From Tigriopus japonicus (lineage: Eukaryota > Arthropoda > Copepoda > Harpacticoida > Harpacticidae): a DNA stretch of 64,000 bases. Positions 1-64,000 of the stretch are shown here, piece by piece. Below the pieces are notes generated by a model. It was given only the letters and a program-made list of their open reading frames with translations. It had not been told where the DNA came from and did not search any database. Made by a program: the position numbers and the translations under genes. Where the stretch lies: assembly GCA_010645155.1 (NCBI GenBank), contig JAAGOF010000220.1:450927-514926 (forward strand), read 5' to 3'. Positions within the stretch are counted from its first letter, which is position 1. Each line of letters starts with the position of its first letter.

Positions 1-741
1 TGAAATTCGGATGGCAAGTTTATTCTTCGTTCATAGCAAATTTGGCAAACCTGTTAGCTGGGAAAAGTACTTGTACAAGCACCCAAGCTATGCCAAGCTT
101 CAGCAAGCCCAAGCATTGTGCCAATACATCTTGCCCAATCTCTTGTTTGCCCCCCATCACTAGTTTATGGACGTTCTTTTAGTTTGGAAGGCTGGCCGCG
201 TCGGAACGGTAATTCAGGGTCAGAGTCATAAAAATCCTAAATGTGCGTCCTTCGAAACCGATCATCAAAGCGGCTTGTGAGTTTGCTCAAATCAAAACCA
301 TGTAAATGTTTTTTTAAGTTAATTATGTGTTCATTGAATCAAGCGAGACAAGAGTGAGGATTCAAATTGGTCTACAAATAAAATTTGAACCCTGATTAGG
401 TCTGGCACTCCGACATAAATGTGAGGTTTGGTGAAAATTTGTTTTTTTTTTATTTCACTCTTACAGGAAGCCTGAGTACGTTTTAGCACATCTTAAAACA
501 CGTTGGACGTCGCAATATCGGTACATCGCACGTAATCACCAAAAATATCAGAATCACCTCGTTTTTTTAACAGCCATGAGCTTTTCAAGTTTCGGTCCAC
601 CTGCGCAATGCGACTTTATGTCCGCGATCTCACCTAGTATTAAAGAAGCAACAGGCAGGTACAAAATACGAAAAGCAAAATGCCGCAAACATCCATTCAA
701 TTTGCTTTGCATATCAACTGCACTACAAAAGTGTCCTTTTT
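1..741. other. No supported gene; AT-rich leader before LINE
   Basis: I see no coding region with family features here. The only long reading frame (554-922, minus) overlaps the LINE on the other strand and is its shadow. The 5' part of the LINE may begin in this stretch but no recognisable endonuclease motif is readable. Confidence 0.5.
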
Positions 742-2310
742 TTGAATAAATCCCCATTGCATCTGAAGACCCTGGGGATGTGGATCGCAGGAAGTTTAAG
801 CCGAATATACTCGGCATGCTTGACCACTTCAACGTTTCCCACGCTTTGGTTAAACTCGACCTTATTCTTCCTTTATAACCAAGGGGACCGATCCGACCCG
901 CGAAACTACCGCACCATCGCAATCCAAGACCCTTTTCTCGAAGTTTTTTCTTGGATTCTAAAGGCGCGATTGGCGCGTTTTGTGGAAAAGAAAGGCACGC
1001 TATCTCACCTACAGTTCGGTTTCACAAAAGGGAAAAACACCGTAGGAGCAATTGCACTTCTGAAAGAAGTGACTTCGCGAAGGCTAGCCATGAGGAAACG
1101 TACTTACGTGGCGTTTGTCGATTTTCGCAAAGCTTTTGACTTGATCAATCGGTCGAAGCTAATCGAAAAACTCCATCGCCTGGGTGTTCCCATGGCCTTT
1201 TCTAGACTACTCTTCAATATCCTCCAAGGCAAGGAACTATTTCTTCGATCGGGGAAAAGAATATCTTCTGCATTTACTTCGAACAGTGGAGTTCCTCAAG
1301 GTGATCCTTCGTCACCTATCCTTTTCAATCTGTTCATACATGATCTGCCTGACCAGCTCCACCATAATGGAATTGAGTTAGGGGAGATTGCCATACCTCT
1401 GATTATGTACGCCGACGATCCTGGCAAACTCGAAAGAAGACCTTCAAAATGCTTTGAACGATTTGGAAGCCTTTTGCTTGTCAAACGACCTCCAAGTAAA
1501 TGTGGCCAAAACGAAGATACTGGTGTTTCACAAAGGTCGTCTACCAAGCTGTGAATTTTCCATCAACGGACAACCCCTGGAGCGTGTAAATGAGTTCAAA
1601 TACCTTGGAGTAAGTTTCACATCACAGATGGTATCGTCTGGTCACCTTAGGGATTTAACTTCCAAAGCAAAGGCAAGGATAGGTTTTCTCTTTCCACGCC
1701 TTAATTTAAAGAACCTCCCTCTCCCTTTGGTCTTGCAGGTCTTCAAGATATTTATTCTTCCCATCTTTGAATACGCCCTTCCTGTTTGGATCACTTCACC
1801 CATTTCCCAAAATACCTGGAACGCAGCGGACTCTGTATTCTCAAAATATCTAGAACGTTATCTGGGAATCCCCTATTCTACCAATAATTCTATCACTTAT
1901 TTTGTCACTTCATCACATCCTCTCCGTCTTTGGCTGCTGAATATTGCAAGCAATGGAATCTCGGCTATTCAATTCGGGCATGGCTTTTCCGGTCTCCGGC
2001 TTGACCTCTTCAACAAACTCCCAATCCCTTCTTCGATAAACCTAATACCCTCCATACCTACTTACTTCTGGAGAAGTAAAACTTTGAAAGGCATCCCTTT
2101 AGATCCAGCACAACAGAGAAGGGAAATGAAGGAAATACTGGATTCGAACCATCACTTGAGGTGCTCAAAAGCAGAATACCATCCCAGCCCAACGGAAAGC
2201 TGTATTTGCTTGTTATGTGGGGAACATCTCCACCCATATCACGGCTTTTACTTTTGTGACCATATTGATGACTAATTGACATCGCAATAAATCAATGATA
2301 AAAAGAATAT
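742..2310 (+). pseudogene. Non-LTR retrotransposon (LINE) reverse transcriptase, frameshifted, with 3' tail
   Basis: Two overlapping plus-strand frames (742-1554 and 1454-2275) together make the reverse transcriptase and C-terminal part of a LINE. The first frame shows the usual RT blocks: SDPRNYRTIAI, then LQFGFTKGKNT, then FVDFRKAFDLI, then SGVPQGDPSSPILFNLF and the catalytic YADD at about 1408-1419. Just after YADD the frame is lost; the continuation (LQNALNDLEAFC, then NEFKYLGV) is in the frame of the second ORF. So a small indel broke the gene. The second frame ends with a cysteine/histidine-rich tail, CLLCGEHLHPYHGFYFCDH, and the element ends with a short catcgcaataaa tail. The same 3' end recurs at 14275-14370 and around 14775-16490. 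The protein would copy element RNA into target DNA; this copy is dead. The exact LINE clade is not assigned. Confidence 0.85.
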
Positions 2311-3332
2311 ATCTAGAATAAGTAGATGTAATCAAGGCATAAAAGTAGTTGATTGACACCACCGAATTATTTGTAAACAAGTGAAATCTCGATCTTCAAT
2401 GGAAAACTCGTCACACTTGAGAAATGAAGGCAGAATCAGATCTGCCTGGCCCGTTTAGTCGTGAATTCAAATTCTACCTCCAAGCAATGGAACCAAGCAA
2501 TGAAAAGAACACTGTCATGAGAAACCTATCGACTTTAAAAGACAAAATAAATTCTTAAATGAACAGTGAAACAAATCCTTGTTACCAGTCTTAGATAGGC
2601 CAAATACACCTCAATTCAATATCGACTATGATTTTGCTCCCCTCGTTCATTGGTCCGATTTAATGATTTTATTTAGCGTGGCAGCAAAGTTGAGCTTCAA
2701 TCAAAGATAAAAATGACAAGCAGCGTCATCTTGAGGTAGAAACGGTTGTGGGTGCTTATGTTTAGTCTTTGACCTTTATTTGTGATAACTCAGCATGGCT
2801 TTTTGATTTTTGGACACAATAATATCGTAGCTGAACTCTAAAAGACTCGAAATAAGAAGATAAATCGTCTTTAAGATGGAAGGTTCAATTTTGGCAACAA
2901 TTAGGCCTAGTGACGTCCAAGTCTTCATCGAAAAACACATGCAAACGCTTCATGTTGGCGATGTTGTAGTCGAGGTTAAAGAAATAAAAAAAAAATGAGC
3001 AGAAAAAAGGAAAATGGTTTATTTTTTGAGGAAAAGGTGTTGCAAACAAATAAAAATTTGCCAATACACGGTTTGTCATTTTTTTCAGTCGAGGATCAAA
3101 GGGTAGTGGTTGCAGACAATTGTGAATGCTGGTTACTCAAAATAGAATGCAAAGAAAAATCGCAATGAGATGACTTGAGGTTGTGGGTGATATTTGTAAT
3201 CTATTTGTCCATTGGTGTTTGCTGATTAAGATCACCTGCTTTTCAAATGATGACATGCATGAGTAATTAGGGAAGCTCAGTAAACATCAGCTAGGCCTGT
3301 TTGTTTCCCCTGTAGCTCGGTCATGGACTCTG
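2311..3332. other. No supported feature
   Basis: AT-rich DNA with only short unsupported reading frames. No repeat, RNA gene or splice-bounded exon was recognised. Confidence 0.5.
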
Positions 3333-3341
3333 GTGTCTCAT

Positions 3342-5554
3342 TCAAACACTTTTTCCGACACACGAATTTTTTCGACTGGCGGCAGAAAACGGAACCCTTT
3401 AGCTGCGTGAGTAATTTTACTAATGTTGCGTTAGTTTAAAAGTTGCGTAATAATAGTCTCTTCAAATCATTAAAAAAAGTAATCGAGTGAAACAGTTTTT
3501 CCGACACATGAATGGAATCTGAATTGATATAGAATTGGTAATGGAATAATTGATATAATTGATCATGACATTTCAATCTTATACTGACTTTACCGATTTG
3601 ATTATTATTCAAGACCGGTTCTAAGATTCTCCAAGGCCATTCAACTATTGACCAAGACCGATCCGAAGATCTAAAGATTAGTTCGTTATTATCCCGTTGT
3701 ACAGAAAAAATATGTATGAATCTTTTATGAAATGTCCCAAAACTATGCATATGAAACTTTTCTGACCCAGAAAACTACGAGGAACAACTTTGAAATGAAA
3801 CTAACTCAGGTCTAGATGAAAAGTTATATACCTGAAAAACTATTTCTTTTGGAAACTTAAGTCTAGTAGAATTAACTCAAGAAACTGTTGAATTGAATAT
3901 GATTTAGAATATGATAATCAGCTGCTGGTGTATTTTGAGAATGAACTTGTCTATCATTTACCCAACGCTCGTGGTATATGAAAACTTAAATTCCCAAGCA
4001 AATGTATTTTTTTTTTCTAAAAAGAATAAGTTTTGGTATGTTTCGTCTTAACAATTCAAAATGATAGTAGATCCTTATACACTCTTTTAAAAAAGATAGT
4101 TTAAGTGATGTTTTAGGTGTACCAAATTAAATGGTGCTGCAATTGGTTCCATTGATAAGAAACAAATGTTTAAGTGTTTAGTAATTTCCATCTAAACTTA
4201 AAACAAATTATTTAGTAGCATGATCCAAGACTGATTCGAATATTGTTCAAAATTGATTTGGATGTCATGAAAGATTGATACGAAAATCGTCTAAGATTGA
4301 TCCGGCTATTGTTCTAAAGTGGAACTTTTGTGAGTTCAATTCAGAGACTGTCCAAGACGGATTTGAAGATAAATTAGACTTTTAGACAGTATTATCGGGA
4401 TTGGTCATGGACGAAATCACAATTGGTTTTACAAAATATCAGAATCAATCTTGAATAACATCTGAATCAATAAAGACCAACTTTCAAATGGTTCTTGAAC
4501 AAGTTCCAGATTGAAAGTTGGTAAACACCGATCTGAAAACTGCCCAAGGGTTTGAAGATTCTCCAAGTCCCATCCAAAGCTTGCGCAAGAATAATTAAAA
4601 AGTTATCAAAGTATTTCCTGACGAAGTCTTGCGCAATATCTAAAATGGGTGTGAATAATTTTGGAATCGGTCTTAGACAACATGTAAATTAGTTTTGGAT
4701 AATACCTGAATTGGTCTTGAGAAATATTAAAATTGGTTTTGAATGATATCGGAATCGGTCTTCTGAATCAATCTTGAAAAATGATCTGGAACAAGTTCCC
4801 GATTTGAAAGTTATTCAAAGCTAATCCAGAAATGCACAAATATTCAGATATTCTAACCGTCAAGTCTTGAGTTATAAGTTCCAGATCAATCTTTAGGAAT
4901 ATTCAGCTTGTAAAGAGAGTAAATGATAAATAGTAATAAAAGTGATAAATAAAAAAGTAAAATAGTGATAAATAGTAATAAAATAGTTTATATAATTGAT
5001 GTTTATATGAAATTTGATCTACCAATGAGTTACTGTTAACAATAAACTGTTGGCAGATCTGTACAACCCTTGAATAATGGGTTGGTCAGGAATAGTGTAA
5101 GATAAATGTCATTTGTGTTTTTTCCTTCATCTTTATTTTGGTTGTCTTTTTCTTGGGAACCACTTACAAGAACGATAATCAACGGTGAATATGCCTATGG
5201 TTGAATGGATCAGACTGTTGTTCCAGGTTCTCTCTATCAATTGAATACTTGATTTGACTTTTGCCACCTTCAATTTGGGCGGCGCGATTATTGATTTATA
5301 ATGATTTAGATCGCAATTGATGATTGTGATTGATTGAACTTAGTCAGTACAAGAATGAAAATCAATATTAATTACATATAAATTGGGATTCCATTTAGTT
5401 TTCGAACAAACTGTTTTACTCGATTACTTTTTTAATGATTCGAACGGTTGCAACTTTTAACCTAACGCAACATTAGTAAAAATACTCACGCAACTAAAGG
5501 GTTCCGTTTTCTGCCGCCAGTCGAAAAAATTCGTGTGTCGGAAAAACTGTTTGA
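3342..5554. mobile_element. 2.2-kb long-TIR DNA transposon, 9-bp TSD (Mutator-like?)
   Basis: The ends are inverted copies of about 165 bp. Left starts tcaaacactttttccgacac; right ends with its complement, and both carry the same inner block around cgactggcggcagaaaacgg. A 9-bp direct repeat gtgtctcat flanks the element (3333-3341 and 5555-5563). Long TIRs with a 9-bp target duplication are typical of Mutator-like elements, but no transposase is readable, so the superfamily is inferred only. The interior is AT-rich and made partly of degenerate units of about 20-30 bp around the word aagattgat, for example 4225-4320. The element is non-autonomous. Confidence 0.75.
3600..4880. repeat. Degenerate short tandem repeats inside long-TIR element
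   Basis: Many diverged units built on aagattgat / gaccgattc / ttggtcttga recur through this stretch, on one strand and then on the complement. Period is irregular, about 20-30 bp. Best seen at 4225-4320, where four units follow one another. Confidence 0.5.
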
Positions 5555-5737
5555 GTGTCTCATAGCTTCACTAAAGTTCTGCGCTCGCATCTCATTCTCG
5601 GCCGTTTGTTCCAGAGCGACTGACCGTCCGAAATATTTGATCGAGCGCAGAACAGAAAAGAACAGAATCACCACAAAATGGGGGCGCAACACTACAGAGC
5701 ACAAAATCAACAACCTTTCTTCTCACTGTGCTTATCC

Positions 5738-5902
5738 AGGAACCACTGTACTTCAAGACGAATTTCAAAAATACACACTAGGTCCAAACACTGCACTAAA
5801 ATGTGAGGTTTTTGCAACAAATATATTGTTCCGTTAAATTTCCATTGTACTAATCGGACCTAGTGTGTATTTTGAAAGTAATCCTGGCTTGAGCCATCCT
5901 TG
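5738..5902. mobile_element. 165-bp hAT-type MITE
   Basis: The element begins aggaaccactgtacttcaag and ends gcttgagccatccttg, with a perfect 8-bp flanking repeat gcttatcc (5730-5737 and 5903-5910). A second copy of exactly the same length lies in inverted orientation at 60563-60727 with its own 8-bp duplication ggtcttga. The ends are imperfectly inverted; the inner part around aaaatacacactaggtcc is a good inverted repeat. The 8-bp duplication points to hAT. Confidence 0.8.
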
Positions 5903-5908
5903 GCTTAT

Positions 5909-6274
5909 CCAATAGAGGTTGTGAAGAATTGATTGTTGTCTTTCGCTATGGACGCTGCCAAGACCTGCCGCGTAGACATCACTGTAGGCCAGCCAGCACT
6001 GTCCAGGCACTTAGAAAGAGACAAATTACCTAATATTTCAAGTAAATTTGTCAACAATGTCACCAACCAATGTCCTTTTCCATCGGTAAACAATTTTGAT
6101 ACTTATTTATCAGAACAATATCACACATATTACGAAATAGTTAAAATTATGTTGAGTTTTGTCTCTTCCCGAGTGCATGGACAATTCTGGCTGGCCTTTA
6201 GCGAAATCTACGCGGCAGGTTGGTGGGGCGGGAATAGAGGGGGACAACAAACAATTCTTCACAACCTCTATTGG
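5909..6274. mobile_element. 366-bp palindromic MITE with ~115-bp TIRs
   Basis: The left arm starts ccaatagaggttgtgaagaa and the right arm ends with its complement. Similarity runs about 115 bp inward through the shared block ctgccgcgtaga and ggccagccag. Flanks carry a 3-bp direct repeat, tat. The left edge touches the hAT MITE at 5738-5902, whose target duplication overlaps the first two bases. The reading frame 5933-6319 across it has no family features and is rejected as a gene. Confidence 0.65.
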
Positions 6275-6738
6275 TATTTCATGCCTTGGAGGTTATTGCG
6301 TCACATTATTGGACTTTAATTGATTGATTAATGTATTTGATGACACTGTCCCATTCATCAATCTTGATTTCTTAATGCATTAATAACAGAATACAATCGA
6401 ATCTCATTTTAAGCAACTTTTCCGTCAGGTGCAAAATGTTGCTTCTATCGAGATTTTTCAATACAAGACTCTCGCAGTTCAAAAGGTGGAATGTAGCTAG
6501 TGCTATAGTACTAGGAGAACCCGATTTATGTCGTACATTCTTTTGCTTTTTATGCAAGTTTTATAAGTGTATGGTGTTTCTTTTTCATTTCATTCTGTAG
6601 CCATTTATTCCAACTTTCAAAGTTGTCTTCTTGCAAAACACCAAAATTGCTTTGGTTTGTCACAATGGTGTTCAAAAAAAATAAGCCTGAAAGCTTCCCC
6701 GTCACCTATTTGAAGGTCTGAAATTGATCACTCTGATA
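6275..6738. other. No supported feature
   Basis: AT-rich spacer with no reading frame, exon or repeat that I can support. Confidence 0.5.
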
Positions 6739-7603
6739 CAGGGTGGGCATTTGATTTTTGGACATTTTGTCCACCCCTGTCCAAAAGGTGTCCAAAAGTG
6801 TCCAAAAATAAGGCTGTCCAAAAATAGAAGTGTCCAAAAGTGTCCAGAAATAGTAATTCGAAAAATAATGGTTAAAAAACATTTTTAGAATAACATTCTA
6901 CAAACTTTCTCTCCAAAATAAACGTCACTTGACGAAATCTAAGTAAGAATAAGTCAATTCAGCATAAGAAACTTACACATTATAATTTTTATAACACATT
7001 ATACATTAAATGAGCCAATAACTTGAAGGCCAAACTGGACATTTGAACTTTCCACTCTTTTCATTTGACCACCGAGCATCGTCCAAAATGTGGGAAAGAA
7101 TGATTGACTGAAGGAATGAACGAACAAACGAATGTGAGACTGGGACTAATAATAACAAGCTCACACCACACTTCATGTTAAACATAGTATGCGAGTACAT
7201 TTTAAAGCTAATTGTGTCTTGATTTGTGACAAGAGAAGGTTACTTAGTATTTTGATTTATTTTCCAAAGTTTATCATTGTTGCAAGTGTTTCCCATCCAA
7301 GAGGCAAGATGTCTTTTGACCTGACTGTCCAAAAAATGTTAACTAAAATAAAGCACACTCAAACTGATATCAGATTACAATGTGGGTTTTGTGGGTTGTT
7401 TTACTATTAAAAAAGACAAGACTCTTGTTTACAGATGAGGTAATAAAATGTAAATCTTGAAACATTTTGAACAGTTACACACGTTTTACCATATTGTATA
7501 AACAAAACATTTATTTTTTTAACAAGTTATTAACAAGTTATCATGGCAAAGATTATTTCTCCAAGTAATGTTCCCATTAATAGAACTATTTTTGTTTGAC
7601 AGA
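6739..7603. mobile_element. hAT-like element, copy 1, right end missing
   Basis: It starts with the family TIR cagggtgggcatttgatttt and is collinear with the element at 19525-20927: subterminal gtccaaaa repeats, then ccactcttttcatttgac, then aaataaagcacactcaa. Similarity stops near 7603 and the inverted terminus is absent, so this is a truncated copy. No transposase is encoded. Confidence 0.75.
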
Positions 7604-7863
7604 AAAAAATGAAAGAAAAAGAACAATTTTGACATCGTGATTGGTAAATTGTCTAACTTATTTAAGGACAAACAACTTTTTAAAAACTTTTAGCTTTCCA
7701 CGCTTTCATATTGATGAAGATTTTGTTATATTTTGTCTCAACTGCAAATCTTTTATTCTCAGTTTGACCTTAAATTACCTCAAATTTGAGATACTTTCTT
7801 GGGTTGCTTGCTTATTTTCCACTAGGTTTTTTAGAAGACCCAGAAATTTGTTTCACTCTCAAG

Positions 7864-9092
7864 CAGGGTGGGCATTTTTCGACATCGAGAGAATTTTGGA
7901 CACCCTAGTGTCCAAAAGTGTCCAAAAGTGTCCAAAAATACCCAAAAGGTGTCCAAAAATCCCCAGAAGGTGTCCAAAAATCCCCAGAAGTAGTCCAAAA
8001 ATCCCAGAAGGTGTCCAAAAATCCCCAAAAGATGTCCCAAAGTGTCCAGAAGTCCAACAAACGTTAAACATAAAAGAAAGTTGTACAAATCAGACGAAAA
8101 ACCAGTTACACTACATAAGTAATTGAATTCTAAAGAATGCATGGTTGTACACTTAAACACAAATAGTTTTATTAATGGAAAAATTACTTGGAGAAATAAA
8201 CTTTGCAATGATTACTTCAATCCTTGGTCATGAGGCTATTTGCCTCACTAATTACAATAATATCATTTATATATTTGTAAAACGTAAGAACAATTTGCAT
8301 GTTTTGTCTATACAATATGATGAATGTAAATCTTGAAACATTTTGAACAGTTACACACATTATTTCCTCAAGTGTAAACAAGAGTCTTCTCTTTATTAAA
8401 TTGTAAATCATCACTGCTTAAGTTCTTTGGCAAAAGCATTTCAATACCCACATTGCAATCTGATATCAATTTGAGTGTGCTTTATTTTAGTTCACATTTT
8501 TTTGGACAGTCAGTTCAAAAGACTTCTTGACTCTTGGAAGGGAAACACTTGCAACAATGATAAACTTTGGAATATAAATCAAAATACTAAGTAACCTTCT
8601 CTTGTTACAACATAATCAAGCCACAATTAGCTTTAAAATGTACTCCCATACTATGTTGAACATGAAGTGTGGTGTGAGCGTGTTATTAGTAGTCCCAGTC
8701 TCACATTCATTTGTCCGTTGCTTCGTTTGTTCATTCCTTCAGTCGATCATTCTTTCCCACGTTTTGGACGACGCTCGGTAGTCAAATGAAAAGAGTGGAA
8801 AGTTCAAATATCCAGTTTGGCCTTCAAGTAATTGGCTCATTTAATGTATTATGTGTAAGTTTATTTTTGCTGAATTGACTTATTCTTGCTTAGATTTCGT
8901 CAATTGACGTTTATTTTGGAAAGAAAGTTTGAAGAATGTTATTCTAAGAATGTTTTTAAACATTATTTTGCGAATTATTATTTTTGGACACTTTTGGACA
9001 CTCTTATTTTTGGACACCCTTATTTTTGGACACTTCTGGACACCTTTTGGACAGGGGTGGACAAAATGTCCAAAAATCAAATGCCCACCCTG
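7864..9092. mobile_element. hAT-like element, copy 2; left inversion breakpoint
   Basis: Ends are cagggtgggcatttttcgac and its complement type aaatcaaatgcccaccctg. Both subterminal regions contain repeats of gtccaaaa with cccagaag spacers, forming a minisatellite of about 24 bp at 7905-8045. Flanks do not match each other: ctctcaag on the left (7856-7863), gtcaggaa on the right (9093-9100). Both are reverse complements of the flanks of copy 3. Reading frames across the repeats (such as IFGHFWTLL runs) are repeat artefacts. Confidence 0.85.
7905..8045. repeat. Subterminal minisatellite of the hAT-like family
   Basis: About six units of the form gtccaaaaatccccagaagg, period near 20-24 bp. The same array is inverted at 20705-20885 in copy 3. 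Arrays of short subterminal motifs are known transposase-binding regions in hAT elements; that role here is inference. Confidence 0.75.
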
Positions 9093-9600
9093 GTCAGGAA
9101 TAGTGATGTCGTTTAAACGCCGTTAATCACCGCAGATTCGGGGACTGCCATCAGGTTTCTCCACTACATGTAAAGGGTTAGACCATGGGCTGTCTGAACG
9201 TCGGGCCACTTCCATACCCTCCATACGATCGAACTCCTCCCGAGAGATTGCCAGGTTCTCTGGGGAGAGTCTGCGCACTCGGGCTCGAATTGGGGAACCA
9301 GTAGTTGGAATGCGATGTGTCACACCATGTTTCACAGAAATGTTTGAGAAGTTTGGAACGGTGATGGATGGAAACTAGGCCAAAAGACGAACGTAGACGC
9401 TGTCAGACATGGAAAGTGCCTCCAAACTGGGGGCCATCGAGTTTAATGAAAGGTTGAATGGCACAGTTTCAAATGTATCTTTGTTGACGAGTTGTTGCCC
9501 TCGAATGTCAACCAACAATCCGGAATGGCGCAAAAAGTCGGCCCCCAACGCAATAAAACATTCATTCATTCAGAAGAAATATTATCATATGTAAAAAGGG
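9093..9600 (-). pseudogene. Gypsy element 2, protease-to-RT start fragment
   Basis: Minus-strand frames give a Gypsy pol fragment: a protease-end block with LGADFLRHSGLLVD (9375-9569) and an RT start KHGVTHRIPTTGSPIRARVR, then NPLHVVEKPDGSPRICGD (9123-9335). After ICGD comes a stop, and then the frame reaches IPD at the edge of hAT copy 2. The RT resumes in the opposite orientation at 20928 with the same target octamer and [12 protein letters not shown]. So this is the 5' half of one pol gene split by an hAT insertion and then by inversion. It is not functional. Confidence 0.85.
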
Positions 9601-9879
9601 CTGTTGAATCACAGAATGAAGAATTGATTAGGAAATTTGTTGTTCTTCTAGGTCGTGTGACACAATTTCATTTCAAAATTTGTGAATGACAATCTTGATT
9701 GGAAGAAGATTGTAGTGAAACGAAATAAAGAAACTAAAACAGTACAATTCAGAAGAGATAGAGGCAGCCCATGGGGTTCATGTATATAACCATACATTTA
9801 TATTATATTCATTTATTTATTTTGGACGCCTTGACATGACCCAGACTCGCAAAAAAATATTCAATGAACAGATTAGGAG
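9601..9879. other. Spacer between Gypsy remnants
   Basis: No supported coding content. Probably remaining Gypsy or LTR-element flank. Confidence 0.3.
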
Positions 9880-10032
9880 ATCCATGACGGGAGCGGGATC
9901 TGGAGATTTGGGATCCAGAGTTGTGGGATGCAGAATTGCGGGTTCCAAATTTGCGGGATTCAGAGATGTGGGATCCAGAGATGCAAGATCTGGAGGTTTG
10001 GAATCTGGGGTGTGGAATCATGAGATGTGACG
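9880..10032 (+). repeat. G-rich tandem repeats abutting the LTR
   Basis: Degenerate units of about 12-24 bp built on gggatccagagatg run directly into the LTR at 10033. The complementary C-rich version of this array occurs at 17160-17340 beside a related LTR-element fragment. I read it as the internal part of a small non-autonomous LTR element. Confidence 0.6.
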
Positions 10033-10159
10033 TGTAGCTCCTGCTCGCTAACCTTGCACTCGTGCTCAACCTCGATCCTTGTCTTCTTGTTCCTATTTGA
10101 GATAATAAAAATGCATTCTATTTTTGGATATATTAAAAGCAACTAGTAGTTCGCTTTAT
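10033..10159 (+). repeat. LTR (127 bp) upstream of the Gypsy element
   Basis: Starts tgtagctcctgctcgctaac, contains an aataaa polyadenylation-like word (in gataataaaaatgc), and ends directly before a tggtgacccc primer-binding site. This position and content fit a sense-oriented 5' LTR. Its first roughly 100 bp recur downstream of pol, but inverted (13934-14035). Confidence 0.75.
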
Positions 10160-10170
10160 TGGTGACCCCT
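10160..10170 (+). promoter_or_regulatory. Primer-binding site, tRNA-Trp type
   Basis: tggtgacccct directly follows the LTR. It matches the complement of the 3' end of tRNA-Trp. Use of tRNA-Trp is established for the CsRn1 lineage of Gypsy elements. Confidence 0.7.
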
Positions 10171-10211
10171 ACACTTGAATCAAGCGTTCTCTTGATTCCC
10201 TTCAACCGAAC

Positions 10212-10964
10212 ATGCAAGAAGTGAAAGATATTTCCAAATCTCTCACCCCTCCAGAAGATTATTCTTCCATTTCGGTGTTGTCTCGAGTCGCCGTGAAACT
10301 ACCGGTTTTTTGGTCGGCCCAGCCAAAAATTTGGTTCGCACAAGCAGAGGCTCAATTTGCTCTGCGAAAAATTACCGTGGACGACACCAAATATTACTAT
10401 CTTGTGGGCGCCTTGGATCAAGAGGCCGCGTTACGAGTGGCCGACTTCATCTACGATCCTCCGGAGGTGGACAAATATGCATCTCTCAAGAACCGTCTTT
10501 TGGCCACATTCACTTTGTCCCGGTACCAGATGTCTCAAAAGCTCCTTGGGATGGCCCCGTTAGGTGATCGCCGTCCTTCTCAGCTAATGGATGAAATGTT
10601 AGCTCTACTTGGTGGACATCAACCTTGCTCTCTATTCTTTACCATATTCATGGATTTATTACCTCCAACAATTCGTCCACATTTGGTTCCACTCATGGAA
10701 ACAACAACAGCGCGTGATTTGGCTTTGGCAGCAGACGGTTTAATGTCCTCTGGCATCACAACAATTTCTGCTATCCGAAAAAAATTCGACAAGCCGGGGG
10801 CGGGTTCGTCGAAAAATGGAACTCCGGCTGCAAAGGAATGGTGTCGTCTTCATCGGAAGTTTGGAAACAAAGCTTTCCACTGCGAATCACCCTGTTCATT
10901 CAGCCAAACCCGTGGCTCGCCAATCAATTCGGTCCAGGGAAACGGGGAGTCCGACCATCTTTAA
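10212..10964 (+). CDS. Gypsy (CsRn1-like) gag protein
   Basis: A 250-residue gag-type protein starting 42 bp after the primer-binding site. It would form the particle shell and bind element RNA. The middle (about residues 30-190) has the helical gag look with [14 protein letters not shown], the conserved start of CsRn1-lineage gag. A zinc-binding motif sits near the C-terminus: C211, H214, C224, C228, a CHCC spacing rather than the usual CCHC knuckle. CHCC is known as a hallmark of CsRn1-type elements. The stop at 10964 lies within the pol ORF, which is in the -1 frame. The last codons contain the slippery heptamer. The reading frame is intact. Confidence 0.85.
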
Positions 10965-13900
10965 ATTCAATTGGTGGTCGGTTACTTTTTGTCTCGAATA
11001 AAATTGATAATCAATCCTACCTCGTAGATTCGGGTGCTCAAGTTAGCGTCCTACCAGTGCCCCGTCATATGCGATCCTTGTCTCCTTCCCCAACTTTTTT
11101 AGCTGCGAATGGATCGATCATTAAATCTTTTGGTTCAAAGTCCCAGGTTCTTAAATTGGGTGATCAAACATTTACTTGGACGTTCTATCTTGTGGATATG
11201 AATCAAGCTATTCTCGGGGCAGATTTTCTTCGTGCAAATAATTTGGTTGTCGATCTCCTTCACAATCGTCTTTATAATCCCGTCTCTCAAAATATCATTC
11301 TTGGTCATTTGAGTCGAGCAGAAGCACCTGCGCTCGCTCTTTTGCAGGAAGTCGCGACTTGTTCCTTCTCTGCCATTTTGGAACAGTTCCCGGAGCTTTT
11401 AGTTCCATCCTTTGCTCAAGCTACTCCCAAACATGGGGTTAAACATCGAATTCATACCAATGATCAGATCGTTTTCGCAAGACCAAGACGAATGATGGGC
11501 GATAAGCTTGATGTTGTCAAATCCGAATTTAAAACTATGATGGAAATGAGGATCTGTCGCCGCTCGTCTTCTGATATGGCTTCGCCATTGCATGTAGTGC
11601 CCAAACCAGACGGCAGTTGGCGGCTGGTTGGAGATTACAGGCGATTGAATGATATAACAGTACCAGATCGCTACCCAGTTCCTCACATTCAAGACTTTGC
11701 CGATCGCCTCAATGGTTGTACCATCTTCTCTAAAGTGGACCTCGTTAGAGGTTACAACCAAATTCCTATGCATCCGGATGATGTTGGGAAAACGGCCGTC
11801 ACAACACCTTTTGGTTTATTTGAATTCTTAAGGATGCCTTTCGGGTTGAAAAATGCCGCCCAAACATTTCAACGTCTGATGGATTCGGTGTTGGGCGATC
11901 TTCCTTTCATTTATGTTTATCTGGATGATATTTTAGTGGCAAGCACTACACCCGAAAAACATCGTGAACACCTCTGCATCGTTTTTGAGCGACTTTCCGC
12001 CAACGGGTTAGTCATCAATCGGAAGAAATGTCTGTTTGGACAAGCCGAGCTTTCATTCTTAGGCCACTGCATCAGTGCCCATGGAATCCGACCCTTACGG
12101 GAGAAAATCGCAGCCATTGAGAGGTTCCCTCCACCTCAAACAATTCCCCAACTTCGCGAGTTCATCGGTATGATAACCTTCTATCATCGATTTCTGCCTG
12201 GTTTATCACACGCTCTTGCTCCCTTGCATGAGGCTCTCAAAGGCAGTCCCAAATCACTGGAATGGTCCACGGTTTTGGATGAAGCATTCCGGGCAGCCAA
12301 ATCCCTTCTTGTGCGCACCACCCTTTTGGCTTTTCCGGTCACCTCAGCCCCACTCGCTCTCACCACCGACGCCTCAGAACTTGCTGTGGGCGCTGTTCTG
12401 GAGCAATTTGTGGAGGGTGACTGGCAACCACTCGCTTTCTATTCTCGGAAATTGAGAGATCCAGAAAAAAGGTATTCGACGTACGATTTGGAATTGCTGG
12501 CCATTTATTTGGCCATTCGTCATTTTCGTCATTTTGTTGAGGGCCAGGATTTGACCATCTACACGGATCATCAACCTCTCGTTTTTGCTTTCTCGAAGAC
12601 AACAGACCCTTTGAGCAATCGTCAACATCGTCAGATATTGTTTATCTCCGAGTTTACCACCAAAATTCGGCACATAAAAGGAAAATCCAACGTGGTAGCG
12701 GACTCCCTATCTCGAATTTGTGCCATCACGCCATCCATCACGCCTGAGTCCATCCGCGATGCTCAATTGGCAGATTCGGAAACGCTTTTGGTTCGTACGT
12801 CGTTAACGGCTTTAAAATGGGCTAACGTGGAGGTAATCCCCGGTGTGAATCTCTTGTGTGAGGTGTCCACGGGTCGCCCCAGGCCTTGGGTCCCTTTTCA
12901 AGTTCGTCGTCGTGTTTTTGATGAAGTACATGGTACGTCACATCCGGGCGCTCGGGCATCTCGTCGTGTGATTTCCAAATTCTACATTTGGCACGGTCTC
13001 AATCGTGACATAACGCAATGGGTTCGTGAGTGTGTGTTATGTCAACAAGCAAAAATCACGAGACACACCCGTTCACCCATCCAACACATGGAAATCCCTT
13101 CGGCCCGCTTCAAAGTCATTCATGTTGATTTAGTGGGACCTTTGGAAAGTTCGAATGGCAACAGGTATTTGTTGACAATCATCGATCGTTTCTCTCGTTG
13201 GCCGGAGGCGTTGCCAATACCAGACATCACTGCAGATACGTGTGCCCGCACCTTACTAAGTGGTTGGATTTCCCGTTTTGGCCTACCCGATACAATTGTA
13301 TCGGATAGAGGGACTCAGTTTACCTCTTCTCTGTGGGAGCGCCTCTCGCACTTCTTAGGTTTCGATATCCACCACACCACCGCTTACCATCCCCAATCCA
13401 ATGGGATGGTAGAGCGCCTTCATCGGCAACTAAAGGAATCACTTCGAGCTCGTAGGGCTGGGTGTAATTGGGGTAATGAATTGCCGTGGATTCTCCTTGG
13501 AATCCGAACTGCTCCAAAGGACGATTCGGGCCTATCGCCGGCTCAAATCACCTATGGTTCAAGTTTACGAGTGCCGGGCATAGTATGTGGCCATTTGGAC
13601 AACAATGTGTCAACTACACAGCTTTTTCAAGAAGTCAGTGATTCCCTCCGGAACTATCTACCATCGCAGACTCAATTCCATGGCCGTCAAACATCATTTG
13701 TCTCTTCATCACTTCAACATTGTTCACATGTATGGTTGCGATTAGAAGGATTGCGACCCTCATTGGTCCCTCCGTACGAAGGACCTTTTGAAGTTGTGAG
13801 TCGGAGTGATAAAACCTTTGTAATTAATCACAACGGGGTGCGAAAAACTCTCAGTATAGATCGCCTGAAGCCAGTCATTAACAACAATGTGGTGGATCCT

Positions 13901-13975
13901 CCTACAGTTCGAACCCGATTAGGTAGAGTGTCCAATATATCCAAAAATAGAATGCATTTTTATTATCTCAAATAG
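10838..13975 (+). CDS. Gypsy (CsRn1-like) pol polyprotein: protease, RT, RNase H, integrase
   Basis: An intact 1045-codon frame, probably expressed from residue 36 on as a gag-pol fusion through the -1 slip at 10943; the ATG at 10838 lies inside gag and is unlikely to be used. In order: aspartic protease with DSGA at residue 64; reverse transcriptase with [11 protein letters not shown] and catalytic YLDD at 361-364; RNase H with TTDAS, Asp 511; integrase with an HH-CC zinc region from about 702 (HPGARASRR, then CVLCQQAK) and the catalytic triad D764, D823, E859, a DD35E spacing. All catalytic residues are present. The C-terminus runs into the inverted LTR copy, so the last residues (NRMHFYYLK) are encoded by LTR sequence. 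That suggests a rearranged 3' end and a copy unable to move in the normal way. Confidence 0.92.
10937..10981 (+). promoter_or_regulatory. -1 programmed ribosomal frameshift signal (gag-pol)
   Basis: The heptamer gggaaac (10937-10943) sits in the gag frame as G GGA AAC, the canonical X XXY YYZ register. After a 7-nt spacer there is a stem: ccgaccatc (10951-10959) pairs with ggtggtcgg (10973-10981), nine pairs with one G-U, around a 13-nt loop. A -1 slip here enters exactly the pol frame (codon starting 10943). It comes seven codons before the gag stop. Confidence 0.85.
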
Positions 13976-14035
13976 GAACAAGAAGACAAGGATCGAGGTT
14001 GAGCACGAGTGCAAGGTTAGCGAGCAGGAGCTACA
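13934..14035 (-). repeat. Inverted copy of the LTR downstream of pol
   Basis: The reverse complement of 10033-10135, nearly or fully identical as read by eye: aatatatccaaaaatagaat through gcgagcaggagctaca. The last 24 bp of the LTR are missing at its inner edge. A normal Gypsy has a direct, not inverted, 3' LTR, so this end belongs to another element or results from rearrangement. Confidence 0.85.
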
Positions 14036-14206
14036 TGACGTGTTTTACCCAAGCAGTGATCCGACAGGATCTACCCATGAATCCGTCACGCGTCGTGGAT
14101 CCGGGAAGAGCTTGAGCCAGAGTTTTCCGTGGCACAAGATGAGTCGCGAGTACCAGCCACAGTGTAGCACGTTTGGGTCACCATTATGGTTACCACTTTG
14201 TGAAGT
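14036..14206 (-). mobile_element. Short LTR-element internal region with PBS, minus strand
   Basis: On the minus strand this starts tggtgacccaaacgtg, a tRNA-Trp-type primer-binding site, and runs into the inverted LTR. The internal sequence is related to 17020-17160 on the plus strand (both contain the word ggatccgggaagag or its variant). Together these suggest a family of small non-autonomous LTR elements (TRIM-like) sharing LTRs with the Gypsy. The upstream LTR is missing here. Confidence 0.6.
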
Positions 14207-14274
14207 CGATAGATGGTTTTAGACGGGTTCATTCTTCTCAGAATGAATGTACAATTATATGGGTGTATTATATG

Positions 14275-14370
14275 TTATAACGTGTGGTGAACATCTTCAC
14301 CAATTTCATATCCTTTATCGTTTTTGTGACCAAAATGATGTTTAATACATCGCAAATAAAATATATAATA
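14275..14370 (+). pseudogene. LINE 3' end, relic 2
   Basis: Encodes the tail of the LINE at 742-2310: CGEHLHQFHILYRFCDQND, then an aatacatcgcaaataaaa tail. Only the last roughly 100 bp remain, typical of 5'-truncated LINE insertions. Confidence 0.7.
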
Positions 14371-14774
14371 ATTTACAAGGCATGAATCCACACGGGGAGA
14401 AAAAGCTTTAAAAGTATATGTCTGTCTGTCTGTCACCTTGGTCCCATTTTGCAAGATAACAATCTTTTTAGCTGATGAGGACACGGTCAGTGTTGCCACC
14501 ATTAGTATTTGCGCGAGTTGCCTAAATTATAAAGCCCGATTATGAACCTTGGTTTTTGCCTTTTTAACAAAAGCACTGCCGTTTGATTTATTCACATGAA
14601 CCAAATGGAGAGGCTTGAAGTTCCTGAGCGGTTTTCTTGCAGAGATGGCATATCCAGTGACTTTTCAGACCTCATTGGAGGATGGAAAACAGTGCTGCAT
14701 ATTTTTGATTAAATTTTTCTAGATCACAAAAAGTGATATAATATAGATCACAATCTAGATCACAAAAAGCGACA

Positions 14775-14880
14775 TCAAGTAGGGAACTCCTTGATAGCGA
14801 CCACTTCTTGAGGTGTAGTCGCAAGGAATTTCACATTTTATCTACCGACAATTGTACATGCACTGTGTGTGGTGAATACC
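14775..14880 (+). pseudogene. LINE 3' end, relic 3 (left part, interrupted)
   Basis: Frame LDSDHFLRCSRKEFHILST followed by NCTCTVCGEY parallels the LINE C-terminus at about 2140-2225. It stops at gtgaatacc and resumes at 16409 after a 1.5-kb insertion. Confidence 0.7.
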
Positions 14881-15039
14881 TATGGACGGATTCCCGACTA
14901 CAAAAGTAGAAGTCAGCTGCCAGTGGTCAAAATCTTGAAGGCGCCAAATTTGAAAAACCTCAAGTTGCAACACGAGGACCTACCTAATTTAGTTTTAATC
15001 TAAATTGAACCTAAATTAAACTAATTTATTCCTAATGTA

Positions 15040-15438
15040 ATGCTACATGACCTTTTGCACAACAGAAGTAACATCTTCAGTCCTCTTCAAAGTCTTTATT
15101 CACTAAAGATGATTCATTGCAGACCACTTTCTCTGCAACCAAAGTCTCTTGAATGTTCTCTGCCATCAAAGCCGTCTGGATTGTTTCTTCAACTTTCCTG
15201 CTTTGTCTGTTCAAGAGACCACAACTTTCAACTTACTGCAAGATCTATGGACAAAATGATATTGAACCAAAATATCCTGATTTCCTCTGGCAAACTTTGG
15301 ATATGCTTTGCATCACATCTTGACATCGCCCAAAGAAACTCCATCACATATTCGTCACTCCCCATAACAAGGGGCCAAAAGAACTTCTCAATGTTGGCCT
15401 CCCAGTATGTCTCACCCAGTGGTACAACAACAGATTGA
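15040..15438 (+). other. 132-codon frame inside long-TIR element, unassigned
   Basis: An open frame with no recognised motif, rich in Ser, Leu and Phe. It may be chance coding in captured or filler DNA. I do not claim it is a gene. Confidence 0.2.
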
Positions 15439-15486
15439 TGAGCACATCGCTTTTGAGGACTGTTGAGTCATTGGTTTGCTAGCTAC

Positions 15487-15596
15487 TGTGATACCATGCT
15501 CTTGTTCTAGTCATTTCCCTGTGATATATAAACGTGTATTCTCCGTAATAAAAGAGGTCAAACTAGTTTTGTCCATGACTTACTAGGCACAGTCTG
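15487..15596 (+). repeat. Degenerate LTR related to the 21700 mini-element
   Basis: Shares with the LTR at 21700-21822 the order ttctagtcattt, a tataaa box region, and gaggtcaaactagtt, then ggcacagtc where the complete element has its primer-binding site. Only one LTR is visible, so this is a fragment. Confidence 0.6.
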
Positions 15597-15689
15597 TTTG
15601 TCCGACCTGCTGCCCTCTGTTCATGGAACTTGTCATAGTGATTCACAGGTGAATCACTATCACAAGGTCATTCTCTCAATCACTATCAC

Positions 15690-15905
15690 CCTGCAACCAA
15701 GGCCACTGTCCGCCTCTTGATCAAGGCCACCGTCCGCCTCTTAATCAAGGCCACTGTCCACCTGTTGATCAAGGCCACCGTCCGCCTGTTGATTGAGGCC
15801 ACTGTCCACCTGTTGATCAAGGCCACTGTCGGCCTGTTGATCAAGGCCACTGTCTGCCTGTTGATTGAGGCCACCGTCCGCCTGTTGATTGAGGCCAACA
15901 TCCGC
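15690..15905. repeat. 30-bp minisatellite (aaggccaccgtccgcctgtt)
   Basis: About seven units of a 30-bp repeat built on gaggccactgtccgcctgttgatca. The same unit family fills the mini-LTR element at 21945-22350. Translations such as VALINRRT or TVRLLIKA repeats are artefacts of the array. Confidence 0.85.
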
Positions 15906-16408
15906 CTCTGCACCTCCAAATCATATCCACAACTGTTGAGCCTACCTCTAGCATTCCTGGAAAATTCACGCTGCTTCTTGATCTGTCCATCCATTGACCT
16001 TTGCCGCCCAATCAAAGTACTTCACATAATCCACTAACTTGCCCTCAGGTTTCTTCAGAACTGTCCATAGCCACACACCCCACAACTTGAACTGCTCACA
16101 GCCATCTCAGCTTTGCATTCCCCAGAATCCGTCATCTTTGAACAATGGACACGACTTTGACCGTTTTGACACCTACTCAACCAGGCTCCACCGCTTCCAC
16201 CATGTAGCAATTGAAAAGGATTGTGATATCTGTGGATTTTTAAATAGAATGTATTTCTCAGAACAGAGGGTTGCATTTAGTGTAAATACAAGTGATAATA
16301 AATCTGAAGAACCTTGTATTGCTACTTGAGGTCATTCAAATTTGGCGCCTTCAAGATTTCGACCAGGGGCAGCTGACTTCTCCTTTTGTTGTCGGGAATC
16401 CGTCTATA

Positions 16409-16490
16409 GTGAATACCTTCACCATTTTCTTCTTTTTCATAATTTCTGTGACCATCCTGATGTTTGAGACATCGCAAAATAAACAAGCAA
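16409..16490 (+). pseudogene. LINE 3' end, relic 3 (right part)
   Basis: Continues the LINE tail after the insertion: GEYLHHFLLFHNFCDHPDV, then gagacatcgcaaaataaa. Confidence 0.7.
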
Positions 16491-16852
16491 TATCTCATGA
16501 AGCAAAAAAGTACCCCACTTGCTTAATTTGAATATATTTGATTCTTATTTAAATTCCTTAGGTTTTTTTTAGTTAAATGGTTGTGTTGGTTGTTTTTACC
16601 TGAGACGTTCACAATTTTCAACCTTCTAAACCAGTTTTTTAACTTAAAAATCACTCAGATTGCGTTTCTTCTTAAAAAAAATTCGACCAAAAATTGTGTT
16701 TGAAAACTTACAAACATAAGAAAACCTTGTTGTTGAACGTTTACTTGTTGAATTTATTTGCACTTCCTGGAAAATTTGCATTGATATCTACAATTTTCTT
16801 GCCTTGAATTGTCCGGCATGAAAATTTCGACTTACCGCAAATCTTGGGCATG

Positions 16853-17345
16853 GTGTTGTGGGGTAAATTAACCCCTCTTGAAATGCTCGACTGAGGTACG
16901 TTAGCACCACCATATAAATATCGTATTTCCTCGTTAATAAATAGTTTAGTCAACATCACTGACTCATCAAGATAGGAGATCTTGCGATCCCTATAATGGT
17001 ATCCCTATCCCTATAATGACCCCGAACGTGTAGCACTTTGGCTGGCACTCGTCTAGTGCTGGTAACACCTTGATCATGGCGATCCTCGGCTCTGGCTCTT
17101 CCCGGATTCACGGCACGTGCCGGATCCACGGGTTGACCCTGCCGGTTCAATGCTGTGGCCAAAACACGCTGCACCTCCGGACCCCGCATCTCCGGATCCC
17201 GCATCTCCGAATTCCACATCTCCAGATCCCGCATCGCCGAATTCCGCATCTCCGGATTCCGCCTCGTCTTGGATCCCCTGGACCACCTCGTCTTGGATCC
17301 CCTGGACCGCCTCGTCTTGGATCCCCTGGACGAGTAGTTGATACT
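16853..17345 (+). mobile_element. LTR-element fragment in the paralog exon
   Basis: Plus-strand order: an LTR-like block starting tgttgtggggtaaattaacc with a tataaata box and aataaa, ending gtcaaca (about 16853-16955); a tgaccccgaacgtg primer-site-like sequence near 17022; internal sequence related to 14036-14205; then a C-rich array of ccgcatctccggatc and ctcgtcttggatcccctgga units. No second LTR is seen and the host exon lost bases, so it is not a clean insertion. Confidence 0.55.
17160..17340. repeat. Tandem repeats in LTR-element fragment
   Basis: Two neighbouring arrays: about six 12-bp units of ccgcatctccgg type, then three units of about 27 bp with ctcgtcttggatcccctgga. Long frames on both strands here are repeat artefacts. 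Confidence 0.75.
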
Positions 17346-17429
17346 CCCCTGATGAGTAGTTTCCACGAAAATTTCGTGATCTTGGTAATTTATCCCCTCT
17401 GACACGCAATGGGCAAATTCTATGATATA

Positions 17430-19070
17430 CAGTCAGGAGCAAAAGTATTCGTAACCTCGAAAATTTTATTGATTTTTAAATGATACTCGATTTTTGAAAA
17501 ATACATTTAAGAACCATTTTGCTCCTTAGTTATTCTTTTATCATTTAAAAGCTATGATACTTTTCTTTTTAAAAATTTACAAGATTTTGGTTAAAAAACT
17601 GCTCAGAACATGTTTTAGACCAAGAGCATAAGTATTCGTAACATTTTGTCAATAGTTTATTGAACGCCCTTTTTGCTGAATTACACTTAAGAGACGTTTT
17701 TTTATAATCATTTACAAGATTTTTCCATACATCTGAAGGAATGTTAGCCCATTCTTCATAACAGATTTGCTCCAGTTCGTCAATTGTCTTTGGACGTCTT
17801 GCACGGATACGGACTTTTAATTCTCTCCAAAGGTTTTCAATTGGATTAAGGTCCGGATTCATGGAGGGCCAGTCCAAGACCTTAATCCGATTGTCCTTCA
17901 ACCATTTCTTGACCAAAATGCTGTTGTGCTTAGGGTCGTTGTCGTGCTGGAAGACAAACTGTCGACCAAGCCGAAGTTTCCGCGCTGAACTCTGGAGATT
18001 CTCAGCCAAGATATCCCGATAGTCTTCTTTTTTCATTGTCCCATGAATTCTCACGAGGTTACCGGTGCCTTTGGCGGAAAAGGAGCCCCATAACATGATC
18101 GATCCTCCACCGTGCTTGACCGTAGGGATGGTGTTTTTTGGATGAAATGCTTCTCCTTTACGTCGCCAAATCCTTTGAACATCGTTGTGACCAAAAAGCT
18201 CAACCTTTGTCTCATCTGACCAAAGAATCCTAGACCAAAAGTCACTGGTCTTGTCAAGGTACTTCTTGGCAAATTCCAAGCGAGCCTTCAAGTGTCTATC
18301 CTTGAGCAAGGGAGTCTTCCGTGGGCGACAAGACTTCAATCCTACTTTGTGAAGTGAGCGAGCAACAGTAAACCTCGAGATAGACAATCCATTTTCACTG
18401 AGACTGTTCCGGATGTCCTTGACCGTTGTTCGAGGATTATTTGTGACCTCTCTGACAATCTTCCTCTCAAGTCTGGCTGACAGTTTCCTTGGACGACCGG
18501 ACTTGGGAGGTTCTCAACCGTTCCGTTCTTTTATGCCTTCTTCACGACGTACTGAATCGTTGAAATCGGGATGTCCAGAAGCTTCGAAATGGCTCTGTAG
18601 CCCTTGCCTCCATGATGAAGACATACTATCTTCAACTTCAAGTCCTTGTCGAGCTCCTTGACCTTGGTCATGATTGGCTGACTGTGAAGCAATTGTTCAA
18701 TTCCGTAAAATTTATAAGATCCAAGAAAGATCTAGAAAATCTTGGAACAAAGGAGACTAAATGACTTTTCTCCGGCTTTCCAGAATGTTCTACATCTTTC
18801 GATCAATTTTTTCTGATGAAAAATCTGTTTATAAACCTATTTTGTTAACTTTTATGCCCGTTACGAATACTTTTGCACTATCTAAAATTTTATTTTTAAT
18901 AATTAAAAGTTAGTTACAGACATTTTCATAAAACAATTGTGGGAAACTGGTATTATTCTTAATCGGAAAAAAATATTACATTCTTACAAACTTCTTAGCA
19001 TAGTATTTAATTGGATATAAAGGATTTTCTGGTTTTCTCGTCACGTTACAAATACTTTTGCTCCTGACTG
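17430..19070 (-). mobile_element. Tc1-like DNA transposon with both TIRs
   Basis: Ends cagtcaggagcaaaagtatt and its inverted partner aatacttttgctcctgactg, each bordered by a TA target dinucleotide (17428-17429, 19071-19072). About 1.64 kb with a single transposase gene on the minus strand, normal for Tc1. It landed in intron 1 of the broken PAN paralog: sequence on both sides matches the same intron of the gene at 36174. Confidence 0.95.
17569..18671 (-). pseudogene. Tc1 transposase, DD34E, broken N-terminal domain
   Basis: Starts MTKVKELDKDLKLKIV and has the first helix-turn-helix of a Tc1 transposase. After about 50 codons there is a TAA stop (following VVKKA), and shortly after the frame shifts by one. 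From there the frame is open to the end through the second DNA-binding region (SGRPRKLSARLERKIVREV) and the full catalytic core: WSDETKVELFG with the first Asp, QHDNDPKHN with the second, and NPDLNPIENLWREL with the Glu. Counting gives 34 residues between the second Asp and the Glu. The catalytic half (17569-18387) is intact. It would cut and paste the element; this copy cannot make full-length protein. Confidence 0.9.
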
Positions 19071-19524
19071 TAACATGCAATGAAGTTCATCAATAACAAG
19101 GAAAAATTATCACCCTCAAGTAGACAAGATAGGTAAGAATGCAAAAAGGATTCCAAGCCACCACACTTGCACAACAATATTTTTATTTATTAATTGGACA
19201 TAACCATCCACATTCAATAATCACTTAAAACATCTGGAACAACACCATTAAAAATGAGAACCTATAAACCTTCGGAAATATCTAAATTGGAGGAAATTAT
19301 TTCCCTCAGTTGACCTTTTTTAACATCTTTATTTTTACATTAACGGTCGCCAAACCAGTTTAAAGACAAGAAATATTTCAAAACTACTTTCAATTGACAA
19401 TTTTACAAAATTATTATAACATTTACATTTAAAAGTTCTAAAAGTAAAAAACAATTTAGCGACAATTATAAAAAATAATATAAGCACAAAATAGTTTTAT
19501 TACCAAATCTGCAAGGCTTGAGAG
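19071..19524 (-). pseudogene. Intron 1 remnant of the broken PAN-CTLD paralog
   Basis: Read on the minus strand, aaactggtttggcgac and the following gttaatgtaaaaa match 36465-36490 in intron 1 of the second PAN gene; cattgcat near the Tc1 edge matches its 3' part. The block ends at the hAT copy at 19525. No coding sequence. Confidence 0.55.
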
Positions 19525-20927
19525 CAGGGTGGGCATTTGATTTTTGGACATTTTGTCCACCCCTGTCCAAAAGGTGTCCAAAAGAGTCCAAAAGTGTCCA
19601 AAAATAAGGGTGTCCAAAAATAAGAGTGTCCAAAAGTGTCCAAAAATAATAATTCGCAAAATAATGTTTAAAAACATTCTTAGAATAACATTCTTCAAAC
19701 TTTCTTTCCAAAATAAACGTCAATTGACGAAATCTGAGCAAGAATAAGTCAATTCAGCAAAAATAAACTTACACATAATACATTAAATGAGCCAATTACT
19801 TGAAGGCCAAACTGGACATTTGAACTTTCCACTCTTTTCATTTGACTACCGAGCGTCGTCCAAAACGTGGGAAAGAATAATCGACTGAAGGAATGAACAA
19901 ACGAAGCAACGGACAAATGAATGTGAGACTGGGACTACTAATAACACGCTCACACCACACTTCATGTTCAACATAGTATGGGAGTACATTTTAAAGCTAA
20001 TTATGGCTTGATTATGTTGTAACAAGAGAAGGTTACTTAGTATTTTGATTTATATTCCAAAGTTTATCATTGTTGCAAGTGTTTCCCTTCCAAGAGTCAA
20101 GAAGTCTTTTGAACTGACTGTCCAAAAAAATGTGAACTAAAATAAAGCACACTCAAATTGATATCAGATTGCAATGTGGGTATTGAAATGCTTTTGCCAA
20201 AGAACTTAAGCAGTGATGATTTACAATTTAATAAAGAGAAGACTCTTGTTTACACATGAGGAAATAATGTGTGTAACTGTTCAAAATGTTTCAAGATTTA
20301 CATTCATCATATTGTATAAACAAAACATGCAAATTGTTCTTACGTTTTATAGATAGATAGATGTATTTCGAAGGATGCGATTGTTAATAAACAGCAACAC
20401 ATATTTTTTTCCATCGTTATCCTTCTGAGGTGAGCCGAAAATCCAAAGTGGATGCATTACACAAATTTGTGTATTTGTTTTACAAATATATAAATGATAT
20501 TATTGTAATTAGTGAGGCAAATAGCCTCATGACCAAGGATTGAAGTAATCATTGCAAAGTTTATTTCTCCAAGTAATTTTTCCATTAATAAAACTATTTG
20601 TGTTTAAGTGTACAACCATGCATTCTTTAGAATTCAATTACTTATGTAGTGTGACTGGTTTTTCGTCTGATTTGTACAACTTTCTTTTACGTTTAACGTT
20701 TGTTGGACTTCTGGACACTTTGGGACATCTTTTGGGGATTTTTGGACACCTTCTGGGATTTTTGGACTACTTCTGGGGATTTTTGGACACCTTCTGGGGA
20801 TTTTTGGACTCCCTCTGGGGATTCTTGGACACCTTTTGGGTATTTTTGGACACTTTTGGACACTTTTGGACACTTTTGGACACTAGGGTGTCCAAAATTC
20901 TCTTGATGTCGAAAAATGCCCACCCTG
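19525..20927. mobile_element. hAT-like element, copy 3; right inversion breakpoint
   Basis: An inverted near-copy of 7864-9092. Left end cagggtgggcatttgatttt, right end gaaaaatgcccaccctg. Flanks are cttgagag (19517-19524) and ttcctgac (20928-20935). These are the reverse complements of the left and right flanks of copy 2. It is longer than copy 2 mainly because of an insertion at about 20349-20490. No transposase. Confidence 0.88.
20349..20490 (-). mobile_element. Short retro-insert inside hAT copy 3, possible LINE 3' end
   Basis: Copy 2 reads straight through acgttttacaaat, whereas here gtttta is followed by about 140 bp and then gtttta again. The insert starts with a tagatagatagatg microsatellite, a type of 3' tail seen in some LINEs read from the other strand. 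The direct repeat gtttta would be the target duplication. Confidence 0.5.
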
Positions 20928-21690
20928 TTCCTGACAGATATCCTATCCCAAACATTCAGGACTTCTCAGTCAATCTGGATGGCAAGGTAATATTCTCGAA
21001 ATTGGATTTGATTCGAGGTTACCACCAAATACCCCCTGAACCTGAAGATATCCCGAAAGCTGACATTACTACTCCTTTCGGACTTAACGAGTTCACACGC
21101 ATGCCATTTGGCCTAAAAAATGCGGCGCAAGCGTTCCAGCGTTTAATGGACGTGGTGTTTGCCGGATTACCTTGCACGTTTGTGTATTTGGATTACATTT
21201 TAATCGCAAGCACTTCTGAAGAGGAGCACATCCGTGATCTTGAACATGTTTTTCGCCGTTTGAGGGACCATGGCCTGGTGGTGAACCCGGCCAAGTGCGT
21301 TTTGGGAGCAACGAGCATTGATTTTTGGGACACCGGGTGGATCAGCATGGGGTGGTGCCGCTCCCAGAGAAAGTTCAAGTTGTGTGGAATTTCCCAAAAC
21401 CAACAACAGTCAAAGGTCTGCAGGAATTTATTGGCATGGTTAATTTTTACCATCGCTTTGTCACGTTGGCTGCGCTCTCATGCAACCACTTCATCATGCA
21501 TTGCGAGGAACTTCTACTCCGCGATTGTTGACCTGGACGGCGGAGATGGATTAGGCGTTCCAGAAAACCAAGGAAGCTTTGGCCACGGCCACCTTGCTGG
21601 CACAAGATACCTTTCATACCTTCTCCAAGTAGTGTACAGCCCTAACTTCTGGAGCCTCTCCCAATACAAGAGCTCTCTCATTCCTGTGAT
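20928..21690 (+). pseudogene. Gypsy element 2, RT remainder and RNase H start
   Basis: Begins at the target octamer ttcctgac and reads [18 protein letters not shown], then [33 protein letters not shown] and [11 protein letters not shown]. The catalytic box is YLDY rather than YLDD, so the second Asp is lost. A frameshift near 21320 moves the sequence to another frame ([15 protein letters not shown], then [14 protein letters not shown]), and several stops follow. The copy ends where the mini-LTR element inserted (21700). Its 5' half lies inverted at 9093-9600. The first part of the long frame 20552-21778 is hAT repeat sequence, not protein. Confidence 0.88.
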
Positions 21691-21944
21691 GTTCCTAGTT
21701 GTGAAGTCCTTGCTCTGCTGTGTTCCAGTCATGCTCATTCTAGTCATTTCTACTGTGTATAAATACGTGAATGTCTAGTCAAATAAAGGAGAGGTCAAAC
21801 TAGTTGAGTCAATGACTAAACATGGCACAGTCGGTTCTTCCAACCTATTGTCCTCAGTTCATGGAACTTGTGAATCGTGATAGTGCAGTTACACCGGTGG
21901 ACATCTGAGGACAGTAGTTCGGAGAACCTGTGACTGACGTCGAG

Positions 21945-22350
21945 GCCACCGTCGCCCTGTTGATCGAGGCCACCCGACGCCTATTGATCAAGGCCACCTG
22001 ACGCCTGTTGATCGAGGCCACCCGACGCCTGTTGATCAAGGCCACTCAACGCCTGTTGATCAAGGCCACTCAACGCCTGTTGATCAAGGCCACTCAACGC
22101 CTGTTGATCAAGGTCACTCAACGCCTGTTGATTGAGGCCACCCAACGCCTGTTGATTGAGGGCACCCAATGCCTGTTGATCGAGATCACCCAACGCCTGT
22201 TGATTGAGGCCACCCAACGCCTGTTGATTGAGGGCACCCAATGCCTGTTGATCGAGATCACCCAACGCCTGTTGATTGAGGCCACCCAACGCCTGTTGAT
22301 CAAGGCCACCCGACGCCTGTTGATTGAGGCCACCGTCCGCCTGTTGATCA
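21945..22350. repeat. 30-bp minisatellite in mini-LTR element
   Basis: About thirteen units on the pattern cacccaacgcctgttgatcaagg; some form a higher-order repeat of three units (atcacccaacg, gcca, ggca variants at 22130-22290). Peptide runs such as LNQQALGG are read from this array and are not genes. Confidence 0.9.
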
Positions 22351-22374
22351 AGGCACCACCCAGGAATCCCGTCA

Positions 22375-22670
22375 TCAACCCTGCCCCAGTGCGTGGTGGG
22401 ATTCCATCGTCGACCCTGCCCCAGTGCGTGGTGGGATTACGTCGTCGACCCTGCCCCAGTGTGTGGTGAGATTCCGTCAACACTGTCGTGGAGGCATGCG
22501 AGTTCCCGTCGACCCTGCCGTGGAGGCACGAGATCTTGTCGCCCCTGCCGTGAAGGCACGAATTCCCGTCGACCCTGCCGTGAAGGCACGAATTCCCGTC
22601 GACTCTGCCATGAAGGCACGAGTTCCCGTCAACCCTGCCATGAGGCACGAGTTCCCTGCAACCTTACCCC
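22375..22670. repeat. Second minisatellite in mini-LTR element
   Basis: First, about three units of 36-38 bp with gaccctgccccagtgcgtggtg; then about six units of 30 bp with gaccctgccgtgaaggcac. The two arrays share the gaccctgcc core. Confidence 0.85.
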
Positions 22671-22805
22671 GGGAAAGGGAAATGTGAAGTCCTTGCTCTG
22701 CTCTGTTCTAGTCATGCTCATTCTAGTCATTTCTACAGTGTATAAATACGTGTATGTCTAGTCAAACAAAGGAGAGGTCAAACTAGTTGAGTCCATGACT
22801 TAACA

Positions 22806-23000
22806 CTAGTGAAACATCTTTGGATCTGCTCGACCTTTTGCAAACCTCCCGAACTCATTGGAGCCCAAATAGGTGAGGCATATTCCAGATGAGGCTGAAT
22901 AATCGACTTGTACAGAGTTAGCATCGTAACACTATCTCTGGACTTGTAAATGCGATTGATCCAGCCACACGTTGAAATGCCTTCCCCACTTTCAATTTTT
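22806..23000 (-). pseudogene. LINE reverse-transcriptase C-terminal fragment
   Basis: Minus-strand frame: GWINRIYKSRDSVTMLTLYK, then SIIQPHLEYASPIWAP. This is the thumb region following RT in Jockey/CR1-type LINEs. The fragment is cut by the mini-LTR element at its 3' side. Confidence 0.7.
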
Positions 23001-23424
23001 TGCTCAACAGAAAATGTTCATTAGCGTGCAAGCACACCACAGACCAAGCACAAGATTATTTAGTTCTAGCTAAGCAAGCAGATCACGGCAACAGTATTTT
23101 GATCCGTGACTGGTAGATTACTCAGGCTATATTTTCTGGGTTTACTCTCAGAAGCAAGCTTTATGAAGGATATTTGCATTATACACACCGTGGCGCGATT
23201 GTTGGGAAAAAGGTCACAAATAAAACGGTCACAATAAAAATGTCACGGTAAAAAAGTCGCTTTTCTATAGGATGATTGTGTTCCACCTGGAGTATCTTTG
23301 AAGCCAATCCTAACAGGCAGATCTTGAAAAAGAGTACAATTTTGTCTCTATAGGGTAAGGGAACACCATCCCTCGTATCCGGGATGGATTGGGACCATTG
23401 TTTAAATTTTTTTTTACAATTACG

Positions 23425-23878
23425 TAAATGCAATTACAATTGCAATTGTAATAATTACATTTGAGATCAAAGTAATTGTAATCGTGATTAATGATATTTG
23501 AAATCAAAGTAATTAAAATTGTAGTGAATAATATTTGAGATCAAAGTAATTGGAATTGCAATTAAATACATTTGAACCAATTGGCATTTTTCAATTACAA
23601 ATTACAATAAAACCTACATATTAATTTTTGTGACAATGCATTTCACTTTTCTGTGCATAAGTTGATGAAACGTAAGTAAACCAGTTTTATTCGCTTTTCT
23701 TGCATTTTGCTACTAAAACAAAATAAAAACAAGTCAGTTTTGAGAAAAAATGAAACTTAAATGTAATTGCATAAAATTCAATTAGTTTTTGAAAATAATT
23801 ATTATTGTAATCAATTACATATGAAAATAGAGTAATTGTAATAGTATTCAATTGCTTTTCAGGCCAATTTAATCGCAA
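23425..23878. repeat. AATTAC-rich repeat or MITE
   Basis: Repeated attacaattgcaattgtaat and gagatcaaagtaattg motifs on both strands, with an AT-rich core. It looks like a MITE with subterminal repeats, but I could not fix termini or a target duplication. Confidence 0.4.
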
Positions 23879-24870
23879 TTAATTGTCTTTCAAAAGTAAT
23901 GGTTGATTGGTTGTGTCAATAAACAAAATTGGCACAAGTCTCTTTGTCAACTGGGATATGAATTCCCCACTGTTTACTCGAACAAAACCATCTTTGAGTG
24001 CGAATCTTGCTGAGAGACCCTTAAATTGATTGTAGAAGCTAATCGAACTTGGAATCTCTCTCTTTGCAACCATCAACTGCATGAGTTACAACAGTTCTTG
24101 CGTTATATTACCCCTAACGTATTCTAAAATTTGATTTGTTACCTGCATCATTGGCTCGATTGTTGGCAGACGAGGCAAATTACATGGACTTGCTCTCTTT
24201 GTGTCCATATTAAACATTTGTGGATTGTGTCTAACATCTGCTCCAAGCAAATACATGCTTTTAGTATCATGTACAATTCCTAAGGTCTCTGAAAAGTAGG
24301 AAAAATAACCATTATTTCGAAATATTTCGAATAAAGCCAATAAATCAAACTGCTACCACTGTCGGTAACACAATTTCGCTCCGAGTTGGAACAATTAGAG
24401 CAGGATCGGTCCAAAAGAGGGCAATCGTTGGTCATCAGACAAGATTCATGAACCGGATGATAAGTGTTCCAAAAACATTCCTGGTGGGTCTTACAAATAG
24501 AGCCACATTCTTTGGCACTGCCCACTTTCCTGATTTCTTCCAGGGCTCCATAGCATCTTCCATGGACTCCACATTGGACCTCGGGACATTCTTCCTCTCC
24601 GCTGATGCAATTGTCTAGGCATTTCTCATCGGACAATTGCAAACATCCGGACAAAAGGGTACAACTTTGTGAATCTTTATAGAAGGTGAACCAAGTGCAA
24701 CCCGTCACATTTTGGCAAAGTCTCCAACATTTTTTGCAGTCTTTGGTGGGTGTGGCGTCTGATATTTGTGAATCGAGGCAATCACCCGGTACGAAACATT
24801 GAAGACCTTTCTAAGATAGGACCCCAGTTATCCAAAGCTGGAACAATAGCACAAAGATGTTAATCTTCAT
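23879..24870 (-). CDS. Secreted cysteine-rich apple-like protein, possibly broken
   Basis: Three exons fit: 24870-24357, 24288-24143 and 24076-23879, with GT-AG introns of 68 and 66 bp and consistent phases. Residues 1-19 (MKINIFVLLFQLWITGVLS) are a signal peptide. Then come two cysteine-rich, apple/PAN-like repeats: CTWFTFYKDSQSCTLLSGC with CLDNC, and CGSICKTHQECFWNTYHPV with CSNCS. The last two exons (VHDTKSMYLLGADVRHNPQM, LPRLPTIEPMM) weakly recall a kelch-type propeller blade, but this is uncertain. Codon 20 (24811-24813) is an in-frame TAG directly after the signal peptide. Either the gene is dead, or the true exon begins at a TCTTAG acceptor here with an unseen first exon. Function unknown; likely secreted. 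Confidence 0.6.
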
Positions 24871-26297
24871 TGTTCATTAGTTTCACCAAGACCAACAGTG
24901 GGAAGGACAACTGGACGGGTTTATGTAGTTCGAAATCAAGTTGCTTACAAGTGTAAAAAATGACCTGGGTTTGATAGTTTGGTCTAAACAAGCATCTGGT
25001 ACTGGAAAAATCATGTCTAACACTGACAAAAATGGATGCATGTGTAAATGTTTCAGAAGTCCAAGGAATTAATGGTCCCTTACTTTAAGAATGTCAACCA
25101 GGGCTTCATTGGATGAACGGATTAATCGATTATTCCAGTGTAATTGGATTAATCTGGTAACTCGTTTTGCCAGATGACTTAATCGAAAAAAAATAGGGAA
25201 AATTCTTTTTTTTCATTTTTTATCGTGTTGTTTGATGTAAGTGTTTGAATTAATGTACAAAATTTCTTCCCAAAAAGCTTCAATTGAAGATTTCTTAAAA
25301 CCTTTGGACCACGCGTTTGTGCGTTTTTGTACAAGCAACCTTTTAAAATATCAATTTTGGTAAAATGGATTCATGTTAATGAAAAAGTGGGATCTTGGAT
25401 GGGAAATGTGCAAAAAATCGAACACAAGTTTTCATAATTCTTCAAGAGTTTTTTTTAAGTTTAATTGCCTTTTTTGCTTTCTGCAGATCTTTTTTGAATC
25501 TCTGTTTAATGTTTGAAACAAGTTTATTTGGAAGCCAATAATTGCTATTCAAACTTTATTTTGTGCAGATGAGAAAAGAATTACCAAGTTTAAATCTTCC
25601 TTTTATCTCATTTTCACGCTCACCAAAACCACGTGTCTTCCGAACTTTTTTCACGCCAAAATATGTGTGGCAAAATCTGACAAATGCTGAAAAAGACAAA
25701 ATCAAATATTGAAACAAAACGATCTTCCTTCCATGAGGTTAAATGACGATATACCATTGTATTATGTATCCTTGTATAAAACGTTTAACATTTAAACTTA
25801 CAATAATGCAATGACGATCATAGCACTTGTTTAAAATTTGTGGGGTTTATGCAATCTTACAAATCATACATTGAGAAATAAGAACTAAGACAAACTCTTC
25901 GTTCGGTTTAGAGTAATTGAACCTTTACAAAGAAACCCAGTCTAGGTCTCAAAAATTTGGGACCATTAAGGAATCAATGAATGATTTCAACCAACTTTCA
26001 ATGCATTCGAAGCGTGAAATATCACAATGCTGAAGAAAATAAAAAAACCGTTTCTTGACCCATGATAGAACTGTTCCCATATTGATAAGAAATAACTATC
26101 ATCCTCAAAGGCATAATACTCAAACACCCCGAATTTCTTCATTCTATGAAGTCTTTGAATATGTATGATTTTTGCTTGCATTTGGCAGTTGAGTGGTCGA
26201 ACAATCAAGAAAACATGATTATATATGAGCTCAAAGGTCGCCATATTTTTTTTCTTGCTTTTGACTTTTTGTTCATGCATGGTTAAAAAGCTAGACC
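24871..26297. other. No supported feature
   Basis: AT-rich intergenic DNA upstream of the minus-strand gene. Frame 25987-26313 (minus) has no family features. Confidence 0.5.
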
Positions 26298-27464
26298 TAC
26301 GAGGGCGATACAAGAATATCCAGGACTGGAGCCATAACTTTTTTATTTTACATTCTTAGAACAAAATTGTAAGAATTATTTTTCGACGTAATCACCATTG
26401 ACTTCAATGCATTTGGTTAGCCTTCTATCCCACGCTTCAAACACGTGCATCAGGACATTCTCTGAGAGCCTACTGGTCAACCCCTCCGTGGCCACCTTCA
26501 GCTCTGTATCATTTGTGTGCCTACTTCCAGCAAGTTTCTCCTTTAGAGTGGGGTAGAGCCAAAAGTCGCAAGGGGCCAAATCAGGATAATAGGGAGCATG
26601 AGGGAACGTTTTGATGTCTTTCTTGGCCTAGAAGTCCATGGTTGCTTTGCTGGCATGGGCGGGGGCATTGTCCTGGTGAAAAAGGAAGTTGTTGGGCCAC
26701 ATGGTCCAAGACCATTATGTAGTAGTCTGAATTGACTGTTTTGCCCTTGGCCAGGTAGTGGTGGTAGATTATACCCTTGGAGTCAAAAAAAGCAATGAGC
26801 ATAATTTTCTTGGCACTACCTACCACTTTTGCCTTCCTTGGAGGTGCTGAGCCGGTTGGGAGCCACTGGCTGCTTTGTCTCTTCATCTCAGGGGTGCTGT
26901 ACAATATCCAGGACTCGTCCGTTGTGACCAAAGATTCAAGAAAGGCTTTACCCTGGCTGAAGAAGCATTTTTTGAAGTACCCTAAACGTTTTCTTTTGTG
27001 ATCATCTGAAAGAAGGCGAGGTACCCAACGTGCAACAAGTTTTGAGAGGCCAATATCCTCATGGATAATTGTATGGACAGTCCCAACAGATAGATTAAGG
27101 TCCAAAGCTTTTTTTATCTTGGATGTGTACACAGCAATCAGCTTCTACCATCTCCCTGACTTTCTCTGTGTGAACTGTTTTATTGCTGAATTGGTCACGT
27201 TGATCTTCTGCACTCTAACGCCCATCCTTGAATTCTTTGAACAAGGCAAAAGTTCTGGATCTGGTCAGAGCACTCTCCCCATAAGCTTTCTTTAATAAAT
27301 CAAATGCCTCTGATGCAGTTCTGCCTCCCAGAACATAGGACTTGATGGTGGAGCGTTGGTCAGTCATGGGAAAATCTCTCTTAAACCTCGAATCACATAC
27401 GGTAAAAGCAATAGCAAAATTAAGTTATGGCTTCAGTCCTGGATAGACCTGTATCACCCACGTA
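26298..27464 (-). mobile_element. Mariner element with both TIRs, dead transposase
   Basis: Left TIR tacgagggcgatacaagaat and right partner ending tagacctgtatcacccacgta; inner parts tccaggactggagccataac and gttatggcttcagtcctgga match as inverted repeats. The transposase is on the minus strand from 27366 to 26376: MTDQRSTIKSYVLGG, a TAG after FKDGR, then SVGTVHTIIHEDIGLSK, VTTDESWILY (first Asp), a frameshift before the HQDNAPAHAS block, a stop inside that region, and YPDLAPCDFWLYP (third Asp). The boxes are mariner-type, with an expected DD34D core. At least two stops and frameshifts make it inactive. Confidence 0.9.
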
Positions 27465-27980
27465 AATATGTCCATGCAAAATTTAATTACCTATGTTCCT
27501 TCATGAGATTGAAAACAACATCGCAATTCTGCTACAACATATCTAAAGTCACTAATGAACAAAGCACAGCCTCTCAACATGTATTTATGTTTTATGCACT
27601 ATGTTGCCACGACTGGACAAGTTGGAGTATGTGATTACATGAGGAACTAACGTTGAAAATAGGTAATCGACACGAAACGTGTATTCACGAGGCACATTCT
27701 CAAATTCTCATGTACCTCACGACCAGTCATATTATCAATTTTACGATTTCTGAATAATGTATTGGAAATCCTTTAATTTAATTTCTTAAAAAATATTTAG
27801 GCTACTGGAGCAAACTGTAGTTAATCATTTGGATTAACGATGAGTCGTGATGTAGACTTAGTTCAAATCACAATTATAAAGCTAAAGCTCCAAATTAAGT
27901 TACTGTATTATGTACTTAAATGCGCACAGTATTCTAAACATTGGCATGACTTTTTGTTGTGAACGATCTTGAGCTGCTGA
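27465..27980. other. No supported feature
   Basis: AT-rich spacer; only unsupported short frames. Confidence 0.4.
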
Positions 27981-27984
27981 AACC

Positions 27985-28268
27985 GTGCTGAGCATGGATA
28001 AGTTTTTTATTCCTTTGCAAGTAACCAGGAATACAACTCTTCTAATTGATTCAAGGATTGTACTGACCAACAGTGCTAGCGAGGGCCTATAATTTGATGA
28101 TTCGTCTCTTTTTCCTTTTATTAAAGATGGGACAAACGTTTCCATCCCTCCAAGCCTGCACTCCCCCTCACTTATAGGATGTTGGAAAAAGGCCGAGAGT
28201 GGCTTATCAAGAGTTAGGGCATACTCCCGATACAGCCCTCGATAGTCAATCTTTTCGACAATCTCCAA
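27985..28268 (-). pseudogene. LINE RT N-terminal fragment
   Basis: Minus frame with KPLSAFFQHPISEG, then FVPSLIKGKRDESSNYRPSL and VSTILESIRR. This is the start of a Jockey/CR1-type RT (the SNYRPIS-type block and the LESI helix). Nothing further downstream of the RT remains. Confidence 0.7.
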
Positions 28269-28657
28269 CTTAAGGCGATGCCCCCAATTATCGCCAGACT
28301 AGAAATCAAGACAGCATATAGCAAATTTCAACAATTTTGGAACATAGAACAACTGGGCCGATATTTAAGCAAACCGGAACAACTTTATTGGATCACTAAG
28401 AAATCAACTCGAGTTGCTCTACGATCCAAACCAAAAGAATTGTCGTTCCAATTTCCAGGCGAAGCAATGAGTTATTAATCCTGTTGCCTTGCAAGGGAAA
28501 TGAGTTGCAATTGGATTATTTTTAATTGTTACGATATCGCAAATGAATACGTTTTTATTTATTTGAATTACATTTTTTCTTTGCTTAAAAGACATTATGG
28601 CATCTTTTTCATTTTAGTACTTTACATCCATGGTGAATAACACCAATGTGTTATCAG

Positions 28658-29371
28658 TAGAGGGGCCGAAAATATTTTATTTTGAAAGCCAAATATTTAA
28701 ATAATATTTAAGGAAAAACTATCAAAATATTTAAAATACAACCAAATATTTAAATTTGTGAGGTTTTTGGAGCAATAAATTGGTATTTTTGAAAATTTTA
28801 ATTAAAAAATCCAAATATTTGATGAAAAATTGGTAATGGCAGAAATAGTAGTAAACAAAACAAATTTTCAGTGCTGAAAAACCATACCGGGCAATGAAAA
28901 TTGGTTATTCTTGTCAGTCCTTATTTATACCCTACATTTAATTGATACATTTTACTGCCTAAGGTTTCGTTGAATATTCAAACTAGAGCTTCCGTATTTT
29001 TTTTCCTGTTGGAGTTAGGGTTTTCTATTTAAGATTAAAATCAATTAATGTAATTTTGAGGCCAAGCAGACCAAGTATTTATTTCCCAAGCATATTTTCC
29101 ATTTTAGTTTGCCTATTCCCATCAAAAAGAGTCATAAAAGTTTAAAAAATTGGTAGATTTTGACAATGAAGTTTTTGGAAAGGTCAGATTTTATGTCAAT
29201 TTTTTTCAAAAGATTTGCTGAAATTGTGGAGATTCTTGGAATATTTCAATGAAAAACGGGAAATTTCCTTTAATTTTAGAAGAAAAAGCCCAAATATTTA
29301 AAAACTGCTTAAAAGCGCAAAATATGTAAATTACATATTTTTTATATAATTAAACATTTTCGGTCGCTCTA
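28658..29371. mobile_element. hAT-type MITE (TAGAGGGGCCGAAAAT ends), 714 bp
   Basis: Ends tagaggggccgaaaatattt and acattttcggtcgctcta are inverted repeats, and a perfect 8-bp duplication gttatcag flanks them (28650-28657, 29372-29379). Subterminal caaatatttaaa motifs recur on both sides. No coding capacity. Confidence 0.88.
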
Positions 29372-29942
29372 GTTATCAGTTTTAGATATTTCAATTTTGA
29401 GACGGGTCTACCCGAGAAATGTATTTGGAGTTCAAAATCTAGTAATTTGTGATTGAAATTTAAACTAGTTTGCTAAAATTGGTGAGTTATAAGACTAGAG
29501 GTGTAAAAAGATACTCTTGAAATGTGACGAAACAAGGCTAAAATCCTTCATTGTCCATGTAGTGATAGCGCGTTCGATCCATCATTACTGGTCAACTATA
29601 GGCACGTCTAGTCTTTTATTTCTCTCCTAAGATTTTAGTACAAAGAATCCAATCTGAAAGGAATTTATTAGAGTGGATTGAGCCTCAATTTTCATGATCG
29701 GTAATCAGCGTATTCTACTCTATACAAATTCTTTGATTTTTTGGTTGTGGTATGCTGTCTCTAGTATGATTTAGCGATCCCTTTCCTGCCCGTGTTCCAA
29801 AGTCTTGTATTTTGACGTCCAAAATATTCCACCGACTAAATATGATCGTGAAAGGTTGAATATTTGCAAATTGCAAATTTGATAGCTGGTGTATTTGTTT
29901 AAATACGAACATTCATGAAATTACATGCCAGTCTTAAGGACC
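29372..29942. other. Upstream region of the first PAN-CTLD gene
   Basis: No gene seen. It should hold the promoter of the gene starting at 29943, but no convincing TATA or initiator arrangement can be picked. Confidence 0.4.
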
Positions 29943-32900
29943 ATGAAAGTAAGGTCTGATTTGTTTAGGGTCTTGCTCCTTTTTGACCTGATCATATTGA
30001 TAATGGGATGCTTGCCACACGAGGAGTGTTTCGAAGAGTTTCGTAAGTATATGCCTTTTGTCTTTCTTGCTTTAGGTTAAATTCAATGAATTTCATTCCA
30101 GGTTATGCTCATTGTGTTGCAGTGGGATACAATTATCCTGGAAATGACATATTTCATCATAAACTTTCTTCTTTGAGCAACTGTAACAAATTCTGCCAAC
30201 AAAATCCATTGTGTGAGCACGTGACGTTTTTGGTTTCAAATAAGGATTGTTACGAAAAGTCGAAAAAATGCCGAGACTGCACGCAAGATAACACGAATTT
30301 TATCACAATCCCAAAAAATTGTGGTAAGACTTTTAAATCGATTATGACACAGGTACAAAATAATGTCACTTTGTGTAAGAAAAACAACAGTTTTATTTCA
30401 AATGACAATGAGAGCACGAACGTTAATTAGCTGGCATTTCCAAGTTATCGGTCACAACTTAAAATCAGAAAACTAATCGAATGAGTCACTAAATTACGGA
30501 ATTAAGCAACAAGCAAAACAAAGAAACGTAGCAAATTTAACTTAAAACGTTGTCTAAAACAAATTCATATACTACTACGAGTGACTCGGAACTTTAAGAC
30601 TGAACTCTTTATTTGCAAATAACTATCAATATGTAGTTATCATCTGTAAAGCAACTTCACAATTACAAGAAACTTGCTTGTAATGCAAAAAGTAATAAGC
30701 CGACCATTTTCTACTAGTGTCTTCTCTATAACACCATTTCAGAACCAAGCTTGACTAAATCTGGCTGACTAATGAGACATGCACAAAGGTTGATCGAGTG
30801 AGCGTTTAAATCATTCCGCTCGCAGTAAAACAGGGCCATTGGCTGTGCTGAGTTGCTCAGCCCATTTTGGCGAATCGTTTTTTCCAAATAAGCATCTATT
30901 TAATGATTTCAGGTCCTTGGAAATGATCTATATATTTTACTTTGAGATATCTATGCTTACACCTGGTTGATCAGTTTATGAGCTAGAAAAAGAGAGACAT
31001 GAAGTTAAATGTTAACAGAAAAAAACGTTATAAACAATTTCATTTCCCTTGAGGGGATTTTTTGAGATATTGAAATAATTTCTTGGAACCAATGAACAAA
31101 TAATCACTTTTGAATCATTGGATCAGTTATAAGCCCCATTTTTTTGCAATAGTACAAGGCTGGTTTAAGTCCTTTTTAATTCAATCACGTTGAAATTTTA
31201 TTTTGCATGTTATGGACCCAAATCCAGCCAAGGTATCCTTACGTGAAATAAGGATCGTTCTCACGAACCTTCAGACTCTTCTAATAGACGACAAAATAGA
31301 AAAGTCTTGGATTTTGCAAAATGGGCCGAGCAAGTCAGCACAGCCAACGGCCTTGCTTATTGCTAGTGATATGATTTAAAATGCTTACTTGAGCAACCTC
31401 TGTGCATGTCCCATTGACCAATTGACATCGTCATAATCAGTTCCAGGATGCACCATAGATGCTTGGGATTATTATGGGACTGACCTTAGATCACAAAAAA
31501 CAAACAGTTACGTAGAATGCCAAGAGCTATGTCAAACAGAGCCCAATTGCATTCTTAGTGTTTGGGTTCATCCATGGAACCACTTTTCGGCCAACAAGTG
31601 CTTTCTAAAGAACACCTTGGATATGTCAAAGAGGTTACCCAATTATGGAATGATATCCGTCCCAAAATATTGCTTGGAACGTAAGACTAAATTTCACGTA
31701 GATTTGATGATCTGAAATAATGAAACTGTTTTTTTTTTCTTAATGGAAGATCACCGATTGCCAACGAATGAATTTCAGTTCAAAAACTCAAAGTACAAAT
31801 TCATTGCCCGAAACAATACTCTGTCTGATGCTACCAGCATTTGTGAGCGATTGAATGGAGCTCTGGTGTCTATGGAAACCAAAGATGAGTACTTTTTTAT
31901 CCGTTCTGCTGTTTTTCAATTGAATTTGTTCAATTCTTCCACGTTTTCCGGAGATTATCGGATTGGTAATGTACAGTACAAGACTGATAGATTCATAATT
32001 TGGAAACGTTTTCTTCAATTGTCATCCAAAAGGCTTGCTCAACACCATGGAGAAATGGACTTGGAGCTCTGGTTGGAACTACAATGGAATGGATTTTGAC
32101 ATATGGTGCAACGGCTCTCCCAAAGGAATTAGCAATAACGTTGTGTTGCAAGTTGAAAGATTTTGCGTGACTGTGAGGAGTGGCCATGAAGTAGCTCAAA
32201 ATCTTATTTGTGAATTTAGTGGTAATGAATTATCTTTTTTTGATTAAATGTTGAAGGTGATTCATAAAAACCGTTATTGATAGGTTGCCAAGGCAGCATT
32301 CCTCCGAACATTTCATATTCTATCCGAGAATTGCAGGAATATCCAATAGGCTACAGGTAAAAATCTTGATGAGATTTTGCTTTTGACAAGATTTTTTTTG
32401 CACTCTATCAACCGAACGCAGCAAGGGTCGCAATTAAGTATTCCGGCAAGAAATATGTGGACTAAACTTATCACAAGAAATGTATTTTAGACTTACGGTA
32501 CAATATTGTTTACCTCACCAATTTTTGAACAAAATCTAAAAAATAAATAAAGACAGCCTTTGCATTTCGTGATTGCCGACCTCTGTTATGTTGGTCACAA
32601 TACTCGTAGCTTGAAACCGTTGAGTAAAGATTTTGATTAAATTTATGAGCTGTTGGAGAAGTAACAACAAATAGTGAAGAGACATGTTGGTATTATATTT
32701 TTTCTTAGATCAGAAGCCACGTAAGTAAACATCCAAAATCATAGCATCGTTCACGGTGCACAAGGAAAATAGTGAATTTCTGGAGGAGTTTTTGCAAATT
32801 TTGCATGTTTTTGCTGTTCAACTAAAATGATTATACACAGTTTGTTGTTGACTACATTTCGAAAATGATTTTTTTTGCTTTCTCATCAGACTTCATAATA

Positions 32901-33025
32901 TATTTTTGTCTAATAACAGGCAACTTTACAGATATAGAGGTTTCTTTGATCCCCGGAAATGGCCACTACATCTCGAGTTTCAGTTAATCAATGATGACTT
33001 CTTTAGGTACGAACAACGAAAATAA
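29943..33025 (+). CDS. PAN-PAN-CTLD secreted protein, paralog 1
   Basis: Exons: 29943-30042, 30102-30323, 31447-31680, 31750-31965, 32033-32221, 32284-32356, and perhaps 32920-33025. The first five joints are phase 1, the sixth phase 2. Exon 1 is a signal peptide (MKVRSDLFRVLLLFDLIILI) ending EECFEEF. Exon 2 is a PAN/apple domain (YAHCVAVGYNYPGNDIF, then CNKFCQQNPLCEHVTF, then ITIPKNCG). Exon 3 is a second PAN-like domain (CTIDAWDYYGTDLR, then CQELCQTEPNCILSVWV). Exons 4-5 form a C-type-lectin-like domain (KYKFIARNN, CERLNGALVSMETKDEYFF, WTWSSGWNYNGMDFDIWC, ICEFS). No EPN/QPD or WND calcium motif is visible. Exon 6 (CQGSIPPNISY) resembles a sushi start. The last exon (RQLYRYRGFFDPRKW, stop) is a guess. 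Likely secreted; ligand unknown. Confidence 0.82.
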
Positions 33026-33241
33026 GTGATGTTTCCTGGCTTCATAATTTTCGACTGGCCTGATCTTGCATAGTGACCTTGTTAAAATCACTAGCTTGAA
33101 AAATATGTATGGTGTATTGATGTCAAAATAAAAATCCATGTACAAACTCATGAGCATTTTTTTCAAGATTTGTAGTGCGGAGTTGCAACACCGCATTAGT
33201 AGTCGAAACGCTTCAAGTGCAATTCTTTGGAGTATTATGAG

Positions 33242-34150
33242 TATGGACAGGAACTTTAGACGAATAAACTTATTCGTCTTTTTTCGTCTTTATTCGTCTA
33301 ATCCGGCAATTACACTCAACTTTTTTCGTCTAATTAGTCAAAAAATTGATTTTTTGGTTTTTTTCTCAAATTTTAAAGCAAATAGACACTTTTTTAAAAA
33401 GTTCAACTCCAAAACTTGGGCCAAAGTAATAGTTTGATTTTCAGTTGCGTTATTGCACGAGCAAAATATGATCCACACTTGTATTTTAACTTGTAGAGTT
33501 TCCTGACAGACGCAGAAAGAAAAGGTCACCACTATTGGAATGAAAGGCTATCTGACTATGCAAACAACTAATGTGTCAGCAAACCTGCTGCTAAATATTA
33601 CTCTATTGAAAATGTTGAAATAAGGACGGTTGACCATTGACCATTTCTTGATCATTTGGCACTTTTCCGTTAGTTAATTTTATAGATTTTGCCGTTTTGC
33701 ACAAGGGGGTAGCTGTTCCCCTCAATAGAGGATTTTAAACCAAGCTTGAAAAATTTGCCAATAGACGGCGTGAAAGAGTGGCCAAGTACTAAGCACTAAG
33801 CTCACAAGTCTTTTCTAGAGATCTAGTCTTTTCTCTTTACTGGCCCAACCTTCCCATCTATTGGTGAATTTTTCAAGCTTGGTTTAATGTCCTCTATTGG
33901 GCCACACATTAGGTCTACTTCATGGGCAGTAGTTTTAATCCTCTTTTTATCCTCGTGACCGGCAATTCATTAGTTTTTTTGTCGTGTAAGTTAGTTTTTT
34001 TCGTCTTTTTTCGTCTAATGTAGCCTTTTATTCGTCTTTTTTCGTCTAATCGGGAAATTTTATTCGTCTTTATTCGTCTAATCAGGTACTTTTATTCGTC
34101 TTTTTTCGTCTATTTTTGACAGTTTTATTCGTCTAAACTTCCTGTCCCTA
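33242..34150. mobile_element. hAT-type element with TTCGTCT subterminal repeats, copy a
   Basis: Ends tatggacaggaactttagac and taaacttcctgtcccta, flanked by a perfect 8-bp duplication attatgag (33234-33241, 34151-34158). Both ends carry many copies of ttcgtcttttttcgtctaat. Related copies: 43389-44252 and 61792-62652, both in the other orientation. Confidence 0.9.
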
Positions 34151-34158
34151 ATTATGAG

Positions 34159-36173
34159 TAAAGTTCGGACTTTAAGGTGGTGACAACGGCAAAAAAATAC
34201 TTTTTAGTATTTTTTTTCTAATTTTTACAAAACAGTTGGTATTTGTTTTTGGAAAATGCCGATATAGTGAAAAAAGTGTAATAGGAAAAAAATTGGGCTT
34301 TCGTGCCTTACCATTGTTGTGCGGCATATTCTGTACATCTGGGGCCCATTTTCAAGGAATTTTTTTGCAAAGAAATAAATTTTATTGGAAAAAATCTACG
34401 TCCTAGACACAAATGTGTTAAAAAGTTGGCCAGAATTCAGCCACATTTTTTGGAGAAGCTCAAATTCACAAAAAGTAAGGAATTTCAACTTTTTCTCGAA
34501 ATTCACTCAAAGTCACGAAGTAGTTAAAAATGCACATAAGAAGAAGGTTGTGAAATTGAAAACTTTATTTAGAATTCATTTTTCCAATCCTTAAGTTCTC
34601 AGACAGTTTGAGTTCGACAGTCTTCTCTAACGTTAATCGTTCCACCATGAAGGCCTAAAAATGAAATGGGTTCTGGTTCTCCTCCATATTCAAGGAATTA
34701 CTCAGAACATCGTCAACAATGATGGAATCTCCTTTCGAGGAATTTCCTAAAATACTGCTCAGCCAGCTCTAGGGTAAGCTTTTTTAAAGGCGGAGGTTTA
34801 TTTTTACATTTTGCAAGAGGAAGAAGACAGGACCTGTTCTTAATGTTACGGTCCTTGGGAATGGATCAGGCTTTGTCGGAGTTCTAAAGTTCTAAAGAGG
34901 AGAAATACCTCAGCACCCGGTCTTGAATATTCATAGCAGGAAACATGTTGATTCAGCGTTAGCGTTGCTCCTCTTTATCAAAGGGAGCTTGAATCTTTGG
35001 AGATTGAAGCTCATGTGCTTCATCTTTCCTTGATTGCAAGAAAAAGCCTTGTAAATGGATTCAAACCATGCCATTACTATAATGGCCATTTCTCTCATAA
35101 TCCATGGAGGCAGATTTTATATTTTGCATTTTCTTCTTCCCAAGACTTCACCCAATAGTGTGGTCCCACTGAAAGTGGAGCAATGCGTAAAGAATCAAGT
35201 TCCCTGGCACCCTTGCTGCTGGAATTGCTGAAATGAGCTCAAAACAAATCTCCACTGACCTAACTGGAGTGACGTAGTGATGGAAACGATCCAATCTTCA
35301 ATCATATTCACGATAGGTTGCCCAACTAGGTCTGCCAATTAGCCTTCAGCGTCTATCATTTGTCGGTTGAATTCCATGAGGAAAAAGGCTTTCTTCTGAA
35401 GGTGAGCGCAAGTGGCACCCCTTGCTGTATTCGTCTTTGGCTCAGGGGCGCTATGTAGAAGGAACTTGCTTCTTGATTGTGCAAGATGTACTATGTGAGG
35501 GGTGATGGCAAACCTAAAGCTAGCAACCTCGCGTGAGAAAAATTGAAAGGTTGGTTTTTTCCACCAGTCAGTGACAGTTCTGTCTATATTGAACTGTCGT
35601 TGGCAGCTCGTCAGGGTCACCAGTGTAGAACAATAGGACGATCGTATGGGTCCTTTTGTACTCCAGGATTGATTTCAGTGTTGTTAGGAACAATATGAAA
35701 AAAAAATATTTTTAGACATCCTTTCAAATTTTTTTTCCTCATGTTCTTTGTATTGTTCATATACTGATTTCACTGAAAATACTGCTTTTCTCTCCATTCA
35801 AATAGCATTTGAAAGAGCACGAAGGAATAAAGTCAGAGAATGCAGGTAGCATTAAAGGCTTTTAAATGCACTTTAAGGAATGTTTTTTTCCTCTTGGACA
35901 ATTACAAAAGCATAAGTTTCAAACTTTTCGGTTGGTGTTTGAATAACGTATCCACCGAATGGTTGGCAATTATATTAATGTAAACGAAGAGCCTAGAAAG
36001 CTAATGGCTTGGATGAAGAACCCACGCGAACTACTTGAAAACACGTAATTAATCACCCACAAAAAATGCAAAAGTACAGCAAATACTTTTTAGCTTTGTT
36101 TTTGAGTCTAAGTTGGGGACTAATCACCAACAGGTTGATAACTTAGTCCTATTTTCGATTTCAACCTTGGAGG
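34159..36173. other. Intergenic region; contains a dispersed repeat
   Basis: No gene is supported. The minus frame 35339-35620 lacks family features. Sequence at 35178-35285 (gagcaatgcgtaaagaatca onward) recurs at 51417-51525, so it belongs to a repeat family. Confidence 0.45.
35178..35600. repeat. Dispersed repeat shared with 51417-51540
   Basis: caagttccctggcacccttg through actgacctaactggagtgac is almost the same at both places. In the second, roughly 280 bp after the gtgac word are missing, and the text resumes at agttctgt. One copy is thus a deletion derivative of the other. Confidence 0.65.
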
Positions 36174-39100
36174 ATGTTTCATGTCATTGCCAATTTTTTC
36201 GTCTTAACGATATTGTTTGGCTCATCTTTGGGATGTGAACCCGACGAAGAATGTTTTACAGAATTTCGTGAGTAGTTTATGTTTTGCACAATATTTCATT
36301 GAGATTAGATGTAGCATGTCAGATTGCTCGTGAACTAAATAATAAAACCAAAATACTGCATATGTATATTTGTGTTCTTCAAAATGATGCAAAGTAAAAT
36401 ATTTTTCTCGACCATCGCCTAATTTTAAAGTATCATCGAACTATTTGTTCTACATAATTAAACTGGTTTGGCGACTGTTAATGTAAAAAAAATGTGTTAG
36501 AAAGGTTTTCGCCAATTTATATTTTGCGAAGGTCCACAGGCTCAGATTTTAATTATGTTGTTACAAACATTTTCGACTATTTTTGTGTGTGGATTTGTGC
36601 GATTGTGTTAAGACATGGCCGGGTTAGCTTGGAACATTTTTGCATTTTATCATTTTTGTTTAACATGCTGTAATAGCTAAGAAAACATTTTCTTTGGATA
36701 TTTTCTATTTGGTTCCAAATTTTCTTGGGACAATGTGTTTGACAAATTTTGGCGACTTAATTGCTAAGTTTAAAATTACTAAAGATGAAAGATCCACCGC
36801 GATTTTAAAATTTTCTCCGAGTTATCATTGATTGAAAATCTGAGGGTGCAAATTCTGCCTTGTTATTGATTGACCTCATTGCATTTCATATCATAGAATT
36901 CGCCCATTGTGTGTCAGAGGGGATAAATTACGAAGACCATGAAATTTTCGTGGAAAAAAATTCATCAATGCGATTGTGTTTGGATTCGTGCTTAATAAGC
37001 CCACAATGTGAACATGCTTCATACGACTCTGTAGAAAGGACCTGTTTTGGGAGGAGTAGAAAATCTACGGATTTCGTAGAGGACAATCCCAACGCTTACA
37101 CCATGCCCAAGATTTGCGGTAAGTCGTGGCTATTGGCCGGGCTATGAACCCTGAAAAAAATGTCAGCTTATACGCTCTGATCAGCGCCTCTTGTGATCAA
37201 ATTGAAACATTGTTGAAAGATGGTTATTCGTAATGCCACTCTTTGGGAAAATGTTATACATCTTCTTCACAAAAATTCTCCAAAATATGCAATTTTGATA
37301 ACATAATGCTACTTCAAAGAAATAAATACAAGAAGGAAAAATCCTGAACTTTTTCGAAAGGTGGATTTAATAATCTCTCCACTTGCTGCCAACTATATTT
37401 CAATTTGGCCACTAGAGGTGCTGATCAGGGCGTATCAGCTGACATTTTTGCAGGGTTAATTCAAGACTAGAAAATTGGAGATATCAATGTAAATTTTCCA
37501 GGAAGTGCAAATAAATTCAACAAGTTTCTCAGGAATGAATTTACATTGGAGAAATCAATTCGGAATTCCACAGACATAAAAAACATGAAATGTCGCTTCT
37601 AAAATTCAAAAATAGTGATAAACTATAAAAAAGCCCATTTTAACCTTTTCTTGCATTCTATCTGAAGCAAACGTTTAACTGCAAGGTTTTGTTGGGTTTT
37701 CAAGTTTTCAAACATAATTTTCGGTCAAAATTTTTACTAGTGAAGAACTGCAATTAGAGTTTTTTAATTTAAGAAACTGCTTTTGGATTTAAAAAATGTT
37801 AACATTTTAGATTCAAATGGCCAACGCAACCCTTTGACCAAAACTTAACGATTTACATAGGAATCAAGTTTGTTCAAATTTGCCTAGTTGTGTGCTTTTT
37901 TGCATCATGTGATATTATGTCGCTTCTTTTGATCTAGAAAAATATATTGAGAATACGCATCATTGCTTTTCATTCTTCAATAAGGTCTCAAAAGTCTTGA
38001 GAGGATATTTTTCTACAATGATTGTAAAATCTAGCAGATAAGTCAAGCACCTAATGCCTAAGGGAACAATTGTGCTCTGCCCATCTCGGGAAGTATCAAC
38101 TTTTCCTTGTGGTCCATTTTTACTAATTATTCATGAAAAAACACATTTTCGTCCCTTCAGTAAATCAGACCTAAAATGTCAGGCAAAAGCCAAAGAAAAT
38201 ATTTGCTTGATTGTCGACAAAAACGATAAATCAACTGAAAAATTGGTGTAATTGTTTTGGTCCATTTGCTTTTTTGTAAAAATAATTTCATCATTATCTG
38301 ATTACCGAAATGCAAATTTAGGCATGTTTTAGAGCAGGGGTAGGCAACCGGTGGGCTGCGGCCGACATGTGGGCCCAAGGGTGGTCTTTGCTGGGCCCAG
38401 GAGCTATGGGGAAAGTCCAAAATAGTGGGCCCCTGAGACATCCATAGTACTGTACTCATGGGCCCCAAGCTTTTTGATCGTTAATTTGTGGGCCGCAAAA
38501 CCTACCAACGTCTGTTAGGTGGGCCCCTGATTACATGTAAGCAAATTTGTGGGCCTTGACCCAAAAGTGGTTGCCGACCCCTGTTTTAGAGGATACACCG
38601 ACCAAGTTTTGACGTCTATCTGATTAACTACGTGACAAAAGTGGATTTGCGGGTGTATTTTGGTTTGAAGCTCATTGTTGTTGACAATGAACAAAAGTAG
38701 CCAAGACTGCAATTAACTACTTACGATATCGTGACTGCTTTTTGCACATTGGGCCAAAATTGATTCTGTAAACAGTTCCAGGCTGTTCTATAGATGCTAC
38801 GGATTTTCCCGGAAATGACATTGAAATAAAACATGATATAAAAGATCACTTGGACTGTCAAAAAACTTGTCAAGCAAATCCATACTGCATTGCGAGTGTT
38901 TGGATTCAATCATGGGATTCCCAAAAGGCTCACGACTGTCATTTAAAAGGAGCCATGCCTTTAAGGAATAAAATACATAAAGCGACCGCAATATTGATGC
39001 CCAAGTATTGTTTGGGAGGTAAGCCAGTCAGAACAAATACTCTTCACATTTGAATTGTTCATCCTAAATATTTATGATTTGCAGAGTTCTGGCTACCAAG

Positions 39101-40191
39101 AGACTTCTATCAATTCATGGATAACAGATTCAAGTTCATTCCTGAAAAATATGATTTTGCAGGCGCGTATTATTTTTGCGAGGATCTTCACGGCAAATTG
39201 GTCTCTTTGGAGAGTGTAGAAAAATACAATTTCATTCAATCTGCGGTTTTCCAACTGAATTATTTCAATTTCACAACATTTTCCGGAGATTATCAAATTG
39301 GTAGGTACCTAGAGAGCTTGAATACAGGGAAGGAATAATTTTTTTTGCACGTTTGCTCATTAACCAAAGGTTTTATACAAGATTTTACATGGCAGTTTTC
39401 ACGAGATCAATTCGCAAGTCCTCCTGAGTTCAAAACTTCATTGCATTTTCCACTTTTGCTATAGAAAAACCTTCTTTTTCAACGAGTGATGGACCAAAAG
39501 GGCTCAAAACCGAAACCGAAAGAGGGTTTAACGGGAATCGAAAGCAACTGATTACAAAATTGTATAAATGCAAAATTTACCTTAACATTTTTTTTTGCTC
39601 CGGTGTTTGAAATTGGGTAGCCGCAAATTTTGAAAAATCGGAAAACCTAAATTTCAAAGGCTTTTGGACATAAAAAATTCAATTTTGTTGTCAAACTCCA
39701 TTTTTTATAGTGCATGTCTGCTTTCGGTTTTGTTAGGCATAACTGAAATCGAAACCGATATTTTGGCCGGAAGCGCTTTCGGTCCATCACTATTTTCAAC
39801 TCCGTGTGATCCATTTTACAAGAAGTAGTACTTCTCTTTTACTCTTATTCTCAGGCCTGAGAATACATAATAACACCAACCTAAGATGGCAATGGGTATC
39901 TGGAGCATATTACAATTTCGATGGGCTCAATATATGGTGTTCGGATCCCAAAACAAAATACGCGTCTGCCTTCTTTGTTGTTGAAAATTCTTGCCTCCAA
40001 GAGGTAACATTAAGCTTAAATAAAACGGCAAGTGTGATCTGCGAATTCACGGGTAAGTAATCATTTCTTTTTGTGTTTTCTTTCGTTTTTATAAGGGCTT
40101 TTGTGTTTTCATTGCTAGAATGTTACGGTTTGGAGCCTCCCGTTGTTCAATATGCAAGTAAAACCCTCGATGAAAACAGTTATAGTTATAG
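36174..40191 (+). CDS. PAN-PAN-CTLD secreted protein, paralog 2
   Basis: Exons: 36174-36267, 36897-37118, 38782-39018, 39085-39300, 39855-40052, 40119-40191; all GT-AG and in the same phases as paralog 1. Exon 1 is a signal peptide (MFHVIANFFVLTILFGSSLG). Exon 2: PAN domain, FAHCVSEGINYEDHEIFVE, then CLDSCLISPQCEHASY and TMPKICG. Exon 3: second PAN-like domain, CSIDATDFPGNDIE, then CQKTCQANPYCIASVWI. Exons 4-5: CTLD, with CEDLHGKLVSLESVEKYNF and WQWVSGAYYNFDGLNIWC to VICEFT. Exon 6: CYGLEPPVVQYA, sushi-like start. Exon lengths equal those of the paralogs except +3 bp in exon 3 and +9 bp in exon 5. The 3' end of the gene is not found. Intron 2 hosts two MITEs and intron 4 one. Confidence 0.85.
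37148..37457. mobile_element. MITE in intron 2 of paralog 2
   Basis: Inverted ends accctgaaaaaaatgtcagc and its partner gctgacatttttgcagggt, extending through gatcagcgcctct. The homologous intron in the broken paralog (16740-16830) lacks it, which serves as an empty-site control. Target duplication not fixed. Confidence 0.7.
38335..38583. mobile_element. hAT-type MITE, CAGGGGTMGGCAACC family, copy a
   Basis: Ends caggggtaggcaaccggtgg and tggttgccgacccctg; 249 bp; perfect 8-bp duplication ttttagag (38327-38334, 38584-38591). Rich in gtgggccc words. Relatives: 51744-51984, part at 53430-53541, 59657-59840, 60368-60788. Confidence 0.92.
39484..39792. mobile_element. hAT-type MITE (AGTGATGGACC ends) in intron 4
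   Basis: Ends gagtgatggaccaaaag and ctttcggtccatcacta; perfect 8-bp duplication ttttcaac (39476-39483, 39793-39800). The duplicated segment at 61070-61200 lacks it, giving an empty-site comparison. Confidence 0.9.
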
Positions 40192-42120
40192 GTGAGTTTT
40201 TCATGAATCCCCAAGACGGTGACGCACAGTTATTGTTATTTTAAATGCAAAGACGAAATTCTAATTGCAAAAACACCTGGATGGCATATTTTGACCATCT
40301 ACTTTTGATACTTTTTGTTTCTGTTTCTAAATTAATGATATTTTAATGTTTATGAAAAAGGTAAGTGGAACACACAAAGAAAAAATATCAGTGAACATAT
40401 TTCAAAAAGATTTGAAATTAATTTTAAGTGTTAGCTATAAGAATTGAAAATAAAGTGATCGTAATAAATTACATTTGAAAATTTGAAAACAATTGGCGCA
40501 AGCCTGATGAAAATCTTGATCCTTGTGTTTTATTTCTACTGGTTGTTTCTCTCACCACTAGTTATGTTTTTACAGTTTGTCTTTATTGATTTTTCTTGTT
40601 TTTTACAAGTCATCCCTTTATTATGTGAGAAAAGTTTCTTTTTGTGATGAAGATGAAACAAAAAAATAAATTTTTGACCTTCGAGTCTTTCTTTTAATGT
40701 GATTTCATGTCATGTCATTGAAAAATTCATTAGTATTCAGGGTACTAAAAAGTGTTTTACTTAAACTTAGTCGTAAAGAAGACCCCTAAAAATGAATAAG
40801 TCTGTTGGACCGAAAAGAGCAGAGGGCGAATTATTCTAGCCCAAAAAGCGACAAATTGAGAAGAAAGCAGTTTTGCTTTGTATAATCCAAAAACTTATTT
40901 TTGGCTTTCTCGACCCTGAAAACTTTTTTCGACCAGATACGCAGCCTTGATACTTCTTTTCCTGCAATTACTTCAACCTCATTCCCTCGCCCCTTTTCAT
41001 TTCTAATTAAAACCATTTTTGAACCCGTACATTTAAAATTTGTTTAAATAAGGAGCTTTAACATTTACATGAAAATTCACATTAAACGTAATCTCCATCA
41101 CCCAAATCGCTAATTTGTGAACCCAAATGAGACCCAAAGGGTGTTAGATTTAGGATCGCTTTGAACGCCAACGTCATATTTTCATTGCTTCTCAACAGTG
41201 TTATCAAAAGTTTGCTCATTGTCCGGTGATCTGCCAACGCTTTTTAAATTAGAAAATCAAGCATTTGTTGTGAATTGAAGCCATTGTTTTTCTTAGTTGA
41301 AATTTCACAGCAATGTAGCTTTGCAGAAGAAGTTAAAGAGAATGAGAATATACAGGTACATTTGTTATTATTTAAAAGAAAATCCATCGTTTTTGACAAT
41401 CTCATGGATTTTTGCATGCTTTGTTTTGTTCAATTTTGAGTTTGAATAATGTAAGGGAAGTTCAATCTCGTCTTCTTACAACAAAAGCTACCTTTTAAGT
41501 CAAATCAAAGATAAGCGTGGTGGAGGGTTTTGGCTGGGATTTAATACCGACTGACTGCCAATTTTAACTCTTTAGAGTCAAAACTTAGAGTTGAAGTGTC
41601 TTCCAATGCAAAAAAGTACCAATATATAACAAAGGCAACCAAAATGTATTTACCTATGTGCGGGAAAATTTGTGATTGAACGCCCATTATCAGTGCTTCC
41701 TTTTCAAACAGCCAGGTTATATTAAGCTCCATGAACCAAAAACTAAATAAAAGACCCATATGGCAACACTAAGAATATAATCGAGTTCCATTTTCATCAG
41801 TAAAATGGAGGGGTCATGGTGTTACTTCAATCGGATCTTGATTATTGCCTTTGTTTGAGAAAGACTTAGTATTTCCAAATTTCCATCATTGAAACGCAAT
41901 TTTCGTCATGAAAAAGGCTAACTCTCCGACTCTCATCTAAAACAAACGTTTTTTTTGGCCGTTTTTCTTTGAAACGCACCTGAAAAAAATCATCGATCAT
42001 TTTATCTCTAGTCCCCCCTTCCTATTTATTGATTGCTTGGGTAGGCATGACACAAATTATTGTAGAAGTTGCAACACACACTACACTTTTGGAGAAACGC
42101 CAAGTCATTTCAAAGGAATC
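40192..42120. other. Downstream of paralog 2; segment duplicated at 61.5-63.4 kb
   Basis: No further exon is supported; the CAATGTAGCTTTGCAGAAG stretch at about 41310 is splice-site bounded but has no family match. The part up to about 41020 is duplicated at 61544-63395. Minus frames here are unsupported. Confidence 0.5.
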
Positions 42121-45100
42121 ATGGCTCGAGGCTGGATTTTGCCGTGGATCAATGTCCTCTTTGCTGTAATCAAATTGATCTCATGTTGCTTGCCAAGTGA
42201 GGATTGTTTTCCCGATTTTCGTAAGTTATTTACTTCTGTCCAAACTTTAACCCATGCCCCTACATTTGCAATGAATATCTTTTTTAGGTTTTGCCCATTG
42301 TGTGGCGTGGGGAAGCAACTATCCGTTTAATGACTTGTTCAAACGTGTTGACTTTTCTGTGGACAGGTGCAACCAATTGTGTCAAACGACTCCTGGATGT
42401 GACCATTCGACATTTATTTTGAGTAACAGGGAGTGTTTTGGGAAAACCAAAAAAGGTTGGGCAAATACGTTGAATAATTGGGACACGGTCACCATACCCA
42501 AAATATGTGGTAAGACTGGTTTGAACTGATTTCTGATGAATGGAGACGAAATTTTAAAATTGATGAGAGAAAAAGGGAAAGATGGACCATTTCAGAAAAG
42601 CGTGTGTTCACCACACTTTTAGTGCTAATGCAACTCCTACCAAAAACAATGGAAAAGTCTGGCCCAGGTTTGTGACAACTTTTTTTTCTTTCCGCTGGGG
42701 CCAACTTCCTTGTCTCCATAGTAGTAAAATGAGCGAGTGCTTTGTTTCAAACATGTCTACGAAGGCTTGCAAATGGCTGATCACACAAATGAACACAAGT
42801 TTTAACGTCCAAGAGGTAGATATATGCTGTGAAAGGATCATTTTGAAGAATTATTGTCAAAATATTGAGTAATTAACGATTCAACACTTTTCTCCCGATT
42901 TTGGAACAACTTACATGAGGCATAGACATATAAATAATACCTGGACACTTAGTTAATTTTTCGAATTTCCAAAGAAGGCCTACCCACAGAACAGAATGAT
43001 CAAGACTTCCACGGGAATTGTTAATAGTTAGAAGTATAAAAGACAGTACGGTTACCAATGAAGCCATTGACATATACTTTGACATTATAAACTCTTTGCA
43101 ACAAAGTTTTGCTATTATAAGTTTCATATTATGTACTAAAATTGAAATCTGCAGTGAAGAGCATTTTCAAGACATAGAACAACAAGATTGTTCACGAATG
43201 TTTTTGTGCATCCAATGACTGAATTAATGAATCCAATCATTATACGAATAACCTATATAAATTGATTAGATCATAGGTTGATTGCTAGCATGTTCTATTA
43301 CACATTTAAGAAAACTTGTAACAGAGTCAGTTATTTTGGTATTGGTGAAGATCAAATAGATGTAGCAGAAATTACATTAGGTGATGAGTGAGGACAGGAA
43401 GTTAAGACGAATAAAACTGTCAAATTAAACGAAAAAAGACGAATAGAATTGCCTGATTAGACGAAAAAAGACGAATAAAATTGACCGATAAAACGGAAAA
43501 AGACGAATAAAAGTTCCCAACAGACGGAAAAAAGAAAAAAAATCCTTGCAAAATGGAAAAAATCGAATTAATTTCCCAAAAAGGCGAATGAACTTATCTT
43601 GTAAGAAAGAAGAAAAATTAAATGCCCGTCCAGGCGAAAAAAGACGTTTAAAGCTGCTCCCACAAAATAGACGTTATGTACGTCCTCATTGATAAGGACC
43701 AATCTGTCTGAACTGATCTGACTGTCAAAAACGGCAAAATCTAGAAAGTTAAAAAAAAGGAAGTATCTAACGAACAAGAATTAGCTAGTTGTACATATGT
43801 CAAATAAAAACCAAGAGTTAAAAATACCTTTTAAAAGGAACGTTTTTAGCACAGCTATACTTAAAATCAGATTTGCAAATCCAATAATTGTTCTGATGGC
43901 CTTTTCAAGCCAATGGTAATCTTTTCTTTCTGTGTTTGTCGAGCAACTGTACGAGTACAAGTTAATTTATAAGTGTGGATTGTATTTTGTTTGTGCAAAA
44001 CCGCAACTGACAATCAAATTTTTACATTGGCCTATGATTGGTGGGGTTGAACATTCTTTGAAGTTTTTGTTTGCTTGGAAAATGGAAAAAAACGCCGCAA
44101 GCGCTTGAAATCTAAGAAAATCCAAATTTTGGGCCAATTGGACGAAAAAAGACGAATAAAATCCAAATTAGACGAAAAAAATTCGCAACGAATAAAGGCC
44201 AAAAAGACGAAAAAAGACGAATAAGTTTATTCATCTTAAGTTCCTGTCCCTAGTGATGAGTTTGAAGTGATGGTAGGTTTCAATTCCTGGATGTAGATAG
44301 TTCTTTTGAAGTTATAGAATTCCTGAACAGTACATAGGAAGTTTACTTTTATGCTTTCTTATTGTTTCCTTATGTTTACAGACAAGGCTCGACATCAACT
44401 TGAACTTTGGTTTATTTAAATAGCTCAGATATTGGTTTCCAATTCTAAAACTTCTTGCCATTGCCCCCTTAAAAGAATCGTACGAATCCATCAAAGTCTT
44501 ACTGTCGAAACTGGATTTGAATTTTGACAGCGTTATAGAGGAAGTGTACAGTCAAGATTTGAAGTGCTACAACATCGTTTTTGGGCTTGGAAATCACAAA
44601 AGTACCTTTCCTTGCATTTGCTGTTTTTTGGATCAATGGCCAATAGAGTAAAAGACGAGCGGAACATCGAACTTTGGGTCACTTTGTCATGGACTATGAG
44701 CATTTTGCAAGAACTTTGAATGCAAAACTCAAAGACTTTAGATCTGTTCAACGAGAGCCCCTGATTCTTCGCCATCTTCCACCGTCTACCAAAGTGTTTG
44801 TGCGTTGCCATGGTTACACATTAGACTGAAGGTAGTGAACCACACCGTGTCAAAACTCTTTACAGCCGTACCCGAAGCCCAAGCTTGGCCAGAGGCTTTG
44901 CATCTTCATCATGAGCGGTATCATGGTGGAGGCTATGAAGGGAATAAATGTGAGAAACTCTTGAAGAATCAGTTGGAACGGATACTAGCCAACCTTAATA
45001 AGATCGAAGAAGGGAAATGTTATTTACTTATATTTCAATGCTTTAATGAATTGAACATGGACCATTCGAAAGACTTTGTCCATGTTCCATCATTGCAAGA

Positions 45101-48100
45101 AGCAGTGACTAAATTTGAAAATGCTTGGAGAGGTTGTTCAATGCCCGCAATCCCTAAAGTTCATCTCATTGTTGATCATTTGGTGGATTTTGTCATCAGC
45201 CGCGGGAGCAAACACATGCAACTGTATGCCGAACAAGCCCACGAAACTCTTCATTCAGAATACCTGAAAACTTGCGAGCGGTTTGCAGTCAAAGAGATGA
45301 CATGTCCCACCTATGCAACGAATCTATTGCGAAGTGTTCTTGACTTCAATGGTCACCATGCTAATAAATAAGCCTGTTATGTTCCTCCACCTTTCATTCT
45401 ATTCGTGTGCTATTGATGGGAAAAAACCAATTTTCGTCAAAATGAACGTCATTTATTATATTGCTTCATCAGAATACAACTAAATTTGATACGTACTATC
45501 CACCAAATCTGTATTGATTAGAGGAGATAACCCTAGATTAGAGTACTGGCATTATTTTGCATAAGAATTAACTCATCCAGGCGTGTTTTTGGGTTTTGAA
45601 GTTGTGCATATTTCAGTGAATTCTCTTTTTTGTATATTTGGTGCTACATTTAAAAAAAATCGAAATTGGGAGTATTCGGCAAAATTTCAGCAAATTTACT
45701 TTGGTATTAATTAGGGTTGGTAATAGAATCCACTTACAAATGGCTAGTAATCGGGTGCTATTCAATGAATTTGTTCCAAAGGTCAGAGCTTCTTGTAATG
45801 CCGTGACCCGGTAAGATTCCAAGAGGGGCTGGCTTTTTCATAAGTGGTCACCTCGAAGTGCCATTTGATGGGACCTGTTGCATGGTTTGAGGNNNNNNNN
45901 NNNNNNNNNNNNNNNNNNNNNNNNNNNNNNNNNNNNNNNNNNNNNNNNNNNNNNNNNNNNNNNNNNNNNNNNNNNNNNNNNNNNNNNNNNNNNNNNNNNN
46001 NNNNNNNNNNNNNNNNNNNNNNNNNNNNNNNNNNNNNNNNNNNNNNNNNNNNNNNNNNNNNNNNNNNNNNNNNNNNNNNNNNNNNNNNNNNNNNNNNNNN
46101 NNNNNNNNNNNNNNNNNNNNNNNNNNNNNNNNNNNNNNNNNNNNNNNNNNNNNNNNNNNNNNNNNNNNNNNNNNNNNNNNNNNNNNNNNNNNNNNNNNNN
46201 NNNNNNNNNNNNNNNNNNNNNNNNNNNNNNNNNNNNNNNNNNNNNNNNNNNNNNNNNNNNNNNNNNNNNNNNNNNNNNNNNNNNNNNNNNNNNNNNNNNN
46301 NNNNNNNNNNNNNNNNNNNNNNNNNNNNNNNNNNNNNNNNNNNNNNNNNNNNNNNNNNNNNNNNNNNNNNNNNNNNNNNNNNNNNNNNNNNNNNNNNNNN
46401 NNNNNNNNNNNNNNNNNNNNNNNNNNNNNNNNNNNNNNNNNNNNNNNNNNNNNNNNNNNNNNNNNNNNNNNNNNNNNNNNNNNNNNNNNNNNNNNNNNNN
46501 NNNNNNNNNNNNNNNNNNNNNNNNNNNNNNNNNNNNNNNNNNNNNNNNNNNNNNNNNNNNNNNNNNNNNNNNNNNNNNNNNNNNNNNNNNNNNNNNNNNN
46601 NNNNNNNNNNNNNNNNNNNNNNNNNNNNNNNNNNNNNNNNNNNNNNNNNNNNNNNNNNNNNNNNNNNNNNNNNNNNNNNNNNNNNNNNNNNNNNNNNNNN
46701 NNNNNNNNNNNNNNNNNNNNNNNNNNNNNNNNNNNNNNNNNNNNNNNNNNNNNNNNNNNNNNNNNNNNNNNNNNNNNNNNNNNNNNNNNNNNNNNNNNNN
46801 NNNNNNNNNNNNNNNNNNNNNNNNNNNNNNGCGCATTCTGCGTCAGAAGTGCAAGGCTAATCCGGGAGTGGTCAGACTTTTTTCCGACGAGTCAATTTTC
46901 ACTGTGGACGGGGCCTACAACCCCCAAAATGACCGGTGGTTGGCTGGGGACAGAGCCTTGGTCCCTCCGGTCATGAGGACCAAGAAGCCGGCCAAAATCA
47001 TGGTGTTTGGCCTTGTCACGAGCGACGGGAAAGTGATGCCCGCCCACATCTTTCCATCTGATGTCAGAGTGAACACAGACGTCTACATGGGGCTTCTGGA
47101 TGAGGTAGTTTTGCCATGGTTGGCCGCCCAGTATCCCCCAGATCAAAAGTTCATGTGGATCCAAGACTCAGCACCGGCCCATGTCTCCAAAAAGGCGATC
47201 AACTTCCTCAGTAACAAGTTCGACGTTCTGATCAAACCCAATGAATGGCCTTCCAACAGCCCAGACCTCAACCCATGCGACTTCTAGTTGTGGTCAGAGC
47301 TGCGAAGGAAGGTCAACAAGAAGCCTCACAACAGCTTGGGCACTCTGAAGTCATCAGTCAAGAGAAACATGGCCACTTTCAGCACGGCTGAGGTTTCCAA
47401 AGCCTGCTCCGCCGTCATCCGCCGCCTGAGCGATGTCATCAAGGCCGAGGGCGGCCATTATAATATTTTTATTATTTTGAGTTTTTATATGAGCATTATA
47501 TTGAGTAAAATCAATGAACTATGTTCCATTCAAACTAATTGCACAAAATAAATTATCCTTTTACTCCAAATCTTGCTGCAGCAGACGTTTCAAATCAATT
47601 GTCAATACTACTGCCCCACTCTGTACATGTATCTCTGCTGTTCCTTGAATGGATGGATGGACTAGCAGTTGTAGGATTGGTCGGTGTCAAATGCGGTGGT
47701 GTCATATCGGTGCCCATATCATAAAGCTTTAAACAAGCCAAACAAGAGGGAAGTGCAAAAGAAAAAATACAACAAATTAAAGATGGCAAAGATACGTCAA
47801 CTTGACCCTAGCGACAAGTGGCTTTAACGTAAAGCTTCAAAAAAGCCCAACAAACCAAGAAGCACAAGAGAAAAAATGCAGTCAATAGGAGACTTTGACC
47901 CAAAAAAATATTGAAGCAATAGCTTGAGCACTTCATATTATGCAATAAAAAACTGAATTGCGCGTTATTGGCACGATTTACTTAAACTAATCGCAAAATC
48001 GAATTTCGTTTTAACTTTTACTTCCTGGATTGATGGTGGCGTCATCAACGGCAAACACTTAAAGCTTCAAAAAAGACCAACAACTCGACCAAGTTGACGT

Positions 48101-51056
48101 ATCTTTGTCATCTTTACAACAAATAGGAGCCTTTGACCGAAATATCCATGGAAGGGCTTCAATCCATCTTATTTTATGATGCAATGACTAAATCAATCTT
48201 TACTAGCATGATCTATGTAAATTGATTGCAAAATCGACTTTCGTTATAACTTGAACTTCCGCATTGATGGTGGCGACAACAACGGCAAACATTAGAAGCT
48301 TCAAAAAAGCCAAACAACCTGACTGTGTCAACGTTTCTTTCCCATGAGCTCCTTTGGGTAAACTCATAATGATTGTTTAAAAAACTTAGTTGTATTCAAT
48401 ATGCACCAAATAGGAGCTTGATGCAGAAGACTAGAATGTAAAAAGATCTGTTTAATCATGTAAAAAGTCACATTTTCCAATTTTGAATTTCTTTGATAGT
48501 TTGTGAGCTACCTTTTATTCAAGAATTTCTACATGGCACAAGAAACATTTGATTTCCATCAGAATCTCTTTGTAATCAGTTAGACATTTTGAAAAACTTG
48601 ATAGGCAACTCTCTTCTCATCCATGCAAGTTGTCCAAGGAATTCTCCTGCTATAGACAACTTACATGGGGGGTTAGACAATAGCCCTTCAAGTTTTCAAA
48701 ATGACAATCTGATTTACAGAAAGATGTTGAAGGATAACAAATATTTTCAATAATATAAGGTATTTTGAATAAAGGACATTTCAACAGGTCTTTCCATTTT
48801 TGAATTTTGCATCATGCTTCTGTTTGGTGCAAATTCAACACAAGTTGCAATGGGCTTTATCCTCAAAGTTAAAACCAAATCTTTTTGTTAACTCTTTGGT
48901 GATATATAAGCATCATCTGGAATTTCTTGTTTAATATTTGCTTATTCAGCTTAGATTTTCTGAACATGTTTAGTTGCAATGAATCAGCAATTTTTTAAAT
49001 TGCTGCTTATTCTTTGGGTCTTGTATATTATTTTGAGTACTTCTTCATCCATTAGAAATTGAGCTTGTCTAAATTAATACCATATAGCGCAAATTACTAG
49101 GTGAATTAATTTCATGGATTTGTTCTTTGTTTCCTGTGGTTGAAAGCAACAAAACCATTGAAATAGCAACAATTAACACGTGAAAACATAAATGAAGACC
49201 AGTTTCATTTATTTTAGTGTGAAATTTCATTCAAAGCTCTTGCGAACTATGTAATATGTTATGTGCTATGTGCTCTATGTGAACTATCTGGAACAATGGC
49301 TGACCGGAGTCCTACCCGCATGTAAGTTGTTCCAAAACTGGGAGAAAAGTGTGTTAAATTGTTAATTACTCAATATTTTGACAGTTATTCTTCAAAATGA
49401 TTCTTTCACAGAATATATCTACCTCTTGGACATTAAAATTTGTGCTCATTTGTGTCATCGGCCTTTCCAAGCCTTTGAATGAAGCAAAGTACACACTCAT
49501 TTTACAACTAAGGAGACAAGGAAGTTGGCCCCAGAGGAAAGAAAGAAAAAGTTGTCACAAAACTGGGCAAGACTAATACATTGACGGGTTTTGTCACATT
49601 TTGCGTATTTGTCGTATTGCCTCGATGTGTAACTTTGGGATATTTTTTCAAACTGAAGTGTGATCACGAATGGAAACAAAATAGATATTAGAATTTTTAT
49701 TTTGACCGTTGACAAAATATAGAAAAAATGGAAATTTGAGTTTTTACTTAGCATCTGGAAGCTTATTTCGCTTTTTCAGTCGAATATTATCTATAAAATC
49801 TGAACACATAACTACCCATCAACAGTTTTAGGCTATCAATTTTAAAACAACAAATATCCAGACATGATTTAAACATTTCCGGACAAGTTATTGTAAAATA
49901 GCGCTTTTTATTGCTTTTAAAGTTTTTGTCTGGCCCTTAGGTAAAAAAAGGTAGTTGCGTACAAATCATATTTGATTGCGGTCGGACATTTCCATATAAA
50001 TTGTGTTTTATGTATTCAGATCAAAAAAGTTTGATGGCACAAACCTACAAATTGTGATGCCCTAGATCCGATTAATTTTCTAACCAATGGCTGGAGAATG
50101 CTTGAAGTATACTTTGACATACACAACACGTTTATTTATTAGTTCCAGGATGTACAATGGATGCCTGGGATTTTCCTCATAATGATATTCGCTATGAAAG
50201 TGCTATTGATTACTTGGCATGCCAACAACTATGTCAAGAGGAACCAAACTGCTTGTTGGGTGTCTGGATCAAGTCCTGGAGCAATGTTGACCCCAGCAGA
50301 TGTTACTTAAAAAGCTCCATGGTTATGTCTCAAAAAAGCCACAGCCTTACTGTAATCACAATCCCAAAATATTGCTTGGAGGGTGAGTCAATCATTTAAC
50401 TTTGCAATATAAAATTTAAGGTTGAACGGGGTTTGCTAACCTTAGATCATCGATTGCCGGGCAATGAGTTCCAATATCAAAGCTCAAAGTACCGTTTTAT
50501 TGCCCAAAATAATGATGAGGCAGAGGGAAGAGGAATCTGTGAGGGATTGAATGGAACTCTGGTGTCCATAGAGACCAAAGATGAGTATCTTTTCATCCGT
50601 TCCGCTATTCTTCAGTTGAACACGTTCAATTCATCCACGTTTTCGGGTGATTATCGGATTGGTAAGATTTCAATAGTGCTCAATGCCATGTCAATGGACC
50701 ATTTTGTATCAATATTCATTCACAAGGCTTGTCTAAAAATTCCTCTCAATGGACTTGGAGCTCTGGTTGGAACTATGATAACATCGACTTTAGTATTTGG
50801 TGCCATGGCTTTCCTAGTGTAACTGGCGACAAAGCAATTCTAGAAGCGGAAAGATCTTGTGTGACCTCGAAGACTGGCTCTGAATCTGTGCAAAATCTGA
50901 TTTGCGAATTCAGTGGTAAAACGTATTTTCATTAACCAATGTTTTGTGAAGTGAAAGTTTCAATTCTACCTTTCTTCATTTAGTTTGCCAAGACCGCATC
51001 CCTCCCAATATTTCATACTCTTATTGGGAGTTACAAAACTATTCTTTGGCGTATAG
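42121..51056 (+). CDS. PAN-PAN-CTLD secreted protein, paralog 3 (7.6-kb intron)
   Basis: Exons: 42121-42220, 42288-42509, 50149-50382, 50446-50661, 50727-50915, 50984-51056, all in the family phases. Signal peptide MARGWILPWINVLFAVIKLI; an upstream in-frame ATG at 42037 would spoil it. PAN domain: FAHCVAWGSNYPFNDLF, CNQLCQTTPGCDHSTFIL, TIPKICG. Second PAN-like domain: CTMDAWDFPHNDIRY, CQQLCQEEPNCLLGVWI. CTLD: KYRFIAQNN, CEGLNGTLVSIETKDEYLF, WTWSSGWNYDNIDFSIWC, LICEFS. Sushi-like start: CQDRIPPNISYSY. Exons 3-6 are closest to paralog 1. Intron 2 (42510-50148) contains an hAT MITE, two transposase relics, tandem repeats and the assembly gap. The two exon groups could in principle belong to two incomplete genes; phase and order fit one gene. 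Confidence 0.75.
42650..42925 (+). repeat. Inverted repeat, left arm (pairs with 49305-49572)
   Basis: About 270 bp whose reverse complement recurs at 49305-49572: tttgtgacaactttttt, ggggccaacttccttgtctc, gaggtagatatat, tgagtaatta and ttttggaacaacttacatg occur in order. Possibly the long TIRs of a 6.9-kb element, or two unrelated copies. Confidence 0.7.
43389..44252. mobile_element. hAT-type element with TTCGTCT repeats, copy b
   Basis: Ends tgaggacaggaagttaagac and cttaagttcctgtcccta; perfect 8-bp duplication gtgatgag (43381-43388, 44253-44260). Subterminal gacgaaaaaagacgaataaa repeats at both ends. Confidence 0.92.
44540..45371 (+). pseudogene. Relic of an unassigned transposon-type protein
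   Basis: The frame 44805-45371 contains YHGGGYEGNKCEKLLKNQLE, PAIPKVHLIVDHLVDFV, LYAEQAHETLHSEYLKTCER and a YATNLL motif near the end. I recall similar blocks (GxEGNxCrKLL, KvHxixeH, SEQxhExlHxdF) from a multicopy, transposon-associated protein family of invertebrates whose superfamily I cannot name. Upstream, another frame (CYNIVFGLGNHKSTFPCICC) looks like the preceding cysteine-rich block, separated by stops. So it is a decayed copy. It sits in intron 2 of paralog 3. Confidence 0.45.
45372..45892. other. No supported feature before the gap
   Basis: AT-rich intronic DNA. The last 60 bases may be the start of the mariner-type element that continues after the gap, but its TIR cannot be matched. 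Confidence 0.4.
45893..46830. other. Assembly gap, 938 N
   Basis: Unresolved bases. Translations across it are meaningless. Confidence 1.
46831..47465 (+). pseudogene. maT-type (DD37D) mariner-superfamily transposase, 3' part
   Basis: The frame after the gap has VVRLFSDESIFTVDGAYN (first Asp), KIMVFGLVTSDGK, FMWIQDSAPAHVSKKA (second Asp) and NSPDLNPCDF (third Asp). Counting gives 37 residues between the second and third Asp: DD37D, the maT signature, unlike the Tc1 (DD34E) and mariner (DD34D) relics in the same window. A TAG at 47285-47287 follows CDF immediately, after which the frame continues (LWSELRRKVNKKPHNSLGTL). This single stop may be the only defect in the visible part; the N-terminus is lost in the gap. 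Confidence 0.85.
47466..47824. other. Intronic DNA between maT relic and tandem repeats
   Basis: No gene. Contains a first diverged unit of the repeat that follows (ataaagctttaaacaagcca at 47720). Confidence 0.4.
47825..48330. repeat. ~235-bp direct tandem repeat, two and a fraction copies
   Basis: Units start aaagcttcaaaaaagcccaa at about 47830, 48062 and 48295. Each includes ataggagactttgacc, gcaaaatcgaatttcgtttt and gattgatggtggcg in the same order. The third unit is partial. Confidence 0.8.
48331..49304. other. Intronic DNA, nothing recognised
   Basis: AT-rich intron sequence of paralog 3 with no exon or repeat I can support. Confidence 0.4.
49305..49572 (-). repeat. Inverted repeat, right arm (pairs with 42650-42925)
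   Basis: Reverse complement of the left arm with small gaps; runs from atgtaagttgttccaaaac to gttgtcacaaaactgggc. Confidence 0.7.
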
Positions 51057-51071
51057 GTAAAAATACGTAAA

Positions 51072-51626
51072 AGATCAGTTGTTGAGCTCGTTTGGAAGTA
51101 TAGAAGAAGCATATCTAGAAACATAAAAGAAGCAAATGAGATGGAGTAGAAATAACCATGCTCGATCAAATTTTGATACATTAGCTGTGATTGCAAAACG
51201 CAGCTTATATGGCGAAACTTGATGGAGCATGGTTATTTCTACTACAGTTCTATATACCCAGAAATGTCACTCCCAAATTGTTCGTGATTCAACAAGCTTA
51301 CCCTGTGTGTGCAATGGGATTTGACATTGGACACAGGTAGTTACGTGATCCAAAACTGGAATTTGCGATTTCAGTGAGTCAGTGGCGGAATTGCTCTTTC
51401 AACTGCTATGCTCGAACTAGAGCAATGCATAAAGAATCAAGTTACCTAGCACCCTTGCTGCTGGATTGTTGAAATGAGCTCAAAACAAATCTCCACTGAC
51501 CTAACTGGAGTGACAGTTCTGTTTATGTAGAACTATAATTTATACTGCATGCTTCTTTTATGCCTCTTCTATGCTTCTAGATATGCTTCTACTATACTTC
51601 CAATCGACCTCAACAACCGACCTATA
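51072..51626. repeat. Inverted-repeat element after paralog 3
   Basis: The left arm cagttgttgagctcgtttgg through gaagtatagaagaagcatat recurs inverted at 51545-51626. Between them lie another inverted pair (gaaataaccatgctc / gagcatggttatttc) and the dispersed repeat shared with 35178. Termini are not fixed. Confidence 0.55.
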
Positions 51627-51743
51627 CACTGTAGTTTTTTGCTTTGGTATGCTCAACCTAAACCAGGAAAGAATGAGTTGTTAATGAATTAGCAGAAACA
51701 CAAACTAGGTGTAATTCTAGGTTAAGAGTAAAATGATGTAGAC

Positions 51744-51984
51744 CAGGGGTCGGCAACCGGTGGGTCGCGGCCCAAATGTGGGCCCGAGGATGGTCGTTGG
51801 TGGGCCCAGGAGCTATTGAGAAGGTCCAAAATAGTGGGCCATCCATAGTACTGTACTTGTGGGCCCAAAGCTCTTTGACCGCTAATGTGTGGGCCCCTGA
51901 ACTTAACAATGTCTATTTGGTGGGCCCCAGACAACACGAATCAAATTTCGTGTGCCTTGACCCAAAAATGGTTGCCGACCTTTG
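51744..51984. mobile_element. hAT-type MITE, CAGGGGTCGGCAACC family, copy b
   Basis: Ends caggggtcggcaaccggtgg and ggttgccgacctttg; 8-bp flanks atgtagac / atgtcgac match at 7 of 8. Confidence 0.85.
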
Positions 51985-52358
51985 ATGTCGACTGTCACAA
52001 GCAAAAAAGGAAATGATCCTTTTCATTAAAGCAAGAATACCACGAAACTGTTTTGAATGCATTTAAATTCCAGATTTTTTATGGCAAGGAAATCCAGAAG
52101 CAAAAAAGGGACTGTCTGACTTTTAAACTTTGTTTGACATGGACTTTTTCGCGATCAAATGTTTAACATTGAAATGAATTCAAGAACCTTGAGAACAATT
52201 AATTGCCTCTAATCAAAAAGACACCTTGCTTCTTTGCTTCATCCTTCTTTGACAAAAGAGAAAAGTAGGGATTGTCATTTTGGCCTCATTTTCAAGGTAG
52301 AATTACACACTGTCATGGACGGCAAAGTGCTTAGATGTTTGAAATTGACCTTAGCCAA
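51985..52358. other. No supported feature
   Basis: AT-rich spacer. Confidence 0.4.
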
Positions 52359-52560
52359 AAATTGTATTGCTTTGCCATGTGGTAAAATTGTATTGTTTTG
52401 CCATGAGGTGAAATTGTATTGTTTTGCCATTTGTTGTACAATTGTATTGTTTTGCCATGTGGTAAAACTGTATTGTTTTGCCATATGGTCAAATTGTATT
52501 GGTCAATTGTCATGTGGTAAAATTGTATTGTTTCTCTAGCCATTAAAATGTATTGTTTTC
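52359..52560. repeat. ~27-bp minisatellite (ttgtattgttttgccatgtg)
   Basis: About seven units of aaattgtattgttttgccatgtggt with small changes. Frames such as CHVVKLYCFAIW are artefacts of the array. Confidence 0.88.
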
Positions 52561-53429
52561 AGAGTCGGTAAAATCGCCTTTTTCCGCCTGTAAATTCTTT
52601 TCACCATTTAACAAAAAGGTAATTTGAAGCTTACATGCTAGTTTTCCAAGGGATAGACCAAGGATCACTAAATACCTGGATGCCTTGGCTACTGGCAAAA
52701 TCCATCTTTTGAATTCTGTGTTAAACAGAGAAAAATTTAGTTGAACCAGTTGTCCGGCTGGTAATTTAAAGCTCACATGCTTAATTTCAACTTGATCGAC
52801 TGAAATTTGTTGCATTTAGAGTAATTTGAAGCATAGAGCATAGTGCGCTTTTCCGACCAAACATTTGCACCTACAATCGTCCAAAAGGATGATTGTAGGG
52901 TCAATTTTTCTCTCGTTTCCGCGCGTATGTTTTGCCACTGTAGCAAATTTCGAAACATTGTTTCTTGTGAACAGAGGAACGTATGATGCTGAAATTCAGC
53001 AAACAACATCCTTAAACACCTGTCGTATCAATCTTATCAAAATGAAATCATTTACTTGAACGGAATTCGATTTATAAAAAATCCACATGTGAACACATTA
53101 GCGCAGGTTAGGTTACAATTCCTTGAATAGACTGAACTTGAATAACAGATTTTTTTTGAAAATTAATGCTATCTGGACCTACACGTGACACTTCACGACC
53201 ATCCAAAAACACAATTGTACAATTTTTTTCACACTTTTACCCCCTGATTTCACAATCTATTTTCAAAATTTGGCAGCGCGAGAACTTAGGAACTGATCAT
53301 GTCGAAATTAAGCAAGTGGCATCCTTCAACACATGTGTAATGGCGCTTATCAGAAAACAATCAGTTGTTTGAATGAATTTGATTTCCTAAAAGGTCTGTT
53401 TTAAGATACCTTACAGCTCTGTGATCATT
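52561..53429. other. Spacer with weak internal repeats, no gene
   Basis: Stretches at 52990-53050 and 53295-53370 look like diverged copies of each other (aacatccttaaacacctgt / gcatccttcaacacatgt), each ending in a Thr/Ser-codon-like run. No supported gene. Confidence 0.4.
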
Positions 53430-53541
53430 TATTTGTGGGCTCTTTAACTCATCACTCAGCTTCTGTTTGGTGGGCCCCAGATTAAGCGACATCAACTTTG
53501 ATGGGCCCTGACCCAAAGTCTGTTGCCGACCCCTGATCTAG
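53430..53541. mobile_element. Partial hAT-type MITE, same family
   Basis: Only the right half is present: ttggtgggccccagatta through gttgccgacccctg. The left terminus is missing. Confidence 0.7.
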
Positions 53542-54378
53542 CCTTTCATTTCACCTCACTTGCACTCAGGAGTTATTTAGGAATCCATTACGAAATGGAC
53601 ACCATGGACACCAACTTCAATTTATTGTGTATCCCGACCTCTATTCTGATTTCGTGACAACTTGAGACATCAATATGACATGTTTAGCAAAGACTACAAT
53701 TTGAGGGTTGTAAAGGTGGATCAATACTACTTAAACCGTCGCAATCACAAGTCAAGTGGTTGACAATATAGTTCAATGCAATGAGATTTTCCAGGCATAT
53801 TTTACTTATATTCATAAACATCAGGGCATAAATCATTTCTCAAAAAATGTAAGTAATTACATTACTCTCGAAAAGAAGAATTTAATTACAATTCATAAAA
53901 GTAATAAGTAGTGGCATTACTCATTAGACTGAGTGATCATTAGTCGTTACTAGAGCGAGGATTTAAAAGTTTTAACTTAAAACTTCAAAAAAAAAATTTG
54001 GGAGACTTTCGCCTCAAAAAACTTTCTTTGGTTTTTAAAACTTATTTTGATCTTATTTTTGCTTTTCGTAGAAGTTTTAAGTCTCTTTGTTTTGATACTG
54101 TGGCTTGATCAGCTAATGCAAAGCCAATCCACGAATTATCAAACAATTACAAAGCATAAAGGCAATCACCTCTCCCATATTAGAGTAAGAACTCGAGTGG
54201 TGGACGAGCAGGAAAACGGAATTTATACATATCGAACGAAACGTATAGAGTAGGTTTCAAGTTTCTTGTGAAGAATTTCCGATCTGCCGTTGCCTCTTTG
54301 CTCCTTTCAGATTCTCGCCTCATCATTACCCGGTGGTTCTTCTGAGTCAGCACATCTCCTCCCCTTTCTTATCCCTCA
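53542..54378. other. No supported feature
   Basis: AT-rich DNA with some attac repeats (53850-53930), similar in style to 23425-23878. Confidence 0.4.
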
Positions 54379-55540
54379 TGTCGGGCAAAGCCAACCAAGA
54401 GCTTTTAGCTCAATTTGATGAAGTGGCCCAAGATATGCGGCAATCTTTCAAGGATTTTACGAAGCATCAAACGGAGGCTCTCATCTGAAATCAAACTGAC
54501 CTCATCGAAAAATTGGGGGATAAGATTGCAAGCAAAATAAATCCGGTCCAACATCCATCCTCCCTCCAATCGGGTCCATCTGCCATTCCCACCGTTCCTT
54601 CAGTTGGGGTCACTAACTCCACGTTCGAAGCATCGAATCCTCTGGTCGTGACTAGAGCGCTATAATAAAATTTTATTATAGCGCTCTAGTCGTGACATCA
54701 TTAGCTCCACTTGTTTCGACCACCTCTGGGTTATTGGCTCCCCGTACCCGATTGGCCATTTCGTCGGCGACGCCAGTTCCGGGCTCACTGCCAATTATGA
54801 CGTTAAATTATCTTTTTTATTCCAATAGAAATTAGTTTGTAGCGTTCTTCTAATTCCACAATTGCATCTGACGCATTATTCAATCGAACATACGACCGCT
54901 CATTTCGATGATGTTTCAGAAATTGCATTTATTTTTTGAATGACAATCTGTTGTTCACAGATATCCGAGCCAAGTCAGCTTCTCGCAGATCAGAAATGTC
55001 AAGGTCATGCGAAGGACTGAACAAAAGCACTTATAGTCTTCGTGACTTGAACAAGAACTAGATTATTTTGGGCTTTGCTCTAGAAGAGCTCGAGCCACTT
55101 CTAAACTCATCCCTTCTTTCGGGATCGCTTGCAGATGCTCGACTCCGCCTTGGTCTTTCCACCACTCATGATATCACCCCCATTGTGGAATTATGGATGG
55201 CTCATAAACGCGCTTTTTTTGGCCTTTTTGGATATAAAATCTGCCCTTACCTACGATCAACAAATGATCCAAGTTGTCCAAACCAAGAGTTTGGACAACC
55301 AAGAGTTTGGACTATCTCAAAGCATTTAAAGAAAATCATCAGCTACACGAAACCACTGTCAAACGTATAGAAGTGGTTGACAGACATTTGGCCCGTCTTC
55401 AAGCTGCTAACAACCGGGAAAAGAAAAAATCTGAAGAGAGGTTCGCCTCATCCAGATCTCATGGCCATAGCCCTCAATCTTATCACGCTCGAGCCAATCA
55501 CCACCCAAAGAAATCCTCATCTCTCATGGACAATACCTGT
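54379..55540 (+). pseudogene. gag-like frame of a ruined element (DIRS-like?)
   Basis: Plus frame MSGKANQELLAQFDEVAQDM, a TGA, then NQTDLIEKLGDKIASKIN and a Ser/Pro/Thr-rich stretch. After a break near 54805-54955 it resumes with AKSASRRSEMS and GFALEELEPLLNSSLLSGSL, ending in a charged tail (VVDRHLARLQAANNREKKKS). This order resembles gag-type ORFs of DIRS-like elements, and the tyrosine-recombinase relic downstream (57552-58660) supports that. Assignment is tentative. The frame is broken by a TGA, a 36-bp palindromic insert and the LINE at 55498-56400. Confidence 0.4.
54653..54688. mobile_element. 36-bp perfect palindrome with 8-bp target duplication
   Basis: tagagcgctataataaaa followed directly by its exact reverse complement, flanked by the perfect 8-bp duplication gtcgtgac (54645-54652 and 54689-54696). 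Removing it plus one octamer restores the surrounding reading frame. The 8-bp duplication and the TAGAG start fit hAT ends (compare 28658-29371). It looks like a transposon reduced to its two termini. Confidence 0.85.
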
Positions 55541-56400
55541 TGAATATCACGACCTCCATTGTCTTTGAATGGAACATCTAATTTTGACGTCCTATACGTC
55601 ATTGTGCGGAATTTCGTCCCGTTCAATGCCATATTACTCTGGCTAACCCAAGAGTAGACTTTCTCCAAGTCATCTACTAAACATTTTGAGTCCTGACCAT
55701 TCCTTCCACAAACTAATTTTGTATCATCAGCATATGAAGAAATACTGGCTTTTGTTCTAAACTTCTGGAGAGGAGCAATAAAGAGAATAAGCAGGAGCGG
55801 ACCTAAAATTGAACCTTGTGGAACACTTGACTTGACAACATACATGCCACTAAATGATCCTTCAACCTTGACTATTTGCTTCCTATCACTCATGAAACTA
55901 TCAATCCAATTCAGGACCTTTTCTTGGATCCCAAACTCTTTGAGTTGATCGAGCAAAAGACCATGATCTACCTTATCAAGGGCCTTGGCAAAGTCAAGAT
56001 AGACTACATCAACTGACTCGTGACTTTCAAGCCCCTCAATGATCTGCTCGATGTGGTCAACTAATTGGGTGACTATACTAAAATGGGCTCGAAACCCATG
56101 CTGCCCTGGAGAATGACATAAGCTTCCAAATACTCAACAAGCTTGGACTTCATGATTTTCTCAAATACTTTGCAATACTGGAAGTCCGAGAAATGGTTCT
56201 ATAATTACTAGGGAGTGACTTATTTCCGCCCTTAAAGATAGGAACAACATGAAAATAGGAACAACATGACAACATTTATCTCGGTTCTTCGATCTTCGAG
56301 ATTGGGGTTTCACAAAATTATCATTTACAGCTCTTCTCCAAATTCTGCCAGAACCACCTTCAATACTTCAATCCCTCTAAAATAGTTCAAGGTTCTGCTG
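55498..56400 (-). pseudogene. LINE reverse transcriptase fragment (Jockey/CR1-type)
   Basis: Minus strand: FKGGNKSLPSNYRTIS, a frameshift, then GQHGFRAHFSIVTQLVDHIE, VVYLDFAKALDKVDHGLLLD, VKSSVPQGSILGPLLLILFI and the catalytic YADD. The frame then runs to GTKFRTMTYRTSKLDVPF and crosses into the flanking gag-like sequence at about 55540, so its last residues are not LINE. Truncated at both ends. Confidence 0.85.
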
Positions 56401-56959
56401 TGATTATAGGGGGAGCTGCTCTCTTCAGTCGAGAGTTGCGCAAAATGTACTTCTCAGAGGGAGCCACCTGAAATTCGAGTCAAAATAAGCGAGTCACTTT
56501 GAAAGCGACCGTGTTTCCGGTCCGTGTGCGTGCGCTCGAGCGAGAGTTCTTTGATGGAGATTTTCGAAAAAAGCCAAATGGAGGAACGATTTTGCTTTGA
56601 GAAAGTAGAATGCACGAGCAATTCCTATTTTGTTTCCGTTTCTCCAAAAAGTTTGTTACACTGATTTGAATAAAATTGTTTCATTTCATTCAACTCTAAT
56701 CAAATACGTAAAATCTATTCGATGAAGGCAAAGCCGTCACACTCTCAAGTGATCAGAATGACACCTCGCGGGGTAAACAAGTCATAATTTGAAGCTAAAT
56801 GACTAATTGATCTGTTTGCTAGTGACTCTAACACTAAATGTTTCACAGTCTTCTCTAAAACACCATCTGTTGCACTTCTGGAGTTAATGCCTTTTCATTT
56901 AACTAGTCTCAATATGGCTTATGCTTCTGTTGCCCTCCTCCTAACCTGATTTCCTCCGC

Positions 56960-57140
56960 TATTCGTCACATGTTATTCCATCGCGCTTCTGGTGTCCTTA
57001 TTGCACCCTTGTGGCCAGCAGCTTCTTTTTGGCTCTCTCTCTGCCCAGATGGAGTTCATTTTTCCTCTCATTTTACGGACATACACATCGGTCATCCCAC
57101 TTTTCTTGCCGGTCGCACTCCATTCCCTTTTGGCTAATTA
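56960..57140 (+). pseudogene. Possible RT/RNase H end of the DIRS-like element
   Basis: A frame reads ASGVLIAPLWPAASFWLSL, then CPDGVHF. This is like the PLWP...WW block that ends the RNase H region in DIRS-type elements. Short and uncertain. Confidence 0.4.
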
Positions 57141-57551
57141 ATATACAACGGAATTTTCTTCGACAAACCTTACTCGATATTCAAGCCCTCTCATTGTTTT
57201 TATTCTGGTTGTAAAAATGTCTATAGTAACAGCCTTCCACGTTTATTTCAGCGTTTGATTTTCTAGTCTCCAAAGGTATTACCACCATCAAAGCTGGAAA
57301 AGCACCTTCAACATGGAAGCTTTTATACAACTTATTGGAAACTATTCTGCGTCTTTTGTACCAACCATAACAAAGCTTCTTTACCAGCCTCATCAATTAC
57401 AGATCTGGCCTTCCTTCAATCTTATTTAGAAAAATATAATTCCTAATGTTTCCTATGAGCTTGCCAATTTATATGAGCAGCTGTTTCTGCATTTCACGAT
57501 ACCAACGGATTTCCCTCGCCCTACAATGCCAAAGTAATCAAATTATTCCTT

Positions 57552-58660
57552 GTGGGAGCCAAGAAGACTTTTTTAAAGCCCGTTGTGCGTAAAACGCCCA
57601 TGTCTCATGACATTCTTGCTTTGATTTTGAATCACTGTCTTAGTACAGACTTGTACTCGATTTCACCTTGTAGATCGCTGCATTTGTGGCGTGAAGCTAT
57701 TTTTGAACGCTTCGCCTTTTCAGCATCAGCTCGGTTTGACGATCTAGCTCATGTCTCCACCTCAAATATAACCGTACTTTTGGACAAGCTTGTTGTGTTC
57801 TTCCCTCATCCAAGAAGCACGGAAATCATGGAGTGGGAGGCTACCAATGAGAATTATGATTTCCAGCAGAAACGAACCATTTGCGTTCTTCTGCAAATGA
57901 GACCTGGCTTGCATTGAGAAGAACACGTATTTCCAATTTCAGCCCAATCGAATGCCGGAGTGAAAAGTTATGCCTTCTCAAACTTATGTACTGAAGAGAG
58001 CATAGAATCAATGGACTCGCCCTTTTGTGGTAAAACGATTACCACAAAAGGGTTAGTTCATTCATTCTCGGTAGGATTTGCACTGAGCTTTGAGTGAGCA
58101 TAACTTTTGTCTCCGACGTTCAATTGAGCTGAAAATTGAAATACGTATTCTTGTCAACATATGCAAGGTGTCATTTGCAGAAGAACGTAATTGAATTGTT
58201 CTAACTGGAAATCATAATTCTCATTGCTAGCCTCCCACTCCATGATTCCAGTGCTTCTTGCCTCATCGTAAAAATGATCAGACCAATCGAGGACATCATG
58301 CTTACATTAAATTCACTAACAACCTCTACTGCCCAAAGAAAATCTACCAAGCCTACTTAATAAGACTCTCTCCTGCTCCAAGCTCTCCTCATAATGGCCC
58401 ACTTTTCCCTAAATTTGTGAAACAAGGACACAATTACATAGTTTCTTCGACAAGAGCCCAATATCATTCCATTCGGAGTGTTCAACACTCTGTTCTCAAA
58501 TCTATTGGTTTGGATCCTACTAAATTTGGTTGCCACTCTTCCCGCCGAGGCGGGGTTCAGACTGCCAAAAATAAAGGGCATACCACATCAGAATATTTAC
58601 GATTATAATCATGCACCCCGAATTCTTCATTCCGTAAGTCACTCTCTTGCCTTTCCATGA
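57552..58660 (+). pseudogene. Tyrosine recombinase relic, split by a MITE
   Basis: Left part (57552-57810): FERFAFSASARFDDLAHVST, with the first catalytic Arg in the SARFDDL block. The right part starts at 58268 and reads HRKNDQTNRGHHAYIKF, then FVKQGHNYIV and GLDPTKFGCHSSRRGGVQ, which has the H-x-x-R pair. Excising the MITE and one copy of its target duplication joins the halves in frame. The catalytic Tyr is not clear: the frame ends early after TAKNKG. The arrangement (R, HxxR) is that of tyrosine recombinases of DIRS or Crypton elements; the upstream RT-like and gag-like pieces favour DIRS. Confidence 0.65.
57811..58260. mobile_element. 450-bp fold-back MITE in the recombinase gene
   Basis: Nearly the whole element is one palindrome: left end caagaagcacggaaatcatg, right end the complement, and a perfect short stem at the centre (ccttttgtggtaa / ttaccacaaaagg, 58021-58051). 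The 7-bp duplication cctcatc flanks it (57804-57810, 58261-58267). Superfamily not assigned. Confidence 0.85.
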
Positions 58661-58893
58661 TATGACGTCTTTAAATATTGAGATGAATAAAAGTTATTGA
58701 CCAACATCAAGAAATAAGTCTTGGATCTTTCACACCGTCGTCCTCCTTCCATATCTGCTATTGAATGTTTATTATTTAGAATGTAATAGTGAGAATATTG
58801 ATAAATGAAGGTTTCTTCATAAAGTAGAAAATTGACGCTTTTTTGACAAAAGTACATGAAACAGTCTTTTTACAATTTCCAAATCGTTCTTAA

Positions 58894-58985
58894 AAGTGCC
58901 GAGTGTAAGTGCTTTCCCCGACGGCGTAGGTTCGAATCCTGGTGGGGGTCGGATTGAAGCTGTCGGGAGAAATCCTTCAATTTAC
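58894..58985 (+). repeat. tRNA-derived SINE-like sequence
   Basis: Contains ggttcgaatcctggtggggg, a good pol III B box in tRNA context, and upstream gtgccgagtgtaagtgc, similar to a tRNA-Ser A-box region but shortened. An A-rich tail follows at about 59010. It cannot fold as a full tRNA, so a SINE is more likely than a tRNA gene. Confidence 0.5.
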
Positions 58986-59656
58986 AGGGAATCGCATTCC
59001 TTGTAGAGGTAATAAAAAAATCCGCAAAAAAATCAGTATCACTCACTCAATTTATTGTCAAATTGTATAGCTGCGGTGTTCAACAAATTACTCTGTGACA
59101 TCACATCAATCAACGATCAAACTTTTACTATGAAGCTCATCCTCTTGGAAGTTGTTATGGATTATTGGTCTTGTTCAGATAAAAATTTGTATATATGTAA
59201 GGAAAATACTGGAAGGGTTATATCAAAATTCGATTAATTCTTTTTTGAGCCTTAAAAATCGAATAGCTTGAACTGGAGTGTTGTCCATAACAAGACAGAC
59301 AAGTGGAATCATCAACAAATCGATCAAACGCTTTTGGATCAGCTTGACGTCATGTGATCAATAGGCCTGAATGAATGTTTGGCACACTGCAACTGTCAAG
59401 GAGCAACGTATGAAGTTTCTCACTTTTATTGCAACGTTTGATCTTCAACAGTTGTAAATAGTCTTTCAAAAACTAGTAACCCTATGAAAAACTAAAATTG
59501 TTCATTCCCTGCACTTTCACACATGAATTTAAACAAGTCCTGAGTGCCAACTTGCAACCTCTGTGACTTCGAGCACAAAGTAACCAGACTTTGCTTGGGC
59601 TTAGAGAACGACGTTTTTAGTTTGGTCAAATGCTCCATCCTAGGAATCAGTAACCA
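58986..59656. other. No supported feature
   Basis: AT-rich spacer; short frames only. Confidence 0.4.
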
Positions 59657-59840
59657 TAGGGATCAGCAACCAGACGTTGGTAGGTTCACGGGCCCACAAA
59701 TTAGCGTTCAAAGCCCTTGGGGCCCACAAGTACAGTACTATGGATGGCTCACGGGCTCAATATTTTAGATTTTCTCCATAGTTCCTGGGACCACCCATGG
59801 CTGCCCTTGGGGGCCCGAGCCCTCAGGTTGCCGACCCCTG
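59657..59840. mobile_element. hAT-type MITE, CAGGGGTCGGCAACC family, short copy
   Basis: Ends tagggatcagcaaccag and ggttgccgacccctg, interior inverted relative to 38335-38583 (gggcccacaagtacagtact). Target duplication no longer visible. Confidence 0.7.
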
Positions 59841-60367
59841 TCTATCCCAACAACGATGGCTACCCGATTGGGAACAAGTACCTTATACAAGAGCACAATG
59901 GCTGATTTGATTTTCATCCAAGCTCCGTCATTTCATCCATGTCGTGTCCGAAATGGAATAACCTAGAGCACTAGAATAACCTATTCACGGGTAGTTATTT
60001 CCAGAATTTTTTAATTTCAATGGCATTCCACTTTCAGTGGTACCACACCATTGGCCTAAGTCTTGTAAAAAAAAGAAAATGAAAAAATGAAAATCTTCCC
60101 CCACGGAATATGACAGAAATTGCTTTTTAGTTATGACGTGCTATGAATCCATTTTCCTCCTTATTCAATCATGAGAAGGGTGTTTCCTTTGCCTCAAAAT
60201 TGTTGTGTTCTTTTCGCGTTTCCTCACACGCCAGCTTCGTCTGCCTTCAATGAAAAAAGCGAGCATTAGTTTGGAAATTTACCGCTAAGATAGTGGCGCG
60301 CAGACTGACAGACGGGCAAAGCTGGCTGGCCTGTTAGGAAACGTGAAAAGAAGAATATCCTTTAGAT

Positions 60368-60788
60368 CAGGGGTCGGCAACTGGTGGGCAGCGGCCCCCA
60401 TGGAGGCCCAAGGGTGGTTGTTGGTGGACCCACGTGCTATTGGGAAAATCCTAAACAGTGGGCCCGTGAGACATCCATAGTACTGTGCTCGTGGGCCCAA
60501 AGCTCTTTGATCGTTCATTTGTGGGTCCCTGAACCTACCAACGTCTGTTTGGTGGGTCTTGACAAGGATGGCTCAAGCCAGGATTACTTTCAAAATACAC
60601 ACTAGGTCCGATTAGTACAATGAAAATTCAACGGAACAATATATTTGTTGCAAAAACCTCACATTTTAGTGCAATGATCGGACCCAGTGTGTATTTTTGA
60701 AATCCGTCCTGAAGTACAGTGGTTCCTGGTCTTGACAACACATATGCAAATTGGTGGGCCTTGCTTTAAAAACGGTTGCCGACCCCTG
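60368..60788. mobile_element. hAT-type MITE interrupted by another MITE
   Basis: Ends caggggtcggcaactggtgg and cggttgccgacccctg. Removing the nested element plus one octamer (173 bp) leaves 248 bp, almost the length of copy a (249 bp). Flanks ctttagat / gtttagtt match at 6 of 8. Confidence 0.85.
60563..60727. mobile_element. 165-bp hAT-type MITE nested in the previous element
   Basis: Inverted copy of 5738-5902, starting caaggatggctcaagccagg and ending agtggttcct. Perfect 8-bp duplication ggtcttga (60555-60562, 60728-60735). Confidence 0.9.
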
Positions 60789-61203
60789 GTTTAGTTCTTA
60801 AAATGCCCAGCATTTTTTCAACCAATTTTGAGTTATCATTTTGTCAAAATGTCTACCACAAGTTTGATTTATCACGGTTTTTTACTGAAGCACTCTCACT
60901 TCCTCTTACCTAAGGCAGTTGGGATGGAGGCTCCAGCGTAAGAAAAGAACAAGCCGGCGTTACATCGTCTCAAGCAAAAATGAAAATTTGTTCTTATTCA
61001 AAACTTAGATATTTTGAATGTTTTATGTGTTATTTAGAACAGAAAAACTTGGAATTCACAAGAAACAAATTATAGGTCCTCCTGAGTTCAAAATTGTATC
61101 ATTTAAATGTACCTTTCCCATTTTTGTTGGTTGTGGGAAATTTTTTATCTTAATAACGTGTGATTAATTTTGCAAGAAGCTTCTATTTCACCTTCTTTTT
61201 CAG
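60789..61203. other. Spacer; right part duplicated from intron 4 of paralog 2
   Basis: From about 61070 (ggtcctcctgagttcaaaa) it matches 39415 onward without the MITE at 39484. Confidence 0.5.
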
Positions 61204-61543
61204 GCCTGAGAATACATAATAACACCAACCTAAGATGGCAGTGGGTGTCTGGAGCATATTACAACTTCGATGGGCTCAATATATGGTGTTCGAATCCCCA
61301 AACAAAATACGCGTCTGCCCTCTTTGTTGTTGAAGATTCTTGCCTCCAAGAAGTGAACCTAAGTTTGAATAAGATGGCAAGTGTGATTTGCGAATTCACG
61401 GGTAAGTAATCATGGTTATTTTTTCTGTTATCTTTCGTTTTCATTAGGGCTTTTGTGTTTTCAGTGCTGGAATGTTACGCTTTGGAACCTCCCGTTGTTT
61501 TCTATGCAAGTAAAACCCATGATGAAAACAGTCATAGCTACAG
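61204..61543 (+). pseudogene. Partial PAN-CTLD paralog: last CTLD exon and sushi-start exon
   Basis: Exons 61204-61401 (198 bp) and 61465-61543 (79 bp) duplicate exons 5 and 6 of paralog 2 (39855-40052, 40119-40191). The first reads GLRIHNNTNLRWQWVSGAYY and ends VICEFTG. In the second, the ancestral acceptor tgctag has become tgctgg, but an upstream change makes ttttcag six bases earlier; use of it adds two codons and keeps the frame (VLECYALEPPV). No upstream exons 1-4 are present in this copy within the window, so it is either an orphan duplicate or the end of a gene assembled elsewhere. Confidence 0.75.
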
Positions 61544-61791
61544 GTGAGTTTTGCATGAATCACTTAGACCGGTGATGCAATTGTAATTTTGTATTCAAAG
61601 ACAAACTTTTAATCGCAAAAACACCGGGATAGCAAAAATTGGCCATCTACTTCTGATACTTTTTTGCTTGTGTTACAAATTGATAAAATTTAAGTGTTTA
61701 AGAAAAAGGTAAGTTGATCATGCGAAGAAAAAAAATATCAGTGAACATAATTCAATTAGATTTTAAACTAATTTGAAGTGTCAGTCATAAC

Positions 61792-62652
61792 TAGAGACAG
61801 GAAGTTTAGACGAATAAAACTGTCAAATTAGACGAAAAAAGACGAATAAAATTGACCGATTAGACGAAAAAAGACGAATAAAATTCCCCGATTAAATGAA
61901 AAAAGACGAATAAAATTGCCCAATGAAACGGAAAAAGACGAATAAAAGGCTTCATTTAACGAAAAAAGCTGTCTTTCGCGGAAAAAAAAAACTAACGAAT
62001 TGTCTGTAAAGAGGTTACAAAGAGCTTTAAACTGCTGCCCATAAAGTAGACGAAAAGTGTGTCCCAATTGAGGGGAAACACCTTCTTTGTGTAAAACGAC
62101 AAAATATGCAAAAGAAAGGAAGGAAAAGTGCCAAATGAGCAAGAAATGGTCAGTGATAAATATTAATTTAAAAAAAAACTTGTTCAGAACCGCCCTTTTT
62201 TCAACGTTTTCAGTTGAGGAATATTTTATGGCAAATTTGCTGACACTTAATTGTTCGCATAGTCGGATAGCTTTTTTCAATCCAATAGTGGCCTTTTCGT
62301 TCTGTGTCTGTCAGGAAACCCTACAAGTTAAAATTTAAGTGTGGATCATATTTTGTTCGAGCAAAAACGCAACTGACAATCAAACTATTACTTTGGCCCA
62401 AGTTTTGGCGTTGAACTTTTTTGAAAGTGTCTATTTGATTTAAAATTTGAGAAAAAAACTTAAAATCCAAGAAAATTTTCCATTTTTCACTAATCAGACG
62501 AAAAAAATTGAGTAAAATTGCCGGATTAGACGAAAAAAGACGAATAAAATCCAAATTAGACGAATAAGTTTGTCGCGACGAATAAGGTTAAAAACGACGA
62601 ATAAAGACGAAAAAAGACGAATACGTTTATTCGTCTAAAGTTCCTGTCCTTA
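61792..62652. mobile_element. hAT-type element with TTCGTCT repeats, copy c
   Basis: Ends tagagacaggaagtttagac and ctaaagttcctgtcctta; flanks gtcataac (61784-61791) and gtcataag (62653-62660). The parental segment at 40430-40460 lacks it, so it arrived after the segmental duplication. Confidence 0.9.
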
Positions 62653-63395
62653 GTCATAAGTCATAACAATTGGAAATACAGTAGTTGTCATAAATTACAT
62701 TTGAAAAACAGCTTTAAAAAATAATAATTTGTAAATAATTGGCGCAAGCCGAATGAAAATCCTGATTGTTATGTTTGTTTTTCTACCGGTTGTTTCTCTC
62801 GCCACTAGTTATTGTTTAACAATTCAGCTTTTATTGATTTTCTTGTTTCTTCAAGTCATCTTTGTATTATGTGTGCGAAGTTTGTTGTTCTTCAAAAGGC
62901 AAGATGAAACAAAAGTCCAGTCCAAATAAATTAATTGTATCAGACACATTTTAAGTAACTCAACCAGCATGAGAATGCAATTGCGAATATACAGACATTC
63001 CAAAAGGAAAATTGAAAAAGAAATATAAATTTTGACCTTTGAGTAGGTCTTCTCAATGCGATTTGATTTTATGTAACTGAAAAATTCATTAGTTTCCAGA
63101 GTATTAAAAAGTGTTTTATTTACACTTAGTGGCAAAGAAGAGGCCCCTAAAAAGTATGTTTGAGCCGAAAAAGAAACAGACCGTATTATTTTAGCCCGAA
63201 AAACGACAAATTGAGAAGAAAGAAGTTTTGACGTGCTTTTTGCCCTGTAAAATCCAAAAACTTGCTTTCGGCTCTCTCGATTCCGAAAACTTTCTTTGGC
63301 GAGGTTTGTAGCCTCAATACTTCTTTTCTGCAATTACTTCAAACTTTTTCCCTCGCCCCTAATCCTTTGTGATTGAAACCATTCTTAAATCTGTA
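62653..63395. repeat. Right part of the segmental duplication of 40.4-41.0 kb
   Basis: taaattacatttgaaaa, attggcgcaagcc, ggttgtttctctc, aaagtgttttactt and gcgacaaattgagaagaaag type words occur in the same order as at 40465-41000. Non-coding. Confidence 0.8.
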
Positions 63396-63420
63396 TGTAC
63401 CAGGGGGAGTATTGTACCTT

Positions 63421-63562
63421 GTAGTGATGTGTTTCAAACCAGGAGTGCTACCAGGTTTGACTCGGACGTTTATCGGTGTTAAAAAGGGCAGGTTGTTTTG
63501 AATTTTTTGAAAAGACCTAAACTAGGACCAATTTGGCAACACTCAAACTAGTTCGATTTCTA
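63421..63562 (+). repeat. 140-bp direct repeat, left copy
   Basis: tagtgatgtgtttcaaacca through caactcaaactagttcgatt-type end. A second copy begins at 63862 and reaches the window end. Spacing about 440 bp; could be LTRs of a mini-element or a tandem duplication. Confidence 0.75.
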
Positions 63563-63861
63563 GTTCTATCAGTAGTTACATTTATGGATTTCGAGTTAGC
63601 AGTGCTGCCATATTTATTGGCAAATAAGGTCTATTTCCTGTAGGAAAGTTTAGTTGTGGTCAGCTTTTTGACCCTAAAAACCAAAATGCCAAAACTCTGC
63701 CAAAAATCGAACTGAATTGCATCAATAGTACGTTGATTTAAGGCTTGCTTAGGCAGCCAACCGGCTGTCTACTCGTATTTCGGCAGAATTCTTAAAAACC
63801 CTTCAGCTGTTTTTTTGGTGTGTCGTTGCCTGCCTCGCACTCACTTACGCGACAATTTTAG

Positions 63862-64000
63862 TAGTGATGTGTTTCAAACCAGGAGTGCTGCCAGTTTTGA
63901 CTCGGAAGTTTATCGCTGTTAAAAAGGTCAGGTTGTATTGAACTTTTTGAAAAGACCTAAACAATTACCAATTTGGCAACACTCAAACTAGTTCGATTTT
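63862..64000 (+). repeat. 140-bp direct repeat, right copy (cut by window end)
   Basis: Same order of words as 63421-63562: gtgatgtgtttcaaaccagg, gttaaaaaggtcaggttgt, ccaatttggcaacactcaaa. A few substitutions. Confidence 0.75.

Follow-up and report, generated by a model that had tools for sequence, protein, structure and literature searches.

A 10,432-bp segment (X, positions 9093–19524) was found to be inverted between two oppositely oriented copies of a non-autonomous hAT-like element, E1 and E2, in the window analyzed, a stretch of 64,000 nucleotides of the Tigriopus japonicus genome (assembly GCA_010645155.1, contig JAAGOF010000220.1, positions 450,927–514,926). Three independent lines of evidence, the flanks of the elements, an interrupted Gypsy fragment and an interrupted dispersed repeat, supported this inversion and the derived state of the present order, the restored order being obtained when X is read as its reverse complement (minus strand). 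The breakpoints coincided with the ends of E1 and E2, and these two copies were exclusive sisters within their family. The inversion and the duplication of the element may have been a single event, made by a transposase.

Exchange of the Target Duplications

The left and right flanks of E1 (7864–9092, plus strand) were CTCTCAAG and GTCAGGAA, and those of E2 (19525–20927, minus strand) were CTTGAGAG and TTCCTGAC, all of them read from the window. CTCTCAAG and CTTGAGAG are reverse complements of each other, as are GTCAGGAA and TTCCTGAC; that is, the 8-bp target duplications of the two elements had been exchanged exactly, and the odds of two exact 8-base matches arising by chance are about 4^-16. 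The first target, a, was present directly at the outer flank of E1 (7856–7863, plus strand), as in the uninterrupted repeat relatives that carry it in single copy, and as its reverse complement at the inner flank of E2 (19517–19524, plus strand). The second target, t, was present as its reverse complement at the inner flank of E1 (9093–9100, plus strand) and directly at the outer flank of E2 (20928–20935, plus strand). Neither site showed any loss or gain beyond the 8 bp.

As a control, 38 other copies of the family were fetched, and an end pair was obtained in 36 of them (no pair in L071 and L073). The duplications were perfect (8/8) in 31 of these 36 copies, 7/8 in one and unmatched in four (L049 and L061, and also L070 and L074, whose end calls are uncertain), the script choosing the pair with the better duplication whenever several end pairs fitted equally well. 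Both a and t fitted the pattern nYYnnRRn, as did 12 of the 31 perfect duplications versus 6% expected, a preference derived from the same 31 duplications on which it was counted. A second swapped pair was also sought: each of the two flanks of L061, searched as an exact pattern beside another element end, had 0 genomic matches, and the flanks of L049, L070 and L074 were unpaired when compared by eye.

Restored Order and Content of the Inverted Segment

The E2-side junction fell within a degenerate Gypsy pol fragment. Its upstream piece (9093–9560, minus strand), recognized from its translation and its relatives, ended in ...ITIPD, carried stop codons and had no Pfam match at 0.001 on its own, and the downstream piece of this Gypsy RT (20928–21400, plus strand) matched RVT_1 with an E value of 1.1e-23. 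When the two pieces were searched apart, they were contiguous at the expected codon position in 9 of the 13 non-self subjects (L011, L012, L014, L015, L017, L019, L020, L021 and the window's own Gypsy); the remaining four held one piece only, the left one in L010 and the right one in L016, L018 and L022.

Furthermore, the E1-side junction lay in a dispersed repeat recognized from its genomic copies. One part of it (7598–7863, plus strand) had been cut by E1 and the inversion, and its continuation was found at 19427–19524 (minus strand). The restored junction, 7863/19524, falls within this repeat, which was uninterrupted, with a single 8-bp target, in six of nine distinct genomic copies. This is a third line of evidence for the restored order and one absent from the preliminary description. 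Since the restored order is continuous in the relatives of both the Gypsy fragment and the dispersed repeat, the present order is the derived one. The inversion with breakpoints at E1 and E2, on which flanks, Gypsy and dispersed repeat all agree, had been claimed in the preliminary description together with the exchanged flanks and the rejoined Gypsy RT, and all three claims were borne out. The result is a clean, small inversion in which both breakpoints were resolved to the element ends and the ancestral order was obtained from two unrelated repeats without a sister genome.

X itself contained a Gypsy copy, minisatellites and a Tc1/mariner copy. The first was a separate Gypsy element (10033–14035, plus strand) with gag-like and pol ORFs, identified from its ORFs and Pfam matches. 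At 17569–19072 (minus strand), a Tc1/mariner transposase ORF (17569–18513, from Pfam) lay beside a repeat (18525–19072) that was 97–98% like 39 other places among the matches listed, and the ORF and the repeat probably form one element. Seven further ORFs in X, each of at least 120 aa, matched no Pfam family, and no host gene was recognized among the ORFs of at least 120 aa. Since X is rich in transposons, a functional effect is not expected; the earlier statement that such elements were reshaping a chromosome is generous in its wording for a segment with this content.

The Element Family

The assignment of E1 and E2 to a hAT-like family was based on their ends, their duplications, the control copies and Pfam. 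Terminal inverted repeats starting with CAGGG are a trait of the hAT superfamily, and the ends CAGGGTGGGCATTT / AAATGCCCACCCTG were found at E1 and E2 alike; the 8-bp target duplication of the superfamily was likewise present in the family. E1 is 1,229 bp long, and the two listed ORFs over it matched no Pfam family. E2 was recognized as its sister copy, with an extra insertion of 133 bp (20350–20482), from the flanks, the alignment and the tree. Dimer_Tnp_hAT gave 36 matches in the genome, and among the six of these loci inspected there was no autonomous partner carrying the E1/E2 ends as a pair. One of the six, L090, had CAGGG ends and an 8-bp duplication, and single E1/E2-type ends, with two mismatches each, were present at L089 and L092. 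The other 35 family copies had a median likeness of 98.2%, and nine of them carried no singleton at all, which suggests that a transposase was recently active on the family.

E1 and E2 as Exclusive Sisters

The core counts and the tree included 35 of the 38 fetched copies plus E1 and E2. The truncated copy E0 was left out, as were L074, whose ends were poorly called, and L071 and L073, in which no end pair had been obtained. Among these 37 copies, 33 core sites were unique to the E1/E2 pair and any other pair had at most 4, although 16 of the 33 lay in one patch (E1 411–615) and, therefore, they do not represent 33 independent changes. The identity between E1 and E2 was 99.2% in the core and 98.8% over the aligned bases, and the branch uniting them in the tree had a support of 100 and a length of 0.043, with tips of 0.0037 and 0.0047. 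A search with the divergent patch, in which 40 of 297 candidates were scored, found more than 84% identity over most of it only in E1, E2 and a third, truncated copy; still closer relatives of E1 and E2 may have escaped detection at this depth. The third member of the lineage was equidistant from E1 and E2 (94.45% and 94.40%).

E1 and E2 differed at 15 bases, five of them in a tandem-repeat tract. In the ten outside it, the odd copy was E1 five times and E2 five times, and the other state was present in at least 34 of the 35 other copies (for position 207, the state was taken from a second comparison). Since the differences were spread over the length, with 1–2 per 205-bp bin, and each of those outside the repeat tract was a change in one copy, E1 and E2 are not visibly chimeric.

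Origin of the Inversion

The explanation that we favor, with a confidence a little below even, is a natural inversion by one-step hybrid insertion, in which a transposase acted on both ends of a single non-autonomous hAT-like element, present on sister chromatids. The ancestral order would have been L - a - (element) - a - X - t - R, with X the opposite way round and just one hAT-like element, located at a (or at t in the mirror case). During or after replication, transposase supplied in trans would have paired the right end on one sister chromatid with the left end on the other, and this hybrid pair would have been inserted into a nearby 8-bp target. One of the insertion orientations would flip X, leave sister copies in opposite orientation at the two breakpoints and exchange the duplications, with no DNA lost. 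In a symbolic model, one element plus a hybrid insertion gave exactly the observed order, and what was found are exchanged duplications, with nothing beyond the 8 bp deleted or duplicated. Standard hAT transposition is conservative, hybrid-end events being a minority of the products, and the lack of an autonomous partner with paired E1/E2 ends at 6 of the 36 hAT loci counts against hybrid insertion.

The preliminary description had considered recombination between the two copies proven. Recombination would leave two copies in opposite orientation whose target duplications are exchanged, and such copies were indeed found. In the symbolic check, however, the same flank order resulted whether the cause was ectopic recombination, hybrid insertion in one step or an inversion of the E-X-E unit in its entirety. 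Recombination stands as one of several possible origins, but "proven" is too strong, since exchanged duplications are also made in one step by hybrid element insertion (PMC2775673). As described in that paper, the copies are identical after same-site hybrid insertion but chimeric after ectopic recombination. The alignment of E1 with E2 proposed earlier for mapping the crossover was run and gave zero informative sites; all ten differences outside the repeat tract being private to one copy, a crossover is unmappable. No chimera signal was detected, but sister parents would leave none. The exclusive sisterhood of E1 and E2 speaks against their having been inserted independently and leaves two main candidates, hybrid insertion and a local transposition with later recombination; copies identical at birth, which E1 and E2 appear to have been, are equally expected after local transposition, and identity cannot separate these two origins.

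Local transposition, placing an inverted sister copy 10.4 kb away, and a later ectopic recombination flipping X would account for the sisterhood, the inverted orientation and the exchanged duplications, and we regard this as a serious contender, though with clearly less than an even chance. It fits the facts that hAT elements usually jump locally and that inverted repeats longer than 1 kb are able to recombine. Nevertheless, it needs two events where one is enough, no crossover trace is expected from identical parents, and we know of no chromosome with both elements and an uninverted X.

Recombination between independently inserted copies, the simplest version of the earlier proposal, with identity perhaps restored by gene conversion, seems improbable. 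It gives the right flank order and is the published origin of the Galileo (PMC2775673) and BuT5 (PMC3355041) inversions, but two of the three copies found with the divergent patch (40 of 297 candidates scored) are exclusive sisters 10.4 kb apart, no chimera was seen, and gene conversion would need to have extended over the entire element. A misassembly or a minority haplotype, X having been flipped by the assembler across the inverted repeats, is very improbable: assembly errors of this sort are to be expected at repeats of 1.2–1.4 kb whose aligned bases are 98.8% identical, the window's own contig is 1.32 Mb, and the flank evidence is no bar to it because a misassembly would mimic the same pattern, but other contigs reach 10–15 Mb, lengths that point to reads long enough to bridge 1.4 kb. 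Inversion of the E-X-E unit as a whole, in spite of giving the same flank order, was rejected, though not formally, as it should leave excision footprints and none were seen. Reversed-ends transposition, entered in the symbolic check as a printed statement and not as a simulation, was rejected because it predicts a new target duplication at the far breakpoint and an inter-element segment not kept in place, whereas X is still present and the duplications match at both sites once the inversion is undone, with no new duplication needed.

Exchanged target duplications alone are thus not proof of ectopic recombination; the sister-copy test supplies the missing part and is applicable to inversions assigned to recombination on such duplications alone. 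If the one-step origin is true, exchanged duplications, taken as proof of recombination in some papers, would be ambiguous in general, and the exclusive sisterhood of the breakpoint copies would be its recognizable mark.

Comparison With Known Systems

An inversion of this kind is already known. The Galileo inversion 2z3 of Drosophila buzzatii likewise has two inverted breakpoint copies with exchanged duplications and no other loss or gain, but its copies are chimeras whose crossover was narrowed down to 141 bp, whereas E1 and E2 are sisters with no mappable crossover; Galileo also belongs to the P superfamily and makes 7-bp duplications, in contrast to the 8-bp ones of this hAT-like family (PMC2775673). 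In inversion 2s of Drosophila mojavensis, assigned to ectopic recombination, the MITE BuT5 also shows exchanged duplications, but these are of 9 bp and one copy is reduced to a 27-bp footprint, unlike E1 and E2 (PMC3355041). In Atlantic cod, non-autonomous hAT copies are present at both inversion breakpoints, as here, but those inversions are chromosome-scale and involve tandem MITE arrays; the term "target site duplication" has 0 occurrences in the main text of that paper (PMC12368964). Among the papers listed on LTR elements with inverted ends, titles and abstract openings held nothing pertinent.

Alternative transposition of maize Ac/Ds, including the reversed-ends and sister chromatid types, also makes 8-bp duplications and generates inversions from the ends of different copies, as proposed for E1 and E2, although its reversed-ends inversions start from two linked elements and create a new target duplication, a pattern absent here (PMC8225341). 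Additionally, hybrid element insertion has been described for P elements in Drosophila melanogaster (Gray et al., 1996, as cited in PMC2775673 and PMC8225341). Here only the fossil outcome is seen, and in a hAT-like family, but the outcome predicted there for same-site copies on sister chromatids is the pattern at E1 and E2.

Exchanged Target Duplications at Two Inverted hAT-like Copies

E1 (7864-9092) and E2 (19525-20927, minus strand), the inverted copies bounding the 10,432-bp segment X (9093-19524), share the same inverted ends. Their 8-bp flanks, re-read from the window, are exchanged exactly, as the preliminary description had claimed. As a control, 38 further copies of the family were fetched and the end pair was obtained in 36 of them. 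A perfect 8-bp duplication was found in 31 of these, a match at seven of the eight positions in one and a mismatch in four (two with uncertain ends). Since most control copies carry matching duplications, exchanged flanks are not the normal state of the family. The E1 and E2 targets both conform to a weak preference, nYYnnRRn, derived from the same 31 duplications, 12 of which conform to it. L049, L061 and L070 (the last with uncertain ends) belong to the family but have 8-bp flanks that do not match, and may be products of other rearrangements; an exact search gave no partner for the flanks of L061.

Judging from its ends, from its 8-bp duplication and from the fact that no transposase was recognised, the family is likely non-autonomous and hAT-like. 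No mobilising transposase was found in the six matches inspected out of 36 to hAT transposases.

The Ancestral Order

Three lines read from the DNA, namely the exchanged duplications, a Gypsy fragment and a dispersed repeat at the E1 site, show that the present order is the derived one. The Gypsy pieces on the two sides of the break, the upstream one running from 9560 to 9093 (minus strand) and the downstream one from 20928 onward (plus strand), were queried separately; both were present and abutting at the expected codon position in nine of 13 non-self subjects, the other four having a single piece, which bears out the earlier claim that un-inverting rejoins the fragment. The left piece alone reached no Pfam family, and its Gypsy identity therefore depends on the relatives.

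The third line, missed in the preliminary description, is that 7598-7863 falls within the same dispersed repeat as about 19427-19524 in reverse complement. Its sample consisted of nine distinct genomic copies from 14 fetched loci, some being the same place fetched again; eight were top matches of one flank or the other, and L081 was chosen because both flanks matched it. Six of the nine were continuous across the junction and carried the 8-bp target exactly once. In a seventh (L045) the target differs at the last base, while L038 matched the left flank only and L046 was non-contiguous.

Content and Setting of the Inverted Segment

ORFs in X of 120 aa or longer comprised a Gypsy gag, a Gypsy pol, a Tc1/mariner transposase and seven without a Pfam match. 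The Gypsy at 10033-14035, with gag-like and pol ORFs, terminates in 102-bp inverted repeats, 100% identical, instead of direct LTRs, and is flanked on either side by a matching 5-bp duplication, TGACG. A relative of this element on contig C98 has the repeat next to its 3' end turned the other way round, as in an LTR, and preceded by a G-rich tract. A second, short unit (L085, G000:C12:5962130-5962970) has the 102-bp sequence and adjacent bases inverted at both ends, with a base change in the first 102-bp copy and AAAAC on either side. Related minisatellite arrays inside X (15698-15897) and outside it (21940-22660) now have the same orientation.

The assembly comprises 194.85 Mb in 158 contigs, and the window lies on one of 1.32 Mb (C21). 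Positions 45893-46830 are 938 bases of N. The ORF at 24280-24810 (minus strand) had only two protein matches (eight candidates), 76% and 60% identical and both from the copepod Tigriopus californicus; on this one protein, the DNA probably comes from a different Tigriopus species.

Sister Relation of E1 and E2

E1 and E2 were aligned with 35 of the 38 fetched copies, omitting L071, L073, L074 and the truncated E0. In this 37-copy alignment, 33 core sites were exclusive to E1 and E2, the next best exclusive pair having four, and their core identity was 99.2% versus 89-94% between E1 and the rest. The branch uniting them had a support of 100 and a length of 0.043, the tips measuring 0.0037 and 0.0047, with three and five core singletons. 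However, a patch at E1 411-615 accounts for 16 of the 33 exclusive sites as well as for 36 of the 81 core positions at which E1 departs from the family, a concentration that counts against a clean clock.

When 40 of 297 candidates were scored for this patch, E1 and E2 were joined by a third copy, truncated and located on contig C11 (94%), and all other places matching most of it reached at most 84%. The third copy has 21 of the 30 E1/E2 private sites within its span, is equidistant from the pair (94.45% and 94.40%) and, where E1 and E2 differ within that span, has the state of one or the other, except at one repeat site. No mosaic structure was visible. E1 and E2 differ at 15 bases, five in a repeat tract and ten opposing one copy to at least 34 of the 35 others; the tract also differs by 31 bp of gaps. 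E2 alone has insertions of 133 bp and 10 bp. The former (20350-20482), missing from all 35 other copies, has TAAAAC at its start and just after it, ends in a short CTAT repeat, and is late and small.

E0, a truncated family copy at 6739-7597 (minus strand), lies 266 bp from E1 and is about 90% like E1/E2; its end at 7400-7597 matches many other copies at 97-98%.

Origin of the Inversion

The preliminary description had taken the exchanged duplications as proof of recombination between the copies. The inversion and the exchange stand, but the proof does not, because in a symbolic check the same flank order resulted from ectopic recombination between two inverted insertions, from hybrid insertion that uses the two ends of a single element on sister chromatids, and from a flip of the whole unit. 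A passage in Delprat et al. (2009; PMC2775673) describes same-site hybrid insertion as strikingly like ectopic recombination, except that its copies are identical and not chimeric; the copies there were chimeric, and recombination was concluded. Exchanged duplications are regarded as unequivocal evidence for recombination in a passage of PMC3355041, and a newly made duplication left by reversed-ends transposition is described in part of PMC8225341.

The rare lineage to which E1 and E2 belong has three known members, and these two lie 10.4 kb apart and are sisters, which is hard to reconcile with unrelated insertions followed by recombination. A one-step hybrid insertion, in which ends of one element on two sister chromatids inserted nearby, is tentatively preferred. 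Local transposition followed by recombination between the copies is a serious possibility as well; its steps are commoner, but it needs two events where hybrid insertion needs one. The two are given nearly equal weight. Full gene conversion between unrelated copies is improbable, and misassembly more improbable still.

Among the literature titles and abstract openings listed, with subscription journals mostly outside coverage, no natural inversion attributed to hybrid insertion was found, and the titles and abstract openings listed for copepods gave no copepod case. Drosophila provides earlier examples of inversions whose transposon copies carry exchanged duplications (PMC2775673, PMC3355041), and cod provides hAT MITEs at inversions (PMC12368964); the E1/E2 inversion belongs to this already known kind of transposon-copy inversion.
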